From contig JAJDUK010000086.1 in NCBI GenBank assembly GCA_022826665.1, positions 1 through 53,174 of the forward strand: a stretch of DNA of 53,174 nt. Direction: 5' to 3'. The position numbers were made by a program, and so were the translations under genes. The notes below the pieces were generated by a model. It was given only the letters and a program-made list of their open reading frames with translations, had not been told where the DNA came from and ran no database searches. Shown here piece by piece: positions 1 through 53,174 of the stretch (positions are counted from its first letter, which is position 1; each line of letters begins with the position of its first letter). This DNA is from Alphaproteobacteria bacterium (GTDB lineage Bacteria > Pseudomonadota > Alphaproteobacteria > UBA828).

Positions 1-44
1 AGATGATCCCGACGGATCCGCGCAATCGTCTCCACAACCAGCAT
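1..44 (-). CDS. istA: IS21-family transposase IstA, N-terminus only (runs off window)
   Basis: Reading leftwards from the ATG at 44-42 gives 14 residues, MLVVETIARIRRDH, before the window edge. This matches the characteristic start of IS21-family IstA transposases, which continue into an HTH and a DDE integrase core not visible here. A GGGGAG purine run precedes the ATG. The fragment is very short, so the call depends on the recognisable N-terminus together with the IS-type terminal repeats next to it. Whether the element is complete or active cannot be judged. Confidence 0.65.
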   Translation of the reverse strand, partial: MLVVETIARIRRDH

Positions 45-161
45 CTCCCCCTCGCCCCGTCCGTCCAATGACGGGGCGTGTTCATGGACACATTCAGAGG
101 GGGGTCAATTTTGGACGCCGATCACCCCCAATAGGGGGTCAATTTTCCACGCTTAACAACA
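1..161 (-). mobile_element. IS21-family element, left terminus
   Basis: The block carries the repeated GGGGGTCAATTTT units typical of IS21-family ends, at about 100-115 and 134-146, and ends with CA at 160-161. On the minus strand this is the 5'-TG end of the element, followed by the start of istA running off the window. Directly after position 161 the sequence becomes homologous to the decarboxylase gene at 18006-20231 (shared bases around CCCTCCGGATAG), so the element end can be placed to within a few bases. The rest of the element, its other end and the target duplication lie outside the window. The family call rests on end structure plus the IstA N-terminus. Confidence 0.8.
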
Positions 162-560
162 GCCCGGGCCCTCCGGATAGCCGAGCCAACGTCCGAACCA
201 GTCGATGACGACCAGCTCCAGCTGGTTCGGGCCGCTTGCGACCAGCCAGGTGCATCGGTTGATTTGGTAGCCGGCGGTCATGAAGTCGGCCACCACGCCG
301 GGCCAGGTGGGCGACGACGGGATGAAGCCGAAGGAGCGGGGGTGATCATTACGCAACGTGAGCAGCATAACCTCCCGCGCCGCCCTCTCCATCACCTCCT
401 CTGCAGGCCTGCCGTCCTCGGGTGCATCCTCCAGCAACTGTTCTTCGAGGACCTGCCGAAACTCGCCCTCCCAGGCATTCTCTCCGGGCAGTCGCTCAAT
501 CCTTTCCACCAAGAGTTCGAGTGCCTTCTGCCCGAGGTCGAGCATCTGTTCGCGTGACAT
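153..560 (-). pseudogene. PLP-dependent decarboxylase, N-terminal fragment cut by IS21
   Basis: The 135-residue frame starts MSREQM and matches residues 265-396 of the fusion protein at 18006-20231, with about 20 differences in 130 positions. It includes the conserved stretches GENAWEGEF, FGFIPSSPTWPGVVADF and WLVASGP. Homology stops after WLGYPEG. The last residues and the stop codon come from the IS21 end, so the PLP-lysine domain is missing. DNA similarity to the intact copy also reaches about 30 bases upstream of the ATG, through the linker codons, and then meets an in-frame TAG; no binding-protein domain is present upstream. The fragment is expected to be non-functional. Confidence 0.85.
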
Positions 561-1181
561 GACAAGATCGCTGTTGGATAACTGCGGCTAGCGGGCTCTC
601 TCCGGGACCGGCGCGAGCCGGACCTGCCGCGGCCGTCTGTACCCCGTCGGCCGTTCCCAGAAATGCCGCCAACCACCGGGGCACGTCCGCGCGATCCTCC
701 AGTGCGGTGGATGCGGCCCGCCTGTGGACGGGGCAGGAGTCGTGAGGACTCCGCGCCGCGAGCCGAAGGCGGGGGCCGTCGAGCCGGCCAGGGTCCCGAC
801 GTGGTGCCCTGCCAGGGGACGCAACTCGAGCCGATGCTCGGTCCGGGCGTTGGCAGGGTGCCGGTGCCAGCGGGCGGATCCACCCTGGACATCGTGACAT
901 CGTCGCGGCGCCCCCGAAACCCACACTATTTTGGACAATTTGTACACAATATACACACGGACATACTGCTATGTAGTGGTGGACACTCTCGACTTTCCGG
1001 TCGACACCACCCGATTGCGAGGCAGCCGATGCGGCTCCAGAGGCCGAACGTGGCGCACGTGAGTGCGGCTTTGTCTGTTGCGCCTCTTGAGGCGGCGCCT
1101 TCGGAACGACATGGCAGCACAGTCGATGAACCCGCTGGCCCCCACTCTCGTCTTTGCCCTCATCGGTCGAGGCGAAGCGCC
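561..1181. other. Intergenic region with an AT-rich patch, no convincing gene
   Basis: About 620 bases separate the decarboxylase fragment from the small secreted protein. Open frames on both strands are Arg/Pro/Ser-rich in the way shadow frames of GC-rich DNA are, and none resembles a known family. A low-GC stretch at about 925-985 (TTGGACAATTTG, then TATACACA) contrasts with its surroundings and could hold a promoter for the downstream plus-strand genes. That is inference from base composition only. Confidence 0.4.
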
Positions 1182-1508
1182 ATGAAGCGCCTCAGTATCC
1201 CGGTTGCCATCGCTGCTCTCGTGACGATGGCCAACGCCGCCGGCGCCCAGACGCGCGACGACATCATGGAGCGCGTGATCTGGCCGTGTGTCGATCGTGA
1301 AGTGCAGGAGCTCGACCTCGCGGAGCACCACAGCGAGCCGGCCGCGACAGTCATGTTCGAGCTCAGCCGCGAGTTCTACGAGGAGGTCATCGACGCGTTG
1401 GAAGCGGCCTTCCGCGAGCACACGGACGACGCGCCCGAATGGATCTACGAAGCCGGCCTGGCGGCCTGCCTCCAGAACCAGGACACGTGGCAGGGCGAGC
1501 AGCAGTAG
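1182..1508 (+). CDS. Small secreted protein of unknown function
   Basis: The start is placed at the ATG at 1182 because it gives a good Sec signal peptide: positive MKR, a hydrophobic run to about residue 20, then AGA before Gln. The longer upstream frame is not protein-like. The protein has 108 residues, and the mature part of about 86 is acidic and helical in character, with two cysteines (around WPCVD and AACLQ) that could form a disulfide in the periplasm. I do not recognise the family. It leads a group of plus-strand genes (secreted protein, cytochrome b561, outer-membrane porin) that suggests an envelope role, but no function is assigned. Confidence 0.55.
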   Translation: MKRLSIPVAIAALVTMANAAGAQTRDDIMERVIWPCVDREVQELDLAEHHSEPAATVMFELSREFYEEVIDALEAAFREHTDDAPEWIYEAGLAACLQNQDTWQGEQQ

Positions 1509-1712
1509 GGACCTCGCTGGGTAGCTGGGGAGTGTCGCAGTCCTGGAGAAACGCATGAACACCAGGCAGGCCGCGCACACGGCGGAATCGCCTGGCTCGC
1601 GGAGGACGCGTCGAAGCGCCAAGCACACACGATCGTTGCGGGCCCGATCGTGATCGGAGTTGGCGTCGCGGTCCTGACCCTGTCCGTCCGGGTCCGGGCG
1701 CAGCGGAGGCAC

Positions 1713-2084
1713 GTGAACGCTGCGCTCGCCGTCGCGACCCTTGTCCTCGCCGTCTGGATGACCCCTGCCGGGGCACACAGCATCCCTGACGCCAGCGCCT
1801 GTCTCTCGACCTGCTGGACCGGCGAGGCGCCCTGCGATCTCGCGAACCACGAAGGCACCGTCAGTCGCGGTTGGGAAGCCGAAAACATCTGTTCGGAGAC
1901 GATCGAGCTTCACCTGGTCGACGACGCCCACGGCTCCACGATCGAACTCTATGAGGCGGCCGCTCTCCCGCGGCCGGGCGAGGGTTTCGGCTCCCGCATC
2001 CCGTGCGTGGACGAACCGCGCCTGAGCCGGTGCGCCGACTACACAGACGAAGAGTCGAAGAGTCTCGTCGGAGAGTGCGCATGA
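1713..2084 (+). CDS. Cysteine-rich secreted protein of unknown function
   Basis: The GTG at 1713 is chosen because GGAGG lies just upstream and the resulting N-terminus (VNAALAV..., cleavage after PAGA) is a good signal peptide. A GTG at 1650 in the same frame is the alternative and adds 21 residues. The predicted protein is 123 residues. Its mature part contains seven cysteines (ACLSTC, APCD, NICS, IPCV, SRCA, ECA), which suggests a disulfide-rich periplasmic or secreted domain. No family is recognised. Its stop overlaps the next possible start as ATGA. Confidence 0.5.
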   Translation: MNAALAVATLVLAVWMTPAGAHSIPDASACLSTCWTGEAPCDLANHEGTVSRGWEAENICSETIELHLVDDAHGSTIELYEAAALPRPGEGFGSRIPCVDEPRLSRCADYTDEESKSLVGECA

Positions 2085-2512
2085 ACCCGAAGGAGCGCCA
2101 GCCCTCCCAGATCCTCGTGGTCGGCGTCGCTCCACGTCATCGAGCGAACGATCCGCACGATCAACCGGCCAGGCGGTTGAGGCCCTACCGCCGCCCATCG
2201 CGGCCCTTTGGTTCCTGTCCTCGGGGCCGTCGCGCCGACGGGAGATTGATCCTCGCGAGCCCCGTCGGTGCGCACCAGGCCGGGTCGTCGAGCGCGTCCT
2301 GCTTTCGACGGCCCGGCCGCCCTCACGGACGGAACGCGATGCACGGCGGACACGACTGCGCCAGCAAAGCCGATCTGGCCCCTTCCGCCAAGTCAAACCC
2401 GGCCGCGCTTGAGTTGCGAGTCGAGCGCGAGACGAGCGCCCAAGACCGACGACTGATCGGAGCTCTCGCCGGCGTGGCCGGTATCGCCGCCGGCTTCTCG
2501 CACCGTCCGTGA
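2081..2512 (+). CDS. Doubtful ORF of 143 residues between secreted protein and cytochrome b561
   Basis: The ATG overlaps the previous stop (ATGA), and the stop overlaps the GTG start of the cytochrome b561 gene (GTGA). A GGAGAG sits six bases before the ATG. This end-to-end coupling argues for a translated gene. The product, however, is rich in Arg, Pro, Ser and Gly, with no recognisable domain apart from a short hydrophobic run near the C-terminus (LIGALAGVAGIAAG). It may be a real but unknown coupling peptide, or a GC-rich chance frame. Confidence 0.3.
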   Translation: MNPKERQPSQILVVGVAPRHRANDPHDQPARRLRPYRRPSRPFGSCPRGRRADGRLILASPVGAHQAGSSSASCFRRPGRPHGRNAMHGGHDCASKADLAPSAKSNPAALELRVERETSAQDRRLIGALAGVAGIAAGFSHRP

Positions 2513-3081
2513 AGTACGCCCTCCCTGCCCGCCTGATCCATTGGCTGATGGCGATCGGCTTCCTCTTCATGTGGGTCAGCGGATTCATGATCGGCAACGT
2601 CGTCGAGGAGGACACATCCCTTGAATCTCTGCTCTTCTATCTGCACTTCACTGTCGCCGTCACCTTGGGGGCGCTTCTCGTCCTGCGGATCGCCGTCAGG
2701 CTCACGCACCGCGCGCCGCCCCTTCCGGCCGAAATACGGCCGATCGAAAGGACCGGCGCCCACCTCGCCCATGCAGCGCTCTACGCGCTCCCGGCGGTCA
2801 TCATCACCTTGGGCTGGTGCTCGTCGAACATCGGCGGGCACCTCGTCCACTGGTTCGGCATCGAACTCCCGAAGGTCTTTCCCGACGCAGAGGAGTTCGA
2901 TGCTCTCGTTGAAGGCCTCCATATGTGGCTCGCCTACGCGATGCTGGCCGTGGCCCTCGCGCACGTCGCGGGGGCGCTCAAGCATCGGTGGATCGACGGC
3001 CACGACGTGATCGAACGCATGACCTTTTTTGAAGGAGGGAAACGAAGAACCTCTGCCGGGAAGAAAAGGGGGGAACGATGA
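2509..3081 (+). CDS. Cytochrome b561 family protein
   Basis: This 190-residue integral membrane protein has the cytochrome b561/Ni-Fe-hydrogenase b-type layout of four transmembrane helices (about 9-29, 40-64, 86-103 and 136-156). Histidines sit where the two b hemes are normally bound: H11 in the RLIHW motif, H46 in helix 2, H138 in GLHMWLAY and H152 in helix 4. Such proteins move electrons between the quinone pool and a periplasmic partner. The GTG start overlaps the preceding frame. The C-terminal tail is Lys/Arg-rich and cytoplasmic. The physiological partner is unknown; the adjacent secreted proteins are candidates. Confidence 0.88.
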   Translation: MKYALPARLIHWLMAIGFLFMWVSGFMIGNVVEEDTSLESLLFYLHFTVAVTLGALLVLRIAVRLTHRAPPLPAEIRPIERTGAHLAHAALYALPAVIITLGWCSSNIGGHLVHWFGIELPKVFPDAEEFDALVEGLHMWLAYAMLAVALAHVAGALKHRWIDGHDVIERMTFFEGGKRRTSAGKKRGER

Positions 3082-3101
3082 ACCTTCAACGGGAGTAAAC
3101 G

Positions 3102-4037
3102 ATGAAGATCACAGGACCTGTAGCGCTGGCTGGCGCGATGACGCTAATCGTGCCGGCGGCGGTTCAAGCGGAGGATGCCATCGACATCGGTGGCAAGATC
3201 AAGGTCAGGGCCTATTCGGAGAGCCCCAGCGGCGGGGACGCTACCCAGCGCCTCTACCTCAAGAACTTCGATCTCAGCGTCGAGGCGGAAATCGACGAGG
3301 GCATCAGCGCTGGTGGCACCCTCAAGCGTGACGGCGACGAAGGGGATATCGAGGTTGACGATGCTTTCGTGACGGCAGCCTTGGCGGGCGACGCATCAAT
3401 CACGGCTGGCCTGCTCTACCTGCCGTTCGGCGTGTTCGAGACCAGCATGATCTCCGACCCGCTCACCCTCGATCTCGGCGAGAAACTCGATCCGGCGGTG
3501 GTGGTCGAGGGATCGACCGACGATCTCAGCGGCGCGGTCTATGTCTATCAGCGGGACCTCGGCGAGGATGACGGCCGCACTGACCGCATCGGCGGCTACG
3601 GCACTTCGGTCGGCTACGCCGTCGAGGGCGCCGACAGTGGGTTCTCCGTGACTGTGGGATACATCAGCGATGTTTGGGAACTCTCGGAAGCGCCCGGTTT
3701 CAGCGCCAGCGCCGGCGGGAGCCTGGGCGATGCCACGGTGCTGGTGGAGCATGTTGGGGCGCTCGAGGAACTCACGGACGGGATGCAACCCTCTGCGGTC
3801 ATGTTCGAGCTGGGCTATTCCCTCGAGAACATTCTCGGGAGCGAAGCCGTTGTAGCCGTCGGCTACCAGAGCACTCGCGAAGCCTCCGGCATCGAACTTC
3901 CAGAGTCCCGCATGATCGTCGGGCTCTCCGCCGGCATCACCGATAACACGTCCGTGGCCTTCGAGTGGAGGCGCGATGAAGACTATGGCGGTGACAGCAC
4001 GGACTTGGCGACCGCTCAGTTCACGGTCGAGTTCTAG
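3102..4037 (+). CDS. LbtU-family outer-membrane porin
   Basis: The 311-residue product begins with a signal peptide (cleavage near VQA-ED) and continues as alternating amphipathic strands, ending in the outer-membrane signature VEF with a terminal Phe. The segment at about 104-130, with the LPFGVFETSMISDPLTLDLGE-type motif, is characteristic of LbtU siderophore-porin proteins first described in Legionella. GGGAG precedes the ATG by seven bases. The gene lies 20 bases after cytochrome b561 and is probably co-transcribed with it. The ligand is not evident, since no siderophore biosynthesis genes are in the window. Confidence 0.75.
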   Translation: MKITGPVALAGAMTLIVPAAVQAEDAIDIGGKIKVRAYSESPSGGDATQRLYLKNFDLSVEAEIDEGISAGGTLKRDGDEGDIEVDDAFVTAALAGDASITAGLLYLPFGVFETSMISDPLTLDLGEKLDPAVVVEGSTDDLSGAVYVYQRDLGEDDGRTDRIGGYGTSVGYAVEGADSGFSVTVGYISDVWELSEAPGFSASAGGSLGDATVLVEHVGALEELTDGMQPSAVMFELGYSLENILGSEAVVAVGYQSTREASGIELPESRMIVGLSAGITDNTSVAFEWRRDEDYGGDSTDLATAQFTVEF

Positions 4038-4279
4038 GCCGATCTATTCATGGGCTGCCTTGCACTTGAAGCTCGGTTAATGGGTCGTGTCGGGGCCTGA
4101 CGCTGTCTGGCTTGGGGAACTGAGGATGGTCGTTGTTGGGTCGAGGGTTGAACGGGCCCGGGTGATCGGGGCACGCCGCCCCGGCACCCCCAAGGCGAGC
4201 GGCTGGTCAGCGCGGTGCCACACGGCCACTGGAAGACGACCACCTCCGTGGCCGGGCCGCGCAAGGCGGGGTGTCTCGG
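4038..4279. other. Non-coding stretch between porin and tRNA remnant
   Basis: About 240 bases with no credible gene. The open frames on both strands are shadows. The stretch lies between the porin stop and the tRNA-like remnant beside the integrase, so it may mark the boundary of an integrated segment. Nothing else could be recognised. Confidence 0.4.
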
Positions 4280-4316
4280 TGGTCGCGGCGGCATCATTTG
4301 AACCTGCGACCTTCAG
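4280..4316 (-). other. Degenerate tRNA 3' end, likely integrase attachment site
   Basis: On the minus strand the sequence reads AGGTCGCAGG, then the canonical T-loop TTCAAAT, a five-base stem (GATGC), a seven-base acceptor strand, a discriminator A and CCA, all in correct tRNA register. Two bases of the 3' T-stem no longer pair with GCAGG, and there is no 5' half of a tRNA, so it is a remnant and not a gene. It begins two bases after the integrase stop codon. Tyrosine integrases of this type commonly recombine within tRNA 3' ends, so this is a plausible att site. Confidence 0.55.
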
Positions 4317-4317
4317 G

Positions 4318-5586
4318 CTATGTAGCCCCCGGCGTCTCCATCCTCCCGACAACGCGGTCGGGCTCAGCTCTCATCAAAGCCTCGATGCGATCCGCAATAT
4401 GCTGAGCGGGTTCGCGCAACTGCCCGATCGTCCAGTCGGCGGCGTACCCCTCGGTGACGTCGCGGGGCGGCGCATGGTTCACCAGCCGCTTGGTCAGGGC
4501 GTGCGGCAGCATCAGCTCGCGCTCGGCCACCGTGATGAAGCAGTTGCGCATCCCGTGGAACCAGAACTTCGCGCCACCGGCCTCGCTGATGCGGCGATGG
4601 AAATACGTCAGCTTCACGAAGTAGCCCGTGCGGCTGGCGGCAGAGGGAAACACCCAGTCGCCTTTCAGGTGACCGCTCTCGCCCCACCGGCGATCGAGAA
4701 TGGCTGCGAGCTGCCGGGTGATGGGCAGCTCCAGCGGCGCCCCCGTCTTGGTGTTGTCCACATGGAAGATCAGCGCCTCCCGGTTCACGCGCTCCCACTT
4801 CAGCGGCAGCACCTCGCCGAGCCGCATGCCCGTGTACATGCCGAACCAGAACACATCCCGAAGGGCGGGGTTGCTCACCACGGCCTCGATGCCCCTGCGC
4901 CAGCACGGCAGGACCTCCGCCGGAGGCGGGATCTTGCGGCGCGGCTTGCGATGGAACCGGCCGCCGCCCGCCAGCCAGAGATCGACGGGATTGACCAGCC
5001 CTTCGTAGTCGACGCAGGGCCGGCGATAGACCGAGCGCAGCAGGGAGATGCACTGGTTGGCCGTCGCCCATCCGTGCTTCTCGGTGATGCGGTTGAAACG
5101 GTCCTCCACGTCGCTGCGCGCGATGCTGTCGAGAGACCGGCCAAGCCAGTCCGAGAGGGGCCGCTCGAACCGATCGCGGTAGTTCTCGGTCGTGCTCGCC
5201 CTGCGCTCGGGATTGGCCGCCATGTACTGCTCGAAAGCCTCCCTGAGGGGCGGCATGCGCCGGCTCCTGGCGCGCTCCGCCGCCGGGTCCTCGCCCACGG
5301 CGACCATGCCCAGCAGCCTGTGGGCCTCGCGCCGCGCCTGCTCGGCCGCCATCCTGTCGCAGCGTCCGATGACGAGGCGCTTGTTGGGCGCCGCCCTGCC
5401 GCCCGCGCCGGGGCGGTAGTTGACGATGTAGGACTTGACGCCAGACGGGTGGACCTGGACGCCGAAGCCAGTGAGCTTGTCGTCCCATGCGATCCATGGC
5501 TTCCCGGCTGGCTTGAGGCTGTCGATGGCGCGCTTGGCGATTGTGAGCTTGACGCGTGCGACGCGCTTTCCGGATATGTTTGACAT
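4318..5586 (-). CDS. Tyrosine-type site-specific integrase with DUF4102 arm domain
   Basis: The ATG at 5586 (MSNISGK) is preferred over a GTG 45 bases upstream; the protein is then 422 residues. The N-terminal arm-binding domain (about 10-100) has the IDSLKPAGKPWIAWDDKLTGFGV pattern of DUF4102 integrases. It is followed by a SAM-like core-binding domain (about 112-200) and a catalytic domain with the expected residues R255 (TGMRLGE), K280, H344-x-x-R347 (FHGMRN), H371 and nucleophile Y381. All catalytic positions are present, so it may be active. It ends beside the tRNA 3' remnant. The mobilised segment cannot be delimited here because no second att copy was found. Confidence 0.9.
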   Translation of the reverse strand: MSNISGKRVARVKLTIAKRAIDSLKPAGKPWIAWDDKLTGFGVQVHPSGVKSYIVNYRPGAGGRAAPNKRLVIGRCDRMAAEQARREAHRLLGMVAVGEDPAAERARSRRMPPLREAFEQYMAANPERRASTTENYRDRFERPLSDWLGRSLDSIARSDVEDRFNRITEKHGWATANQCISLLRSVYRRPCVDYEGLVNPVDLWLAGGGRFHRKPRRKIPPPAEVLPCWRRGIEAVVSNPALRDVFWFGMYTGMRLGEVLPLKWERVNREALIFHVDNTKTGAPLELPITRQLAAILDRRWGESGHLKGDWVFPSAASRTGYFVKLTYFHRRISEAGGAKFWFHGMRNCFITVAERELMLPHALTKRLVNHAPPRDVTEGYAADWTIGQLREPAQHIADRIEALMRAEPDRVVGRMETPGAT

Positions 5587-6132
5587 GCATGGATTATGGC
5601 ATGGCGAAACATACAAATCAACACTTCCCACAACACATGGAAGTAACTTCAGGTCCGCTCAGGTCCACACGAGTCTCCTATGTATCAATGGATTGGTATA
5701 CTCCGGAGCAGGTTAGACACCTCAGGAGAACGGGAGGGAATATAGACAATTGTGGTTTATCACCACAGTCTCAGCCTGCGTCGCACCCAGGCGTTCGATC
5801 CGCCAGGAGCGGGCCGAAAAGCGTATCAGGGAATGCGGTTGAGGCCCGCGACGACGCGGGTGGGCGCATAGGCGCGACCCGAAGGGCGGCGCTCTCCGGC
5901 CGACAGCGTGCGTCACGGCGCTTCCCCGATGCACCACATCGCGGTGCGCGCCGTTCCTACCCTGTCGGCCTGACGGCGCCGCGCAGACCATGACCTTGGT
6001 GAGAAATGCGGGTTAACCTTTAAGACCGCTACGAGCTGGATATCGCCGAGCGGGCGAACTCCGACGCCCTGCGCGCGATTCGTCCGCGCGACGTAGCGTG
6101 AGCGCAGGTGTTCCGGCTCGTATCTGAGCCCG
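5587..6132. other. Intergenic region upstream of integrase, locally AT-rich
   Basis: The first part (to about 5770) is clearly lower in GC than the neighbours and probably contains the integrase promoter. A plus-strand frame from the ATG at 5688 begins MDWYTPEQVRHLRRTGG, which is faintly excisionase-like, but then decays into Arg/Pro-rich sequence, so it is not called as a gene. The stretch at 5979-6010 resembles 31400-31430 (about 25 of 31 bases). The rest holds nothing I can identify. Confidence 0.4.
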
Positions 6133-6597
6133 TTAAGCCTCCGCCCAGCCGTCCTTGTGGGCGCAGAAGGTCTTCACGTCGAAGATCGTGTGGGCGAAGA
6201 GCCACTGGCCGTCGCGCTTCACCAGCCGGTCGTCGTAGCTCGCGAAGATCCAGCGCGCCTCGTCCTTGCCCTCCTCGTTCAGAGCCGTGCACGGCATGAG
6301 CAACCACCACTGGCCGCGCGCGGTGTCGCCGTCCACGTCGATGATCTCGTTCAGCGCCAGATGGGCGGCGAAGCTGATCTGCTTGCCGACCTCGCGCACC
6401 ATGTTGCCGAAGGCCTCGGCGCCCTCCTGCCGGCCGAAGGCCTCGCCGCCGTCCCACACCGCATCGGGGGTCATCAGCGTGACGATGCCGTCCGCGTCGT
6501 AGCCGTCGTCCGCGTAGGACATGTAGCGGTACTTGAGGCGGCGAATGGCCTCGATGTCCTCGAGCCGCTGGATGCGCTCGTCCAGAGTCGCGCTCAT
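6133..6597 (-). CDS. SnoaL-like (NTF2-fold) protein, second of a tandem pair
   Basis: The ATG at 6597 overlaps the stop of the upstream paralogue (ATGA), and the longer upstream frame is a shadow of that gene. The 154-residue product follows the SnoaL_4/NTF2-like pattern: an N-terminal helix with IRRLKYRYMSYADDGYDADGI, then a WDGG segment and an alternating beta-sheet with GQWWLLMP. Members of this superfamily include dehydratases, isomerases and ring-hydroxylating dioxygenase beta subunits, and also non-catalytic proteins. The Y-D pair in the first helix resembles that of dehydratase-type members. The substrate is unknown. It lies at the end of the betI-betA-frmA gene run. Confidence 0.75.
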   Translation of the reverse strand: MSATLDERIQRLEDIEAIRRLKYRYMSYADDGYDADGIVTLMTPDAVWDGGEAFGRQEGAEAFGNMVREVGKQISFAAHLALNEIIDVDGDTARGQWWLLMPCTALNEEGKDEARWIFASYDDRLVKRDGQWLFAHTIFDVKTFCAHKDGWAEA

Positions 6598-7067
6598 TCT
6601 GCGTCCACCCAGCCGTCCTTGTGCGGCTTCACGAAGTGGATGTCGACCGTCAGCGTCTGGTACAGCCAGGTGCCGTCGCGGCGCACGTAGTGATCCTCGT
6701 ATTCGCCGAGGAGCCAGACCGCCGTCTTCACGCCCTCCATCATGATGGTCGCCGGCATGATGATCCACCAGTGCCCGCGCGCGCTGTCGTTATCCAGATC
6801 CACGTCGATGATTTCGTTCATCACCAGGTGCCCGGCGAAGACGATCTGCGACGAAACCCGGGCGAAGTGGGCATGGATCGCCGCGCGTCCCTCGTGGCGG
6901 CCAAAATCCTCGCCGCCATCCCAGATCCCATCCTCGACGAACTGCCCGGCGATACCATCGGCGTCGTAGCCGTCATCGCAATAGGCGCAATACTGGTGCT
7001 TAAGCCGCTTGATCGCCTCGACCGATTCGAGTGTCTCGACGCGGCGTTCCAGGTCGCTCACCGCCAT
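6594..7067 (-). CDS. SnoaL-like (NTF2-fold) protein, first of a tandem pair
   Basis: This 157-residue protein is clearly paralogous to its downstream neighbour. It shares IKRLKHQYCAYCDDGYDADGI, a WDGGEDFGRHEG segment, a HLVMNEIIDVD strand and GHWWIIMP. The order of conserved elements fits the SnoaL_4/scytalone-dehydratase-like NTF2 fold, in which a conical barrel holds a small substrate. Tandem duplication with an ATGA overlap suggests a heteromer or paired activities on related substrates. A purine-rich AGGAGA precedes the ATG. Function is unassigned; the context is a choline/formaldehyde operon with orphan binding proteins. Confidence 0.75.
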   Translation of the reverse strand: MAVSDLERRVETLESVEAIKRLKHQYCAYCDDGYDADGIAGQFVEDGIWDGGEDFGRHEGRAAIHAHFARVSSQIVFAGHLVMNEIIDVDLDNDSARGHWWIIMPATIMMEGVKTAVWLLGEYEDHYVRRDGTWLYQTLTVDIHFVKPHKDGWVDAE

Positions 7068-7114
7068 AACTGTCTCCTTCTTTTCCCTACGCGCGCCGCT
7101 ATCCAGCGCGGATT

Positions 7115-7146
7115 GCGGGGTCCACAGCGCTGGCTGCGGACCCCGC
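7115..7146 (-). terminator. Strong hairpin between binding-protein gene and SnoaL pair
   Basis: A perfect nine-base inverted repeat (GCGGGGTCC at 7115-7123 and GGACCCCGC at 7138-7146) with a 14-base loop lies just after the stop of the LivK-like gene. No T-run follows, so it may be an intercistronic mRNA-stabilising or attenuating hairpin, not a full terminator. It would let the binding protein be made in excess over the downstream SnoaL proteins. Confidence 0.55.
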
Positions 7147-7154
7147 CCCGAGTG

Positions 7155-8342
7155 CTAGTTCTTGAGAATGACGTCCTTCGGAATCGGGCCTGCCGTCACG
7201 TAGCCCTCCATCCGTGGCTTGCCGTCATCGGTGCAGATGATGGCGTAGCGCGCCTTGTCCTGGATGTGGAGCTGGTCGGAGAAGCTGCGCGGGCCCATCA
7301 GCGTGGGCTCGTCCGTGAACTTCTCCATCTCCGCCGTGACCGCTGCCGAATCCACCGTGCCGGCGCTCTCGACGGCCTTGGCCCAGAGGTCCATCAGCAC
7401 GTAGCCCGCGATCGGGAGCGAGGTGGCGGTCGGCTCGCCTTCCTTGGCCTCCAGCTTCTTGAAGAACGCCTCCACCTCCTCGCCGGCACCGCCGTAAAGC
7501 GAGCTGAACGCGGCCGCGCAGAAGTTGCTAAGGTTCGGCACGGCGTCGAGCCAGTAGTGGCCGTCCATCGCGACGCCCGAGACGATCAGCGTCTCGATGC
7601 CAGATGCCCGCATTTGCTTGATGGCGGACGCGGCGCCCGGCACGTAGGAGCAGACCGCGATCACGTCCGGCTTCGTGTCGAGGGCCTTGATACGATCGAT
7701 CTGGCCCTGGATCGACGGGTCGTTGTTCTGGAACACGTCGAGGCCCAGCATCGTGGTGCCTTCCATGCGCGGCCAGGCCCACTCGAAGCCGGCACAGACC
7801 GACTTGTTGTACTCGATGGTGTCGTCACGCAGCAGGTAGGCCGTGCGCGCGCCGCGATTATCGTAGGCGTAAGTGGCGATGGAGGCGCCGTCGAGATGCG
7901 CCGCCTGACCGCCGGTGAAGGCGAAGGGGCCGATGCCCTCGATCCCCGCCTTGGCGTCGCCGGCGCAGAGGAAGAACGAGATCAGGCCCGCATTCTGCGC
8001 CACGTTGGCGGCGGGCGCGCCCATGTCGAAGTCGCAGTCGACGAAGACCACGCTCGCGCCATCGTCGATGACGATCTGGCCCGCCTTGACGCCTTCCTCG
8101 CGCTCGGACTTCGAGTCCGCCTGGGCGATCACGAGCTGCTTGCCGAGCAGCCCGCCGGCGGCGTTGATCTCCTCGAGCCTGATCTGCGCCGCGAGCGTCG
8201 CGGGGCCGGTGTAGGCCGCCTGCCAGCCGCTGGTCGAGACGGCGAAACCGACCACGATCTCGTGGTCGTCCGCCTGCACGGCGGTCGCTCCGCCGGCAAC
8301 GAGCGCGCCAGCCATGACGGCGCCCACCATTCGTTTCAACAT
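7155..8342 (-). CDS. LivK-like branched-chain/amide ABC solute-binding protein (orphan)
   Basis: The 395-residue product has a signal peptide (MLKRMVGAVMAGALVAGGATAVQA) and then a type I periplasmic-binding fold (Peripla_BP_6). Typical segments include VVGFAVSTSG, a RLEEINAAGGLLGKQL motif near residues 53-70 and a D-rich ligand region (FVDCDFDMGAPAA). A good GGGAGA ribosome site precedes the ATG. No LivH/M/F/G-type permease or ATPase genes are nearby, so it must share a remote transporter or work as a receptor. Its place downstream of betA and frmA suggests an amide, amine or similar ligand, but this is inference. Confidence 0.85.
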   Translation of the reverse strand: MLKRMVGAVMAGALVAGGATAVQADDHEIVVGFAVSTSGWQAAYTGPATLAAQIRLEEINAAGGLLGKQLVIAQADSKSEREEGVKAGQIVIDDGASVVFVDCDFDMGAPAANVAQNAGLISFFLCAGDAKAGIEGIGPFAFTGGQAAHLDGASIATYAYDNRGARTAYLLRDDTIEYNKSVCAGFEWAWPRMEGTTMLGLDVFQNNDPSIQGQIDRIKALDTKPDVIAVCSYVPGAASAIKQMRASGIETLIVSGVAMDGHYWLDAVPNLSNFCAAAFSSLYGGAGEEVEAFFKKLEAKEGEPTATSLPIAGYVLMDLWAKAVESAGTVDSAAVTAEMEKFTDEPTLMGPRSFSDQLHIQDKARYAIICTDDGKPRMEGYVTAGPIPKDVILKN

Positions 8343-8467
8343 CGACGATCTCCCTTTGGTCCGTGGATTGATGTGTCGTGGCGCCACAACGTAGGGCCAG
8401 CGGCCGGGCGCATCAACCGCGCGCCGAACCGTGTCCCGACGCGGCAAAAAGGGGGCAGGGGAGGGGC

Positions 8468-10317
8468 TCAGCGGTCGAGCGTTTCGGCCTTGCCCGGCTC
8501 CTCCCACCACGCATCGAGAACGGTGCCATAGACCGGTATCACATCGGGCCGGCCGAACTTGCTCCAGTAGGCGTAGCGGTCGTCGTTCAGGTGATAGAGG
8601 GGGAGGAGGTAGTGCCCCCACAGAATCGCCCGGTCCATGGCACGGATGGTGTCGACGAAGTCCCCGCGTTCCCGCGCCTGGGTCATGCGGGCGATGAGCT
8701 CGTCGACGACCGGGTCCCTGATCCCCGGATAGTTGCGCGTGCCTTCCTCGTCCGCCGCGGCGACGCCCCAGTAGAACGCCTGTTCGTTCCCCGGCGAGAG
8801 CGACATGCCCCAGCGATAGATGATCATGTCGAAGTCGTAGACATTGCGCCGGTACTGGTACTGGGCCGTGTCCACGGTGCGCACCTTGGCCTCGCCGCCG
8901 AGTCTCTCGAGATTGCGCGCGAAGGCGAGCCCGATCTTCTCGTTGCCGGGGTTCACCAGCAGAATCTCGAACGCGAGCGGAAGGCCATCCGCCGCCCGCC
9001 GGAGCGTCCCGTCCTGCACCTCCCATCCGGCCTTCGCCAGCAGGCGCCTGGCTGTCCCGAGATTCTTGCGCAGGCCGCCCTCCACCTCGGGCGCGTGGTA
9101 GGCGGTATCGAACACCTCGGGCCAGAGCCGATCGCGATGGGGCTCCAGCAGGGCCAGCTCGCCCCCCTCTGGCAGGCCGCGCGAGCCAAGCTCCGAGTTG
9201 TCGAAGATGCTGTTGGTGCGCACGTAGGCGCCCTGCAGCAGTGCCCGGTTCACCCACTCGAAGTCGAAGGCGAGCGAGAGCGCGTAGCGGACCGCGCGAT
9301 CCTCGAACATCGCCCTCCGCGTGTTGTAGACGAGGGCGAACATGCCGGAGGGCCGCCCGTGCGGCAGCTGCTCGATGGTGACCCGGCCGTCTTCCACCGC
9401 CGGGAAGTCATAGCCGGTCGCCCACCGGGTCGCCGAGCGTTCCAGGCGCAAGTCGTACTCGCCCGCGCGGAACGCTTCCATCATCACTTCGTCGTCGCGG
9501 TAATAGTCGTAGCTGATGCGGTCGAAGTTGTGCTGCCCCTGGTTGATCGGCAGGTTCCGCCCCCAGTACTCGGGATCGCGGCGGTAGACGATGCCGCGGC
9601 CGGCATCGACGCTCTCGATCTTGTAGGGGCCGCTGCCGAGCGGCGGCGTCAGCGTCGTTTCCTCGAACGTGACCGACGAATAGTAGGCCTTCGAGATGAT
9701 CGGCATGAGCCCGAGGATCAGCGGCAGCTCGCGGTCCGGCGTCTCGGTGTCGAAGAAGAAGTGCACCGAGCGCGCGTCCGGCCGTTCGATCTTTTGCACC
9801 TTGTTGTAATAGAGCCGGTGGTTGGGGCGGCCCTGCTCCTTCAGCGTCTCCCACGAGAAAATCACGTCGTCGACGGTGATCGGACTGCCGTCGTGGAAGC
9901 GCGCCTCCGGCCGCAGGCGGAACAGGACGGATGAGCGGTCGTCCGGCACCTCCACCGATTCGGCGATCAGCCCGTAGAGTGAAAACGGCTCGTCCCAGGT
10001 GCGCTTGAGCAGGCTCTCGAAGGTAAGGTGCCGCCCCGGCGCCGCCACGCCCTTGATGATGAACGGGTTGAGACTATCGAAGGTGCCCGTGACGGCACGC
10101 CGAAGCTCACCGCCCTTGGGCGCGTTCGGGTTGACATAGTCGAGATGCTGGAAGTCGGGGCCGTACTTCGGCGCCCCATGCATGGCGATTCCGTGGGTGG
10201 GCGCCGCCAGGGCCGGCGCGCTCGCCAATGCCAGCGCGACCAGTGCCGCCGCCGGCAGCAACAATCGAGCCGCCATCCGGCGGCGAGGCCGCCCGTTGGC
10301 GTCCCTGCCCAGCGCCA

Positions 10318-10318
<1 letters not shown>
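8468..10318 (-). CDS. YejA-like family-5 ABC solute-binding protein (orphan)
   Basis: The product is 616 residues from the ATG at 10318, which overlaps the frmA stop by one base. An internal Met at 10276 would give a cleaner signal peptide (MAARLLLPAAALVALALA, cleavage near ALA-AP). The body is the SBP_bac_5 type II fold of the YejA branch: GELRRAVTGTFDSLNPFIIKG near the N-terminus, FRLRPEARFHDGSPITVDDVIFSWETLK, and GSGPYKIESVDAGRGIVYRRDPEYWG. YejA proteins bind peptides or related compounds for an inner-membrane importer. No yejBEF-type genes are in the window, so it is an orphan here. Confidence 0.88.
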
Positions 10319-11427
<1,109 letters not shown>

Positions 11428-11516
11428 CGCTCCCTCCTTGTCGCTGTCGTCAGTTGCGAATCAATTTCAGCCCACTGTCTCACCGGGTGCAGACGCGGGC
11501 AACACCGCACACGACC

Positions 11517-13187
11517 CTAGCGCTGCCGGTTTTCCCAGTCGGGGTGGACCCAGGGCACGTCGTTGGCCGGCGGCAGCGGCTCGCGGCCGAGGATGTGGTC
11601 CGACGCCTTCTCGCCCACCATGATGGAAGGCGCGTTGAGGTTGCCGTTGGTGATGTGCGGGAAGATCGAGCTGTCGGCCACGCGCAGCCCATCCACGCCG
11701 ATAACGCGGCAGGCGGGGTCGACCACCGCATCCGCGTCGTCTTCGGCACCCATACGGCAGGTGCCGCAGGGGTGGTAGGCGCTCTCCACGGCACCTTTCA
11801 CGAATTCGTCGATGTCCTCGTCGCTCTGAACCCTGACGCCGGGCGCGATCTCTTCGCCGGTGTAATCGGCCAGCGCGGGTTGCGAGAGGATCTCCCGTGT
11901 CAGCCTGATGCAAGCTCGGAAGGTTTGCCAGTCCTCCTCGTGGGACATGTAGTTGAAGAGGATCGAGGGCGCCGCCGCGGGCTCCGATGACGTGAGCCGC
12001 ACCCGGCCCCGCGACTTCGAGCGCATCGGCCCGACATGGGTCTGGAAGCCGTGGCCTTCGGCGGCGGCCTTGCCGTCGTAGCGCACCGCGAAGGGCAGGA
12101 AGTGGTACTGGATGTTCGGATACCTCACGCCGGCACGGGAGCGGATGAAGCCGCAGGACTCGAAGTGATTGGTGGCGCCGAGGCCGTCCCTGAACATGAG
12201 CCAGCGCGCGCCGATCAGCGCCTTGGAGAACAGGTTCCAGTGGCGATAGAGCGTGATCGGCTGCCGGCACTTCACTTGCAGGTAGATTTCCAGATGGTCC
12301 TGCAGGTTGGCGCCGACGCCGGGCCGGTCGGCGACGACCTCGATGCCATGCTCCTGCAGGTGCTCCGCCGGGCCGATACCGGAGAGCAGGAGCAGCTTCG
12401 GCGAGTTGATCGACGACGCGGCGAGGATGACCTCTGCGTTGGCGCGCACGCGACGGATCGTGCCGCCAGTCTCGTACTCGACGCCGACCGCGCGCCGGTC
12501 CTCCATCACCACGCGGCGGACGTGGGCCCGCGACCGGAGCGCCAGGTTGCGGCGCTGCAGCGCGGGCTTGAGATAGGCGTTGGCGGCTGACCAGCGGCGG
12601 CCGCGCCACACGGTCATCTCCATCGCCCCGAAACCTTCCTGGCGCTCGCCGTTGTAATCGGCGGTCATGGCGTAGCCGGCCTGCTCACCCGCCTTGACGA
12701 AGCTCCGGTAAAGCGGGTTCTGCATCGGCCCGCGGGTGACGTGGAGCGGGCCGTCGCTGCCGCGCCACCCGGCCTGCCCGCCATGAGAGTGCTCCATGCG
12801 CCGGTAGTAGGGCAGCACGTGGCGGTAGCCCCAGCCCGCCGCGCCCAGCTCTTCCCAGGTGTCGAAGTCGCAGGCGTTGCCGCGCACGTAGACCATGCCG
12901 TTGATGGAGGAGGAGCCGCCGATCACCTTGCCGCGCGGCGTCGCGAGCCGCCGCCCGCCGAGGTGCGGCTCGGGCTCGGTCACGAAGCCCCAGTCGTAGC
13001 GGGGCATGTTCATGGGGTAGGAGAGGGCAGCCGGCATCTGAATAAGCGGGCCGGCGTCGGTCCCGCCGTGCTCCAGCACCAGCACGCGATTGCGCTCGTC
13101 TTCGGAGAGCCGCGCGGCGAGCACACAGCCGGCGGACCCCGATCCCACGATCACATAGTCGAACTCGTCGTCGAAGCGGGCGGTCAT
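11517..13187 (-). CDS. betA: Choline dehydrogenase (GMC flavoenzyme)
   Basis: The start is set at the ATG at 13187 ([20 protein letters not shown]), giving 556 residues, the usual BetA length; upstream residues are not conserved-looking. The FAD dinucleotide motif GSGSAG is near residue 15, and the GMC signature [18 protein letters not shown] follows at about 85. Strong BetA stretches include [22 protein letters not shown] and [11 protein letters not shown], and the C-terminal CGTCRMG region has the active-site histidine upstream (AYHPCGTC). It oxidises choline to betaine aldehyde and can carry on to betaine. No betB is in the window. It lies 22 bases after betI. Confidence 0.93.
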
Positions 13188-13209
13188 CGAGGTCACGCAG
13201 TGCCCGCGT

Positions 13210-13791
13210 TCAGCGAGCCTCGAGCTGACTGTCGATGTGCGCCTCCATGATCGCCATCGCGCTCTCGCCGTGGGGCTCCGTGTCACCGAGAACGCGGCGG
13301 AGCCACAGCCCGTCGATCATGGCCGCGGTGGATTCGGCGGCGATTTCCGCCGTCTCCCGCGTCGGCAACTGCCGGTATTCGTGACGCAGGTTGCTGATCA
13401 GCCGGCGTTGGTAGATGAGCAGCAAGCGGCGCACCTCGGGCTCCGTAAGGGCCTGCACGTAGAAGGTGAGCCAGGCGGAGATCACCTCGGGCTGGAGCTG
13501 CTCGTCGCAGAAGCTGCCGTCCATGATCGCGGAAAGCCGCTCGCGCGGGGTCTTGGCTTCGCGCAGGCGCTCCCTGATGCCGGCGCCGAACTCGATCAGG
13601 AGGTGGCGCATGGTGGCGATGATGAGCGCGCCCTTGGAGCCGAAGTAGTGATGGACCAGCCCCTGGGAGAGGCCGGCCTCGCGCGCGACATCGCCGGTGG
13701 TCAGGTCGACGAACCCCCGGTCGTGAATGCTCCTGATCGCGGCCTCGACGAAGGCGCGCCGGCGCACGGGCGCCATTCCGGTCTTTGGCAT
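13210..13791 (-). CDS. betI: TetR-family transcriptional repressor BetI
   Basis: The 193-residue regulator has an N-terminal TetR HTH (about residues 10-58) with [24 protein letters not shown], closely matching BetI, followed by the MRHLL segment typical of that subfamily. The C-terminal ligand domain contains [33 protein letters not shown], again BetI-like. BetI represses choline-uptake and oxidation genes and is relieved by choline. It sits upstream of betA on the same strand and divergent from choX, with a palindrome between the two. The gene map therefore predicts control of both directions. Confidence 0.92.
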
Positions 13792-13823
13792 CGGCTACTC
13801 CTGTACTCGGGACCATTATATTG

Positions 13824-13841
13824 GTTGGTTGACCAATCAAC
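13824..13841. promoter_or_regulatory. Candidate BetI operator
   Basis: The 18-base sequence GTTGGTTGACCAATCAAC is an imperfect palindrome with 14 of 18 positions symmetric. It lies in the 99-base gap between the betI start (13791) and the choX start (13891). Its AT-rich TTGG/CCAA arms resemble BetI-type sites. It could overlap promoters for both directions. The position and symmetry are seen directly; binding by BetI is inferred. Confidence 0.65.
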
Positions 13842-13890
13842 AAAAGATTGCGAGAGTCGCCTGAACGAAGCGAGCGTGAGGGAGGGTTCA

Positions 13891-14841
13891 ATGCACATTC
13901 GGATGACATCTGCAATCGCCGCCGTAGCCATGGGCGCCGCGGCCATGGCGGGCAATGCCTATGCCGACGACGCCGCCACCTGCAGCGAGGTGGAATTCTC
14001 GGATGTCGGCTGGAGCTGCATCACGGCGACCACCGCCGTGGCAACCACCGTCCTCGAAGGGCTCGGCTATGAGCCGAAGGCGACCGTGCTTTCGGTGCCG
14101 GTGACCTTCGCCAGCCTTTCCAACGGCGACATCGACGCCTTTCTCGGGCTCTGGCTGCCGACCCAGCAGAGCATGATCGACCCCTACTTCAACGACGGCA
14201 CCGTCGAGAACGTGGGCGTCAATCTCGAGGGCGCCAAGTACACCCTCGCCGTGCCCACCTATGTTTTCGACGCTGGGGTCAAGAGCTTCGGCGACATCGC
14301 CGCCCATGCCGACAAGTTCGACAGCAAGTTCTACGGCATCGAGCCCGGCAACGACGGCAACATGATCATTCAGGGCATGATCGACGACAACGCCTTCGGC
14401 CTCAGCGGCTTCGAGGTCGTGGAATCGAGCGAGCAAGGCATGCTCTCCCAGGTCGAGGCCGCGGTCCGGAGCGACGAGTGGATCGTCTTCCTCGGTTGGG
14501 AGCCGCATCCCATGAACCGCCGCTTCGACATGAGCTATCTCGATGGCGGCGACGACTACTTCGGCGCCAACTTCGGCGGCGCCACGGTCTACACGCTGGC
14601 CCACGCCGGCTATACCGAGGCCTGCCCCAACGTGGGCGCGCTGCTGAAGAACCTGCGCTTCTCGTTGGCGCTTGAGAACGAGATGATGGGCTATATGCTC
14701 GACGACGGGATGGACCCGCAGGCGGCCGCCCGGAAGCTCGTCGAGATGCACCCCGAGCTGGTCGACGAGTGGCTCACGGGCGTGACCACGCTTGACGGCC
14801 AGGATGGCGCGGCTGCCGTGAAGGCCCATCTCGGCATGTAG
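13891..14841 (+). CDS. choX: Choline ABC transporter, periplasmic binding protein
   Basis: The ATG at 13891 follows a GGGAGGG site and gives a signal peptide ending near AYA-DD; the much longer upstream frame is antisense to betI. The 316-residue protein is an OpuAC-type (type II) binding protein. Aromatic residues typical of the choline cage are visible in GWSC, GLWLPTQ, PTYVFD and GWEPHPMN. A pair of cysteines lies near the mature N-terminus. It captures choline in the periplasm for ChoWV. The gene starts the plus-strand operon and is followed by a strong hairpin before choW. Confidence 0.92.
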   Translation: MHIRMTSAIAAVAMGAAAMAGNAYADDAATCSEVEFSDVGWSCITATTAVATTVLEGLGYEPKATVLSVPVTFASLSNGDIDAFLGLWLPTQQSMIDPYFNDGTVENVGVNLEGAKYTLAVPTYVFDAGVKSFGDIAAHADKFDSKFYGIEPGNDGNMIIQGMIDDNAFGLSGFEVVESSEQGMLSQVEAAVRSDEWIVFLGWEPHPMNRRFDMSYLDGGDDYFGANFGGATVYTLAHAGYTEACPNVGALLKNLRFSLALENEMMGYMLDDGMDPQAAARKLVEMHPELVDEWLTGVTTLDGQDGAAAVKAHLGM

Positions 14842-14880
14842 CGACCGATTACGCGGGCGGTCCAGCGGGCCGAGTCTGCG

Positions 14881-14910
14881 GGCGGTCGGCGCTGAGAGGC
14901 GCCGGCCGCC
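14881..14910 (+). terminator. Intercistronic hairpin between choX and choW
   Basis: Arms GGCGGTCGGCGC (14881-14892) and GCGCCGGCCGCC (14899-14910) pair over 12 positions, with one G-T wobble and a six-base loop. There is no T-run, and the downstream genes are plainly part of the same operon. It most likely attenuates or protects the choX message so that binding protein exceeds permease. It parallels the hairpin after the LivK-like gene at 7115-7146. Confidence 0.55.
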
Positions 14911-14932
14911 TGTCCGGTCGGGGAGGGGCGTC

Positions 14933-15808
14933 ATGGGCACCGACGATCTCGGAGTCCTTACCGAGAAAATTCCGATCGGCAAGTGGGTCGCCAACGCAAT
15001 CGAGTTCATCAAGGACAACTTCTTCCACGAGCTTCGAGCGTTCTCCGGCGGCCTGGACTGGGTGCTCGAGGCCTTCGCCTACTTCCTCGGTCTGATCCCG
15101 CCGCCGGTCTTTGTCTTCCTCGTGGCGGCTGTCGCCTTTTATCTGCATCGCAGCATCGTGCTCGTGATCGGCGTGGTCTTAGGGCTGCTGCTGGTCCTCA
15201 ACATCGGCTACTGGGACGAGATGCTGTTCACGGTGGTGCTGGTCTCGGCATCCACCGTCGTCTGCATCCTGGTGGGCGTGCCCATCGGCATCGCCGCAGC
15301 GCACCGGCCCTGGCTCTACCGGATGCTGCGGCCGATCCTCGACCTGATGCAGACCATCCCGCCTTTTGTCTACCTGATCCCGACGCTCACCTTCTTCGGG
15401 CTGGGCCTGGTGCCAGGGTTGATCTCCACCGTGATCTTCGCCATCCCGGCGCCCATTCGCCTCACCCATCTCGGCATCTCCAGCGCGCCCCGGCCGCTCC
15501 TGGAGGCGGGCCGCGCCTTCGGCGCCAGCGACACGCAGCTTCTACTCAAGGTCGAGCTTCCTCACGCGATGCCGAGCATCATGCAGGGGGTTACCCAGTG
15601 CATCATGCTCTCGCTCTCGATGGTGGTGATCGCCGCGCTGGTGGGGGCCGACGGGCTCGGCGTGCCGGTGGTACGAGCGCTTACCACGGTCAACGTCGCG
15701 CAGGGCTTCGAGGCCGGATTGGCCATCGTGGTCGTTGCCATCGTGCTCGATCGCATCCTGAAGCAGGTCGAGAGGCGCAAGGGCAAGCGCGGCTCCGCCG
15801 CACGCTGA
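14933..15808 (+). CDS. choW: Choline ABC transporter, permease
   Basis: The 291-residue protein is a ProW/OpuAB-type permease with about six transmembrane helices. An N-terminal segment (IPIGKWVANAIEFIKDNF) precedes the first helix. The conserved loop near residues 185-220 (EAGRAFGASDTQLLLKVELPHAMPSI) is the EAA motif that contacts the ATPase. GGGAGGGG precedes the ATG. Its TGA overlaps the choV ATG (TGATG), indicating translational coupling. It forms the membrane channel for choline with ChoX and ChoV. Confidence 0.92.
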   Translation: MGTDDLGVLTEKIPIGKWVANAIEFIKDNFFHELRAFSGGLDWVLEAFAYFLGLIPPPVFVFLVAAVAFYLHRSIVLVIGVVLGLLLVLNIGYWDEMLFTVVLVSASTVVCILVGVPIGIAAAHRPWLYRMLRPILDLMQTIPPFVYLIPTLTFFGLGLVPGLISTVIFAIPAPIRLTHLGISSAPRPLLEAGRAFGASDTQLLLKVELPHAMPSIMQGVTQCIMLSLSMVVIAALVGADGLGVPVVRALTTVNVAQGFEAGLAIVVVAIVLDRILKQVERRKGKRGSAAR

Positions 15809-17043
15809 TGGCCGTCATCACCTTCGATCGGGTGGACGTGATCTTTGGCCGGCGGGTCAAGGAGGCGATTGCCCTGCTCGACGCCGGCGCCGACAAGGAC
15901 CGCATCTTCGAGGAGACCGGCCAGGTGGTCGGCGTGCAGGACGCTTCGCTCCAGGTCGAGGCTGGCGAGATCTTCGTGCTCATGGGGCTCTCGGGCTCCG
16001 GCAAGTCGACCCTGCTCCGCTGCGTCAACGGTCTCAACCAGGCGACGCGCGGCCGGGTGCTGATCGACGACGGCGGCACGGAGATCGACGTCACCGACTG
16101 CGACCCCAAGCTCATGCGCAGGCTGCGGATGGACCGCGTCTCCATGGTCTTCCAGCAGTTCGCGCTGATGCCGTGGCGCACCATCGGCGCCAACGTCGCC
16201 TTCGGGCTGGAGGTGCGCGGCGTGCCCAAGGCCGAGCGCCGCAAGCGGGTGGTTGAGGTGCTCGAACAGGTGGGGCTCGGCTCGTGGCTCGACCATTATC
16301 CGCACGAGCTCTCCGGCGGCATGCAGCAGCGCGTGGGCCTCGCCCGCGCCTTCGCCACCGATGCCGAAATCCTGCTGATGGACGAGCCTTTCTCCGCCCT
16401 CGATCCGCTGATCCGCGAGCGCCTGCAGGACGAGCTGCTGGCGTTGCAGGAGACGCTGCGCCGCACCATCCTGTTCGTGAGCCACGACCTCGACGAGGCG
16501 CTCAAGATCGGCACGCGCATCGCCATCATGGAGGGCGGACGCATCATCCAGGTGGGGCCGCCGGAGCAGATCGTCACCGAGCCGGCGGACGAGTACGTGC
16601 GCCAGTTCGTCGCCAACGTGAACCCGCTCAACGTCCTGCGCGGCGTCACGTTGATGCGCCCGCTGGCCGAACTCCGCAGCGAGGACGACGTTCACCTGCT
16701 TGACGAGGCATCGGCCATGTTTTGCCGGCTGGACGCGGACGGGCGCCCCGAGGCGTTCAGCCTCGAAGGCACGCGGGCTGTGCTCGTGCCGTACCGGGAA
16801 GGCCTCGATCTTGCCTCGCTCGGCAACGGTACGATCGTCGCCGGCAGCCCCGCGACGACCATGCGCACCGCGCTGGAGGTGCGCCACGAGACCGGGCGGG
16901 CGATGCCGCTGCTCGACGAGGGTGGGAGGTTGGTCGGCGTGATTGGCGCCGCCGAGCTTCTTGCTGCGCTGGTGCACCGGGGCGCCGGCCCGCCGCCCGA
17001 GGAGGCGGACGCGCCCGAGGCCGCGCCGCCGCCCGAACAATGA
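15808..17043 (+). CDS. choV: Choline ABC transporter, ATP-binding protein
   Basis: The 411-residue ATPase starts MAVITFDRVDVIFG, followed by the ALLDAGADKDRIFEETGQVVGV insert typical of ChoV/ProV. Walker A is GLSGSGKS (about 61-68), the Q-loop is FQQFALMPW, the signature is LSGGMQQR, Walker B is ILLMDEPFSALD and the switch His lies in FVSHDLDEA. A C-terminal CBS-like region follows (about 285-395) and may sense ionic strength or ligand. The final Pro/Glu-rich tail is low complexity. The start overlaps the choW stop. Confidence 0.92.
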   Translation: MAVITFDRVDVIFGRRVKEAIALLDAGADKDRIFEETGQVVGVQDASLQVEAGEIFVLMGLSGSGKSTLLRCVNGLNQATRGRVLIDDGGTEIDVTDCDPKLMRRLRMDRVSMVFQQFALMPWRTIGANVAFGLEVRGVPKAERRKRVVEVLEQVGLGSWLDHYPHELSGGMQQRVGLARAFATDAEILLMDEPFSALDPLIRERLQDELLALQETLRRTILFVSHDLDEALKIGTRIAIMEGGRIIQVGPPEQIVTEPADEYVRQFVANVNPLNVLRGVTLMRPLAELRSEDDVHLLDEASAMFCRLDADGRPEAFSLEGTRAVLVPYREGLDLASLGNGTIVAGSPATTMRTALEVRHETGRAMPLLDEGGRLVGVIGAAELLAALVHRGAGPPPEEADAPEAAPPPEQ

Positions 17044-17054
17044 AGGGGACCACC

Positions 17055-17867
17055 ATGGCTCACAGGGTCCGCAGACTCGCACTGTTCCTGCTCGTGCTCG
17101 TCGCCGCGCCGGCGGCGGCCTCGGCGCACTACGTCGATCTGAACCAGGCGCTGCACAGCAAGAACACGCTGACCGTGGGCATCGCGCTCACCGGCCAGCC
17201 CTTCGCTTACAAGAGGGACGGTGTGGTGCGAGGCTTCGAGGTCGAGATGGCGCAGGCGGTCGCCGAGGCCCACGGGCTCGCGCTGGAGGTCGTCCGCCTG
17301 CCGCGCGCGCAGTTATGGGCAGCGCTCGCCGCAGGCGAGGTGGACGTCGCCAACACCCTCGCCATGGAGAGGGAGCCGGCGAACATCAAGACCGTGCCCT
17401 ATCTGGTGGTCGGCGATCACTTGATGGTGCTCCGGGGCAACCCGTTTCGCATCCGCGCGGCGGACGACCTGAGCGGCCGGGTCACGTCGGTCACCTCGGG
17501 CTCGACCGGGGAGCAGTTCGCCCACGCGCTCAACCGCGAGTTCGAGGCCGAGGGCCGCGCGCCCATGCACGTCCACTCCTTCCCCGACGAGCGCTGGACC
17601 CACTTCCCCGTCTCCATGGGCCACGCCCAGGGCTACTTCATCCAGACCGTGAGCGCGGTGGCGGTGAACGCCGACCCCCACGCGCGCAACCGCCTGGTCG
17701 ATGGCGTGTTCCGCCCGGTGCGGGAGGTCGGCTTCGCCATCCGCGCGGACAACGACAAGCTGCACCACGCGGTCGAGCACGCCGTCGCCGCCATGGTCGC
17801 CACCGGCAAGTACCGCCGGCTGCGGGAGTCCTACGACCTGCCGGCCGAGCTTTCGCCCTACAGATAG
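17055..17867 (+). CDS. Family-3 solute-binding protein appended to the choline operon
   Basis: The ATG at 17055 follows AAGGGG; an ATG at 17040 overlapping the choV stop is an alternative. The 270-residue product has a signal peptide (cleavage near ASA-HY) and an SBP_bac_3 fold: TLTVGIALTGQPFAYKRDGVVRGFEVEMAQAVAE, an AALAAGEVDVANTLAMEREPA segment, and SVTSGSTGEQFAHAL. Such proteins normally bind polar amino acids. It directly follows choV, so it is probably co-expressed and may give the choline permease a second ligand or act alone. No matching amino-acid permease is nearby. Confidence 0.85.
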   Translation: MAHRVRRLALFLLVLVAAPAAASAHYVDLNQALHSKNTLTVGIALTGQPFAYKRDGVVRGFEVEMAQAVAEAHGLALEVVRLPRAQLWAALAAGEVDVANTLAMEREPANIKTVPYLVVGDHLMVLRGNPFRIRAADDLSGRVTSVTSGSTGEQFAHALNREFEAEGRAPMHVHSFPDERWTHFPVSMGHAQGYFIQTVSAVAVNADPHARNRLVDGVFRPVREVGFAIRADNDKLHHAVEHAVAAMVATGKYRRLRESYDLPAELSPYR

Positions 17868-17884
17868 GGCTGCGCGGCACAATT

Positions 17885-17990
17885 CCACCTCCCCCTGTCC
17901 CCCCGAAGGCGGAGGGGGAACGCAGGCGTCGCTGCCCGTTCTCCCTCTCCTCCCCTCGGGGGAGGAGAGGGTTGGGGTGAGGAGGGGGTG
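17885..17990 (-). repeat. GC-rich palindromic intergenic repeat, copy A
   Basis: On the minus strand this copy has the same layout as those at 31221 and 53069: CACCCC...CCCTCTCC, a hairpin centred on a C/G-rich palindrome, then GAGAGGGAG, a spacer with GCCTGCG, and a second palindrome (CCCCCTCCGCC...GGGGGACAGGGGGAGG). It lies between convergent genes, after the family-3 binding protein and the decarboxylase fusion. The two stem-loops could act as a bidirectional transcription end. Confidence 0.75.
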
Positions 17991-18005
17991 CGCTGCCGCC
18001 GCGCG

Positions 18006-20231
18006 TCAGACTCTTCTTGACCGCGAGTCGAGCGCGTCGCTCTTCGACAGCGCTTCTCGCCCAAATCGCTCGACCGCCTCCAGGGTCTCGCGCACGTCGT
18101 CCCAGGTCGTGGTGTGGTTGATGATGCACATCCTGAGCGTGAACGTCCCGTGCAGCAGCATTGACGACATGAACGCAGGATTATCCCAGAACATGCGGGC
18201 GAGGACCGTCCTGTTGACCTTGTCCAGTACCGCCTCGTCGAGTTCATCGTCAGACGGATTGACCCGGAAGCACACGATCCCCAGCGTCGGCGTACTTGTG
18301 GCTTCCAGGACTGGACTCTCACGGATGTACTCTTCCGCCATCTCGGCCAGCTGCATCCCCGTCTCGACAGCGCGCCGGAACGCCGCCATGCCGAAGGTCT
18401 GGACCGACATCCAGACCTTGAGCGCACGAACCGAGCGGCTCAGCTGCAGGCCGAGGTTCGAGAAGTTGGGATGGTTTGCTCCCCAGACCGTGTCCTGAAG
18501 GATGTCGGGCCGGACCCCGAAGGCGTTCGTGAGCGTATTCTCGTCCTTAACCAGCAGGCAGCCCGCTTCGTAGGGCTGGAAGAGCCACTTGTGCGCATCC
18601 AGCCCGACCGAATCGGCACGTTCGACGCCGCGGAGAAGCCGCTTGCCGCGCTCGGTCACCACCGCGAAGCCGCCGTAGGCGGCGTCGGCATGCAGCCAGA
18701 GGCCTTCCGCCGCGCAGAAGTCGGCCATCTCCTCAAGTGGGTCGATGGCGCCCGTGCCCGCCGTGCCGGCGTTGGCGGCGACCGCGATGGGGCTAAGGCC
18801 GGCGTCGCGGTCTGCGGCCACGGCGCTGGCGAGGGCATCCATGTCCATGCGGAAGTCCGCGTCGCTCGGAATCATGCGAATGCGCTCGCGGCGGACGCCC
18901 ACGATCATCGCCGCGCGGGAGAGTGCGCTGTGGCTCTGGTCGCTCATGTAGACCGTGGCGCGATCGGGGTGGCCCGCCGCCTCGCGCGCCGCGACGAAGG
19001 CGTCGACGCTCGCCGCCGAGCCGCCGCTGGTGAAGAGCCCGCCCGCGCCCTCCGGATAGCCGAGCCAACGCCTGAACCAGTCGATGACGACCAACTCCAG
19101 CTGGCTGGGGCCGCTCGCGACCAGCCAGGTGCATTGATTGATGTGGTAGCCGGCGGCCATGAAATCGGCCACCACGCCGGGCCAGGTGGGCGATGACGGG
19201 ATGAAGCCGAAGCAGCGGGGGTGGTCGATTCGCGCCGTGAGCGGAAGAACGTCGCGCGCCGCCCGCTCGATCACCTCTGCGGCCGGCTTCCCGTCCTCAG
19301 GTGGGTCCTCGAGAAGCTGCTCTTCGAGCACCTGGCGGAACTCGCCCTCCCAGGCATTCTCTCCCGGCAGGCTCTCGATCCGATCTACCACGAGCTCAAG
19401 CGCCTTCTGCCCGAGGTCGATCATCTGCTCACGCGACATCTGCAGATCGCCGGCGGCTTGGGACTGCGGTTTCACTTCGGGTCCACAATCCTCAGGCGAG
19501 GGGGGATTTTCCGGCGCGACCAGGAGACGACCGGTTACGCCGTGGCGATCGATCAGGCGGGCGACGAGACCACTCGCCTTGGCCTCCTCGACGAAGTCGG
19601 CCAGGAAGGCGGCGCCCGCACGGTTGGTCGTCGCTGTGCCCACCGCCTGCCGGACGGCCGTGAAGCGCCCGTCGAGAAGCCGAGCGCCGGGGAGCTTGTC
19701 GGCGTCCGCGATCAAGCCGGGCCTGAGGCCCGCGAGCGCGTCGAGCTTCTCGTTCACGAAGAGCTCGAAGGCGGCCGCAAGACCCTTCGCGCGTACCAGC
19801 TCGGCGTGCTTGAGATGGCGCGTCAGGTACAGGTCGTAGGCGCTCCTGTCAGATACCGCGATGCGAATGCCGGGGCGGTCGACGTCGTCGATCGCAGCGA
19901 GGGAGCTGCTCTCGGGAACCATGTAAGTCGCCTCGATCTCGACGTATGGCGGCGAGAACGCGATCGTCTCCGCGCGCGCAGGCTCCGCGGCGATGAGGCC
20001 GATGTCCCAGAGATCCCGTCCCGCCGCATCGGTGAGCTCGCCGGGCGAGGCGAAGGTGACGTAGGAGACCGCGACACCCAGGCGATCTGCGATCGCGCGC
20101 GCCATGTCGGGTGCGACGCCGATCGGGTCGCCCGACGATGCCCTGCCCGTCACCAGCAGGAAGTTGGACAGGTTGATCCCCGCGCGCAGGGTGCCGCTCG
20201 GTGCAAGCTCGGAGAGGATGTCTTGGTCCAT
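18006..20231 (-). CDS. Fusion: family-3 solute-binding domain + PLP-dependent decarboxylase
   Basis: The 741-residue protein has two parts. Residues 1-240 are a complete SBP_bac_3-like domain (LRAGINLSNFLLV, GVAPDMARAIADRLGV, DLWDIGLIAAEPARAETIAFSPPY) with no signal peptide, so it is cytosolic. A Pro/Gln/Ser-rich linker (240-264) leads to a group II PLP decarboxylase (265-741) with SGGSAAS at 402-408, H434 for ring stacking, D516 in HADAAYGG and Schiff-base K548 in DAHKW. The enzyme half alone matches the truncated copy at 153-560, which starts exactly at M265. The binding domain may sense a small ligand and control the enzyme. The amino-acid substrate is not determined; aromatic or acidic amino acids are possible for this class. 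Confidence 0.85.
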   Translation of the reverse strand: MDQDILSELAPSGTLRAGINLSNFLLVTGRASSGDPIGVAPDMARAIADRLGVAVSYVTFASPGELTDAAGRDLWDIGLIAAEPARAETIAFSPPYVEIEATYMVPESSSLAAIDDVDRPGIRIAVSDRSAYDLYLTRHLKHAELVRAKGLAAAFELFVNEKLDALAGLRPGLIADADKLPGARLLDGRFTAVRQAVGTATTNRAGAAFLADFVEEAKASGLVARLIDRHGVTGRLLVAPENPPSPEDCGPEVKPQSQAAGDLQMSREQMIDLGQKALELVVDRIESLPGENAWEGEFRQVLEEQLLEDPPEDGKPAAEVIERAARDVLPLTARIDHPRCFGFIPSSPTWPGVVADFMAAGYHINQCTWLVASGPSQLELVVIDWFRRWLGYPEGAGGLFTSGGSAASVDAFVAAREAAGHPDRATVYMSDQSHSALSRAAMIVGVRRERIRMIPSDADFRMDMDALASAVAADRDAGLSPIAVAANAGTAGTGAIDPLEEMADFCAAEGLWLHADAAYGGFAVVTERGKRLLRGVERADSVGLDAHKWLFQPYEAGCLLVKDENTLTNAFGVRPDILQDTVWGANHPNFSNLGLQLSRSVRALKVWMSVQTFGMAAFRRAVETGMQLAEMAEEYIRESPVLEATSTPTLGIVCFRVNPSDDELDEAVLDKVNRTVLARMFWDNPAFMSSMLLHGTFTLRMCIINHTTTWDDVRETLEAVERFGREALSKSDALDSRSRRV

Positions 20232-20239
20232 GATCGACG

Positions 20240-20279
20240 AGGCTCCACTGGGTCGGATGAATTCCTAGCCAGTGGGGCT
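20240..20279. other. Inverted repeat upstream of the fusion gene
   Basis: Arms GGCTCCACTGG (20241-20251) and CCAGTGGGGCT (20269-20279) are complementary with one mismatch, around a 17-base spacer. The element lies between the typA stop and the fusion start, about 10 bases from the ATG of the fusion. It may be the typA transcription end, an operator, or a 5' leader hairpin. The sequence does not decide between these. Confidence 0.4.
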
Positions 20280-20334
20280 CGGTTTGGCAAAGCCTCAAGG
20301 TCGTGCTGCGCTTGTCTGACTGTGGGGCAGGCGA

Positions 20335-22161
<1,827 letters not shown>

Positions 22162-22210
22162 GGCTGCGCGGCACTCCTCATGAAAGCGGTGGGCCGGACG
22201 GCTGCTGGAA

Positions 22211-22233
22211 TACTCCTGGCGTCGACGGGAGTA
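22211..22233. promoter_or_regulatory. Inverted repeat in the typA/glycosylase divergent gap
   Basis: TACTCC (22211-22216) and GGAGTA (22228-22233) are perfect inverted arms separated by 11 bases, in the 115-base region between the divergent starts of typA and the YcaQ-like gene. It could be a regulator site. No matching regulator is encoded beside it. Confidence 0.35.
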
Positions 22234-22276
22234 CAGTGATCGGTTGCGGGTTCAGGAGATCGGGGCGGGGATTGTT

Positions 22277-23488
22277 ATGCGTGGCAGCACCGGCAAGCCG
22301 CTGTTGTGCCTCTCCAACCGGGCCGCCCGGAAGCTGTTCCTGGACCGGCACGGCCTTGGGCGCCCGCCGGAGGGAGAAGATCTCACAGGGCTGATCGAGC
22401 GACTGGGATTTGTCCAGATCGACAGCATCGCTACGGTCGAACGCGCCCATCACATGATCCTGGCTTCCCGGCGCAGAAGCTACCGGCCGGGGCAGCTCGA
22501 CGACCTGCTGGAACGACGGCGCGCGCTGTTCGAGCACTGGACCCACGATGCGTCCGTGATCCCCATGTCGTTCTATCCCCACTGGCGGCTGCGGTTTTGC
22601 CGCGACGCCGAGATGCTGCGTGCACGCTGGGAAAAGTGGCGCGGAGTGGAGTTCGAGGAGCGGTTCGACGAGGTGCTGGAGCGCATCCGCGAGGGTGGGC
22701 CTGTCATGGCACGCGAGCTCGGCGGTAACCGACGACGTGACGCATCCGCCTGGTGGGACTGGCATCCGTCGAAGACGGCGCTGGAATTCCTCTGGCGTAC
22801 CGGCGCGCTCGCCATCGACCGGCGCGAGGGCTTCCAGAAGGTCTTCGACCTGGCCGACCGCGTGATCCCGGCCTCCGTTCGCGCTGCCGTGCCGGACGAG
22901 CGGGAAACGCTGGCCTGGGCATGCGCGAGCGCGCTCGACCGGCTCGGCTTCGCGTCCGCCCGAGAGATCGCGGCCTTCTGGGACACGGCCACTCTCGACG
23001 AGGCGCGGTCCTGGTGCGCCGCCCGCGACACCGGCGAACTGGTCGAGGTGGCGGTGGAAGGTGCGCGCCTTGGTGAGGTCCGCCACCTGTTCGCGCATCC
23101 CGACGTATGCGAGCGGGCCGAACGGGTGCCGGAGCCACCCGGCGGGGTGCGTGTGCTCAGCCCCTTCGACCCGCTGCTGCGCGACCGCAAGCGCGCCGAA
23201 TGGCTGTTCGGCTTCCGTTATCGCATCGAGATCTACGTGCCGGAGAAGAAGCGCGAATACGGCTACTACGTCTTCCCGCTGCTGGAAGGCGACCAGCTTG
23301 TCGGGCGGATCGACATGCGCCGCCGGGAGGGCCGGCTCTGCGTGCGGGCGCTCTGGCCCGAGCGCGGTGTGCGCCTCGGCAAGGGGCGGCTGGAGCGCAT
23401 CGGGCGCGAACTCGCCCGCATCGCCCGCTTCTGCGGCTGCGACGGCCCGGTGTTCGAGAACGGATGGATCAGGGAGAGCCGGGAGTAG
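22277..23488 (+). CDS. YcaQ-type winged-helix DNA glycosylase (crosslink repair)
   Basis: The ATG at 22277 is chosen, with a GGGGCGGGG run upstream; a TTG 33 bases earlier is possible. The 403-residue protein belongs to the HTH_42 (AlkZ/YcaQ) family. It has tandem winged-helix domains, with the catalytic loop LGFVQIDSIATVERAHH near residues 43-59. The Q47-x-D49 pair is the QxD motif of the YcaQ/AlkX branch, which unhooks DNA interstrand crosslinks; the AlkZ branch has QxQ. Other hallmarks are HWTHDASVIPMSFYPHW and the C-terminal LSPFDPLLRDRKRAEWLFGF. It is monocistronic and convergent with the ACT-domain gene. Confidence 0.88.
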   Translation: MRGSTGKPLLCLSNRAARKLFLDRHGLGRPPEGEDLTGLIERLGFVQIDSIATVERAHHMILASRRRSYRPGQLDDLLERRRALFEHWTHDASVIPMSFYPHWRLRFCRDAEMLRARWEKWRGVEFEERFDEVLERIREGGPVMARELGGNRRRDASAWWDWHPSKTALEFLWRTGALAIDRREGFQKVFDLADRVIPASVRAAVPDERETLAWACASALDRLGFASAREIAAFWDTATLDEARSWCAARDTGELVEVAVEGARLGEVRHLFAHPDVCERAERVPEPPGGVRVLSPFDPLLRDRKRAEWLFGFRYRIEIYVPEKKREYGYYVFPLLEGDQLVGRIDMRRREGRLCVRALWPERGVRLGKGRLERIGRELARIARFCGCDGPVFENGWIRESRE

Positions 23489-23545
23489 GGGGAGCCGATC
23501 CGGGCGGCTTCACCGCAATACGACTCACGCCTCGTCTCTTCCCTC

Positions 23546-23938
23546 TTACACCGCGGACTCCGGCTCAACCAGCGACTCCGCCTTGGCGCGGTCGTCGGCG
23601 GATATGGCGACCGTGGCGTAGCCGTTTCGGCGGTCCAGAAAGTGCAGGCTCCGAATATTCACGCCGGCCTGCTTGAACCTCTCCGCCAGTCTGGCCAACG
23701 CGCCTGGTTCGTCGCGCAGTCTCAGGACGAGCGATTCGTCGGATACGGTCTTGAAGCCCGCCTCCGTCAGCGCGCGCAGAGCGCCGTCGTGGTCGTCCGC
23801 GGTGAGCGTTATCGCGCCCTTCTCCCCCAGCGCCTCTGCGCTGATGGTCTCGATATTGATGTTGCGCTCGGCCAAGGCTCCGGCGATGTCGGCGATGACG
23901 CCCGCCTCGTTGTTGGCGATGACGACGATCCTGGTCAT
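23546..23938 (-). CDS. Tandem ACT-domain protein coupled to histidine decarboxylase
   Basis: The start is the ATG at 23938, overlapping the hdc stop as ATGA; the upstream extension is a shadow of hdc. The 130-residue protein consists of two ACT domains: MTRIVVIANNEAGVIADIAGALAERNINIETISA (1-65) and SLVLRLRDEPGALARLAERFKQAGVNIRSLHFL (about 70-125). ACT pairs bind amino acids at their interface and act as allosteric sensors. The strict coupling suggests that it responds to histidine or histamine and modulates the decarboxylase or its regulation. There is no catalytic domain. The partner role is inference. Confidence 0.85.
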   Translation of the reverse strand: MTRIVVIANNEAGVIADIAGALAERNINIETISAEALGEKGAITLTADDHDGALRALTEAGFKTVSDESLVLRLRDEPGALARLAERFKQAGVNIRSLHFLDRRNGYATVAISADDRAKAESLVEPESAV

Positions 23939-25068
23939 GGGACTGTCCCCGTTTCGTCTCTTGGTGCCGTTGCTCCACGCATGCAGTCGTCCACCACGGC
24001 ATCGATGGTCTCGCGGGTTACGTGTGGCATCGCGATGAGGTGCGCGATGTTCTCGTAGGGCGCGAGCTGCCACTTGCGCACGACGTCCGCTGGCGGCCTT
24101 GGGAACACGACGGTGACCGAGTTCCTGTTGCGCCATGCCGGGATGCCGCCGTCGTTGAAGCGCGTGACCGCGTATTCCGCCGTCTCAAGGCATCCGTTCA
24201 CGATGCGCCTGAAGCCGTCCAGCCCCTTCTGCTCGAACGCGTACCACATCATCAGCGGCGTCAGCGCGTTGCGTGAGCCGGTGAGCGTGGTGTCCAGCAC
24301 GCCCACGTATTCGACGGCGCGCGCGATGCGTGAGACGTATTCGCGCCGGGTCAGCGCGACGCCGCAGGGCAGTGGCGAGCCGACCATCTTGTGCCCGCTG
24401 ATCGCAACGCTGTCGAAGCCGGCGTCGAACCCGTAGGGCTGCGGATCGTCCACGAACGGCAATATCATGCCGCTGAGCGCTGCGTCCGCGTGTATGTGCG
24501 ACTTGGTCACCGCGAGGTCGTTCAGGATGTCGCGGATCTTGCTCACGTCGTCGATCGCGCCCTTCATCGTCGTGCCGATGTTCGCCATCACGATTGCGGG
24601 CACGTCCCGGTTGACGCGAATCGTCTCGCGGAGGTCGTCGTAATCGATCTCCCCGTTGTCCTGGCTCCTTATCATGATGTTGCGCACCTTCAGCACGCTC
24701 ATGATCTTGACCACGCTGTAGTGGGTGTCCTGGGAGAAATAGACCACGCCGTCCGGGAAGAGTTCCCGCCCGAGGTAGAGGCCGTACATGTTGCCTTCAG
24801 TGCCGCCCGAGGTGACGTAGCCCCACACTTGTTCGCGCGAAATGTGCATCAAATCGGCGAAGATGCCGATGACCTCGCGCTCGATCTCGTGTGTGTTGCT
24901 TTGGAAGTTGCTGTCGTGGAAGGGATCGCCCACGTTGTTGAGAGCGTACTGCATGAAGGGCAGCAGCGCCGTGTAGTCGAAATCCAGATTGCAGGGATAG
25001 CCAACAGAATGCCGGCTCAACTCGTCGAAATCTCGAAGGAGAGAATCGAGTCTTTCCAGGTTATCCAC
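23935..25068 (-). CDS. hdc: PLP-dependent histidine decarboxylase
   Basis: The 377-residue enzyme matches the PLP-type histidine decarboxylases of Gram-negative bacteria such as Morganella throughout. It has GYPCNLDFDYT, WGYVTSGGTEGNMYGLYLGRE, the HADAALSGMILPFVDD segment with D195, and SGHKMVGSPLPCG with Schiff-base K227; H116 (DTHYS) stacks on PLP. It converts histidine to histamine and CO2 in the cytosol. The GTG start has a GGGGG run six bases upstream. No histidine/histamine antiporter or siderophore synthetase is adjacent. The ACT protein is its only coupled partner. Confidence 0.93.
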   Translation of the reverse strand: MDNLERLDSLLRDFDELSRHSVGYPCNLDFDYTALLPFMQYALNNVGDPFHDSNFQSNTHEIEREVIGIFADLMHISREQVWGYVTSGGTEGNMYGLYLGRELFPDGVVYFSQDTHYSVVKIMSVLKVRNIMIRSQDNGEIDYDDLRETIRVNRDVPAIVMANIGTTMKGAIDDVSKIRDILNDLAVTKSHIHADAALSGMILPFVDDPQPYGFDAGFDSVAISGHKMVGSPLPCGVALTRREYVSRIARAVEYVGVLDTTLTGSRNALTPLMMWYAFEQKGLDGFRRIVNGCLETAEYAVTRFNDGGIPAWRNRNSVTVVFPRPPADVVRKWQLAPYENIAHLIAMPHVTRETIDAVVDDCMRGATAPRDETGTVP

Positions 25069-25253
25069 AGTCGCCCCCTTTACCGACGTGTTGCAAGAAA
25101 ACTAGCTACGCAGAAACGGTCTTCGCCTCACGGTCACCTCCAGACCACGTTTTCTCGATTGTTATCCGGCGCATAGGCTGCGTGCCGATCGGCGCGATAA
25201 GCTATTGACGCGGCTTGATACTGCGGGGTCAAAACCGCACGCCGAACAAACAC

Positions 25254-27641
25254 TCAAATCTTGCCGAGTGCGCGTAGCACCTTCTGGGGCGTGAAGGGCA
25301 TGTCGGTGAGCCGCGCGGCGAAGGGCGCGAGCGCGTCGTTGAGCGCGTTCATCACCGCCGCCGGCGCGCCGCAGGTGCCGGCCTCGCCCACCCCCTTGGC
25401 GCCGAGATCGGATTCGAACGTGGGCGAGACCACATGGCCGCAACGCATGTCGGGCAGCTCCGCTGCCATGGGCACGAGATAGTCCGCCATGTTGGCGTTC
25501 AGCATCTGCCCGTCGCTGTCGTAGACGCACTGCTCCCAGAGCGCGCCGCCCAGCCCCTGCACGATGCCGCCCCGGATCTGCTCGTCCACGAGCTGCGGGT
25601 TGATGACGGTGCCGCAGTCCTCGATGCACCAGTGATCCAGGAGCGAGATGAAGCCGGTCTCGACATCGACCTCCAGATACGACGCCTGCGCGCCGTTGGT
25701 GAAGGCGAAGGGGTATTGGCGCGGGACGTAGTGACGGGTCGCGACCAGCTCGGACTGGAAGCCGTCCGGTAGGGTATCGGGCCGGTAGTAGCAGACGCGC
25801 CCGACCTCATCGAGGCCGATGCGCTCCGCGCCGCTCGCCCTCTCCACCACGACCCCGCCCCGGATGTCCAGGTTCTCCGCCTCCTCCTGAAGCATGACCG
25901 CCGCCGCGCGCAGGATCTGCTGCCTGAGCGCACGGCCCGCCTGGGCCACCGCCTCTCCGCCGATGCCGGCCGCGCGCGAGGCCCATGTGCCGCCGCCATA
26001 GGGCGTGTGCTCCGTGTCGCCGGTGACGATCTTGAGCCGTTCGGGAGGAACGCCGACGGCCGTCGCCGCGACCTGCGAGATCACCGCCTCCATGCCCTGG
26101 CCCTGCTCGGTCGCGCCGGTCGCGACGAACACGTTGCCCCTGGCGTCGAGGCGCATGGTCGCTCCGTCCTGCGCGGAGATGCGCGCGCCGCCCACGCCGT
26201 AGAACATCGCAGACGGGTTCGTGACCTCGATGAAGCTCGCAAGGCCAATGCCGCGATAGACCCCCTCGGTGCGAAGGGCGTCGCGCTCCGCCTTCAGGGC
26301 GTCGTAGTCCATCGCGTCCAGGAGCTTCGCGAGGCTCTCCTGGTGCGAGAGGTTCTCGAACGGGAGCCCCTGCGCCGACTTGCAGGGATAGGAGTCGTCC
26401 GCGCGCAGGTTCCTGCGGCGAATCTCGGCCGGGTCCATGCCGGTCGCACGCGCCGCCGCATCCACCAGCCCCTCGGTCACCGCGCATTTGACCGGATGGC
26501 CGACCGCGCGGTACTGGCACATCATGTTCTTGTTCTGGAAGACGACGGTCGCCTGCGCCCGGTAGTGGTCGAAGGCATAGGGGCCGCCCGTCAGGTTCAC
26601 GATCTGGTTCGACTCGATGCCGCTCGTGCGCGGATACATGGAATAGGGACCGATGCCGCTGAGCGCGTCGATCTCGAACGCGAGAATGGTGCCGTCGTCC
26701 TTGACGGCGACCTTCCCCTGAACCCGCTGGTCGCGCGCATGGATGTCGGACAGGAAGCTCTCCAGCCTGTCCGCCACGAACTTGACCGGCCGCTTGAGCA
26801 GGAGCGAGAGCCCGACGGTCGCGAGCTCGTCCGCATAGGTGTGGACCTTGATCCCGAACGAGCCGCCGACATCGCGCGCGATCACGCGGACCCGATGCTC
26901 GTCCAGGCGGAAATGGGTCGCGAGGATGTTCTGGACCATGTGCGGGCACTGGTTGTTGTGCCACACGGTGAGCTGCCCTTCTCCGGGGTTCCAGTCCGCG
27001 AGGATGGCGCGAGGCTCGACGCACACCCCGGTATGTCGGGCAAAGACGTAAGTCTCCTCGACGATATGGTCGGCCTCCGCATAGGCTGCCTCGATATCGC
27101 CGAAATCCGCATTGCGCCGCCAGGCGAGGTTGTCGCCGAGGCTCTCGTGAATGACGGTCGTGGCGGGATCGAGCGCGGTCTCGGCGTCGGTGACGGCCGG
27201 CAGCACCTCCCAGTCGATCTTCACGAGCTCCACCGCATCCTCGGCCCTGGCGCGGCTCTCGGCGACCACCGCGACCACCGCCTCGCCCTGCCAGGTCGCC
27301 GTTTCCAGCGGCAGCGCATATTGCGGCGCGGACTTGAGACCCTGGAGATGCGACAGCACGCCGACCCAGGGGTCGTGGATCTCCGCGAGCTCGCGTCCGG
27401 TCACCACCGCGATTACCCCAGGCGCCGCCCTGGCCGCCTCCGCGTCGATGGACCCGATCCGGGCATGGGCGTGGGGCGAGCGCACGAAGGCCGCGTGCCC
27501 CGTCCGCCCGCCGGTCTCGATATCGTCGACGAAGGCGCCGCGCCCTTCCGCGAGGCGGGGCGCGTTGGGGCGCGGAACGGACCGGCCGATATAGGAGTTC
27601 GGGCGGTCGAGGAGCCAGCGGTCCGCGATGAGATCGGTCAT
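25254..27641 (-). CDS. Molybdenum hydroxylase large subunit (CoxL/XDH family)
   Basis: The ATG at 27641 overlaps the small-subunit stop (ATGA), giving 795 residues. The Ald_Xan_dh_C domain (FVDDIETGGRTGHAAFVRSPHAHARI) is at the N-terminus and is followed by the molybdopterin-cytosine-binding domain. The latter has GGSFGIKVH, the substrate-loop sequence QYRAVGHPVKCAVTEG, and GVGEAG with the catalytic Glu near the C-terminus. The CODH-specific CSFR loop is absent, so it is not a CO dehydrogenase. With CoxM and CoxS it should hydroxylate an aldehyde or N-heterocycle. The upstream importer may supply the substrate. Confidence 0.9.
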   Translation of the reverse strand: MTDLIADRWLLDRPNSYIGRSVPRPNAPRLAEGRGAFVDDIETGGRTGHAAFVRSPHAHARIGSIDAEAARAAPGVIAVVTGRELAEIHDPWVGVLSHLQGLKSAPQYALPLETATWQGEAVVAVVAESRARAEDAVELVKIDWEVLPAVTDAETALDPATTVIHESLGDNLAWRRNADFGDIEAAYAEADHIVEETYVFARHTGVCVEPRAILADWNPGEGQLTVWHNNQCPHMVQNILATHFRLDEHRVRVIARDVGGSFGIKVHTYADELATVGLSLLLKRPVKFVADRLESFLSDIHARDQRVQGKVAVKDDGTILAFEIDALSGIGPYSMYPRTSGIESNQIVNLTGGPYAFDHYRAQATVVFQNKNMMCQYRAVGHPVKCAVTEGLVDAAARATGMDPAEIRRRNLRADDSYPCKSAQGLPFENLSHQESLAKLLDAMDYDALKAERDALRTEGVYRGIGLASFIEVTNPSAMFYGVGGARISAQDGATMRLDARGNVFVATGATEQGQGMEAVISQVAATAVGVPPERLKIVTGDTEHTPYGGGTWASRAAGIGGEAVAQAGRALRQQILRAAAVMLQEEAENLDIRGGVVVERASGAERIGLDEVGRVCYYRPDTLPDGFQSELVATRHYVPRQYPFAFTNGAQASYLEVDVETGFISLLDHWCIEDCGTVINPQLVDEQIRGGIVQGLGGALWEQCVYDSDGQMLNANMADYLVPMAAELPDMRCGHVVSPTFESDLGAKGVGEAGTCGAPAAVMNALNDALAPFAARLTDMPFTPQKVLRALGKI

Positions 27642-28120
27642 GACGGGCCTCCTTGGCGCTGGCGGGCCATCTCGAACGCATCCACGATCGCCTCGTAGCC
27701 CGTACACCGGCAGTAGTTTCCAGAGATGAATTCGCGGATCTCCTGCCGGCTCGCGGCGGGATTGCGCTCCCTCAGCTCGGCCAGGGTCAGCAGCATGCCG
27801 GGGGTGCAGTAGCCGCACTGGAGCGCATTGCGCTCGACGAATGCCTCCTGGAGGTCGCGGATCTCTCCGGTGTCGCTCAGCCCCTCGATGGTCCAGACAT
27901 CGGCGCCGTCCGCCTGCGCGGCCAGCATCAGGCAGCCGCGCACGATGCGCCCGTCCACCCGCACGGTGCAGGCGCCGCACACGCCGTGCTCGCAGCCGAC
28001 ATGGCTGCCGGTGAGGCCGAGCTCCTCGCGCAGGAAGTCCACCAGGTTCATCCGCGCCTCGATGCGGCGGGTGGCCCGTTCGCCGTTGACCCGCAGGCCG
28101 ATTTCGACAGTGCTGTCCAT
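27638..28120 (-). CDS. Molybdenum hydroxylase 2Fe-2S subunit (CoxS-like)
   Basis: The 160-residue subunit has an N-terminal plant-type ferredoxin domain, GCEHGVCGACTVRVDGRIVRGC (about residues 42-63). Its C-terminal helical [2Fe-2S] domain has CGYCTPGML near 97-105 and GNYCRCTGYEAIV near 134-146. All eight cluster cysteines are present. It relays electrons from the molybdenum site in the large subunit to FAD in the medium subunit. It lies between coxM (12-base gap) and coxL (ATGA overlap). Confidence 0.93.
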   Translation of the reverse strand: MDSTVEIGLRVNGERATRRIEARMNLVDFLREELGLTGSHVGCEHGVCGACTVRVDGRIVRGCLMLAAQADGADVWTIEGLSDTGEIRDLQEAFVERNALQCGYCTPGMLLTLAELRERNPAASRQEIREFISGNYCRCTGYEAIVDAFEMARQRQGGPS

Positions 28121-28132
28121 CGCTCCCCTCCC

Positions 28133-28987
28133 TCAGGCCGCCAGCGGAGCCAGTACACGCCTGGCGAGGACTCCGGCGAGATGCCGGCGCATCGGCGCGT
28201 CCGCATTCAGGTCTTCGGACGGGTCGAGCTCCTCCTTGAGCGCATCGGCGATCCGGTCGCCAAGAGCGTCCGACCAGCTCTCGCCGTCGAGCAGGGCTGC
28301 GCTCCGCACCGCGCAGACGGGCCGCTCGCCCACCCCGAAGAAGACGAGGCGGCCCTGGCCGAACCTGCCGTCCTGCACCTCGACATGGGCGGCGAGTCCG
28401 ATCATCGCGTAGTCGCCGTGCCGCCGCGCCAGCTCCATGAAGCCCGACTTCCAGCCCGCTCCGATGCCCGGCACCTCGACTGCGGTCAGCACCTCGCCCG
28501 GCTCGAGCGCGGTCTCGTAGAGGCCCCGGAAGAACGCGTCCGCGTCAACGGTTCGAGTGCCGCCCTTGCCCGCAATCGTCATGCGCGCACCGAGTGCGAC
28601 CGCGCAGGCCGGAAGCTCGGCCGCCGGGTCAGCGAGCGCGATGGAACCGCCGAACGTGCCGCAATTGCGCACCGCCGGATGGGCGATATGCGGCATGGCG
28701 CTGGCGATGAGCGGCGCGCGGGAGGCGACGAGGTCCGAGGCCTCCACCTCCGCATGGCGGGTCATGGCTCCGATCCGAAGCCCAGCGTCGGTTTCCTCGA
28801 TGCCCGCAAGGTCCGGCACGCGGCCGATATCGACCAGAATCTCGGGGGCAGAGAGCCGCATGTTGAGGGTGGCCATCAGGCTCTGGCCGCCGGCGAGGAT
28901 TCTCGAGTCCTCCCCGTGCTCGTCCAGCGCGGCGATGGCGTCTTCGAGGCTTGCCGGCCTGACATAGGCGAATGGGGCAGGTTTCAT
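28133..28987 (-). CDS. Molybdenum hydroxylase FAD subunit (CoxM-like)
   Basis: The 284-residue protein has the FAD_binding_5 fold with the flavin motifs AGGQSLMATLNMRLSAPEILVDI (about 32-54) and RNCGTFGGSIALADPAAELPA near residue 107. A CO_deh_flav_C domain follows. The start overlaps the stop of the deacetylase remnant as ATGA. Together with CoxS and CoxL it completes a three-subunit xanthine-dehydrogenase-like enzyme. Length and motifs are normal. Confidence 0.92.
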   Translation of the reverse strand: MKPAPFAYVRPASLEDAIAALDEHGEDSRILAGGQSLMATLNMRLSAPEILVDIGRVPDLAGIEETDAGLRIGAMTRHAEVEASDLVASRAPLIASAMPHIAHPAVRNCGTFGGSIALADPAAELPACAVALGARMTIAGKGGTRTVDADAFFRGLYETALEPGEVLTAVEVPGIGAGWKSGFMELARRHGDYAMIGLAAHVEVQDGRFGQGRLVFFGVGERPVCAVRSAALLDGESWSDALGDRIADALKEELDPSEDLNADAPMRRHLAGVLARRVLAPLAA

Positions 28988-29223
28988 GAGCGCGTTCCCC
29001 CGCTATTGTGCCGGGTGAGCATCATCGGGATGTCGTTCGGCTCCACCGTATAGGGGATGGATGCGAGCGTACCGTGTTTGGTCTGGATGCCGAAAGGCTG
29101 GTCGTCCATCAAGTAGTCGGCGGCATATTCGACGCCCGCCTCGGCGAGATAGTCCGGTGTCTCGAACGTCTCGGTTAGGCCGGGGCGAATTAGCCTGACG
29201 TGGTAGTCGTTACGACCTGACAA
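28984..29223 (-). pseudogene. Polysaccharide-deacetylase (PuuE/allantoinase-like) remnant
   Basis: The 79-residue frame has no ATG; the only available start is a TTG at 29223. It matches an internal part of polysaccharide-deacetylase-family proteins, with ETFETPDYLAEAGVEYAADYLMDDQPF and SIPYTVEPNDIPMM. The catalytic N-terminal region with the metal-binding HD and HxxxH motifs is missing, and the space up to the permease gene is too small to hold it. It is therefore a decay product. It overlaps coxM, so its retention may be positional, for translational coupling. Confidence 0.7.
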
Positions 29224-29238
29224 TCGGGTGTGTGCGCA

Positions 29239-30168
29239 CTACGCGCCCCTGAGCCGCGGATCGAGCGCGTCGCGCAGGCCGTCGCCGATGTAGTTGACGC
29301 TCAGCACCGTGAGCGAAATCGCCAGTCCGGGCCAGAGCACCCGCTCCGGCGTGACCGAGATGAAGTTCGCACCGTCGAAGAGCAGCCGTCCCCAGGTCGG
29401 GAAGTCCGGCGGAAAACCGAGTCCTAAGAACGAGAGCGCTGATTCCGTGATGATTGCGTTGGCGATGCCGAGCGTCGCCGAGACCATGATCGGGCTCAGC
29501 ACGTTGGGCAGGATGTGGCGGGTGATGATGCGCCGCCTGCGCGTGCCGATGCTGCGCGCCGCGGTCACGAACTCGCGCTCCCGGAGCGCCAGCACGTCGC
29601 CCCGCACGATGCGCGCGGTCTGCATCCAGCTGGTGATGCCGATGATGAACACCACCAGCAGGAAGATCCCGGTCTCCGGGCCGAAGGCGGCGCGCAGGCT
29701 GTCGCGGAACAGCATGATGACGACCAGCAGCAGCGGCAGCAGCGGCAACGCCAGGAACATGTCGGTGAGCCGCATCAGGAGGCCGTCGATCTGCCTGAAG
29801 TAGCCCGCGAGCACGCCAACCAGGGTGCCGAGCACCAGCGCGATCATCATCGCGGTGAAGCCCACGGCCAGCGAGATGCGCCCGCCCGCCAGCACCTGCG
29901 CCAGCGTGTCGCGGCCGAGGTTGTCGGTCCCCATCGGATGCTTGAGCGAGGGTCCCTCGTTCTTCGCCAGGATGTCGAGATAGTGCGGGTCCACGGTGTG
30001 GATCAGCGGGCCGAGGGCGACCGCGAGCGAGATCGCGATGAATACGCCTGCGCCCACCAGCGCGCCCGTGTGGTTGCGGAAGGCGAGCCACACGTCCATC
30101 CAGAGCGAGCGGTGTCGCTGCAACCCGCGCGAGGGGGCGGTGAGGTCGGAAGATTGCGCGGCCGGCAT
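29239..30168 (-). CDS. Peptide/nickel-type ABC permease (DppC/OppC-like)
   Basis: The 309-residue permease has a cytoplasmic N-terminus, then RNHTGALVGAGVFIAISLAVALGPLI as helix 1, an extracytoplasmic loop with HPMGTDNLGRDTLAQVL (hallmark of DppC), and five more helices. The EAA loop is REREFVTAARSIGTRRRRIITRHILPNVL. It starts three bases after the OppB-like gene. It pairs with that protein to form the inner-membrane channel, driven by the two ATPases at 33211-35200. Confidence 0.9.
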   Translation of the reverse strand: MPAAQSSDLTAPSRGLQRHRSLWMDVWLAFRNHTGALVGAGVFIAISLAVALGPLIHTVDPHYLDILAKNEGPSLKHPMGTDNLGRDTLAQVLAGGRISLAVGFTAMMIALVLGTLVGVLAGYFRQIDGLLMRLTDMFLALPLLPLLLVVIMLFRDSLRAAFGPETGIFLLVVFIIGITSWMQTARIVRGDVLALREREFVTAARSIGTRRRRIITRHILPNVLSPIMVSATLGIANAIITESALSFLGLGFPPDFPTWGRLLFDGANFISVTPERVLWPGLAISLTVLSVNYIGDGLRDALDPRLRGA

Positions 30169-30171
30169 CGC

Positions 30172-31185
<1,014 letters not shown>

Positions 31186-31220
31186 TGCCCGCGCCACAAG
31201 GGCAGGTGGGCGGGCAAAAG

Positions 31221-31335
31221 CACCCCCTCCTCACCCCGGCCCTCTCCTCCCCGAGGGGGAGGAGAGGGAGCTAAGCCGGTGCCGCCTGCGTCCCCCCTCC
31301 GCCCTTCAGGGGGGAGGGGGTCAGGGGGAGGTGGG
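31221..31335 (+). repeat. GC-rich palindromic intergenic repeat, copy B
   Basis: Two stem-loops are visible. One is centred on CTCCTCCCCGAGGGGGAGGAG (roughly 31243-31264), and the other on CCCCCCTCCGCC paired with GGGGGGAGGGGG. A spacer carrying GCCTGCG lies between them. The layout and much of the sequence match copies A and C. Unlike copy A, it lies within a same-strand gene array, between the binding-protein gene and the OppB-like gene, where it could reduce read-through. Confidence 0.75.
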
Positions 31336-31433
31336 TGTCGTTCGGCTCCCACCGCCCGCCAGCGCGGCGCGCGTATTCCGCATTGCCAGCGGGACCACGC
31401 CGCGCAAACCATGACCCCAGTGAGGAAGCCGGA

Positions 31434-33146
31434 CTAGCGATGCCAGTCCGCGATGTTCCACAGCTCCGAGTCCCACGGGTTCACGCGTACGCCCTTCAGC
31501 GTGTTCGCATGCGCCGAGACCCTCGCCCGCCAGATCAGCGGGATCACATACTGGTTCTGAACGATGATGTCGTTCATCCGCTTGCCGATGGCGGCGCGTT
31601 CGTCCAGCGATGCCGTCACGGCCATCTCCGCAGCGAGAGCGTCGTACTCCGCATTGCAGGCGCGCGCGATGTTGCCGCCGAGCCACTGGTTCTCGGGACC
31701 CGGAATTTCCGAGCACCTCCAGTTGGCCATGTAAGCCTCCGGATCCACGCCGTCGAAGTTGTTCGTGTACATCTGGATGTCGGCGTAGAACTTCATGTAG
31801 GTGTCGGGGCTGGCCGGGTCGCCGCCGAAGAACACCGCCGCATCGATATTGCGCAGCTCCGTCTCGACCCCGATCTGCCCCCACATCTGCTTGATCAGCG
31901 CCTGCGTGCCCTGGCGCACGGAGTTGGTGGAGGTCTGATAGAGGATCGAGAGGCGCACGCCGTCCCTCTCCCTCACGCCGTCATCGCCCGGCAGCCAGCC
32001 GGCCTCATCGAGGATGCGGTTGGCCTCCTCGATATTCTGGGTCATGCAGGCATCGTTGGCGTTCGACGCATAGACCGGCGGCGCCGGCAGCACGTTGCAG
32101 GTGGCTTGACCGGCCGCGCCGTAGCCGAAGTCGACCAGGATCTGGCGGTCGATGGCCAGTGACAACGCGCGGCTTACCGCCGGGTCGGAGAGGAAGGGGT
32201 GCGGGTTGGTGCCGTCGAGGTGGAGCGAGCGCTTGTCCTTGCTGAGGTCGGGGGAATTGTTGGTCTGATTGACCACCAGACGCTCTACCATCGTGCCGAA
32301 GCCGGCGACCACCTGGCCCTTGCCGTTCGCCACCATCTGCTCCAGCACTTCGGGCTCGATCTGCAGGTTCCAGGCGTAATCGAACTCGCCGGTGGAGAGT
32401 ACGGCGCGCGCAGCCGAGGTGGCGTCGCCGCCGCCCTTGAAGGTAACGGTGGCGAAGGCGGGCTTGTCGGGCTCGCGATAGTTCTCGTTGGCCGAGAAGA
32501 TGATGACGTCGTTGGCGCGGAACTCGTCCACCTTGAAGGGGCCGGTGCCGATGGGTCTGAAATTCTGCTCCGTGCAGGTCTGCGCCTTGGCGCCGGTGCA
32601 GGTCTCGAACTGCGCCTTCTGCAGAATGGGCGAGGTGGAGCCGACGAACGGCCCGTAGGGGAAGGGCTTGGCCACGCCGAAGTTGATGCGCACGGTGTGA
32701 TCGTCCAGCGCCTCCACCTTGGTGACATCGGTGAAGCTCGAGAGGGGATTGCAGCCCATCTCCTCGTTCAGGCAGTACTCGGCGGAGAACACCACGTCGG
32801 CGGCGGTGAACGGCGTGCCGTCGGACCACACGATATCCTGCCTGAGCGGCCAGGTGATGGACATGAGGTCGGCCGCCACGCCGCCGTTCTCCACGGTGGG
32901 GATGTCGGCGGCGAGCGCAGGCGTCATGGTCCCCGTCTCGTCGTAGCGGGCGAGCGGCTCCAGCACGAGCGACGCCGCCTCGATGTCCTTGGTGCCGCCG
33001 GAGAGGTAAGGATTGACGGTCGAGACCGCCTGCCAATAGAGGATTTTCAGTTGGCCGTCGCGGCCGCGTTCGGCAAGGGCCGTGGTCGAGAGCATCGCTA
33101 CCGCGAGCGCCGCGATGGCCAGGGTGATCGCGCATTTTCCGATCAT
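31434..33146 (-). CDS. Family-5 ABC solute-binding protein (peptide/opine type)
   Basis: The 570-residue product has a signal peptide (MIGKCAITLAIAALAVAMLSTTALA) and an SBP_bac_5 fold: LKILYWQAVSTVNPYLSGGTKDIEAASLVLEPLARYD, LRQDIVWSDGTPFTAADVVFSAEYC and RPIGTGPFKVDEFRANDVIIF. Several cysteines (CLNEEMGC, ETCTGAKAQTC) suggest disulfides in the periplasmic domain. It is the specificity component for the adjacent two-ATPase, two-permease importer. The ligand could be a peptide, an opine or a heterocycle, but cannot be read from sequence. Confidence 0.9.
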   Translation of the reverse strand: MIGKCAITLAIAALAVAMLSTTALAERGRDGQLKILYWQAVSTVNPYLSGGTKDIEAASLVLEPLARYDETGTMTPALAADIPTVENGGVAADLMSITWPLRQDIVWSDGTPFTAADVVFSAEYCLNEEMGCNPLSSFTDVTKVEALDDHTVRINFGVAKPFPYGPFVGSTSPILQKAQFETCTGAKAQTCTEQNFRPIGTGPFKVDEFRANDVIIFSANENYREPDKPAFATVTFKGGGDATSAARAVLSTGEFDYAWNLQIEPEVLEQMVANGKGQVVAGFGTMVERLVVNQTNNSPDLSKDKRSLHLDGTNPHPFLSDPAVSRALSLAIDRQILVDFGYGAAGQATCNVLPAPPVYASNANDACMTQNIEEANRILDEAGWLPGDDGVRERDGVRLSILYQTSTNSVRQGTQALIKQMWGQIGVETELRNIDAAVFFGGDPASPDTYMKFYADIQMYTNNFDGVDPEAYMANWRCSEIPGPENQWLGGNIARACNAEYDALAAEMAVTASLDERAAIGKRMNDIIVQNQYVIPLIWRARVSAHANTLKGVRVNPWDSELWNIADWHR

Positions 33147-33210
33147 GTCGCGGGCCTCCAGTTGGGAGGGTGTGGGGCGCGCCTGAGCGCATACCCCGCA
33201 TCATCTGCCA

Positions 33211-34183
33211 TCATTCCGCCAGGTGACAAGCGACCTGGTGGCCGGGGCGGAGGGTGCGCCACTCCGGCGCTCTCTCGGAGCATTCCGCCACCGCCACCGG
33301 GCAGCGGGTGCTGAAGCGGCAGCCCGGCGGCGGCGCGGCCGGACTTGGGACGTCGCCTTCCAGGATGATGCGCTTCCGCGTGGCCTCGCGCTCAGGATCG
33401 TGCGTCGGCACCGCCGAGAGCAGGGCACGCGTGTAGGGGTGCAGCGGCTCCTCGTAGAGCGCATCGCTGGTTGCCAGCTCGACGATCTTGCCGAGGTACA
33501 TCACCGCCACCCGGTCGGCGACGTGGCGCACCATGCGCAGGTCGTGGGAGATGAAGAGGTAGGTGAGGCCGAGGCGCTCCTGAAGCTCCTTCAGCAGGTT
33601 CACCACCTGCGCCTGGATCGAGACGTCGAGCGCCGCGATCGGCTCGTCGCAGACGACGAACTCGGGGTTGAGCGCGAGCGCTCTTGCCACGCCGATGCGC
33701 TGGCGCTGCCCGCCGGAAAACTCGTGCGGGTAGCGGTTGGCGAAGGCGGGGTCGAGGCCCACCGCGTCCAGCAGCGCCTCCACGCGCTCCCTCAGCGCCG
33801 CGCCCGCCGCCGCCCCGTGCTCACGCAGCGGCTCGCCCACGATGCTGCCCACGGTCATGCGCGGGTTCAGGCTGTCCTGCGGGTCCTGGAAGATCATCTG
33901 CATGTGCGGGCGGAGCTGCCGCAGCGCCTCGCCCTGGAGCGCCGTGATGTCCTCGCCGCGAAACCTCACCCGCCCGGCCGTCGGCGCGTAGAGGCGCAGG
34001 ATCATCCGGCCCACGGTCGACTTGCCGCAGCCGCTCTCGCCCACGAGACCCAGCGTCTCGCGCGGATGGATCGCGAAGTCGAGCCCGTCCACCGCCCGCA
34101 CGCTGCCCACCTCGCGGCGGAAGACCCCGCGCAGGATCGGGAAGTGCTTGGTCAGGTTCTCCACCGCGACGAGCGGCGTAGGC

Positions 34184-34194
<11 letters not shown>
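33211..34194 (-). CDS. Peptide ABC transporter ATPase (DppF/OppF-like)
   Basis: The 327-residue ATPase has Walker [10 protein letters not shown], the Q-loop [20 protein letters not shown], signature [15 protein letters not shown] and Walker [13 protein letters not shown], where Ala replaces the more common Ser. The switch His is in [11 protein letters not shown]. The C-terminal oligopeptide extension with [16 protein letters not shown] and [14 protein letters not shown] is typical and may bind a [4Fe-4S] cluster in this family. It overlaps the upstream ATPase gene by 11 bases. Confidence 0.92.
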
Positions 34195-35200
<1,006 letters not shown>

Positions 35201-35244
35201 CGGCAGGCCCTAAGCTGCGTCCTGGGCGGCACTCGTCGATGGTC

Positions 35245-35261
35245 GGTTATCGATCAACCGT
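35245..35261. promoter_or_regulatory. Palindrome in the importer/DAO divergent gap
   Basis: CGGTT (35245-35249) and AACCG (35257-35261) flank ATCGATC, giving a near-symmetric 17-base site in the 178-base gap between the divergent OppD-like and DAO genes. It is a candidate operator, perhaps controlling both directions. No regulator gene lies beside it, so the protein that would bind is unknown. Confidence 0.4.
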
Positions 35262-35378
35262 CGCGGCTCCTCGAACCTGCCCTGTCCCGATGATCCGCGA
35301 TCCTAACCGCCGCTTCGCCGTGCGTGCTAGTCTCCCGCGCCGGATTCGGGCGCGGCGAGGACAGACGGCGGGGCGGAG

Positions 35379-36578
35379 ATGACGGGGCAGGGCAGGGAGC
35401 GGCTGGGCGCCGCCGACATCGTGGTGGTCGGCGCCGGCATCATGGGGGCGAGCATCGCCTTCCAGCTTACGCGGCATTCGGGCCGCAGGGTCGTGGTGGT
35501 CGACGAGCGTCCGCCCGTCGGCGGCATGTCGGGCCGCACCTTCGGCCAGATTCGCCAGCACTACTCGAACGCGCTGATGGTCGAGATGGCGATCCGGGGC
35601 TTCGAGGTTCTGAACAATTGGCAGACGGAGGTCGGCGTCGGTGACCCCGGCTACGTCAGGCTCGGCTACATGCTGCTCGTGGTCGAAGCGCAGGTGGAGG
35701 CCTGCCGGCGCAACGTCGAGCTCGGCCGCCAGCTCGGCGTCGATACCCACTTCGCCAGCCCCGACGAGATCAAGGCGCTGGAGCCCGCGCTGGTCACCGA
35801 AGACCTCGCAGGCGGCGCCTGGGAGCCCAACGGCGGCTACATCGACGTGACCCGCATGGTGCTGAGCTGGCTCGGCGCGGCCCAGGCGGCGGGCGCGACG
35901 CTCCATTCCGGGCTCCGGGTGGAGCGGGTCGCCACGGCAGACGGCCGCGTCGTGGGCGTGGACACCGCCGAGGGCCGCATCGAGGCGCCCACCGTGATCG
36001 CCGCGACCGGCGCGTGGATCACCGACCTGCTGGCGCCGCTCGGCATCGACGTGCCGATCGAGCGCCGCCGCCTCGACATGGCCTATCTGGAACAGCCGCC
36101 GGGCCGGCCCACGATCCGCACCTGCGTCACCGACGGCAACTCCAACGTCGTGATGCGTCCGGACATGGGGCCCTACCTGCTGGCGGTCGCCTATCCCAAC
36201 GAGATGCCCGAGGTCGCCGATCCCACCGCGCTTGCGCCGGCGGAGGACGAAGCCCGCCACCGCTCGCGGCTCGACACAGCGCTCGCCGAGCGGCTGCCGG
36301 ACTTCGTCGATGCCAAGGTCGTGCGCACGGTCTCCGGCGCCTACGACATCACGCCGGATTTCCACCCGATCCTCGGCTGGGCGCCGGGGCTGGAGGGGCT
36401 CTACCTCGCCGCCGGATTCTCGGGCCACGGCCTCAAGCTCTCGCCGGCGGTGGGTGAGTGCGTGGCCGCCGCCGTGCTGGGTGCGGACTCGCCCTTCGAC
36501 ATCCACCCGCTCCGGCCCACGCGCTTCGCCGACGGCGAGCCCATGTACCTCGCCTACGGGCCGTCCGCGCGCGCCTGA
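35379..36578 (+). CDS. DAO-family FAD-dependent amine oxidoreductase
   Basis: The 399-residue flavoprotein starts with a Rossmann dinucleotide motif, ADIVVVGAGIMGASIAFQL (GxGxxG near residues 18-23). It has the DAO fold through to the closing GLYLAAGFSGHGLKLSPAVGECVA, typical of SoxB/glycine-oxidase and dimethylglycine-type enzymes. GGGGCGGAG lies directly before the ATG. It likely oxidises a secondary or tertiary amine such as sarcosine, dimethylglycine or a proline derivative, releasing H2O2 and, with N-methyl substrates, formaldehyde. No partner subunits are adjacent. The exact substrate is inference. Confidence 0.85.
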   Translation: MTGQGRERLGAADIVVVGAGIMGASIAFQLTRHSGRRVVVVDERPPVGGMSGRTFGQIRQHYSNALMVEMAIRGFEVLNNWQTEVGVGDPGYVRLGYMLLVVEAQVEACRRNVELGRQLGVDTHFASPDEIKALEPALVTEDLAGGAWEPNGGYIDVTRMVLSWLGAAQAAGATLHSGLRVERVATADGRVVGVDTAEGRIEAPTVIAATGAWITDLLAPLGIDVPIERRRLDMAYLEQPPGRPTIRTCVTDGNSNVVMRPDMGPYLLAVAYPNEMPEVADPTALAPAEDEARHRSRLDTALAERLPDFVDAKVVRTVSGAYDITPDFHPILGWAPGLEGLYLAAGFSGHGLKLSPAVGECVAAAVLGADSPFDIHPLRPTRFADGEPMYLAYGPSARA

Positions 36579-36651
36579 CGATCTATACCGCCCGAGTCAG
36601 GAATGGCATCATCCCCCCATCCCGTGCGCCGAACCGGACGAGGACCCCGCC

Positions 36652-37518
36652 ATGCCGACCCTGACCGATGAGCAGCGCCGCCAGTGGGCGGTCGATGGCT
36701 ACATCCATCTGGAAGGCGCGTTGGAGCCGCAGGAAGTCTCGCTCTACTGCGGGCTGATCGACTCCCTGCGCCCGCAGGCGGGATGGGAGCCGCAACCGGG
36801 CCTGCCCTTCGGCCATTACGCCTGGGTGGAGCGCAACGCGACGGCGGACGACCTCGACTCCTTCATGGACCGCCGGGATCTCCTGGGATACGCCGAGCCA
36901 TTCCGGGATCTCATCGACCGGCCCAACGTTTTCGACCCGATCCTCGAGCTCATGGGCCCCAACATCGTGCTCAGCATGTCGCAGGCCATCGTTCGCGCGT
37001 CCACGACCGAGTTCCCCGGCTTCATCCACACGGACGGCGGTCAGGCGCTCCGGCAGATTCGCGTGACGGAGACCAGCAGGCCGCTGGCGGTGAAAGCCCT
37101 CTACCTCCTTACCGATGTCGAGGGGACGGACAGCGGCAATTTCACGGTCTTCCCCGGCAGCCATCTTCGGCAGATCCCGTTCGACAGCGATTCGGCCCCC
37201 ACCCCCCACTCGCCGGGCGCCGTCCAGCTCGGCGGAAAGGCGGGCGATTGCTACCTGTTCAGCCACGCGCTGTGGCACGGGCCGGCACCGAATCATTCCG
37301 GGAAGGGCCGCAGGACGCTGCTCTACAACTACGCGCAGATGTTCTTGAAGCCCTACGACTTCCCCACCATCGCCGGCGTCATGGACAAGTGCACGCCGCG
37401 CCAGCGCCGGCTCCTGGGCGACCTCGGGCATGACCCGAGGCTGGGCGACTTCTTCTACGTGCCTGAAGACCAGGAGGACGTCATCTACCAGCGAACCGGC
37501 GCCAAGCAGGCCGCCTGA
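36652..37518 (+). CDS. PhyH-family Fe(II)/2-oxoglutarate dioxygenase
   Basis: The ATG at 36652 gives 288 residues; the upstream open frame is a shadow of the DAO gene. The phytanoyl-CoA dioxygenase fold shows the metal triad H126-x-D128 (FIHTDGG) and H209 (FSHALWHGP), with Arg 220/221 placed to bind 2-oxoglutarate. The N-terminal DGYIHLEGAL helix is family-typical. It starts 73 bases after the DAO gene and is probably co-transcribed, so both may act on the same small-molecule pathway. The substrate is unknown. Confidence 0.87.
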   Translation: MPTLTDEQRRQWAVDGYIHLEGALEPQEVSLYCGLIDSLRPQAGWEPQPGLPFGHYAWVERNATADDLDSFMDRRDLLGYAEPFRDLIDRPNVFDPILELMGPNIVLSMSQAIVRASTTEFPGFIHTDGGQALRQIRVTETSRPLAVKALYLLTDVEGTDSGNFTVFPGSHLRQIPFDSDSAPTPHSPGAVQLGGKAGDCYLFSHALWHGPAPNHSGKGRRTLLYNYAQMFLKPYDFPTIAGVMDKCTPRQRRLLGDLGHDPRLGDFFYVPEDQEDVIYQRTGAKQAA

Positions 37519-37536
37519 GCGGATCGGGCTCGCGCC

Positions 37537-37908
37537 TTACGGGTCCCGGCTCAGGCCCCGTTCCTCCAGCGCGTCGAGGTACGTGCGCCAGATCGCATCG
37601 CGGTGTTCCGCGAGGTGGCGCAGGTAGGACCACGTGTAGATGCCGGTGGTGTGCAGGTCGTCGAAATGGAGGCGCACGGCGTAGTTGCCGACCGGCTCGA
37701 TCAGAGTGATGCCGACATGGCGGCGGCCGGGCACGATGGTCTTGCCCTCGCCGTGCCCCCTGACCTCGGCGGACGGGCTTTCCACCCGCAGCAGCTCGGC
37801 CGGCAGGCTGCACCGGAGGTCGTCGTCGAAATCGACTTCGAGTGTCTTCTCGGCGCTCTTGTAGCGAAGCTCGACCGGCCAGGGCTGGTCCTCGAAGGGC
37901 GTGCTCAC
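37537..37908 (-). CDS. DUF971 (GBBH-like N-terminal domain) protein
   Basis: The GTG at 37908 overlaps the Trm112-like stop (GTGA) and gives 123 residues. The single domain matches DUF971: [45 protein letters not shown], then [35 protein letters not shown] and a closing EERGLSRDP. The domain is also found at the N-terminus of gamma-butyrobetaine hydroxylase and beside Fe-S carrier proteins. A role in metal or Fe-S handling has been suggested for the family but is not settled. It ends a four-gene block that is conserved in alphaproteobacteria. Confidence 0.88.
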
Positions 37909-38105
37909 CGGGCCTCGCCTTCCTCCAGCGGCCGCGCTTCGTCCGGCAGCATGATCGGGATGCCGTCCCGGATCGGGAAGGCCAGCTTGGCCTTGTCGCT
38001 GATCAGCTCCTGCCGCTCGGCGTCGTAGCGCAGCGGCTCCTTGGTCAGCGGGCAAACCAGGATCTCCAGCAGCTTGGGGTCAACCGTGGCCCGTTCCTCT
38101 CCCAT
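37905..38105 (-). CDS. Trm112-family small protein (UPF0434)
   Basis: The 66-residue product starts at the ATG at 38105. It contains the Trm112 core [47 protein letters not shown], with a single cysteine remaining from the zinc ribbon. Such proteins activate methyltransferases in eukaryotes and archaea; the bacterial short forms have no firm role. It lies between the LON-domain gene (14-base gap) and DUF971 (overlap). Confidence 0.9.
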
Positions 38106-38119
38106 CCGCGCGGCCTCCT

Positions 38120-38785
38120 TCACTGCATCCGCGACTTTGGCCCGGCTGCGCCGTGGGCCGCCATCTCGAATAGCGCCTGCATCATGGCCACCCGCTGGCT
38201 CTCGCTCGAGCATTCGAGCAGCGCCTGCTTCTCGCTCGGCTCGAAGGGGCAAGCCATGGCGAGGCATGTGACCAGCGCCTCATCGCTGGCCCGCTCGATC
38301 GCGTCCCAGTCGGCAGTGAGCCCGTGGTGATCGAAGTAGGCCCTGAGCGCCGGGAGCAGGCTGCCGCGGTCGACGGCGAGCGGTGCCGGTTCTGGCAGGT
38401 CGCTGGCGAAGCGGCCGTAGTCGGCACGGACTCGCCGATACATCAGGCCGTCCTGCTCCAGCTCGCGCGCGATGGCGAAGCGGCAGACGCCGGTGAGCGT
38501 GATCAGGAAGCGGTTGTCCGGCGTCTCGGAGAACGAGGTGATGCGGCCGACACAGCCGACCGGATAGACCTCTGGCGCATCCAGCTTCGCCTGCGGGTCG
38601 GCCGGCTGGATCATGCCGATCATCTTGTGCGAGGCCATCGCGTCTTGCGTCATCTCCAGGTAGCGGGGCTCGAAGATGTTGAGCGGCAGCCGCCCGCGCG
38701 GCAGCAGCAGGACCCCCGGCAGCGGGAAGATCGGGATGACGCGCGGCAGCTCGTCGAGGCCGCCCGGTTCGGGGCCGGCGGTCAC
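38120..38785 (-). CDS. LON-domain protein (stand-alone substrate-binding domain)
   Basis: The GTG at 38785 lies nine bases after the thioredoxin stop, with TGAGG upstream. It gives 221 residues; the longer frame is a shadow. The Lon N-terminal domain is clear: [67 protein letters not shown]. There is no AAA+ or protease domain. Stand-alone LON proteins are common next to a thioredoxin-TPR gene in alphaproteobacteria and are thought to help protein quality control. That function is inferred from the domain and neighbours. Confidence 0.88.
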
Positions 38786-38793
38786 GCCATGCC

Positions 38794-39699
38794 TCAGGAG
38801 AACAGGATCGAAGAGAGCTTGCGCCGGCCCGCGACCGTGAGCGGGTCGGTATGGCCCAGCGCCTCGAACAGCTTGAGCAGCTGCTGCCGCGCGGCCTCCT
38901 CGTTCCACGCCCGATCCCGCCGGATGATCTCGATCAGCTCGTCGATGGCCTGCTCGTTGCGCCCCGCGCCGTGATGGGCCATGGCGAGGTCGAAGCGGGC
39001 CTGGTGGTCGCCGGGATCCTGGGCGAGCCGTGCCTGCAGTTCGGCGGTGTCGCCATCGGCCTCGCCCGCCTGCTCCGCAAGCGCGAGGGCCGATACCGCA
39101 CTCTCCACGTCGGCATCCTTGAGCGCGTCGTCGTCGAGCCCGTCCACCAGCTCACGGGCTTCCTGGAGGTCGCCGGCACCGACGAGGCAGCGCACCAGCC
39201 CCGCGATCGCCGCTGCCTCGCCCGGCACCTGGCGCAGGATCTGGCCGTAGATGTTGGATGCGGTGGCGAAATCGCCGGCATCCAGCGCGTCCCTGGCTTG
39301 CTCCAGCGCCTGCTCCAGCGGCGAGGGGCCCATCGGCCCCACCAGCCGCTCCACGAAGCGCTTGATCTGGCTTTCCGGCTGGGCGCCCATGAAGCCGTCG
39401 ACCGGCTGCCCCTTGTCGAAGGCGAACACGGCCGGAATCGACTGGATGCGGAGCTGCTGCGCGATCTCCGGGTTCTCGTCGATATTGATCTTGACCAGCG
39501 CCACCTTGCCGCCGGCGTCTCTCACCGTCTTCTCCAGAATCGGCGCGAGCTGCTTGCAGGGGCCGCACCAGGGCGCCCAGAAGTCGACGATCACCGGCGT
39601 CTGTTGCGACGCCTCGATCACGTCGGCGGCGAAGCTCTGGGTCGTCGCGTCCTTCGGCTGCGCGGCGCCGCCGGCCGACTGGCCAATGAGGGTATCCAT
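38794..39699 (-). CDS. Thioredoxin-TPR co-chaperone (CnoX/YbbN-like)
   Basis: The ATG at 39699 (MDTLIGQ) is preferred to one 39 bases upstream. The 301-residue protein has a thioredoxin domain (about 20-125) with an intact CGPC site (FWAPWCGPCKQL), then a TPR region (about 130-300) of CnoX type with EQARDALDAGDFATASNIYGQIL and PGDHQARFDLAMAHHGAGRNEQAIDELIEII. CnoX proteins pass oxidatively damaged clients to GroEL. Unlike E. coli CnoX (SxxC), both cysteines are kept, as in Caulobacter. It leads the block with LON, Trm112 and DUF971. Confidence 0.9.
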   Translation of the reverse strand: MDTLIGQSAGGAAQPKDATTQSFAADVIEASQQTPVIVDFWAPWCGPCKQLAPILEKTVRDAGGKVALVKINIDENPEIAQQLRIQSIPAVFAFDKGQPVDGFMGAQPESQIKRFVERLVGPMGPSPLEQALEQARDALDAGDFATASNIYGQILRQVPGEAAAIAGLVRCLVGAGDLQEARELVDGLDDDALKDADVESAVSALALAEQAGEADGDTAELQARLAQDPGDHQARFDLAMAHHGAGRNEQAIDELIEIIRRDRAWNEEAARQQLLKLFEALGHTDPLTVAGRRKLSSILFS

Positions 39700-39918
39700 A
39701 CCCGCATGCTCCCGGCTGGAGAGGATTCGGTTGGGCAAGAGCTACATGGCAGCTTGCACCGGGCCTTGCAAGCCTGCCCCGGTCTTGATTGTGCGCGCGT
39801 GAGCACCGGACGGGTTCATCCCGCCCGGCCCTCGTAACTGCCCTGCGACACCGCCGCGGGTGGGTGTGGGGTGGGACGCGCCGCGGCCAGAGAGGCGAAC
39901 GGCGCGCCCCTCCGAAGC

Positions 39919-40419
39919 TTACTTGATCATGGAGAAGATGATCGCAGGCACCAGCGGCTCACCGGCCGGCTGAATCGCCTCGATGCAGATGTTCGCCTCG
40001 GGATTGCTGGCCGACATCATCACTTCCAGCATGTCGCCCGCTTCCATGGGGACGATGCCCTGGGAGATGATGACGTCCTTGGCCATGCTCCCTTTGTCCT
40101 GACAGAGCTGGACGTTGGAGTTGGCGACGTCTGCACCGTTGATGCGCAGCCACAGGTCGAAGCACCCGTAGGGCCCGCCGCCCTCGCGGCCGACCTGGGG
40201 AGCCGCGACGATCAGATAAGGCCCGGCTTCGCCGACGGTGATCTGGTTGTTGGCGAGCGTGACGCCCTCTGCTGCGTCGATGATATCCATTTCGACCAGC
40301 GTTGGTGCCGTGCCTGGGCACTGGGTCACCGATGACGATGCCTGAAGATACTGGGCGGCATTGGCCACACTGGCCGACGCGACAAGTACCGCCATTGTCA
40401 AGACGAGCTTCTTCATCAT
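39919..40419 (-). CDS. Secreted beta-rich protein of unknown function
   Basis: The start at the ATG at 40419 follows GGAGG by eight bases; a second ATG is the next codon. The 166-residue product has a signal peptide (KKLVLTMAVLVASASVANA). The mature part has alternating strands with GVTLANNQITVGEAGPYLIVAAPQV, YGCFDLWLRINGADVANSNVQL and DMLEVMMSASNPEANICIE. This pattern is reminiscent of C1q/TNF-like jelly-roll domains, but no family can be named securely. Four cysteines could form disulfides. It stands alone between the CnoX-like and CxxC-protein genes. Confidence 0.65.
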   Translation of the reverse strand: MMKKLVLTMAVLVASASVANAAQYLQASSSVTQCPGTAPTLVEMDIIDAAEGVTLANNQITVGEAGPYLIVAAPQVGREGGGPYGCFDLWLRINGADVANSNVQLCQDKGSMAKDVIISQGIVPMEAGDMLEVMMSASNPEANICIEAIQPAGEPLVPAIIFSMIK

Positions 40420-40564
40420 GGTCTTATCCTCCCTGTTGGATTTGACCGCTGACCAGAGTAGGGGGCCCGTCAAGGCTTGACAATTAAACTCATCGGCTCA
40501 TCACGTAGCCATTAGCCCCGATCATGCGTCTCGATCGCGGCTCGCGGCACTCAATTTGGATGGG

Positions 40565-40918
40565 CTATTGCGTCGCCGGCGCCGTCTCTTTCGGCGCTGT
40601 GCTGCGCAGCGTGTCGAGCAGGGCAGGGTCCAGGGGGTCGAGGGGCCGCCCGGCGATCTCCTCGGCCGCGACCCAAATCTGGGGCAGGTGCGCCACCATG
40701 GCCGAGCGGCCCGCGTGGCTCTTGACGACATACTGGTTGCTGGCCCAGTCCGACGCCGCGCAGCCGTAGTGGTTCAGGATTCGATTGATCAGCGCGACGC
40801 GATTCAGGCGACCGAGATAGCGCGCCCGGCCGGTCTCGGGCTCGGCCGCGCGGCCCGCGTCCGTGCCGGCCTCGGTCCAGTGCGTGCCGCCGGCCATCAT
40901 CGTACAGAACGCACACAC
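40565..40918 (-). CDS. Conserved-looking small CxxC protein, function unknown
   Basis: The GTG at 40918 is chosen because GGAGGTGAT lies just upstream, giving 117 residues beginning (M)CAFCTMMAGGTHWTE; a GTG 30 bases earlier lacks this spacing. The N-terminal CxxC plus a His/Thr/Trp cluster may bind metal or be redox active. The rest is helical with RLNRVALINRILNHYGCAASDW and ends in a Pro-rich segment, GRPLDPLDPALLDTL. I do not recognise a named family. It is divergent from the higBA remnant. Confidence 0.6.
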   Translation of the reverse strand: MCAFCTMMAGGTHWTEAGTDAGRAAEPETGRARYLGRLNRVALINRILNHYGCAASDWASNQYVVKSHAGRSAMVAHLPQIWVAAEEIAGRPLDPLDPALLDTLRSTAPKETAPATQ

Positions 40919-40990
40919 GACATCACCTCCTTGGGTATGCGCAGCCACGCGCCACCCTTACGCTCGCGCCAGCGTAGCGCGGCGTTCCGC

Positions 40991-41104
40991 TCTGGAGAAG
41001 GTCGAAAGGATGGACTCGTCCAAACCGTCAATTAGCAATGTCGGTCGCTGTCCGGATGGGATGAAAGCCCCGTAAACGTAGAGATAACGGACTATCACCG
41101 ATGA
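40991..41104 (+). pseudogene. higB: Decayed higB toxin, C-terminal remnant
   Basis: Reading one frame through an in-frame TAG at 41033-41035 gives GRKDGLVQTVN, stop, QCRSLSGWDESPVNVEITDYHR. This aligns in register with the end of HigB/RelE-like toxins (the GDRKG...VN-QWR...W..G..VEIVDYH pattern). The terminal stop overlaps the higA ATG as ATGA, as in intact higBA operons. The N-terminal two thirds are not recognisable, and an opposing gene starts nearby at 40918. The toxin is therefore lost while its partner remains. Confidence 0.7.
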
Positions 41105-41394
41105 TCGGACCGATACACCCTGGCATCACCCTGCGCGAGGACTTCATGGAGCCGCTTGGCCTGAGCGCTAACGGCCTCGCGGAGGCACTCGGCGTCCCGC
41201 AGAACCGAATCAGCGATATCGTGCGCGGCCGGCGTGGCGTCACGGCCGATACGGCGCTCAGGCTCGAGCGCGCCTTCGGTGTCTCCGCCGACTTCTGGCT
41301 CAACCTGCAGTCGCATTACGAGCTCGAGGTCGCCAGACGGGACGCCGGGAAGGCGATCGAGAAGTCGGTCAGGCGGCTTTCAAGTGCCGCCTGA
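41101..41394 (+). CDS. higA: HigA-family antitoxin (XRE-type HTH)
   Basis: The 97-residue protein has the HigA opening HPGITLREDFMEPLGLSANGLAEALGVPQNRISDIVRGRRGVTADTALRLERAFGVSADFWLNLQ. A complete helix-turn-helix spans about 23-60, followed by the dimerisation helix. HigA neutralises HigB and represses its own operon. Here the upstream toxin is a remnant, so this may be an orphan antitoxin kept as a regulator or as protection against related toxins. It is convergent with the nuclease gene, 11 bases away. Confidence 0.9.
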   Translation: MIGPIHPGITLREDFMEPLGLSANGLAEALGVPQNRISDIVRGRRGVTADTALRLERAFGVSADFWLNLQSHYELEVARRDAGKAIEKSVRRLSSAA

Positions 41395-41405
41395 AACGCA
41401 TGCCG

Positions 41406-42260
41406 TCAGGACGTCGCGAGTTCGGCGAGTAGACCGTAGTGATCCGAAACCGGTAGCGGCTCTCCGTCGGGGAGCGGCACAACCGGCTCGTCGAGCACGG
41501 TGCGCACGGCGGACACGGCGACCCTGTAGCCGCCGCCCGGCCGCACGAAGATGTGGTCCACCCGGCGGGCGGGACCGTCGGCCCGGCCTCGGTTGAGCGG
41601 ATTGGCCGGGTCCCACGTGCCTCGGGGCCGGGCATCGTCCGGCAGATCGGCGGCAACATCCGCAAGCCCGCCGTCCCGTAAAAGCTGTTCGGTCAAGGAG
41701 TTTGCGGCCGGGTCGCAGTTGAAGTCGCCGGCGAGCACGACCGTCCCGTCGAACGCTGCAGCGGCGGCCTCGATCGCCTCGGCAACCTGCGCGCTCCGCC
41801 GGTCGGCCGCACCCAGGCGCCGCTTCCGCCGATAGGCGCCGCCAGCGGTGGCGTGGAGGTTGATGACGCGGACCGGACCGAGATCGGGCGTCCGCACCGT
41901 GCAGGCGAGCATCCCGCGCGGGCCGAAGAGACCTTCCTCCAGCGTCTGCTGAGCGAAGGACGTGCACGAAGCGTCCGTCATTGCGTCGCGGGAGAGGGTG
42001 AGCAGCCCGGTGCCGTAGAAGCGGCTGTCCTCGGCGATGCCGGCGCCGTGCGGGTAGAGATCGCGAAGCTCCGCCGCCAGCCTCACCTTGACGCGTTGCG
42101 GTACCAGCTCCTGCAGCAGCACGATATCGGTGTCCACGCCGCGCAACGCGGGCGCGAGATGCGCGGCACGGGCCACCACGTGGGGCACGTCCTCGTAGAG
42201 CGGGGCGCCGAACAGGCGAATTTCGGTGAGGCCGGTATTGAAGGTCAGGATGCGCAGCAT
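41406..42260 (-). CDS. Endonuclease/exonuclease/phosphatase-family protein
   Basis: The 284-residue product shows the EEP metal-dependent hydrolase motifs: RILTFNT near the start, DIVLLQE (catalytic Glu), GTGLLTLSRD, RVINLHATAGG, LAGDFNCDPAANS and the final SDHYGLLAEL. No signal peptide is seen. Members cleave DNA, RNA, sphingolipid or inositol phosphates, so the substrate cannot be specified. It is upstream of, and co-directional with, nothing downstream on its strand, and is preceded by the EamA and SDR genes. Confidence 0.85.
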   Translation of the reverse strand: MLRILTFNTGLTEIRLFGAPLYEDVPHVVARAAHLAPALRGVDTDIVLLQELVPQRVKVRLAAELRDLYPHGAGIAEDSRFYGTGLLTLSRDAMTDASCTSFAQQTLEEGLFGPRGMLACTVRTPDLGPVRVINLHATAGGAYRRKRRLGAADRRSAQVAEAIEAAAAAFDGTVVLAGDFNCDPAANSLTEQLLRDGGLADVAADLPDDARPRGTWDPANPLNRGRADGPARRVDHIFVRPGGGYRVAVSAVRTVLDEPVVPLPDGEPLPVSDHYGLLAELATS

Positions 42261-42267
42261 CGGTGCG

Positions 42268-43194
42268 CTACGGCCCTGGCCCTGCCCGGATCATGGGCCG
42301 GGAGCTGCGGTTCACCAGGAAGAGGCCGGCGAAGAGCAGCGCGACCGCGAGGCCGATCCAGGGGCTCGGCACCTCGCCGAAATAAAGCGCGGCCCAGCCC
42401 ATCCCGCACAGCGGGCCGATGTAGCCGTTGGTCGAGAAGAAAACCGGCCCCACCATACGAATGATCTCCAGCCCGAGCACGAAGAAGCACGCGGTGAGCG
42501 CGCCGCCGCCGAGCAGCGACCAGTCGCCGTCGGTCATGGTGCCGTCGAACAGCCACCAGCTGTCGGCGGCAGCCATCACCGGCAGCATCAGGATCGCGCT
42601 CGCGAAGGCGATGCCGCAGGTCAGCGGGATCGGCTGGCTGCCAGCCGGGCGAAGGAACACCACCGTGACGCTGCCGAAGGCGTAGCAAACCGGCGAGCCG
42701 AAAGCCAACAGCAGCCATGGCGCCATGCCGGGCTCCGGCAGGCTGGCCCCCGGCGCCAGCACCACCAGGATGCCCGCGAGGCCGAGCATGATGCCCGCGA
42801 CCCGCAGCAGCCGCACGGTGTCGATCTTGAACAGGATCGAGAAGGCGTAGGTCAGGATCGGCGAGAGCGTCAGCGTCAGCGCCACCGCGCCGGCCGGCAC
42901 TCTGGGCGCGGCCAACGCAAGCAGGGTGTAGGGGAGCGCGATGCCGATGAAGCCGAAGATGAAGTAGAAGCGAAGGTAGACGGCGCTGAGCTTCGGGCGC
43001 TGCCCCACTGCGAGGCCCGCGATCAAGGCGACCGCCCCTGCCGTCACGCCCTGCCAGAAAACGAAGGGAAAGGTCGGAACGCCTTCGGTAATGGCGATCC
43101 GGTTGAGCGAGAAGGTCATGGCGTAGCTGGAGGCGCCGAAGAGCAGCATGGCGAGGGGCACCAGGTGCCCGCTGCTCTGTGCGGCGCGGTTCAC
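42268..43194 (-). CDS. EamA/DMT-family transporter
   Basis: The 308-residue membrane protein from a GTG start has about ten transmembrane helices in two EamA repeats. The first begins HLVPLAMLLFGASSYAMTFSLNRIAI, and the second starts after the loop at about residue 150 (WLLLAFGSPVCYAFGSVTVVFL). DMT proteins export or exchange metabolites such as amino acids. It follows the SDR gene by 12 bases and precedes the EEP gene by seven, so the three are likely one transcript. No substrate can be inferred. Confidence 0.85.
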   Translation of the reverse strand: MNRAAQSSGHLVPLAMLLFGASSYAMTFSLNRIAITEGVPTFPFVFWQGVTAGAVALIAGLAVGQRPKLSAVYLRFYFIFGFIGIALPYTLLALAAPRVPAGAVALTLTLSPILTYAFSILFKIDTVRLLRVAGIMLGLAGILVVLAPGASLPEPGMAPWLLLAFGSPVCYAFGSVTVVFLRPAGSQPIPLTCGIAFASAILMLPVMAAADSWWLFDGTMTDGDWSLLGGGALTACFFVLGLEIIRMVGPVFFSTNGYIGPLCGMGWAALYFGEVPSPWIGLAVALLFAGLFLVNRSSRPMIRAGPGP

Positions 43195-43206
43195 GAAGGC
43201 CGCCCG

Positions 43207-43977
43207 TCACTCCGGGAGGCCGATGGTGAGGCCGCCGTCGATGACGAGTGATGTCCCGGTAATCCAGCGGGCGTCGTCGGAAGCGAGGTAAACAAAGCCG
43301 TCGGCGATGTCGCGCGGCGTGCCAATGCGGCCCAACGGCGTGCGGCCCGCCGCGCGGGCGAGGGAAGCGTCCGGATCCGGCTGCTCCGCGATGAAGCCCT
43401 CGAACATCGGCGTGTCCACGAAGCCGGGGCAGACGCAGTTGGCGCGGATGCCGTGCGGCGCTCCGTCCAGCGCCATGCAGCGCGTGAGCATGATGAGCCC
43501 AGCCTTGGAGGCGACGTAGGCGGCATCCTGGCGCGCCGCGACGACGCCAGCGATCGAGGCCGTGCTCAGGATCGCGCCGCCGCCGGCATCGGCGAAGTGC
43601 GGCCAGAACGCCTTGGAGACCCGATAGGCGCCGCTCAGGTTGATGTCGATCTCGCGCTGCCACTCGGCTTCCGAGAGCTCGGCGACGCCGCCCAGGATGG
43701 TGACTCCGGCATTGTTCACCAGCACGTCGATTCGGTCCAGCGCCGCCAGCGACTCCTCGGCGAGCCGCGCCGCGTCGGCCTCGCTGGTGATGTCGGCGCG
43801 GACGGAATGCGCAGCGCCCCCGTTCGCGACGATCGACGCAGCGACGGCTGCCGCGCCCTCAGTGTCCATGTCGGCGCAGACGACCCCCGCGCCCTCCTCG
43901 GCGAAGCGGAGCGCCGTCTCGCGGCCGATGCCCGACGCGGCGCCGGTGACGACGGTGTTCTTTCCGGCGAGTCTCAC
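43207..43977 (-). CDS. Short-chain dehydrogenase/reductase
   Basis: The 256-residue classical SDR has the cofactor motif TGAASGIG (11-18), an acidic residue after beta-2 (CADMDTEG, favouring NAD), NNAG at 88-91, and the catalytic set S141, Y154 and K158 (AAYVASK). The closing DGGLTIGLPE fits the family. It reduces or oxidises a hydroxyl or keto group of unknown substrate. It is the first gene of a three-gene minus-strand group with EamA and EEP genes. Confidence 0.9.
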   Translation of the reverse strand: MRLAGKNTVVTGAASGIGRETALRFAEEGAGVVCADMDTEGAAAVAASIVANGGAAHSVRADITSEADAARLAEESLAALDRIDVLVNNAGVTILGGVAELSEAEWQREIDINLSGAYRVSKAFWPHFADAGGGAILSTASIAGVVAARQDAAYVASKAGLIMLTRCMALDGAPHGIRANCVCPGFVDTPMFEGFIAEQPDPDASLARAAGRTPLGRIGTPRDIADGFVYLASDDARWITGTSLVIDGGLTIGLPE

Positions 43978-43993
43978 GGAGGTTGGGGGTCAG

Positions 43994-44009
43994 GCCCGCT
44001 TACGCGGGC
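43994..44009 (-). terminator. Short GC hairpin between importer permeases and SDR
   Basis: GCCCGC (43994-43999) and GCGGGC (44004-44009) form a perfect six-base stem with a four-base loop. It lies 18 bases after the permease stop codon on the minus strand. There is no T-run, so termination is uncertain, but the location fits the end of the permease transcript. Confidence 0.4.
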
Positions 44010-44027
44010 ATACTCTCGTGCCAACGC

Positions 44028-44993
44028 TCAGCCCGGGTTGGCCAGGCGTTTGCGCTTGGCTCTACCCATGGCGATCAAGCCGACGACCGCGAACAGGCTG
44101 AGGAAGATCATGATGACCAGGCCGGCCGTCGACACATAGGCCCATTCGAGATCGAAGAAGGTTAACTTGTATATGTAGACGGATATGGTCTCGGTCGAGA
44201 ATCCGGGCCCGCCCTTGGTCATGATCCACATGATGTCGAACAGCTTGAACGCCTCGACCGAGCGGATGACCAAGGCAATGACCATGACAATCTTCATTCT
44301 GGGCAGGACGATGCGCCAGAACTTGTGGAACCAGTTTGCGCCCAGCAGGGTTGCCGCCTTCAACTGATCCTCCGGCACCGAGATGATGCCGGCGAGCAGG
44401 ATCAGGAACATGAGCGGCGTCCATTGCCAGATGTCGGCAACCATGATCGCGATCATCGATCGGATCGGGTGTCCCAGCCAGACGACATCGAAATCGAGGC
44501 CGCTGATCCCGCTGATGATCTGGTTGATCGGGCCGTTGCTCTGGAAAAGCATGAAGAACATGTAACCGGCCACGGAAGGCACGATCATCATCGGCATCAA
44601 CAGGATGACGTAGAAAATGCGTTTGCCGTGGAACCGATCGACGAAGAGAATTGCGAGACCGAGGCCGAGAAGGAATTCGATCGGGACCACGACGGCCATG
44701 ATCAGGAAGGTTCGCCCGACCGATCCCCAGAGGCGGCCGTCCTGGAAAATCTCAACGTAATTGTCGAACCAGTTGAGCGATTCGAAGGCGTAAATCCAGG
44801 TGGTTCCGTCGAGCGGACCCCACCAGGTCAGGCTCAAATAAATCAGCATGAGCGCGGGGAAGGTGACGATGAAGACCAGCAGCAGCTGCGCCGGAATCGT
44901 CATCCTGATTCCGAGCCTCCTGCCCAGTCGCTCGATCGAGAGCGAACCGGCGCGACGCACCGGCGGGCCGGAGTCTGCCGTTACTTCCGTCAT
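44028..44993 (-). CDS. Carbohydrate-type ABC permease (UgpA/MalF-like)
   Basis: The ATG at 44993 overlaps the upstream permease stop (ATGA). The 321-residue product has six transmembrane helices: LLLVFIVTFPALMLIYLSL first, IFYVILLMPMMIVPSVAGYMFFML in the middle and GLVIMIFLSLFAVVGLIAMG last. The EAA loop is EDQLKAATLLGANWFHKFWRIVLPRMK. It pairs with the next permease to form the channel for the binding protein at 48372-49970. No ATPase gene follows; the neighbour is the SDR gene. Confidence 0.88.
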   Translation of the reverse strand: MTEVTADSGPPVRRAGSLSIERLGRRLGIRMTIPAQLLLVFIVTFPALMLIYLSLTWWGPLDGTTWIYAFESLNWFDNYVEIFQDGRLWGSVGRTFLIMAVVVPIEFLLGLGLAILFVDRFHGKRIFYVILLMPMMIVPSVAGYMFFMLFQSNGPINQIISGISGLDFDVVWLGHPIRSMIAIMVADIWQWTPLMFLILLAGIISVPEDQLKAATLLGANWFHKFWRIVLPRMKIVMVIALVIRSVEAFKLFDIMWIMTKGGPGFSTETISVYIYKLTFFDLEWAYVSTAGLVIMIFLSLFAVVGLIAMGRAKRKRLANPG

Positions 44994-45856
44994 TGCTTCA
45001 GCGCCCCGAAGGTGAGCCCGCGCACCAGGTGCTTCTGGATGATGATGCCGAGAACCACCGGCGGCACCGCAGCCACCAGGCCCAACGCCGCCTTGGCACC
45101 GTACATCGGACCGGTCATCGCGACGCTGAGCTCGCTCATGTAGACGGGGATGGTCACCCAATCCTTCCGGGTCAGCAGCAGGGCGATAAGGTAGTCGCTC
45201 CAGTTCAGGATGAAGACGAACAGGCACGTCGTCGCCAGCGGCGCCTTCACCATGGGCAGAGTCACCCTGTAGAACACGCGCCAGTGGCTGCAGCCTTCGA
45301 CCAGCGCGGCCTCCTCGATTTCAAGCGGCACTTCATCGAAGAACGTCATCATCAGCCAGAAGGCGAAGGGCAGCGTGACGATGCCGTAGATCAGCGCCAG
45401 TCCCCACCAGGTATCGACCATGCCGAGGAACGTCCACATGACCATCACCGGGATGACCACGGCGATGGGCGGGAACAGGCGGAGCTGAAGGACGCCGAGG
45501 GGCAGGTTGCGGCCGACCGCAAAGCGCGACACCCCGTAGGCGCCGAGCGTGCCGGCGAAGACCGCGATCAGCGTCCCGAACGACGCGATCAACAGGCTCG
45601 ACAGGATCGGGCGGATCGCGATGCGGTCCAGCGTGACGATGACCTCTTCCGTCTCGCCGGTGAAGATGTACTCGAAATTGCCGAGCGTGGGATTCTTGGG
45701 CAGCCACGTGACGTCGGCGATGGCGGTCGTCCACTCCGCCACCGGCTTGAACGCCATCGTTGCCATCCAGGCGATCGGTATCAGCGCGATTACGATCGCA
45801 AAGAGTATGGCAAGATAGCGTAGCCCTTCGTACACGAAGCGATTCGACAAGGGCAT
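44990..45856 (-). CDS. Carbohydrate-type ABC permease (MalG/UgpE-like)
   Basis: The ATG at 45856 (MPLSNRF) is chosen; an ATG at 45913 would overlap the divergent gene's start and adds 19 atypical residues. The 288-residue protein has six helices (AILFAIVIALIPIAWMATMAF first) and the MalG-type EAA loop EIEEAALVEGCSHWRVFYRVTLPMVK. Its stop overlaps the next gene's start. It is cut off from its binding protein by an opposed CoxL-like gene. Confidence 0.87.
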   Translation of the reverse strand: MPLSNRFVYEGLRYLAILFAIVIALIPIAWMATMAFKPVAEWTTAIADVTWLPKNPTLGNFEYIFTGETEEVIVTLDRIAIRPILSSLLIASFGTLIAVFAGTLGAYGVSRFAVGRNLPLGVLQLRLFPPIAVVIPVMVMWTFLGMVDTWWGLALIYGIVTLPFAFWLMMTFFDEVPLEIEEAALVEGCSHWRVFYRVTLPMVKAPLATTCLFVFILNWSDYLIALLLTRKDWVTIPVYMSELSVAMTGPMYGAKAALGLVAAVPPVVLGIIIQKHLVRGLTFGALKQ

Positions 45857-45911
45857 CCAAACGCTCACCGTGGTGTCGCGAACATTATCGCAAATCCAGA
45901 GGAGGGGCGCC

Positions 45912-48320
45912 ATGTCCGAGAGCCGGACCGAGTCTCCCTGGCTGGGTTACCCCCTGGAGCGCAAAGAAGATTTTCGTCTGACCACCGGCGGCGGCCGCTA
46001 CATCGCCGATCTGGCTGTGCCGGGCACGCTCCACCTTGCCTTCGTGCGCAGCGCCCACGCCCACGCCCGGCTCCTGTCGATCGACGCGAGCAAGGCCCGC
46101 GCCGTGCCCGGTGTCGTGGCGGTGGTCACCGGCGAGGACATCAAGGACGAAATCCGTCCGTTGCCGCTGCCGGTCGTCCTGCCGGCGTTCCCGGCCCGCT
46201 ATCCGACCTTCTGGCCGCTTGCCATCGACAAGGTGAAGTTCCACGGCGAGCCGGTCGCGGCCATCGTCGCGAGGGACGCTTACGTTGCGGAGGACGCCGC
46301 CGAGCTGGTCGAGATCGAGTACGAGCCGCTTCCGGCTGTCGTCGGCGCCGAGGCCGCGCTCGGGCCCGACACGCCTCTCGTCCACGAGGACTGGGACGAC
46401 AACGTCATGTTCGCCGGTACGCTCACGGGCGGCGACGACCCCGCCGACCAGGCGCGGAACGCCGCGGAGGTCGAGCGGCTGATCGACGAGGCCGATGTCG
46501 TTGTGCGGCGTCGCTTTCGTGTCCACCGCACCGGCGTGACGCCGCTCGAGACCCGCGGTGCGCTCGCGATCTGGGAGCCCGACGGCGATCTTACGGCGTG
46601 GATCACGACCCAGCGTCCGCACATCGATCGTCTGGCCCTGGCGGATCAGCTCCGCATCCCGTCCCACCGCATCCGCGTCATCGCTCCGCGCGATCAAGGC
46701 GGCGCGTTCGGCGTCAAGGCGCCCTTCTATCGGGAGCCAACGCTGGTCTGTCACATGGCGCGGATGCTGGCCCGTCCGGTGCGCTGGATCGAGTCGCGCG
46801 AGGAGCACCTCATGGCCGTGAGCCAGGAGCGCGACCAGACCCACGACATCGAGGTCGCCGCCGCCGCCGACGGGCGGATCACGGCGGTGCGCGACCGCGC
46901 GCTCGGCGACGCCGGCGACGGGTGTTCCGGCGTCTACTGGGGCTACGTCATGCCGCTCACCGGCGCTGCCTATCTGCCCAATGCCTACGACTTGCCGACC
47001 TGCGACATCAGCATCCGCGTAGCCGTGACCAACAAGTCCTCGCTTTCTCCAGCACGCGCCTTCGGTCGCTTCCCGACCCGCTTCGTCATGGAACGGTGCA
47101 TCGACCTGGTTGCGCGGGCGCTCGGGATGGAGCCGGCGGAGGTGCGGCGCCGCAACTTCGTGCGCAGCTTTCCCCACGTCATCTGCACCGGCGTGCACTA
47201 CGACAGCGGCGATTTCGCCAAGACCTTCGAGAACCTCGTGGAACAGCTCGATCTGGAGGGCTTTCGCAAGGAGCAGGCCGCGGCGCGCGCACGCGGACGA
47301 TATCTCGGAATCGGTTTCGGCGTCGGCGTCGAATCCTCGGGCGTCGCCTCCGAGGTGCTGGTCCCGATGGAGAACCAGCCGGGTTATGGCGCGGCGACTG
47401 TGCGGCTCGACCCGCACGGCAAGGCATTCGTGTTCGAAGGCGACGCGCCCAGCGGTCAGGGCCACGAGACGATGTTGGCGCAGGTCGCCGCCAACGAGTT
47501 CGGCATTCATCCGGACGATATCGTGGTGACCGTCGGCGACACCGGAAAAACCCCGTTCGGCTCGGGCACGATCGGCGCCCGCGCCGGCTCCTACACCGCG
47601 AGCGCCGTCGCCGTGGCTTGCCGAGTCCTCAAGGAGAAGATCGGCCGCTTCATGATCCACGATCTTAGCCTCGCCGGCGCGGAGCCAGCAGATTTCACCT
47701 TCGCGGACGGGCAGGTGGTCTACGCCAGGGACGACAACATTCGGCGCTCATTTGTGGAGATGACGCAGCGGATCATCATGCGCCCCATTGACCTGCCGCC
47801 CGGCGAGAGCGGAGGCCTCGAGCACACGGCGTTCTTCGAGGCGGAAAAGCCGCTGATTTGCTTCTCCTGCCACGGCGCCATCGTCGAGGTCGATCCGGAG
47901 ACCGGCCAGTTCACCATCGAGCGCTACGTGACCTCAGAGGATTTCGGCGTCGTGATCAATCCCAAGATCATCGAGGGCCAGGTGCAGGGCGCCGTCGTGC
48001 AGGGGCTCTCGAACACGATGTTCGAGCAGTTCGTCTACGACGAGAACGGGCAGCAGCTCAGCACGAGCCTGGAGACCTACCAGATCGCACGCGCGCCCGA
48101 CGTGCCGCCCATCACCGTGACCCACGCGGGCGTTCCCTGCCCCTATACCCCGTTCGGTGCGCGCGGCGCGGGCGAGGGGCTGCCCGGGCCGGTGCCCGCG
48201 GCGCTCGCCAACGCTGTCTCGGACGCGCTTCAGCCCTTCGGTGTGGAGATCGACGAACTGCCGCTCCGCCCGGATCGGATTTGGGCCGCGATCCGGCGGA
48301 GCGGAAAAGCCGCGCGCTGA
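45912..48320 (+). CDS. Stand-alone molybdenum hydroxylase large subunit (CoxL-like)
   Basis: The ATG at 45912 has GGAGG seven bases upstream, giving 802 residues. The Ald_Xan_dh_C domain (DFRLTTGGGRYIADLAVPGTLHLAFVRSAHAHARL) and molybdopterin-binding domain are complete. They include RDQGGAFGVKAPFY, and GARGAGEGLPG carries the catalytic Glu. The loop that usually reads YRGxGxPE is SPARAFGRFPTRF here, so the substrate pocket differs from typical members. No CoxS or CoxM lies beside it; it must borrow subunits, perhaps those at 27638-28987. It sits in reverse between importer genes and may process the imported compound. Confidence 0.87.
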   Translation: MSESRTESPWLGYPLERKEDFRLTTGGGRYIADLAVPGTLHLAFVRSAHAHARLLSIDASKARAVPGVVAVVTGEDIKDEIRPLPLPVVLPAFPARYPTFWPLAIDKVKFHGEPVAAIVARDAYVAEDAAELVEIEYEPLPAVVGAEAALGPDTPLVHEDWDDNVMFAGTLTGGDDPADQARNAAEVERLIDEADVVVRRRFRVHRTGVTPLETRGALAIWEPDGDLTAWITTQRPHIDRLALADQLRIPSHRIRVIAPRDQGGAFGVKAPFYREPTLVCHMARMLARPVRWIESREEHLMAVSQERDQTHDIEVAAAADGRITAVRDRALGDAGDGCSGVYWGYVMPLTGAAYLPNAYDLPTCDISIRVAVTNKSSLSPARAFGRFPTRFVMERCIDLVARALGMEPAEVRRRNFVRSFPHVICTGVHYDSGDFAKTFENLVEQLDLEGFRKEQAAARARGRYLGIGFGVGVESSGVASEVLVPMENQPGYGAATVRLDPHGKAFVFEGDAPSGQGHETMLAQVAANEFGIHPDDIVVTVGDTGKTPFGSGTIGARAGSYTASAVAVACRVLKEKIGRFMIHDLSLAGAEPADFTFADGQVVYARDDNIRRSFVEMTQRIIMRPIDLPPGESGGLEHTAFFEAEKPLICFSCHGAIVEVDPETGQFTIERYVTSEDFGVVINPKIIEGQVQGAVVQGLSNTMFEQFVYDENGQQLSTSLETYQIARAPDVPPITVTHAGVPCPYTPFGARGAGEGLPGPVPAALANAVSDALQPFGVEIDELPLRPDRIWAAIRRSGKAAR

Positions 48321-48331
48321 TTCGGAGAAAG

Positions 48332-48364
48332 GGGCGACGGGCGGCGCGCGCCCGCCCGTCGCCC
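48332..48364. terminator. Perfect 13-bp hairpin between convergent genes
   Basis: GGGCGACGGGCGG (48332-48344) and CCGCCCGTCGCCC (48352-48364) are fully complementary around a seven-base loop. It lies between the CoxL-like stop (48320) and the minus-strand stop of the binding protein (48372). It is well placed as a bidirectional terminator, although it lacks a T-run. Confidence 0.65.
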
Positions 48365-48371
48365 GTCTGCC

Positions 48372-49970
48372 CTAAGCCTTGTCGACGATGGTCGGCCAGG
48401 CTGCCTTGTTGCTCGCGCGGATGGCCTCGATCATCTTGTCTTCGCCCTTCTTCTTGATGATCTTGCGCCATTTCTTGGAGGCGTTCTTCATGGCCTCTTC
48501 GGGCGTGATGTCGCCGATCAGCGCGCGCTGCAACTCCTCGTCCAGGCCGTTGTCGAATGCGGACTGGCCGGCGAAGTTGATCGTCGGTGCGGAGCGCTTG
48601 ATGGTCTCCTGAATCACCTCCACGTGATCCTTGTGGTAGGTCTGCTGCACCAACGGATCATCGAAGTTGGCCTTCTGGAACGGATCGAAGTAGCCGGCCG
48701 GGTTGCCCGACATCCAGCTGAAGATGCGCGAGCAGCTTGCCCACTGGAGGAAGAGGTAAGCGGCCTCCGGATACTCGCTCTGCGCCGAGACCTCGGCGTT
48801 GATGTTGAGGTAGAGCACGCTGCGGCGGATCAGGTCGTCTCCGAACCAGTTGCCCACCGGGAGGAACGAGCCGAGCTTGCCCGACGCAGGCGTGGCGGGC
48901 GTTCCGTCGGCGTTCATCCGGTCGTTGAACTTCCGCAGGTTGGTGTATGTGCTCATCATCACGCCGGTGCCTTGGGCCATGCTCCCGTAAGCCTCGGACC
49001 AGGTCCAGCTGAGCGCATCCTTGTTGGCCCACTGCCGGCTTCTCACGTGCTCCTCGGCGGTCTTGATGCCGAGCTCCGTCTCGAGCAGCGGGTTTCCGTC
49101 GTCGTCGAAGTACTGGAAGTTGGGATTGTCCTGCCCCACGTAGCGCATGAAGTAGGTGCCCAGACCCCAGAACGGGCTGAACAGATTGACGGTCCCGTTC
49201 ATGCCCTTCTCGGCGAAGAACTCGGCGATATTGTCAGCGTGTTCCCAGGTCTGCGGCTTGCCCAGCTCCCAGCCGTAGCGGTCGCTGAACTCCTTCACGT
49301 TCTCGGGATCCTCGAACAGGTCCTTGCGGTAGACCCAGGTCTGGAAGTCCCCGTCGAAGGAGATCGTGTAATAGGAGCCCGCATACTTGTAGAGAAGATC
49401 GGCGATCTCCGCAGTCGGCGCCCCGCGCTCGGGGTCGTTCCAGTCGGGCTTATACTGCTCGACGTACGGGTCCAGATTGACGATGCCGCCGGTGGCGACG
49501 AGGTCGCCGACATTGCTCCACAGCGCGGAGTAGATGTCGTAGACGCCGGCCTGGGTGGTGATGTCCTGCAGGACCTTGGTCACCATCTCCACTTCGCCGG
49601 AGCCGCTGAACTCGACCTCGATCCCGGTCTCTTCCTTCCAGACGTCGTGGACGGTCGGCGCGCCCTCCGGGAAGGGCTTGGTGAACTGGCCGATCGCTCC
49701 CGAGAAGAGCAGGAAGCTCAACTTCTCAGGCGCCTTGCCCTCTGCCTTGAGCTTCTTGATGCCTTCGATGGCCCGCCCTTCGGGCATGTCCTCGTTGTAC
49801 TGATAGCGCTCGGCCCCCGGGAAGCCCGTGGGGCCGCCGGTCATCCCAGGCGCCAAGCCCGCCGCCCGCGCGGGACGGATGTACTTGGGTGCGATGCCGA
49901 TCGGCGAGGTGAGCACTAGGCCTGCGGCGCCGGTCTTCAGCGCCTGCCGTCGCGTGATCCTGATCCCCAT
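48372..49970 (-). CDS. Tat-exported ABC solute-binding protein (carbohydrate-type importer)
   Basis: The ATG at 49970 starts MGIRITRRQALKTGAAGLVL, a twin-arginine (Tat) signal with the RR pair and hydrophobic core. The 532-residue protein is an SBP_bac_1-type lipobinding fold, with EETGIEVEFSGSGEVEMVTKVLQDITTQAGVYDIYSALWSNVGDL, VYRKDLFEDPENVKEF and SWMSGNPAGYFDPF. Tat export suggests folding, or cofactor loading, before secretion. It should feed the two permeases at 44028-45856. The intervening CoxL-like gene on the other strand separates them, and no ATPase is present. Confidence 0.87.
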   Translation of the reverse strand: MGIRITRRQALKTGAAGLVLTSPIGIAPKYIRPARAAGLAPGMTGGPTGFPGAERYQYNEDMPEGRAIEGIKKLKAEGKAPEKLSFLLFSGAIGQFTKPFPEGAPTVHDVWKEETGIEVEFSGSGEVEMVTKVLQDITTQAGVYDIYSALWSNVGDLVATGGIVNLDPYVEQYKPDWNDPERGAPTAEIADLLYKYAGSYYTISFDGDFQTWVYRKDLFEDPENVKEFSDRYGWELGKPQTWEHADNIAEFFAEKGMNGTVNLFSPFWGLGTYFMRYVGQDNPNFQYFDDDGNPLLETELGIKTAEEHVRSRQWANKDALSWTWSEAYGSMAQGTGVMMSTYTNLRKFNDRMNADGTPATPASGKLGSFLPVGNWFGDDLIRRSVLYLNINAEVSAQSEYPEAAYLFLQWASCSRIFSWMSGNPAGYFDPFQKANFDDPLVQQTYHKDHVEVIQETIKRSAPTINFAGQSAFDNGLDEELQRALIGDITPEEAMKNASKKWRKIIKKKGEDKMIEAIRASNKAAWPTIVDKA

Positions 49971-50255
49971 TGAAGCCTCCCTTGCTCCTTCCGATTGAGC
50001 GGTCCGTGCCATCGAACCTGTTTGTCGCCGTACCCTACTATATACCACGTGCGCGCGACGCCGTGCATCCTCCAAGCGGCGCCGATGTCACCGCCTGTCG
50101 TCGTGCCTGCGGCCGCTGGGGCGCGACCGACGCTGATATCTTATGCCTGCCGATGGCGGTCTTCGAGCCAGGTCCTCGGGCCTGTCGGGCGAGCGATGCC
50201 GGAGGCATGATGGCGCCGAACAGCGACAATCGCCCCGAATCAGTAGGGTCGCACG
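49971..50255. other. Divergent intergenic region, no gene seen
   Basis: About 285 bases separate the divergent starts of the Tat-signal binding protein and the AlkD-like gene. A lower-GC stretch near 50030-50045 (CTACTATATACC) could be part of a promoter. Open frames here are shadows. Confidence 0.4.
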
Positions 50256-50954
50256 ATGAGTATTCGAGAGTCTGTCATTGCCGCCTTGCGCGACGCCGCC
50301 GACCCGGCGAGAGCCCTGCAGCAACAGGCATACATGAAGTCGGACATGCCCTATTTCGGCGTGGGCGTGCCGCAATGCCGACGCATTGCCAGTGCCGTTT
50401 TCAGGGCGCACCCGCTACCCGACGCTCGCGCCTGGGAGACGGCGATTCTCGACCTGTGGCGCAACGCCGCCCACCGCGAGGAGCGCTACGCAGCGATCGA
50501 GCTGCTGCTCTTCGGGCGCTATTCGAGTTGGCTGGAGCCGGCGAGAGTTCCGTTGATCGAGGAGCTGGTGGTCACCGGCGCCTGGTGGGACTACGTGGAC
50601 GCGATCGCCGGCCGTGGGGTCGGGACCATGCTCGCCGCCCACCCGCGCCCGATGAAGGCCGTACTGCGAGAATGGGCGAAGGACGACAACATCTGGAAGC
50701 GGCGGACTGCGATTCTCGCCCAGCTCCGGGCCAAGCGGGCAACGGACACGACGCTGCTGGCCGACGCGATCCGGCCGTCCATCGGCGAGTCGGAGTTCTT
50801 CCTGCGCAAGGGCATTGGCTGGGCGTTGCGCGAGTACTCCAAGACCGATCCGGCGTGGGTGCGCGCCTTCGTCAAAGCTCATCCCGAACTTTCGGACCTG
50901 AGCCGGCGCGAGGCGCTCAAGCACCTGGAGCGCACGAACGCGGCCAATCGTTAG
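50256..50954 (+). CDS. AlkD-like DNA alkylation repair protein
   Basis: The 232-residue protein is an all-helical HEAT-like-repeat DNA glycosylase of the DNA_alkylation family. It has SDMPYFGVGVPQCRRIASAVFR near residue 30, AHREERYAAIELLLFGRYSSW, and the key segment TGAWWDYVDAIAGRGVG, whose Trp and Asp match the catalytic region of AlkD. WAKDDNIWKRRTAILAQLRAK follows, and KGIGWALREYSK near the C-terminus contributes the second aromatic wall. It removes alkylated bases such as 7-methylguanine and 3-methyladenine. It is apparently monocistronic. Confidence 0.88.
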   Translation: MSIRESVIAALRDAADPARALQQQAYMKSDMPYFGVGVPQCRRIASAVFRAHPLPDARAWETAILDLWRNAAHREERYAAIELLLFGRYSSWLEPARVPLIEELVVTGAWWDYVDAIAGRGVGTMLAAHPRPMKAVLREWAKDDNIWKRRTAILAQLRAKRATDTTLLADAIRPSIGESEFFLRKGIGWALREYSKTDPAWVRAFVKAHPELSDLSRREALKHLERTNAANR

Positions 50955-51022
50955 GTCATGCAAGCCCCGGCGTGACGCAGGCCGTGGCCCTGGATTGACG
51001 GTCTGAGTCCCGAAGAGTAGGT

Positions 51023-51048
51023 TAAGCGCATAGATGGTTATGCGCTTA
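51023..51048. promoter_or_regulatory. Perfect inverted-repeat operator of the RHH/PIN module
   Basis: TAAGCGCATA (51023-51032) and TATGCGCTTA (51039-51048) are perfectly complementary ten-base arms with a six-base spacer. They end 18 bases before the antitoxin ATG and overlap an upstream ATG at 51048, which argues that translation begins at 51066. Ribbon-helix-helix antitoxins bind such repeats to repress their own operon. Confidence 0.75.
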
Positions 51049-51065
51049 TGTGCGGGAGTGTCGCC

Positions 51066-51302
51066 ATGACCCGATGGAATCTCTCCATCTCGGAAGAGAC
51101 CGACCGGACGATTCGCATGTTCCTTGCCCGCAACGGCGGCAAGAAGGGCGATCTATCCCGATTCGTCGACGAATCTGTGCGCCGCCGCGTTTTCGATCTT
51201 ACCGTCAGCCAGCTCAAGGAGCGCAATGCCGGATTGGACCAACGGGAGATTCTCGGCCTGATCGACGACGAGGTGAGCGCAGCGCGTGCGGGTCGTTCTT
51301 GA
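51066..51302 (+). CDS. Ribbon-helix-helix antitoxin of a PIN-toxin pair
   Basis: The ATG at 51066 is preceded by GGGAG; the ATG at 51048 lies inside the operator. The 78-residue protein starts MTRWNLSISEETDRTIRMFLARNGGKKGDLSRFVDESVRRRVFD, a ribbon (RWNLSIS) followed by two helices as in CopG-like and RHH_6 regulators. The C-terminal half (QREILGLIDDEVSAARA) would wrap the toxin. It overlaps the PIN gene by 17 bases. It represses its own promoter and neutralises the toxin. Confidence 0.85.
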   Translation: MTRWNLSISEETDRTIRMFLARNGGKKGDLSRFVDESVRRRVFDLTVSQLKERNAGLDQREILGLIDDEVSAARAGRS

Positions 51303-51714
51303 TGCCAACATCTTGATCGGCGCCCTGATCACCAAGGGCACTCCACCGGACAGCTTGTATCAGGCGTGGCTTCGCGGCGAGATCGAGCTTGTGACATCTG
51401 TCGCACAGATCCGCGAGCTGACCGATGTCCTCGCCAGAGAGCGTCTCCAAAAGTTTCTCGACGCCGATGAGGCTGCGGCCATCGTCGAGAACATCGGAAC
51501 CCGCGCTGTCGTCCTCGGTGAGCTCCCGAACGTGTCTCGCTCTCCCGATCCCATGGATAACCAGTTCTTGGCGACCGCTATCGCTGGAGGCGTCGATCTG
51601 ATCGTCTCCGGAGACAAGAAGCACATGCTTGTGCTCCGGGAGGTTGATGGCATTCCCGTTGTGACCGCTCGCAAAGCTCTGGAGCTGCTGCGTCAGGGCC
51701 GGGGCAGCACGTGA
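51286..51714 (+). CDS. PIN-domain ribonuclease toxin
   Basis: The GTG at 51286 gives a 142-residue PIN protein. The acidic catalytic set is in place: D6 in VVLDANILIGAL, E44 in IRELTDVL, D89/D92 in SPDPMDNQFLATA and D111 in LIVSGDKKHML. This matches the PIN_3 family of predicted toxins that cleave RNA with Mg. Overlap with the upstream RHH antitoxin gene confirms a toxin-antitoxin module. It is convergent with the FMO gene, with a short hairpin at the boundary. Confidence 0.88.
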   Translation: MRVVLDANILIGALITKGTPPDSLYQAWLRGEIELVTSVAQIRELTDVLARERLQKFLDADEAAAIVENIGTRAVVLGELPNVSRSPDPMDNQFLATAIAGGVDLIVSGDKKHMLVLREVDGIPVVTARKALELLRQGRGST

Positions 51715-51733
51715 TCGCCACACTTCGCGATCA
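51712..51733. terminator. Hairpin between convergent PIN and FMO genes
   Basis: TGATCGC (51712-51718) and GCGATCA (51727-51733) are perfect seven-base arms with an eight-base loop. The hairpin overlaps the PIN stop codon and ends three bases from the FMO stop. It is a plausible bidirectional terminator, although short. Confidence 0.45.
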
Positions 51734-51735
51734 GA

Positions 51736-53055
51736 TCACGAGCGGGCCGCGTCCGCGCCGATGTGAGTGGCCAAATGGTCGGTGAGATCGCGGGCATCGT
51801 CGGCGGTGCCGTGGATGAAGCTCGACTTGCGCCGGCGCAGGAAGTTGAGGCCGATGCGGTAGACGCCCGGCGCCTCGGTCACGACGCCGCCGTCGTGGCG
51901 CAGCCGGCCCTTGCGGTCGAACACGGGAAGATCGACCCAGGAGTGATCGGGCTCGTACCCGGTCGCCCAGATCGCGGTTCGAATCCCTTCGCGGGCGAGG
52001 TCGAGGGTGAGCGGCGGCGAGTCCTCCACCCGCGTCGGCTCGAAGCGATGCGGCGGTTCGAACGCGTCGTTGCAGCCGTTCTCGTCGACCCATTCGTCGA
52101 TGGTGTCGAGCAGCCGGCCCTGCTTCAGGTCCGCCAGGTTGCACTTGTTGCGGAGCGAGCCCGAGAACTGCGCCTTGCCGTCCGAGAACCCGGCCAGCAA
52201 GCCCACCAGGCGCACCTCCCGACCGGTGAGGTCGTTGAGATTGAGCGTGGAGCGCTCCGGCGTGCCCACGAGCTGCGGTGAGGGCACCCGGCGCGCGCGA
52301 ACGATGTCGTCCACCTCGTCGTAGCGCTCGTCGTGCAGCCCGGTGCGATCCATCCACCACAGGATGTCCCTGCCGCGATAGGTGCGCGGCATGCGCACGT
52401 GCTCGCCCACCGCGATCGTCACGGGGCGGCCCGAGCGGTGCACCTCGTCCGCGATCTGGACACCGGTGGCGGACGCGCCGACCACCAGCACGCCGCCCTC
52501 CGGCAAGTCCGAGGGCCGCGTGTAGTCCATCGGCGTCACGGATTCGATGGTGCCGGGGAGCGCCGCCCCGACCGCTGGAATCTTCGGCACGTTGAAGCCG
52601 CCGGAGGCGAGCACCGCGCATGCGCAGCGCCAGACGCCCCGGTCCGTGGCGACCTCGTAGCCGTCGCCGTTCTTCGTCAGCGACTCAACGGTGGTGCCGG
52701 TCTCGAGCGGCGGGTCCACGAGCCGGGCGTAGCGCTCGATGAACGCCACCACCTCGGCCATGGTCATGAAGCCGTCGGGATCGTCGCCGTCGTAGGCGAG
52801 GCCGGGCACGTGCGTCTGCCAGTTGGGCGTCAGCAGGCGGAGAGACTCCCAGCGCTCCGTCCGCCACGTGTGAGCCACCTCGCCGCGCTCGATCACCACG
52901 TGATCGATGCCGCGCGCGGCGAGGCAATGGCTCACGGCGAGGCCGGCATGACCGGCCCCGACCACGACGGTCGTCGTGTACACGGCGTCGCTAGAGCACG
53001 TTCCGAGCGTGCGGGATCGGCCCTGGTTGCCGAGCGGCGCCTGTCGCACATGCAT
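51736..53055 (-). CDS. FMO-like NAD(P)/FAD-dependent oxidoreductase
   Basis: The 439-residue frame from the ATG at 53055 has an FAD Rossmann motif (TTVVVGAGHAGLAV) near residue 28. A GTG at 52983 would start just before it and give 415 residues. A FAD-proximal ERWESLRLLTPNWQTHVPG segment follows, then a second Rossmann motif for NADPH (GGVLVVGASATGVQIA). The closing region is IWATGYEPDHSWVDLPVFDRKG...GVYRIGLNFLRRRKSSFIHG. This matches CzcO/flavin monooxygenase-like proteins that oxygenate amines, sulfides or ketones. Its substrate is unknown. Confidence 0.85.
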   Translation of the reverse strand: MHVRQAPLGNQGRSRTLGTCSSDAVYTTTVVVGAGHAGLAVSHCLAARGIDHVVIERGEVAHTWRTERWESLRLLTPNWQTHVPGLAYDGDDPDGFMTMAEVVAFIERYARLVDPPLETGTTVESLTKNGDGYEVATDRGVWRCACAVLASGGFNVPKIPAVGAALPGTIESVTPMDYTRPSDLPEGGVLVVGASATGVQIADEVHRSGRPVTIAVGEHVRMPRTYRGRDILWWMDRTGLHDERYDEVDDIVRARRVPSPQLVGTPERSTLNLNDLTGREVRLVGLLAGFSDGKAQFSGSLRNKCNLADLKQGRLLDTIDEWVDENGCNDAFEPPHRFEPTRVEDSPPLTLDLAREGIRTAIWATGYEPDHSWVDLPVFDRKGRLRHDGGVVTEAPGVYRIGLNFLRRRKSSFIHGTADDARDLTDHLATHIGADAARS

Positions 53056-53068
53056 TGCCGCTCGAAAA

Positions 53069-53174
53069 CCCCCACCTCACCCCGGCCCTCTCCGCCCCCA
53101 GGGGCGGAGAGGGAGAAGAGGCGTCGCCGCCTGCGTCCCCCCTCCGCCCTTTGGGGGGAGGGGGACAGGGGGAG
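53069..53174 (+). repeat. GC-rich palindromic intergenic repeat, copy C (runs to window edge)
   Basis: It shows the same layout as copies A and B: CACCCCGGCCCTCTCCGC, a palindrome of CCCCAGGGG type, GAGAGGGAG, a spacer with GCCGCCTGCG, then CCCCCCTCCGCC with its G-rich partner. The sequence is cut at the window end. It lies upstream of the FMO gene, outside any coding frame. Confidence 0.75.

Follow-up and report, generated by a model that had tools for sequence, protein, structure and literature searches.

Background

The locus studied here raises the question of whether an open frame that joins a solute-binding protein (SBP) domain of the SBP_bac_3 type to a group II PLP decarboxylase encodes an established sensor-enzyme or a recent genetic accident. 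It lies in the genome, designated G000, of an uncultured alphaproteobacterium, in a stretch of 53,174 nucleotides which was analysed as a whole and is called the window below. Literature searches for an SBP-decarboxylase fusion, as well as for cytosolic signal-less SBPs, found nothing relevant. Our analysis reveals that the fusion belongs to a single genome and is not a conserved architecture. It is probably a real and young fusion, confined to one lineage, of two known kinds of gene, and it looks like a genetic accident more than an established sensor-enzyme. What makes it useful is that the donor gene, the acceptor gene and the breakpoint, together with the source of most of the tether, can be read off from a comparison with sister species, which gives a snapshot of the birth of a two-domain protein.

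Results and discussion

A single open frame with two complete domains

As the initial annotation had stated, a signal-less SBP_bac_3 domain is joined in frame to a complete group II decarboxylase, and the 741 codons contain no stop (Table 1). In Pfam, residues 32-230 match SBP_bac_3 (PF00497) with 42.6 bits against a cut-off of 26.4, and residues 307-657 match Pyridoxal_deC (PF00282) with 218.3 bits against a cut-off of 27; with the frame open and both domains scoring well, an artefact of domain order or frameshift was ruled out. The SBP half begins directly at ELAPSGTLRAGIN, without a signal peptide. In the decarboxylase half the PLP residues are intact, as had also been claimed: the PLP lysine K548 (in HKW), the PLP-ring Asp D516 and the conserved His H434 are all invariant in the alignment.

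Table 1. Features of the fused frame and its surroundings in the window
Feature	Coordinates	Strand	Evidence
Fused ORF, 741 aa	18006..20231	-	Single open frame, ATG start; two Pfam domains
SBP_bac_3 half, residues 1-240, signal-less; orthologue is a standalone gene of ~240 aa	19512..20231	-	80/80 best homologous loci end here; AlphaFold2 pLDDT 95.4
Tether, residues 241-264: ~5 new residues and native decarboxylase N-terminal tail	19440..19511	-	Aligns to the 5' ends of the decarboxylase genes in G014 and G015; pLDDT <50 at residues 243-265
Group II PLP decarboxylase half, residues 265-741	18009..19439	-	Pyridoxal_deC 218 bits; standalone same-genus orthologues, 77-86% identity
Fusion junction, GCGCCG/GAAAAT vs native GCGCCG-TAA in G015 and G018	19503..19513	-	DNA alignment; junction sequence once in genome
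9.7-kb block (SBP-TypA-AlkZ-ACT-HDC-XDH) between decarboxylase and oligopeptide permease, absent there in G018 (contig C319)	19509..29245		Synteny BLAST; right edge is the permease stop codon
OppC/DppC-type permease, decarboxylase neighbour in G018	29239..30168	-	Pfam, synteny
TypA/BipA, upstream neighbour of SBP here and in G015	20335..22161	-	TIGR01394, 855 bits; synteny

The two genes are separate in the other genomes examined

With the SBP half we scanned about 85,000 prokaryotic species genomes (GTDB) and took the best 80 loci. All 80 are standalone genes, with 235-247 codons between the aligned start and the stop, and the fusion is found in none of them. A class-wide search covered 385 alphaproteobacterial genomes, with scoring of the top two candidates in each; within this scope, residues 1-741 are covered in one match only in G000 itself, the SBP alone is found in 30 other genomes, and the fusion occurs in no genome besides G000. 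Where both genes are listed for a genome in this search, they occupy separate loci, as in G096, where 112 kb lie between them. Among plasmid records, none covers 80% of the fused-ORF query. Two long decarboxylase frames from other genomes (L160 and L161) were considered as N-terminal SBP fusions and rejected: each is a standalone gene, and what precedes it reads as GC-rich frame outside the gene.

The closest comparison comes from the same genus, in which six genomes (G014, G015, G016, G018, G019 and G020) have the decarboxylase as a standalone gene. In G015 and G018 the SBP gene is present as well, at 94% amino-acid identity; it ends with ...GRLLVAP-TAA, a CitE-like gene comes next, and the decarboxylase (84% amino-acid identity) is located on another contig. 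An SBP orthologue was not detected in the other four. Because the adjacency of SBP and CitE is common to G015 and G018, we infer that the separate state is most simply the ancestral one. The initial annotation had proposed a sensor-enzyme architecture and had named beforehand, as one finding that would speak against it, homologues that are always separate genes; this is what is found in every other genome examined, and the proposal is not supported. An evolved allosteric sensor is unlikely because the homologues are always separate.

The junction lies at a probable rearrangement breakpoint

DNA alignment with G015 and G018 places the junction at about position 19509 of the window. The tether, on the 3' side of the junction, has the sequence ENPPS-PEDCGPEVKPQSQAAGDLQ, and from PEDCGPE onward it can be aligned to the tail that natively forms the decarboxylase N-terminus (MPEDCGPEAAPDAQVAGDLC in G014, LPNDCGPKIDAQAPADGDLQ in G015), so that only about five residues are new. 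The Pro/Gln-rich linker of the initial annotation does exist, as the 24-aa tether ENPPSPEDCGPEVKPQSQAAGDLQ, yet it is only mildly rich in these residues and consists mostly of the decarboxylase's own tail.

The gene order shows where the window and G018 differ. Contig C319 of G018 matches, in order, window positions 6015-17870, the decarboxylase at 18038-19460 and window positions 29246-34911, and only about 200 bp separate decarboxylase and permease in G018; hence the window carries the extra 9.7-kb block exactly between these two genes. On the other side of the decarboxylase, a choline-transporter block is found both in G018 and in the window. G015 has the SBP-TypA-AlkZ part of the extra block in one uninterrupted piece, with a DNA identity of about 90%.

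We consider it likely that these patterns reflect a lineage-specific gene fusion by genome rearrangement, which would give one chain with independently folding domains on a flexible tether and needs no evolved coupling between them. A block with a standalone signal-less SBP gene, TypA and further genes would have come to sit immediately 5' of a standalone group II decarboxylase gene; judging by the comparison with relatives, the breakpoint would have taken out the SBP stop codon together with the 5' leader of the decarboxylase and left both genes in frame.

The junction is known from one metagenome-assembled draft genome (106 contigs, 4% contamination), and each of the two genes has its own separate place in the relatives. 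All this would also fit an assembly chimera, in which the SBP-TypA and decarboxylase blocks were misjoined and the genes are as separate in the organism as they are in its relatives. However, the genome contains the junction sequence a single time, and the site showed no shared repeat by which a misjoin could have come about; the two genes adjacent in G018 flank the block on one and the same contig, so that two false joins at one locus would be needed. Moreover, CitE, the native downstream neighbour of SBP, is located not at a contig end but inside an unbroken 142-kb contig, beside a peptide-deformylase-like gene, and the identity to relatives is alike on both sides of the junction (about 85-94% in DNA). 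The presence of both flanks on a single contig favours a real rearrangement over misassembly, and a chimera is in our judgement unlikely.

Even with a truly fused frame, the decarboxylase might be translated chiefly on its own from an internal start codon, for example the ATG at 19439 (MSREQM), and function as in the relatives. This ATG is in frame and opens the conserved N-terminal part of the decarboxylase, and the tether contains an in-frame GTG still further upstream; but no convincing ribosome-binding site was seen by eye upstream of the ATG at 19439 and the native upstream leader has been replaced, which leaves internal initiation as the main route quite unlikely.

Several neighbouring genes may be mentioned in their own right. 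The gene at 16722-17867 (+), which follows directly on a ChoXWV-like choline ABC transporter and is transcribed towards the fused gene, encodes an SBP_bac_3 protein that apparently has a signal peptide; the same order is kept beside the standalone decarboxylase in G018. A PLP-type histidine decarboxylase at 23935-25068 (-), which adjoins an ACT-domain ORF, scores 493.6 bits against an NCBIfam equivalog cut-off of 305, and given this gene the source genome may be able to make histamine. Two xanthine-dehydrogenase/CO-dehydrogenase-like subunits (MoCo and FAD) are encoded at 25254-28987 (-).

Predicted structure and selection

That the SBP part has a binding-protein fold, as first suggested, is borne out by AlphaFold2, which confidently predicts the half alone as a two-lobed type II SBP (pTM 0.90; pLDDT in Table 1). 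The closest solved folds are amino-acid SBPs and relatives of cyclohexadienyl dehydratase, and amino-acid SBPs are matched with Z 21-23 over 212-235 residues at 2.7-3.6 Å rmsd. For the full fusion, both halves are mostly above pLDDT 90 and the tether below 50, with a pTM of 0.61 and no confident domain arrangement; the independent folding of the halves is thus a prediction, and this pTM is still compatible with a specific domain interface.

Under a lineage-specific fusion, the product would most likely be a single cytosolic polypeptide, its SBP and decarboxylase parts folding independently on either side of the flexible tether. For the decarboxylase half, unaltered PLP chemistry is probable, presumably in a homodimer whose two subunits would each carry a pendant SBP domain; the SBP half would be expected to retain whatever ligand-binding role its standalone relatives have. 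Evolved regulatory coupling is not required by the data.

A working allosteric enzyme, in which ligand closure of the cytosolic SBP domain would change the decarboxylase activity, draws on the two-lobed fold, which is predicted to be intact, on the presence of every PLP residue, and on an SBP family whose members are signal-less and hence probably cytosolic. Against it, the fusion is absent from every relative examined, the junction is situated at a rearrangement breakpoint, the tether derives from the decarboxylase's own tail and is predicted to be disordered, and there is no time depth over which selection for coupling could show. Beyond the fusion itself, nothing supports the allosteric-sensor reading, and we regard such an enzyme as extremely improbable. 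Very unlikely, too, is a functional fusion that has just been born, with the cytosolic SBP domain altering the decarboxylase activity or its ligand's supply; if true, it would be a natural example of an SBP-regulated enzyme starting from a rearrangement. A word of caution follows for annotation in general, namely that an eye-catching combination of domains seen in a single draft genome does not have to work as one unit.

Compared with sister species, dN/dS is 0.13-0.15 for the SBP half and 0.13-0.19 for the decarboxylase half, which indicates purifying selection on both, in estimates that span the whole branch since divergence and not the time since fusion. Of the decarboxylase codon changes seen in the window alone, 26 are synonymous and 8 non-synonymous. 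Such purifying selection shows intact genes and does not date the fusion.

A signal-less SBP_bac_3 family

The SBP half and the 80 best homologous loci (L038-L117) form a signal-less SBP_bac_3 family of about 240 aa across Rhodospirillales, Reyranella, Roseomonas and Burkholderiales. The standalone members, which are uncharacterised, are 58-94% identical to the window over the whole SBP half; they share with it the start, the end and the absence of a signal peptide, and none among these best 80 loci is C-terminally fused. The lack of a signal peptide is family-wide, with an in-frame stop at most 17 codons upstream in 59 of the 80 loci. The general statement that binding-protein folds normally work in the periplasm was accordingly too strong, the window's family being signal-less throughout; the effector domains of the LysR and LacI families are likewise binding-protein folds in the cytosol. 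The position of the usual amino-group-binding Asp appears to be replaced in the family (LAGLRP motif).

The SBP half has neither the export signal nor the partner ABC permease that mark the family 3 solute-binding proteins. Across the family's loci no neighbour conserved beyond Reyranella-type genomes was found, and an attempt to derive the SBP function from gene neighbourhood was dropped on this account. Both by sequence and by Foldseek, the SBP half matches best to cyclohexadienyl dehydratase and its ancestral reconstructions (5jos, 5t0w, 3kbr). In this enzyme Glu173 is the catalytic general acid (PMC7683729); the corresponding position is Gly in the window and Lys in the profile consensus. 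Because this Glu is not conserved in the signal-less family, dehydratase activity of the SBP half is unlikely, and its identification as a cyclohexadienyl dehydratase was rejected. Exported fusions of chorismate mutase and cyclohexadienyl dehydratase (PMC10520331; 8cq3, 8cq4) are likewise a rare natural combination of an SBP-type domain with an enzyme, but they differ from the window in being exported, in occurring in nine species, in having both halves catalytic in one pathway and in containing no decarboxylase. The signal-less SBP_bac_3 family is itself a conserved and uncharacterised finding, and its presence in dozens of alphaproteobacterial and burkholderial genomes makes it the point worth pursuing.

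Relatives and function of the decarboxylase half

Standalone group II decarboxylases in the six genomes of the same genus and in G096, G305 and G382 are 64-86% identical to the decarboxylase half and have the same active-site residues; the closest ones also share its N-terminal tail. Unlike the fused ORF, they have no N-terminal SBP domain. At the catalytic-loop position, where animal DOPA decarboxylase has a Tyr (Y332 in pig DDC), the window has Phe590, and Phe is likewise found in the orthologues, so that the loop Tyr of the DDC type is lacking. The best solved relative, with 275 bits, is PDB 4obu, the tryptophan decarboxylase of Ruminococcus gnavus; it is unfused and has Thr in place of the loop Phe, and substrate identity is not transferable at this distance. 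With L-2,4-diaminobutyrate decarboxylase (NF052646) the decarboxylase half scores 214.6 bits, below the equivalog cut-off of 900, and no NCBIfam equivalog cut-off is reached by the fused ORF.

In plant and animal enzymes a change of the loop Tyr to Phe favours aldehyde formation (PMC11308512). An assignment as aldehyde synthase was not adopted for the window, given that the bacterial decarboxylases 4obu and 5o5c are also without the Tyr (Thr or Leu there). Phe alone does not show aldehyde-synthase activity, and it is not diagnostic because the R. gnavus enzyme has Thr at this position.

Besides the fused gene, no intact copy of this decarboxylase turned up in the genome. The one other closely related copy, located at 161-573 (-) and with 82% amino-acid identity to the fused one, comprises the 5' part only and is 3'-truncated after about 140 residues; it breaks off near the contig end, beside a duplicated GGGGGTCAATTTT motif (100-112 and 134-146) that resembles an IS21-type end.
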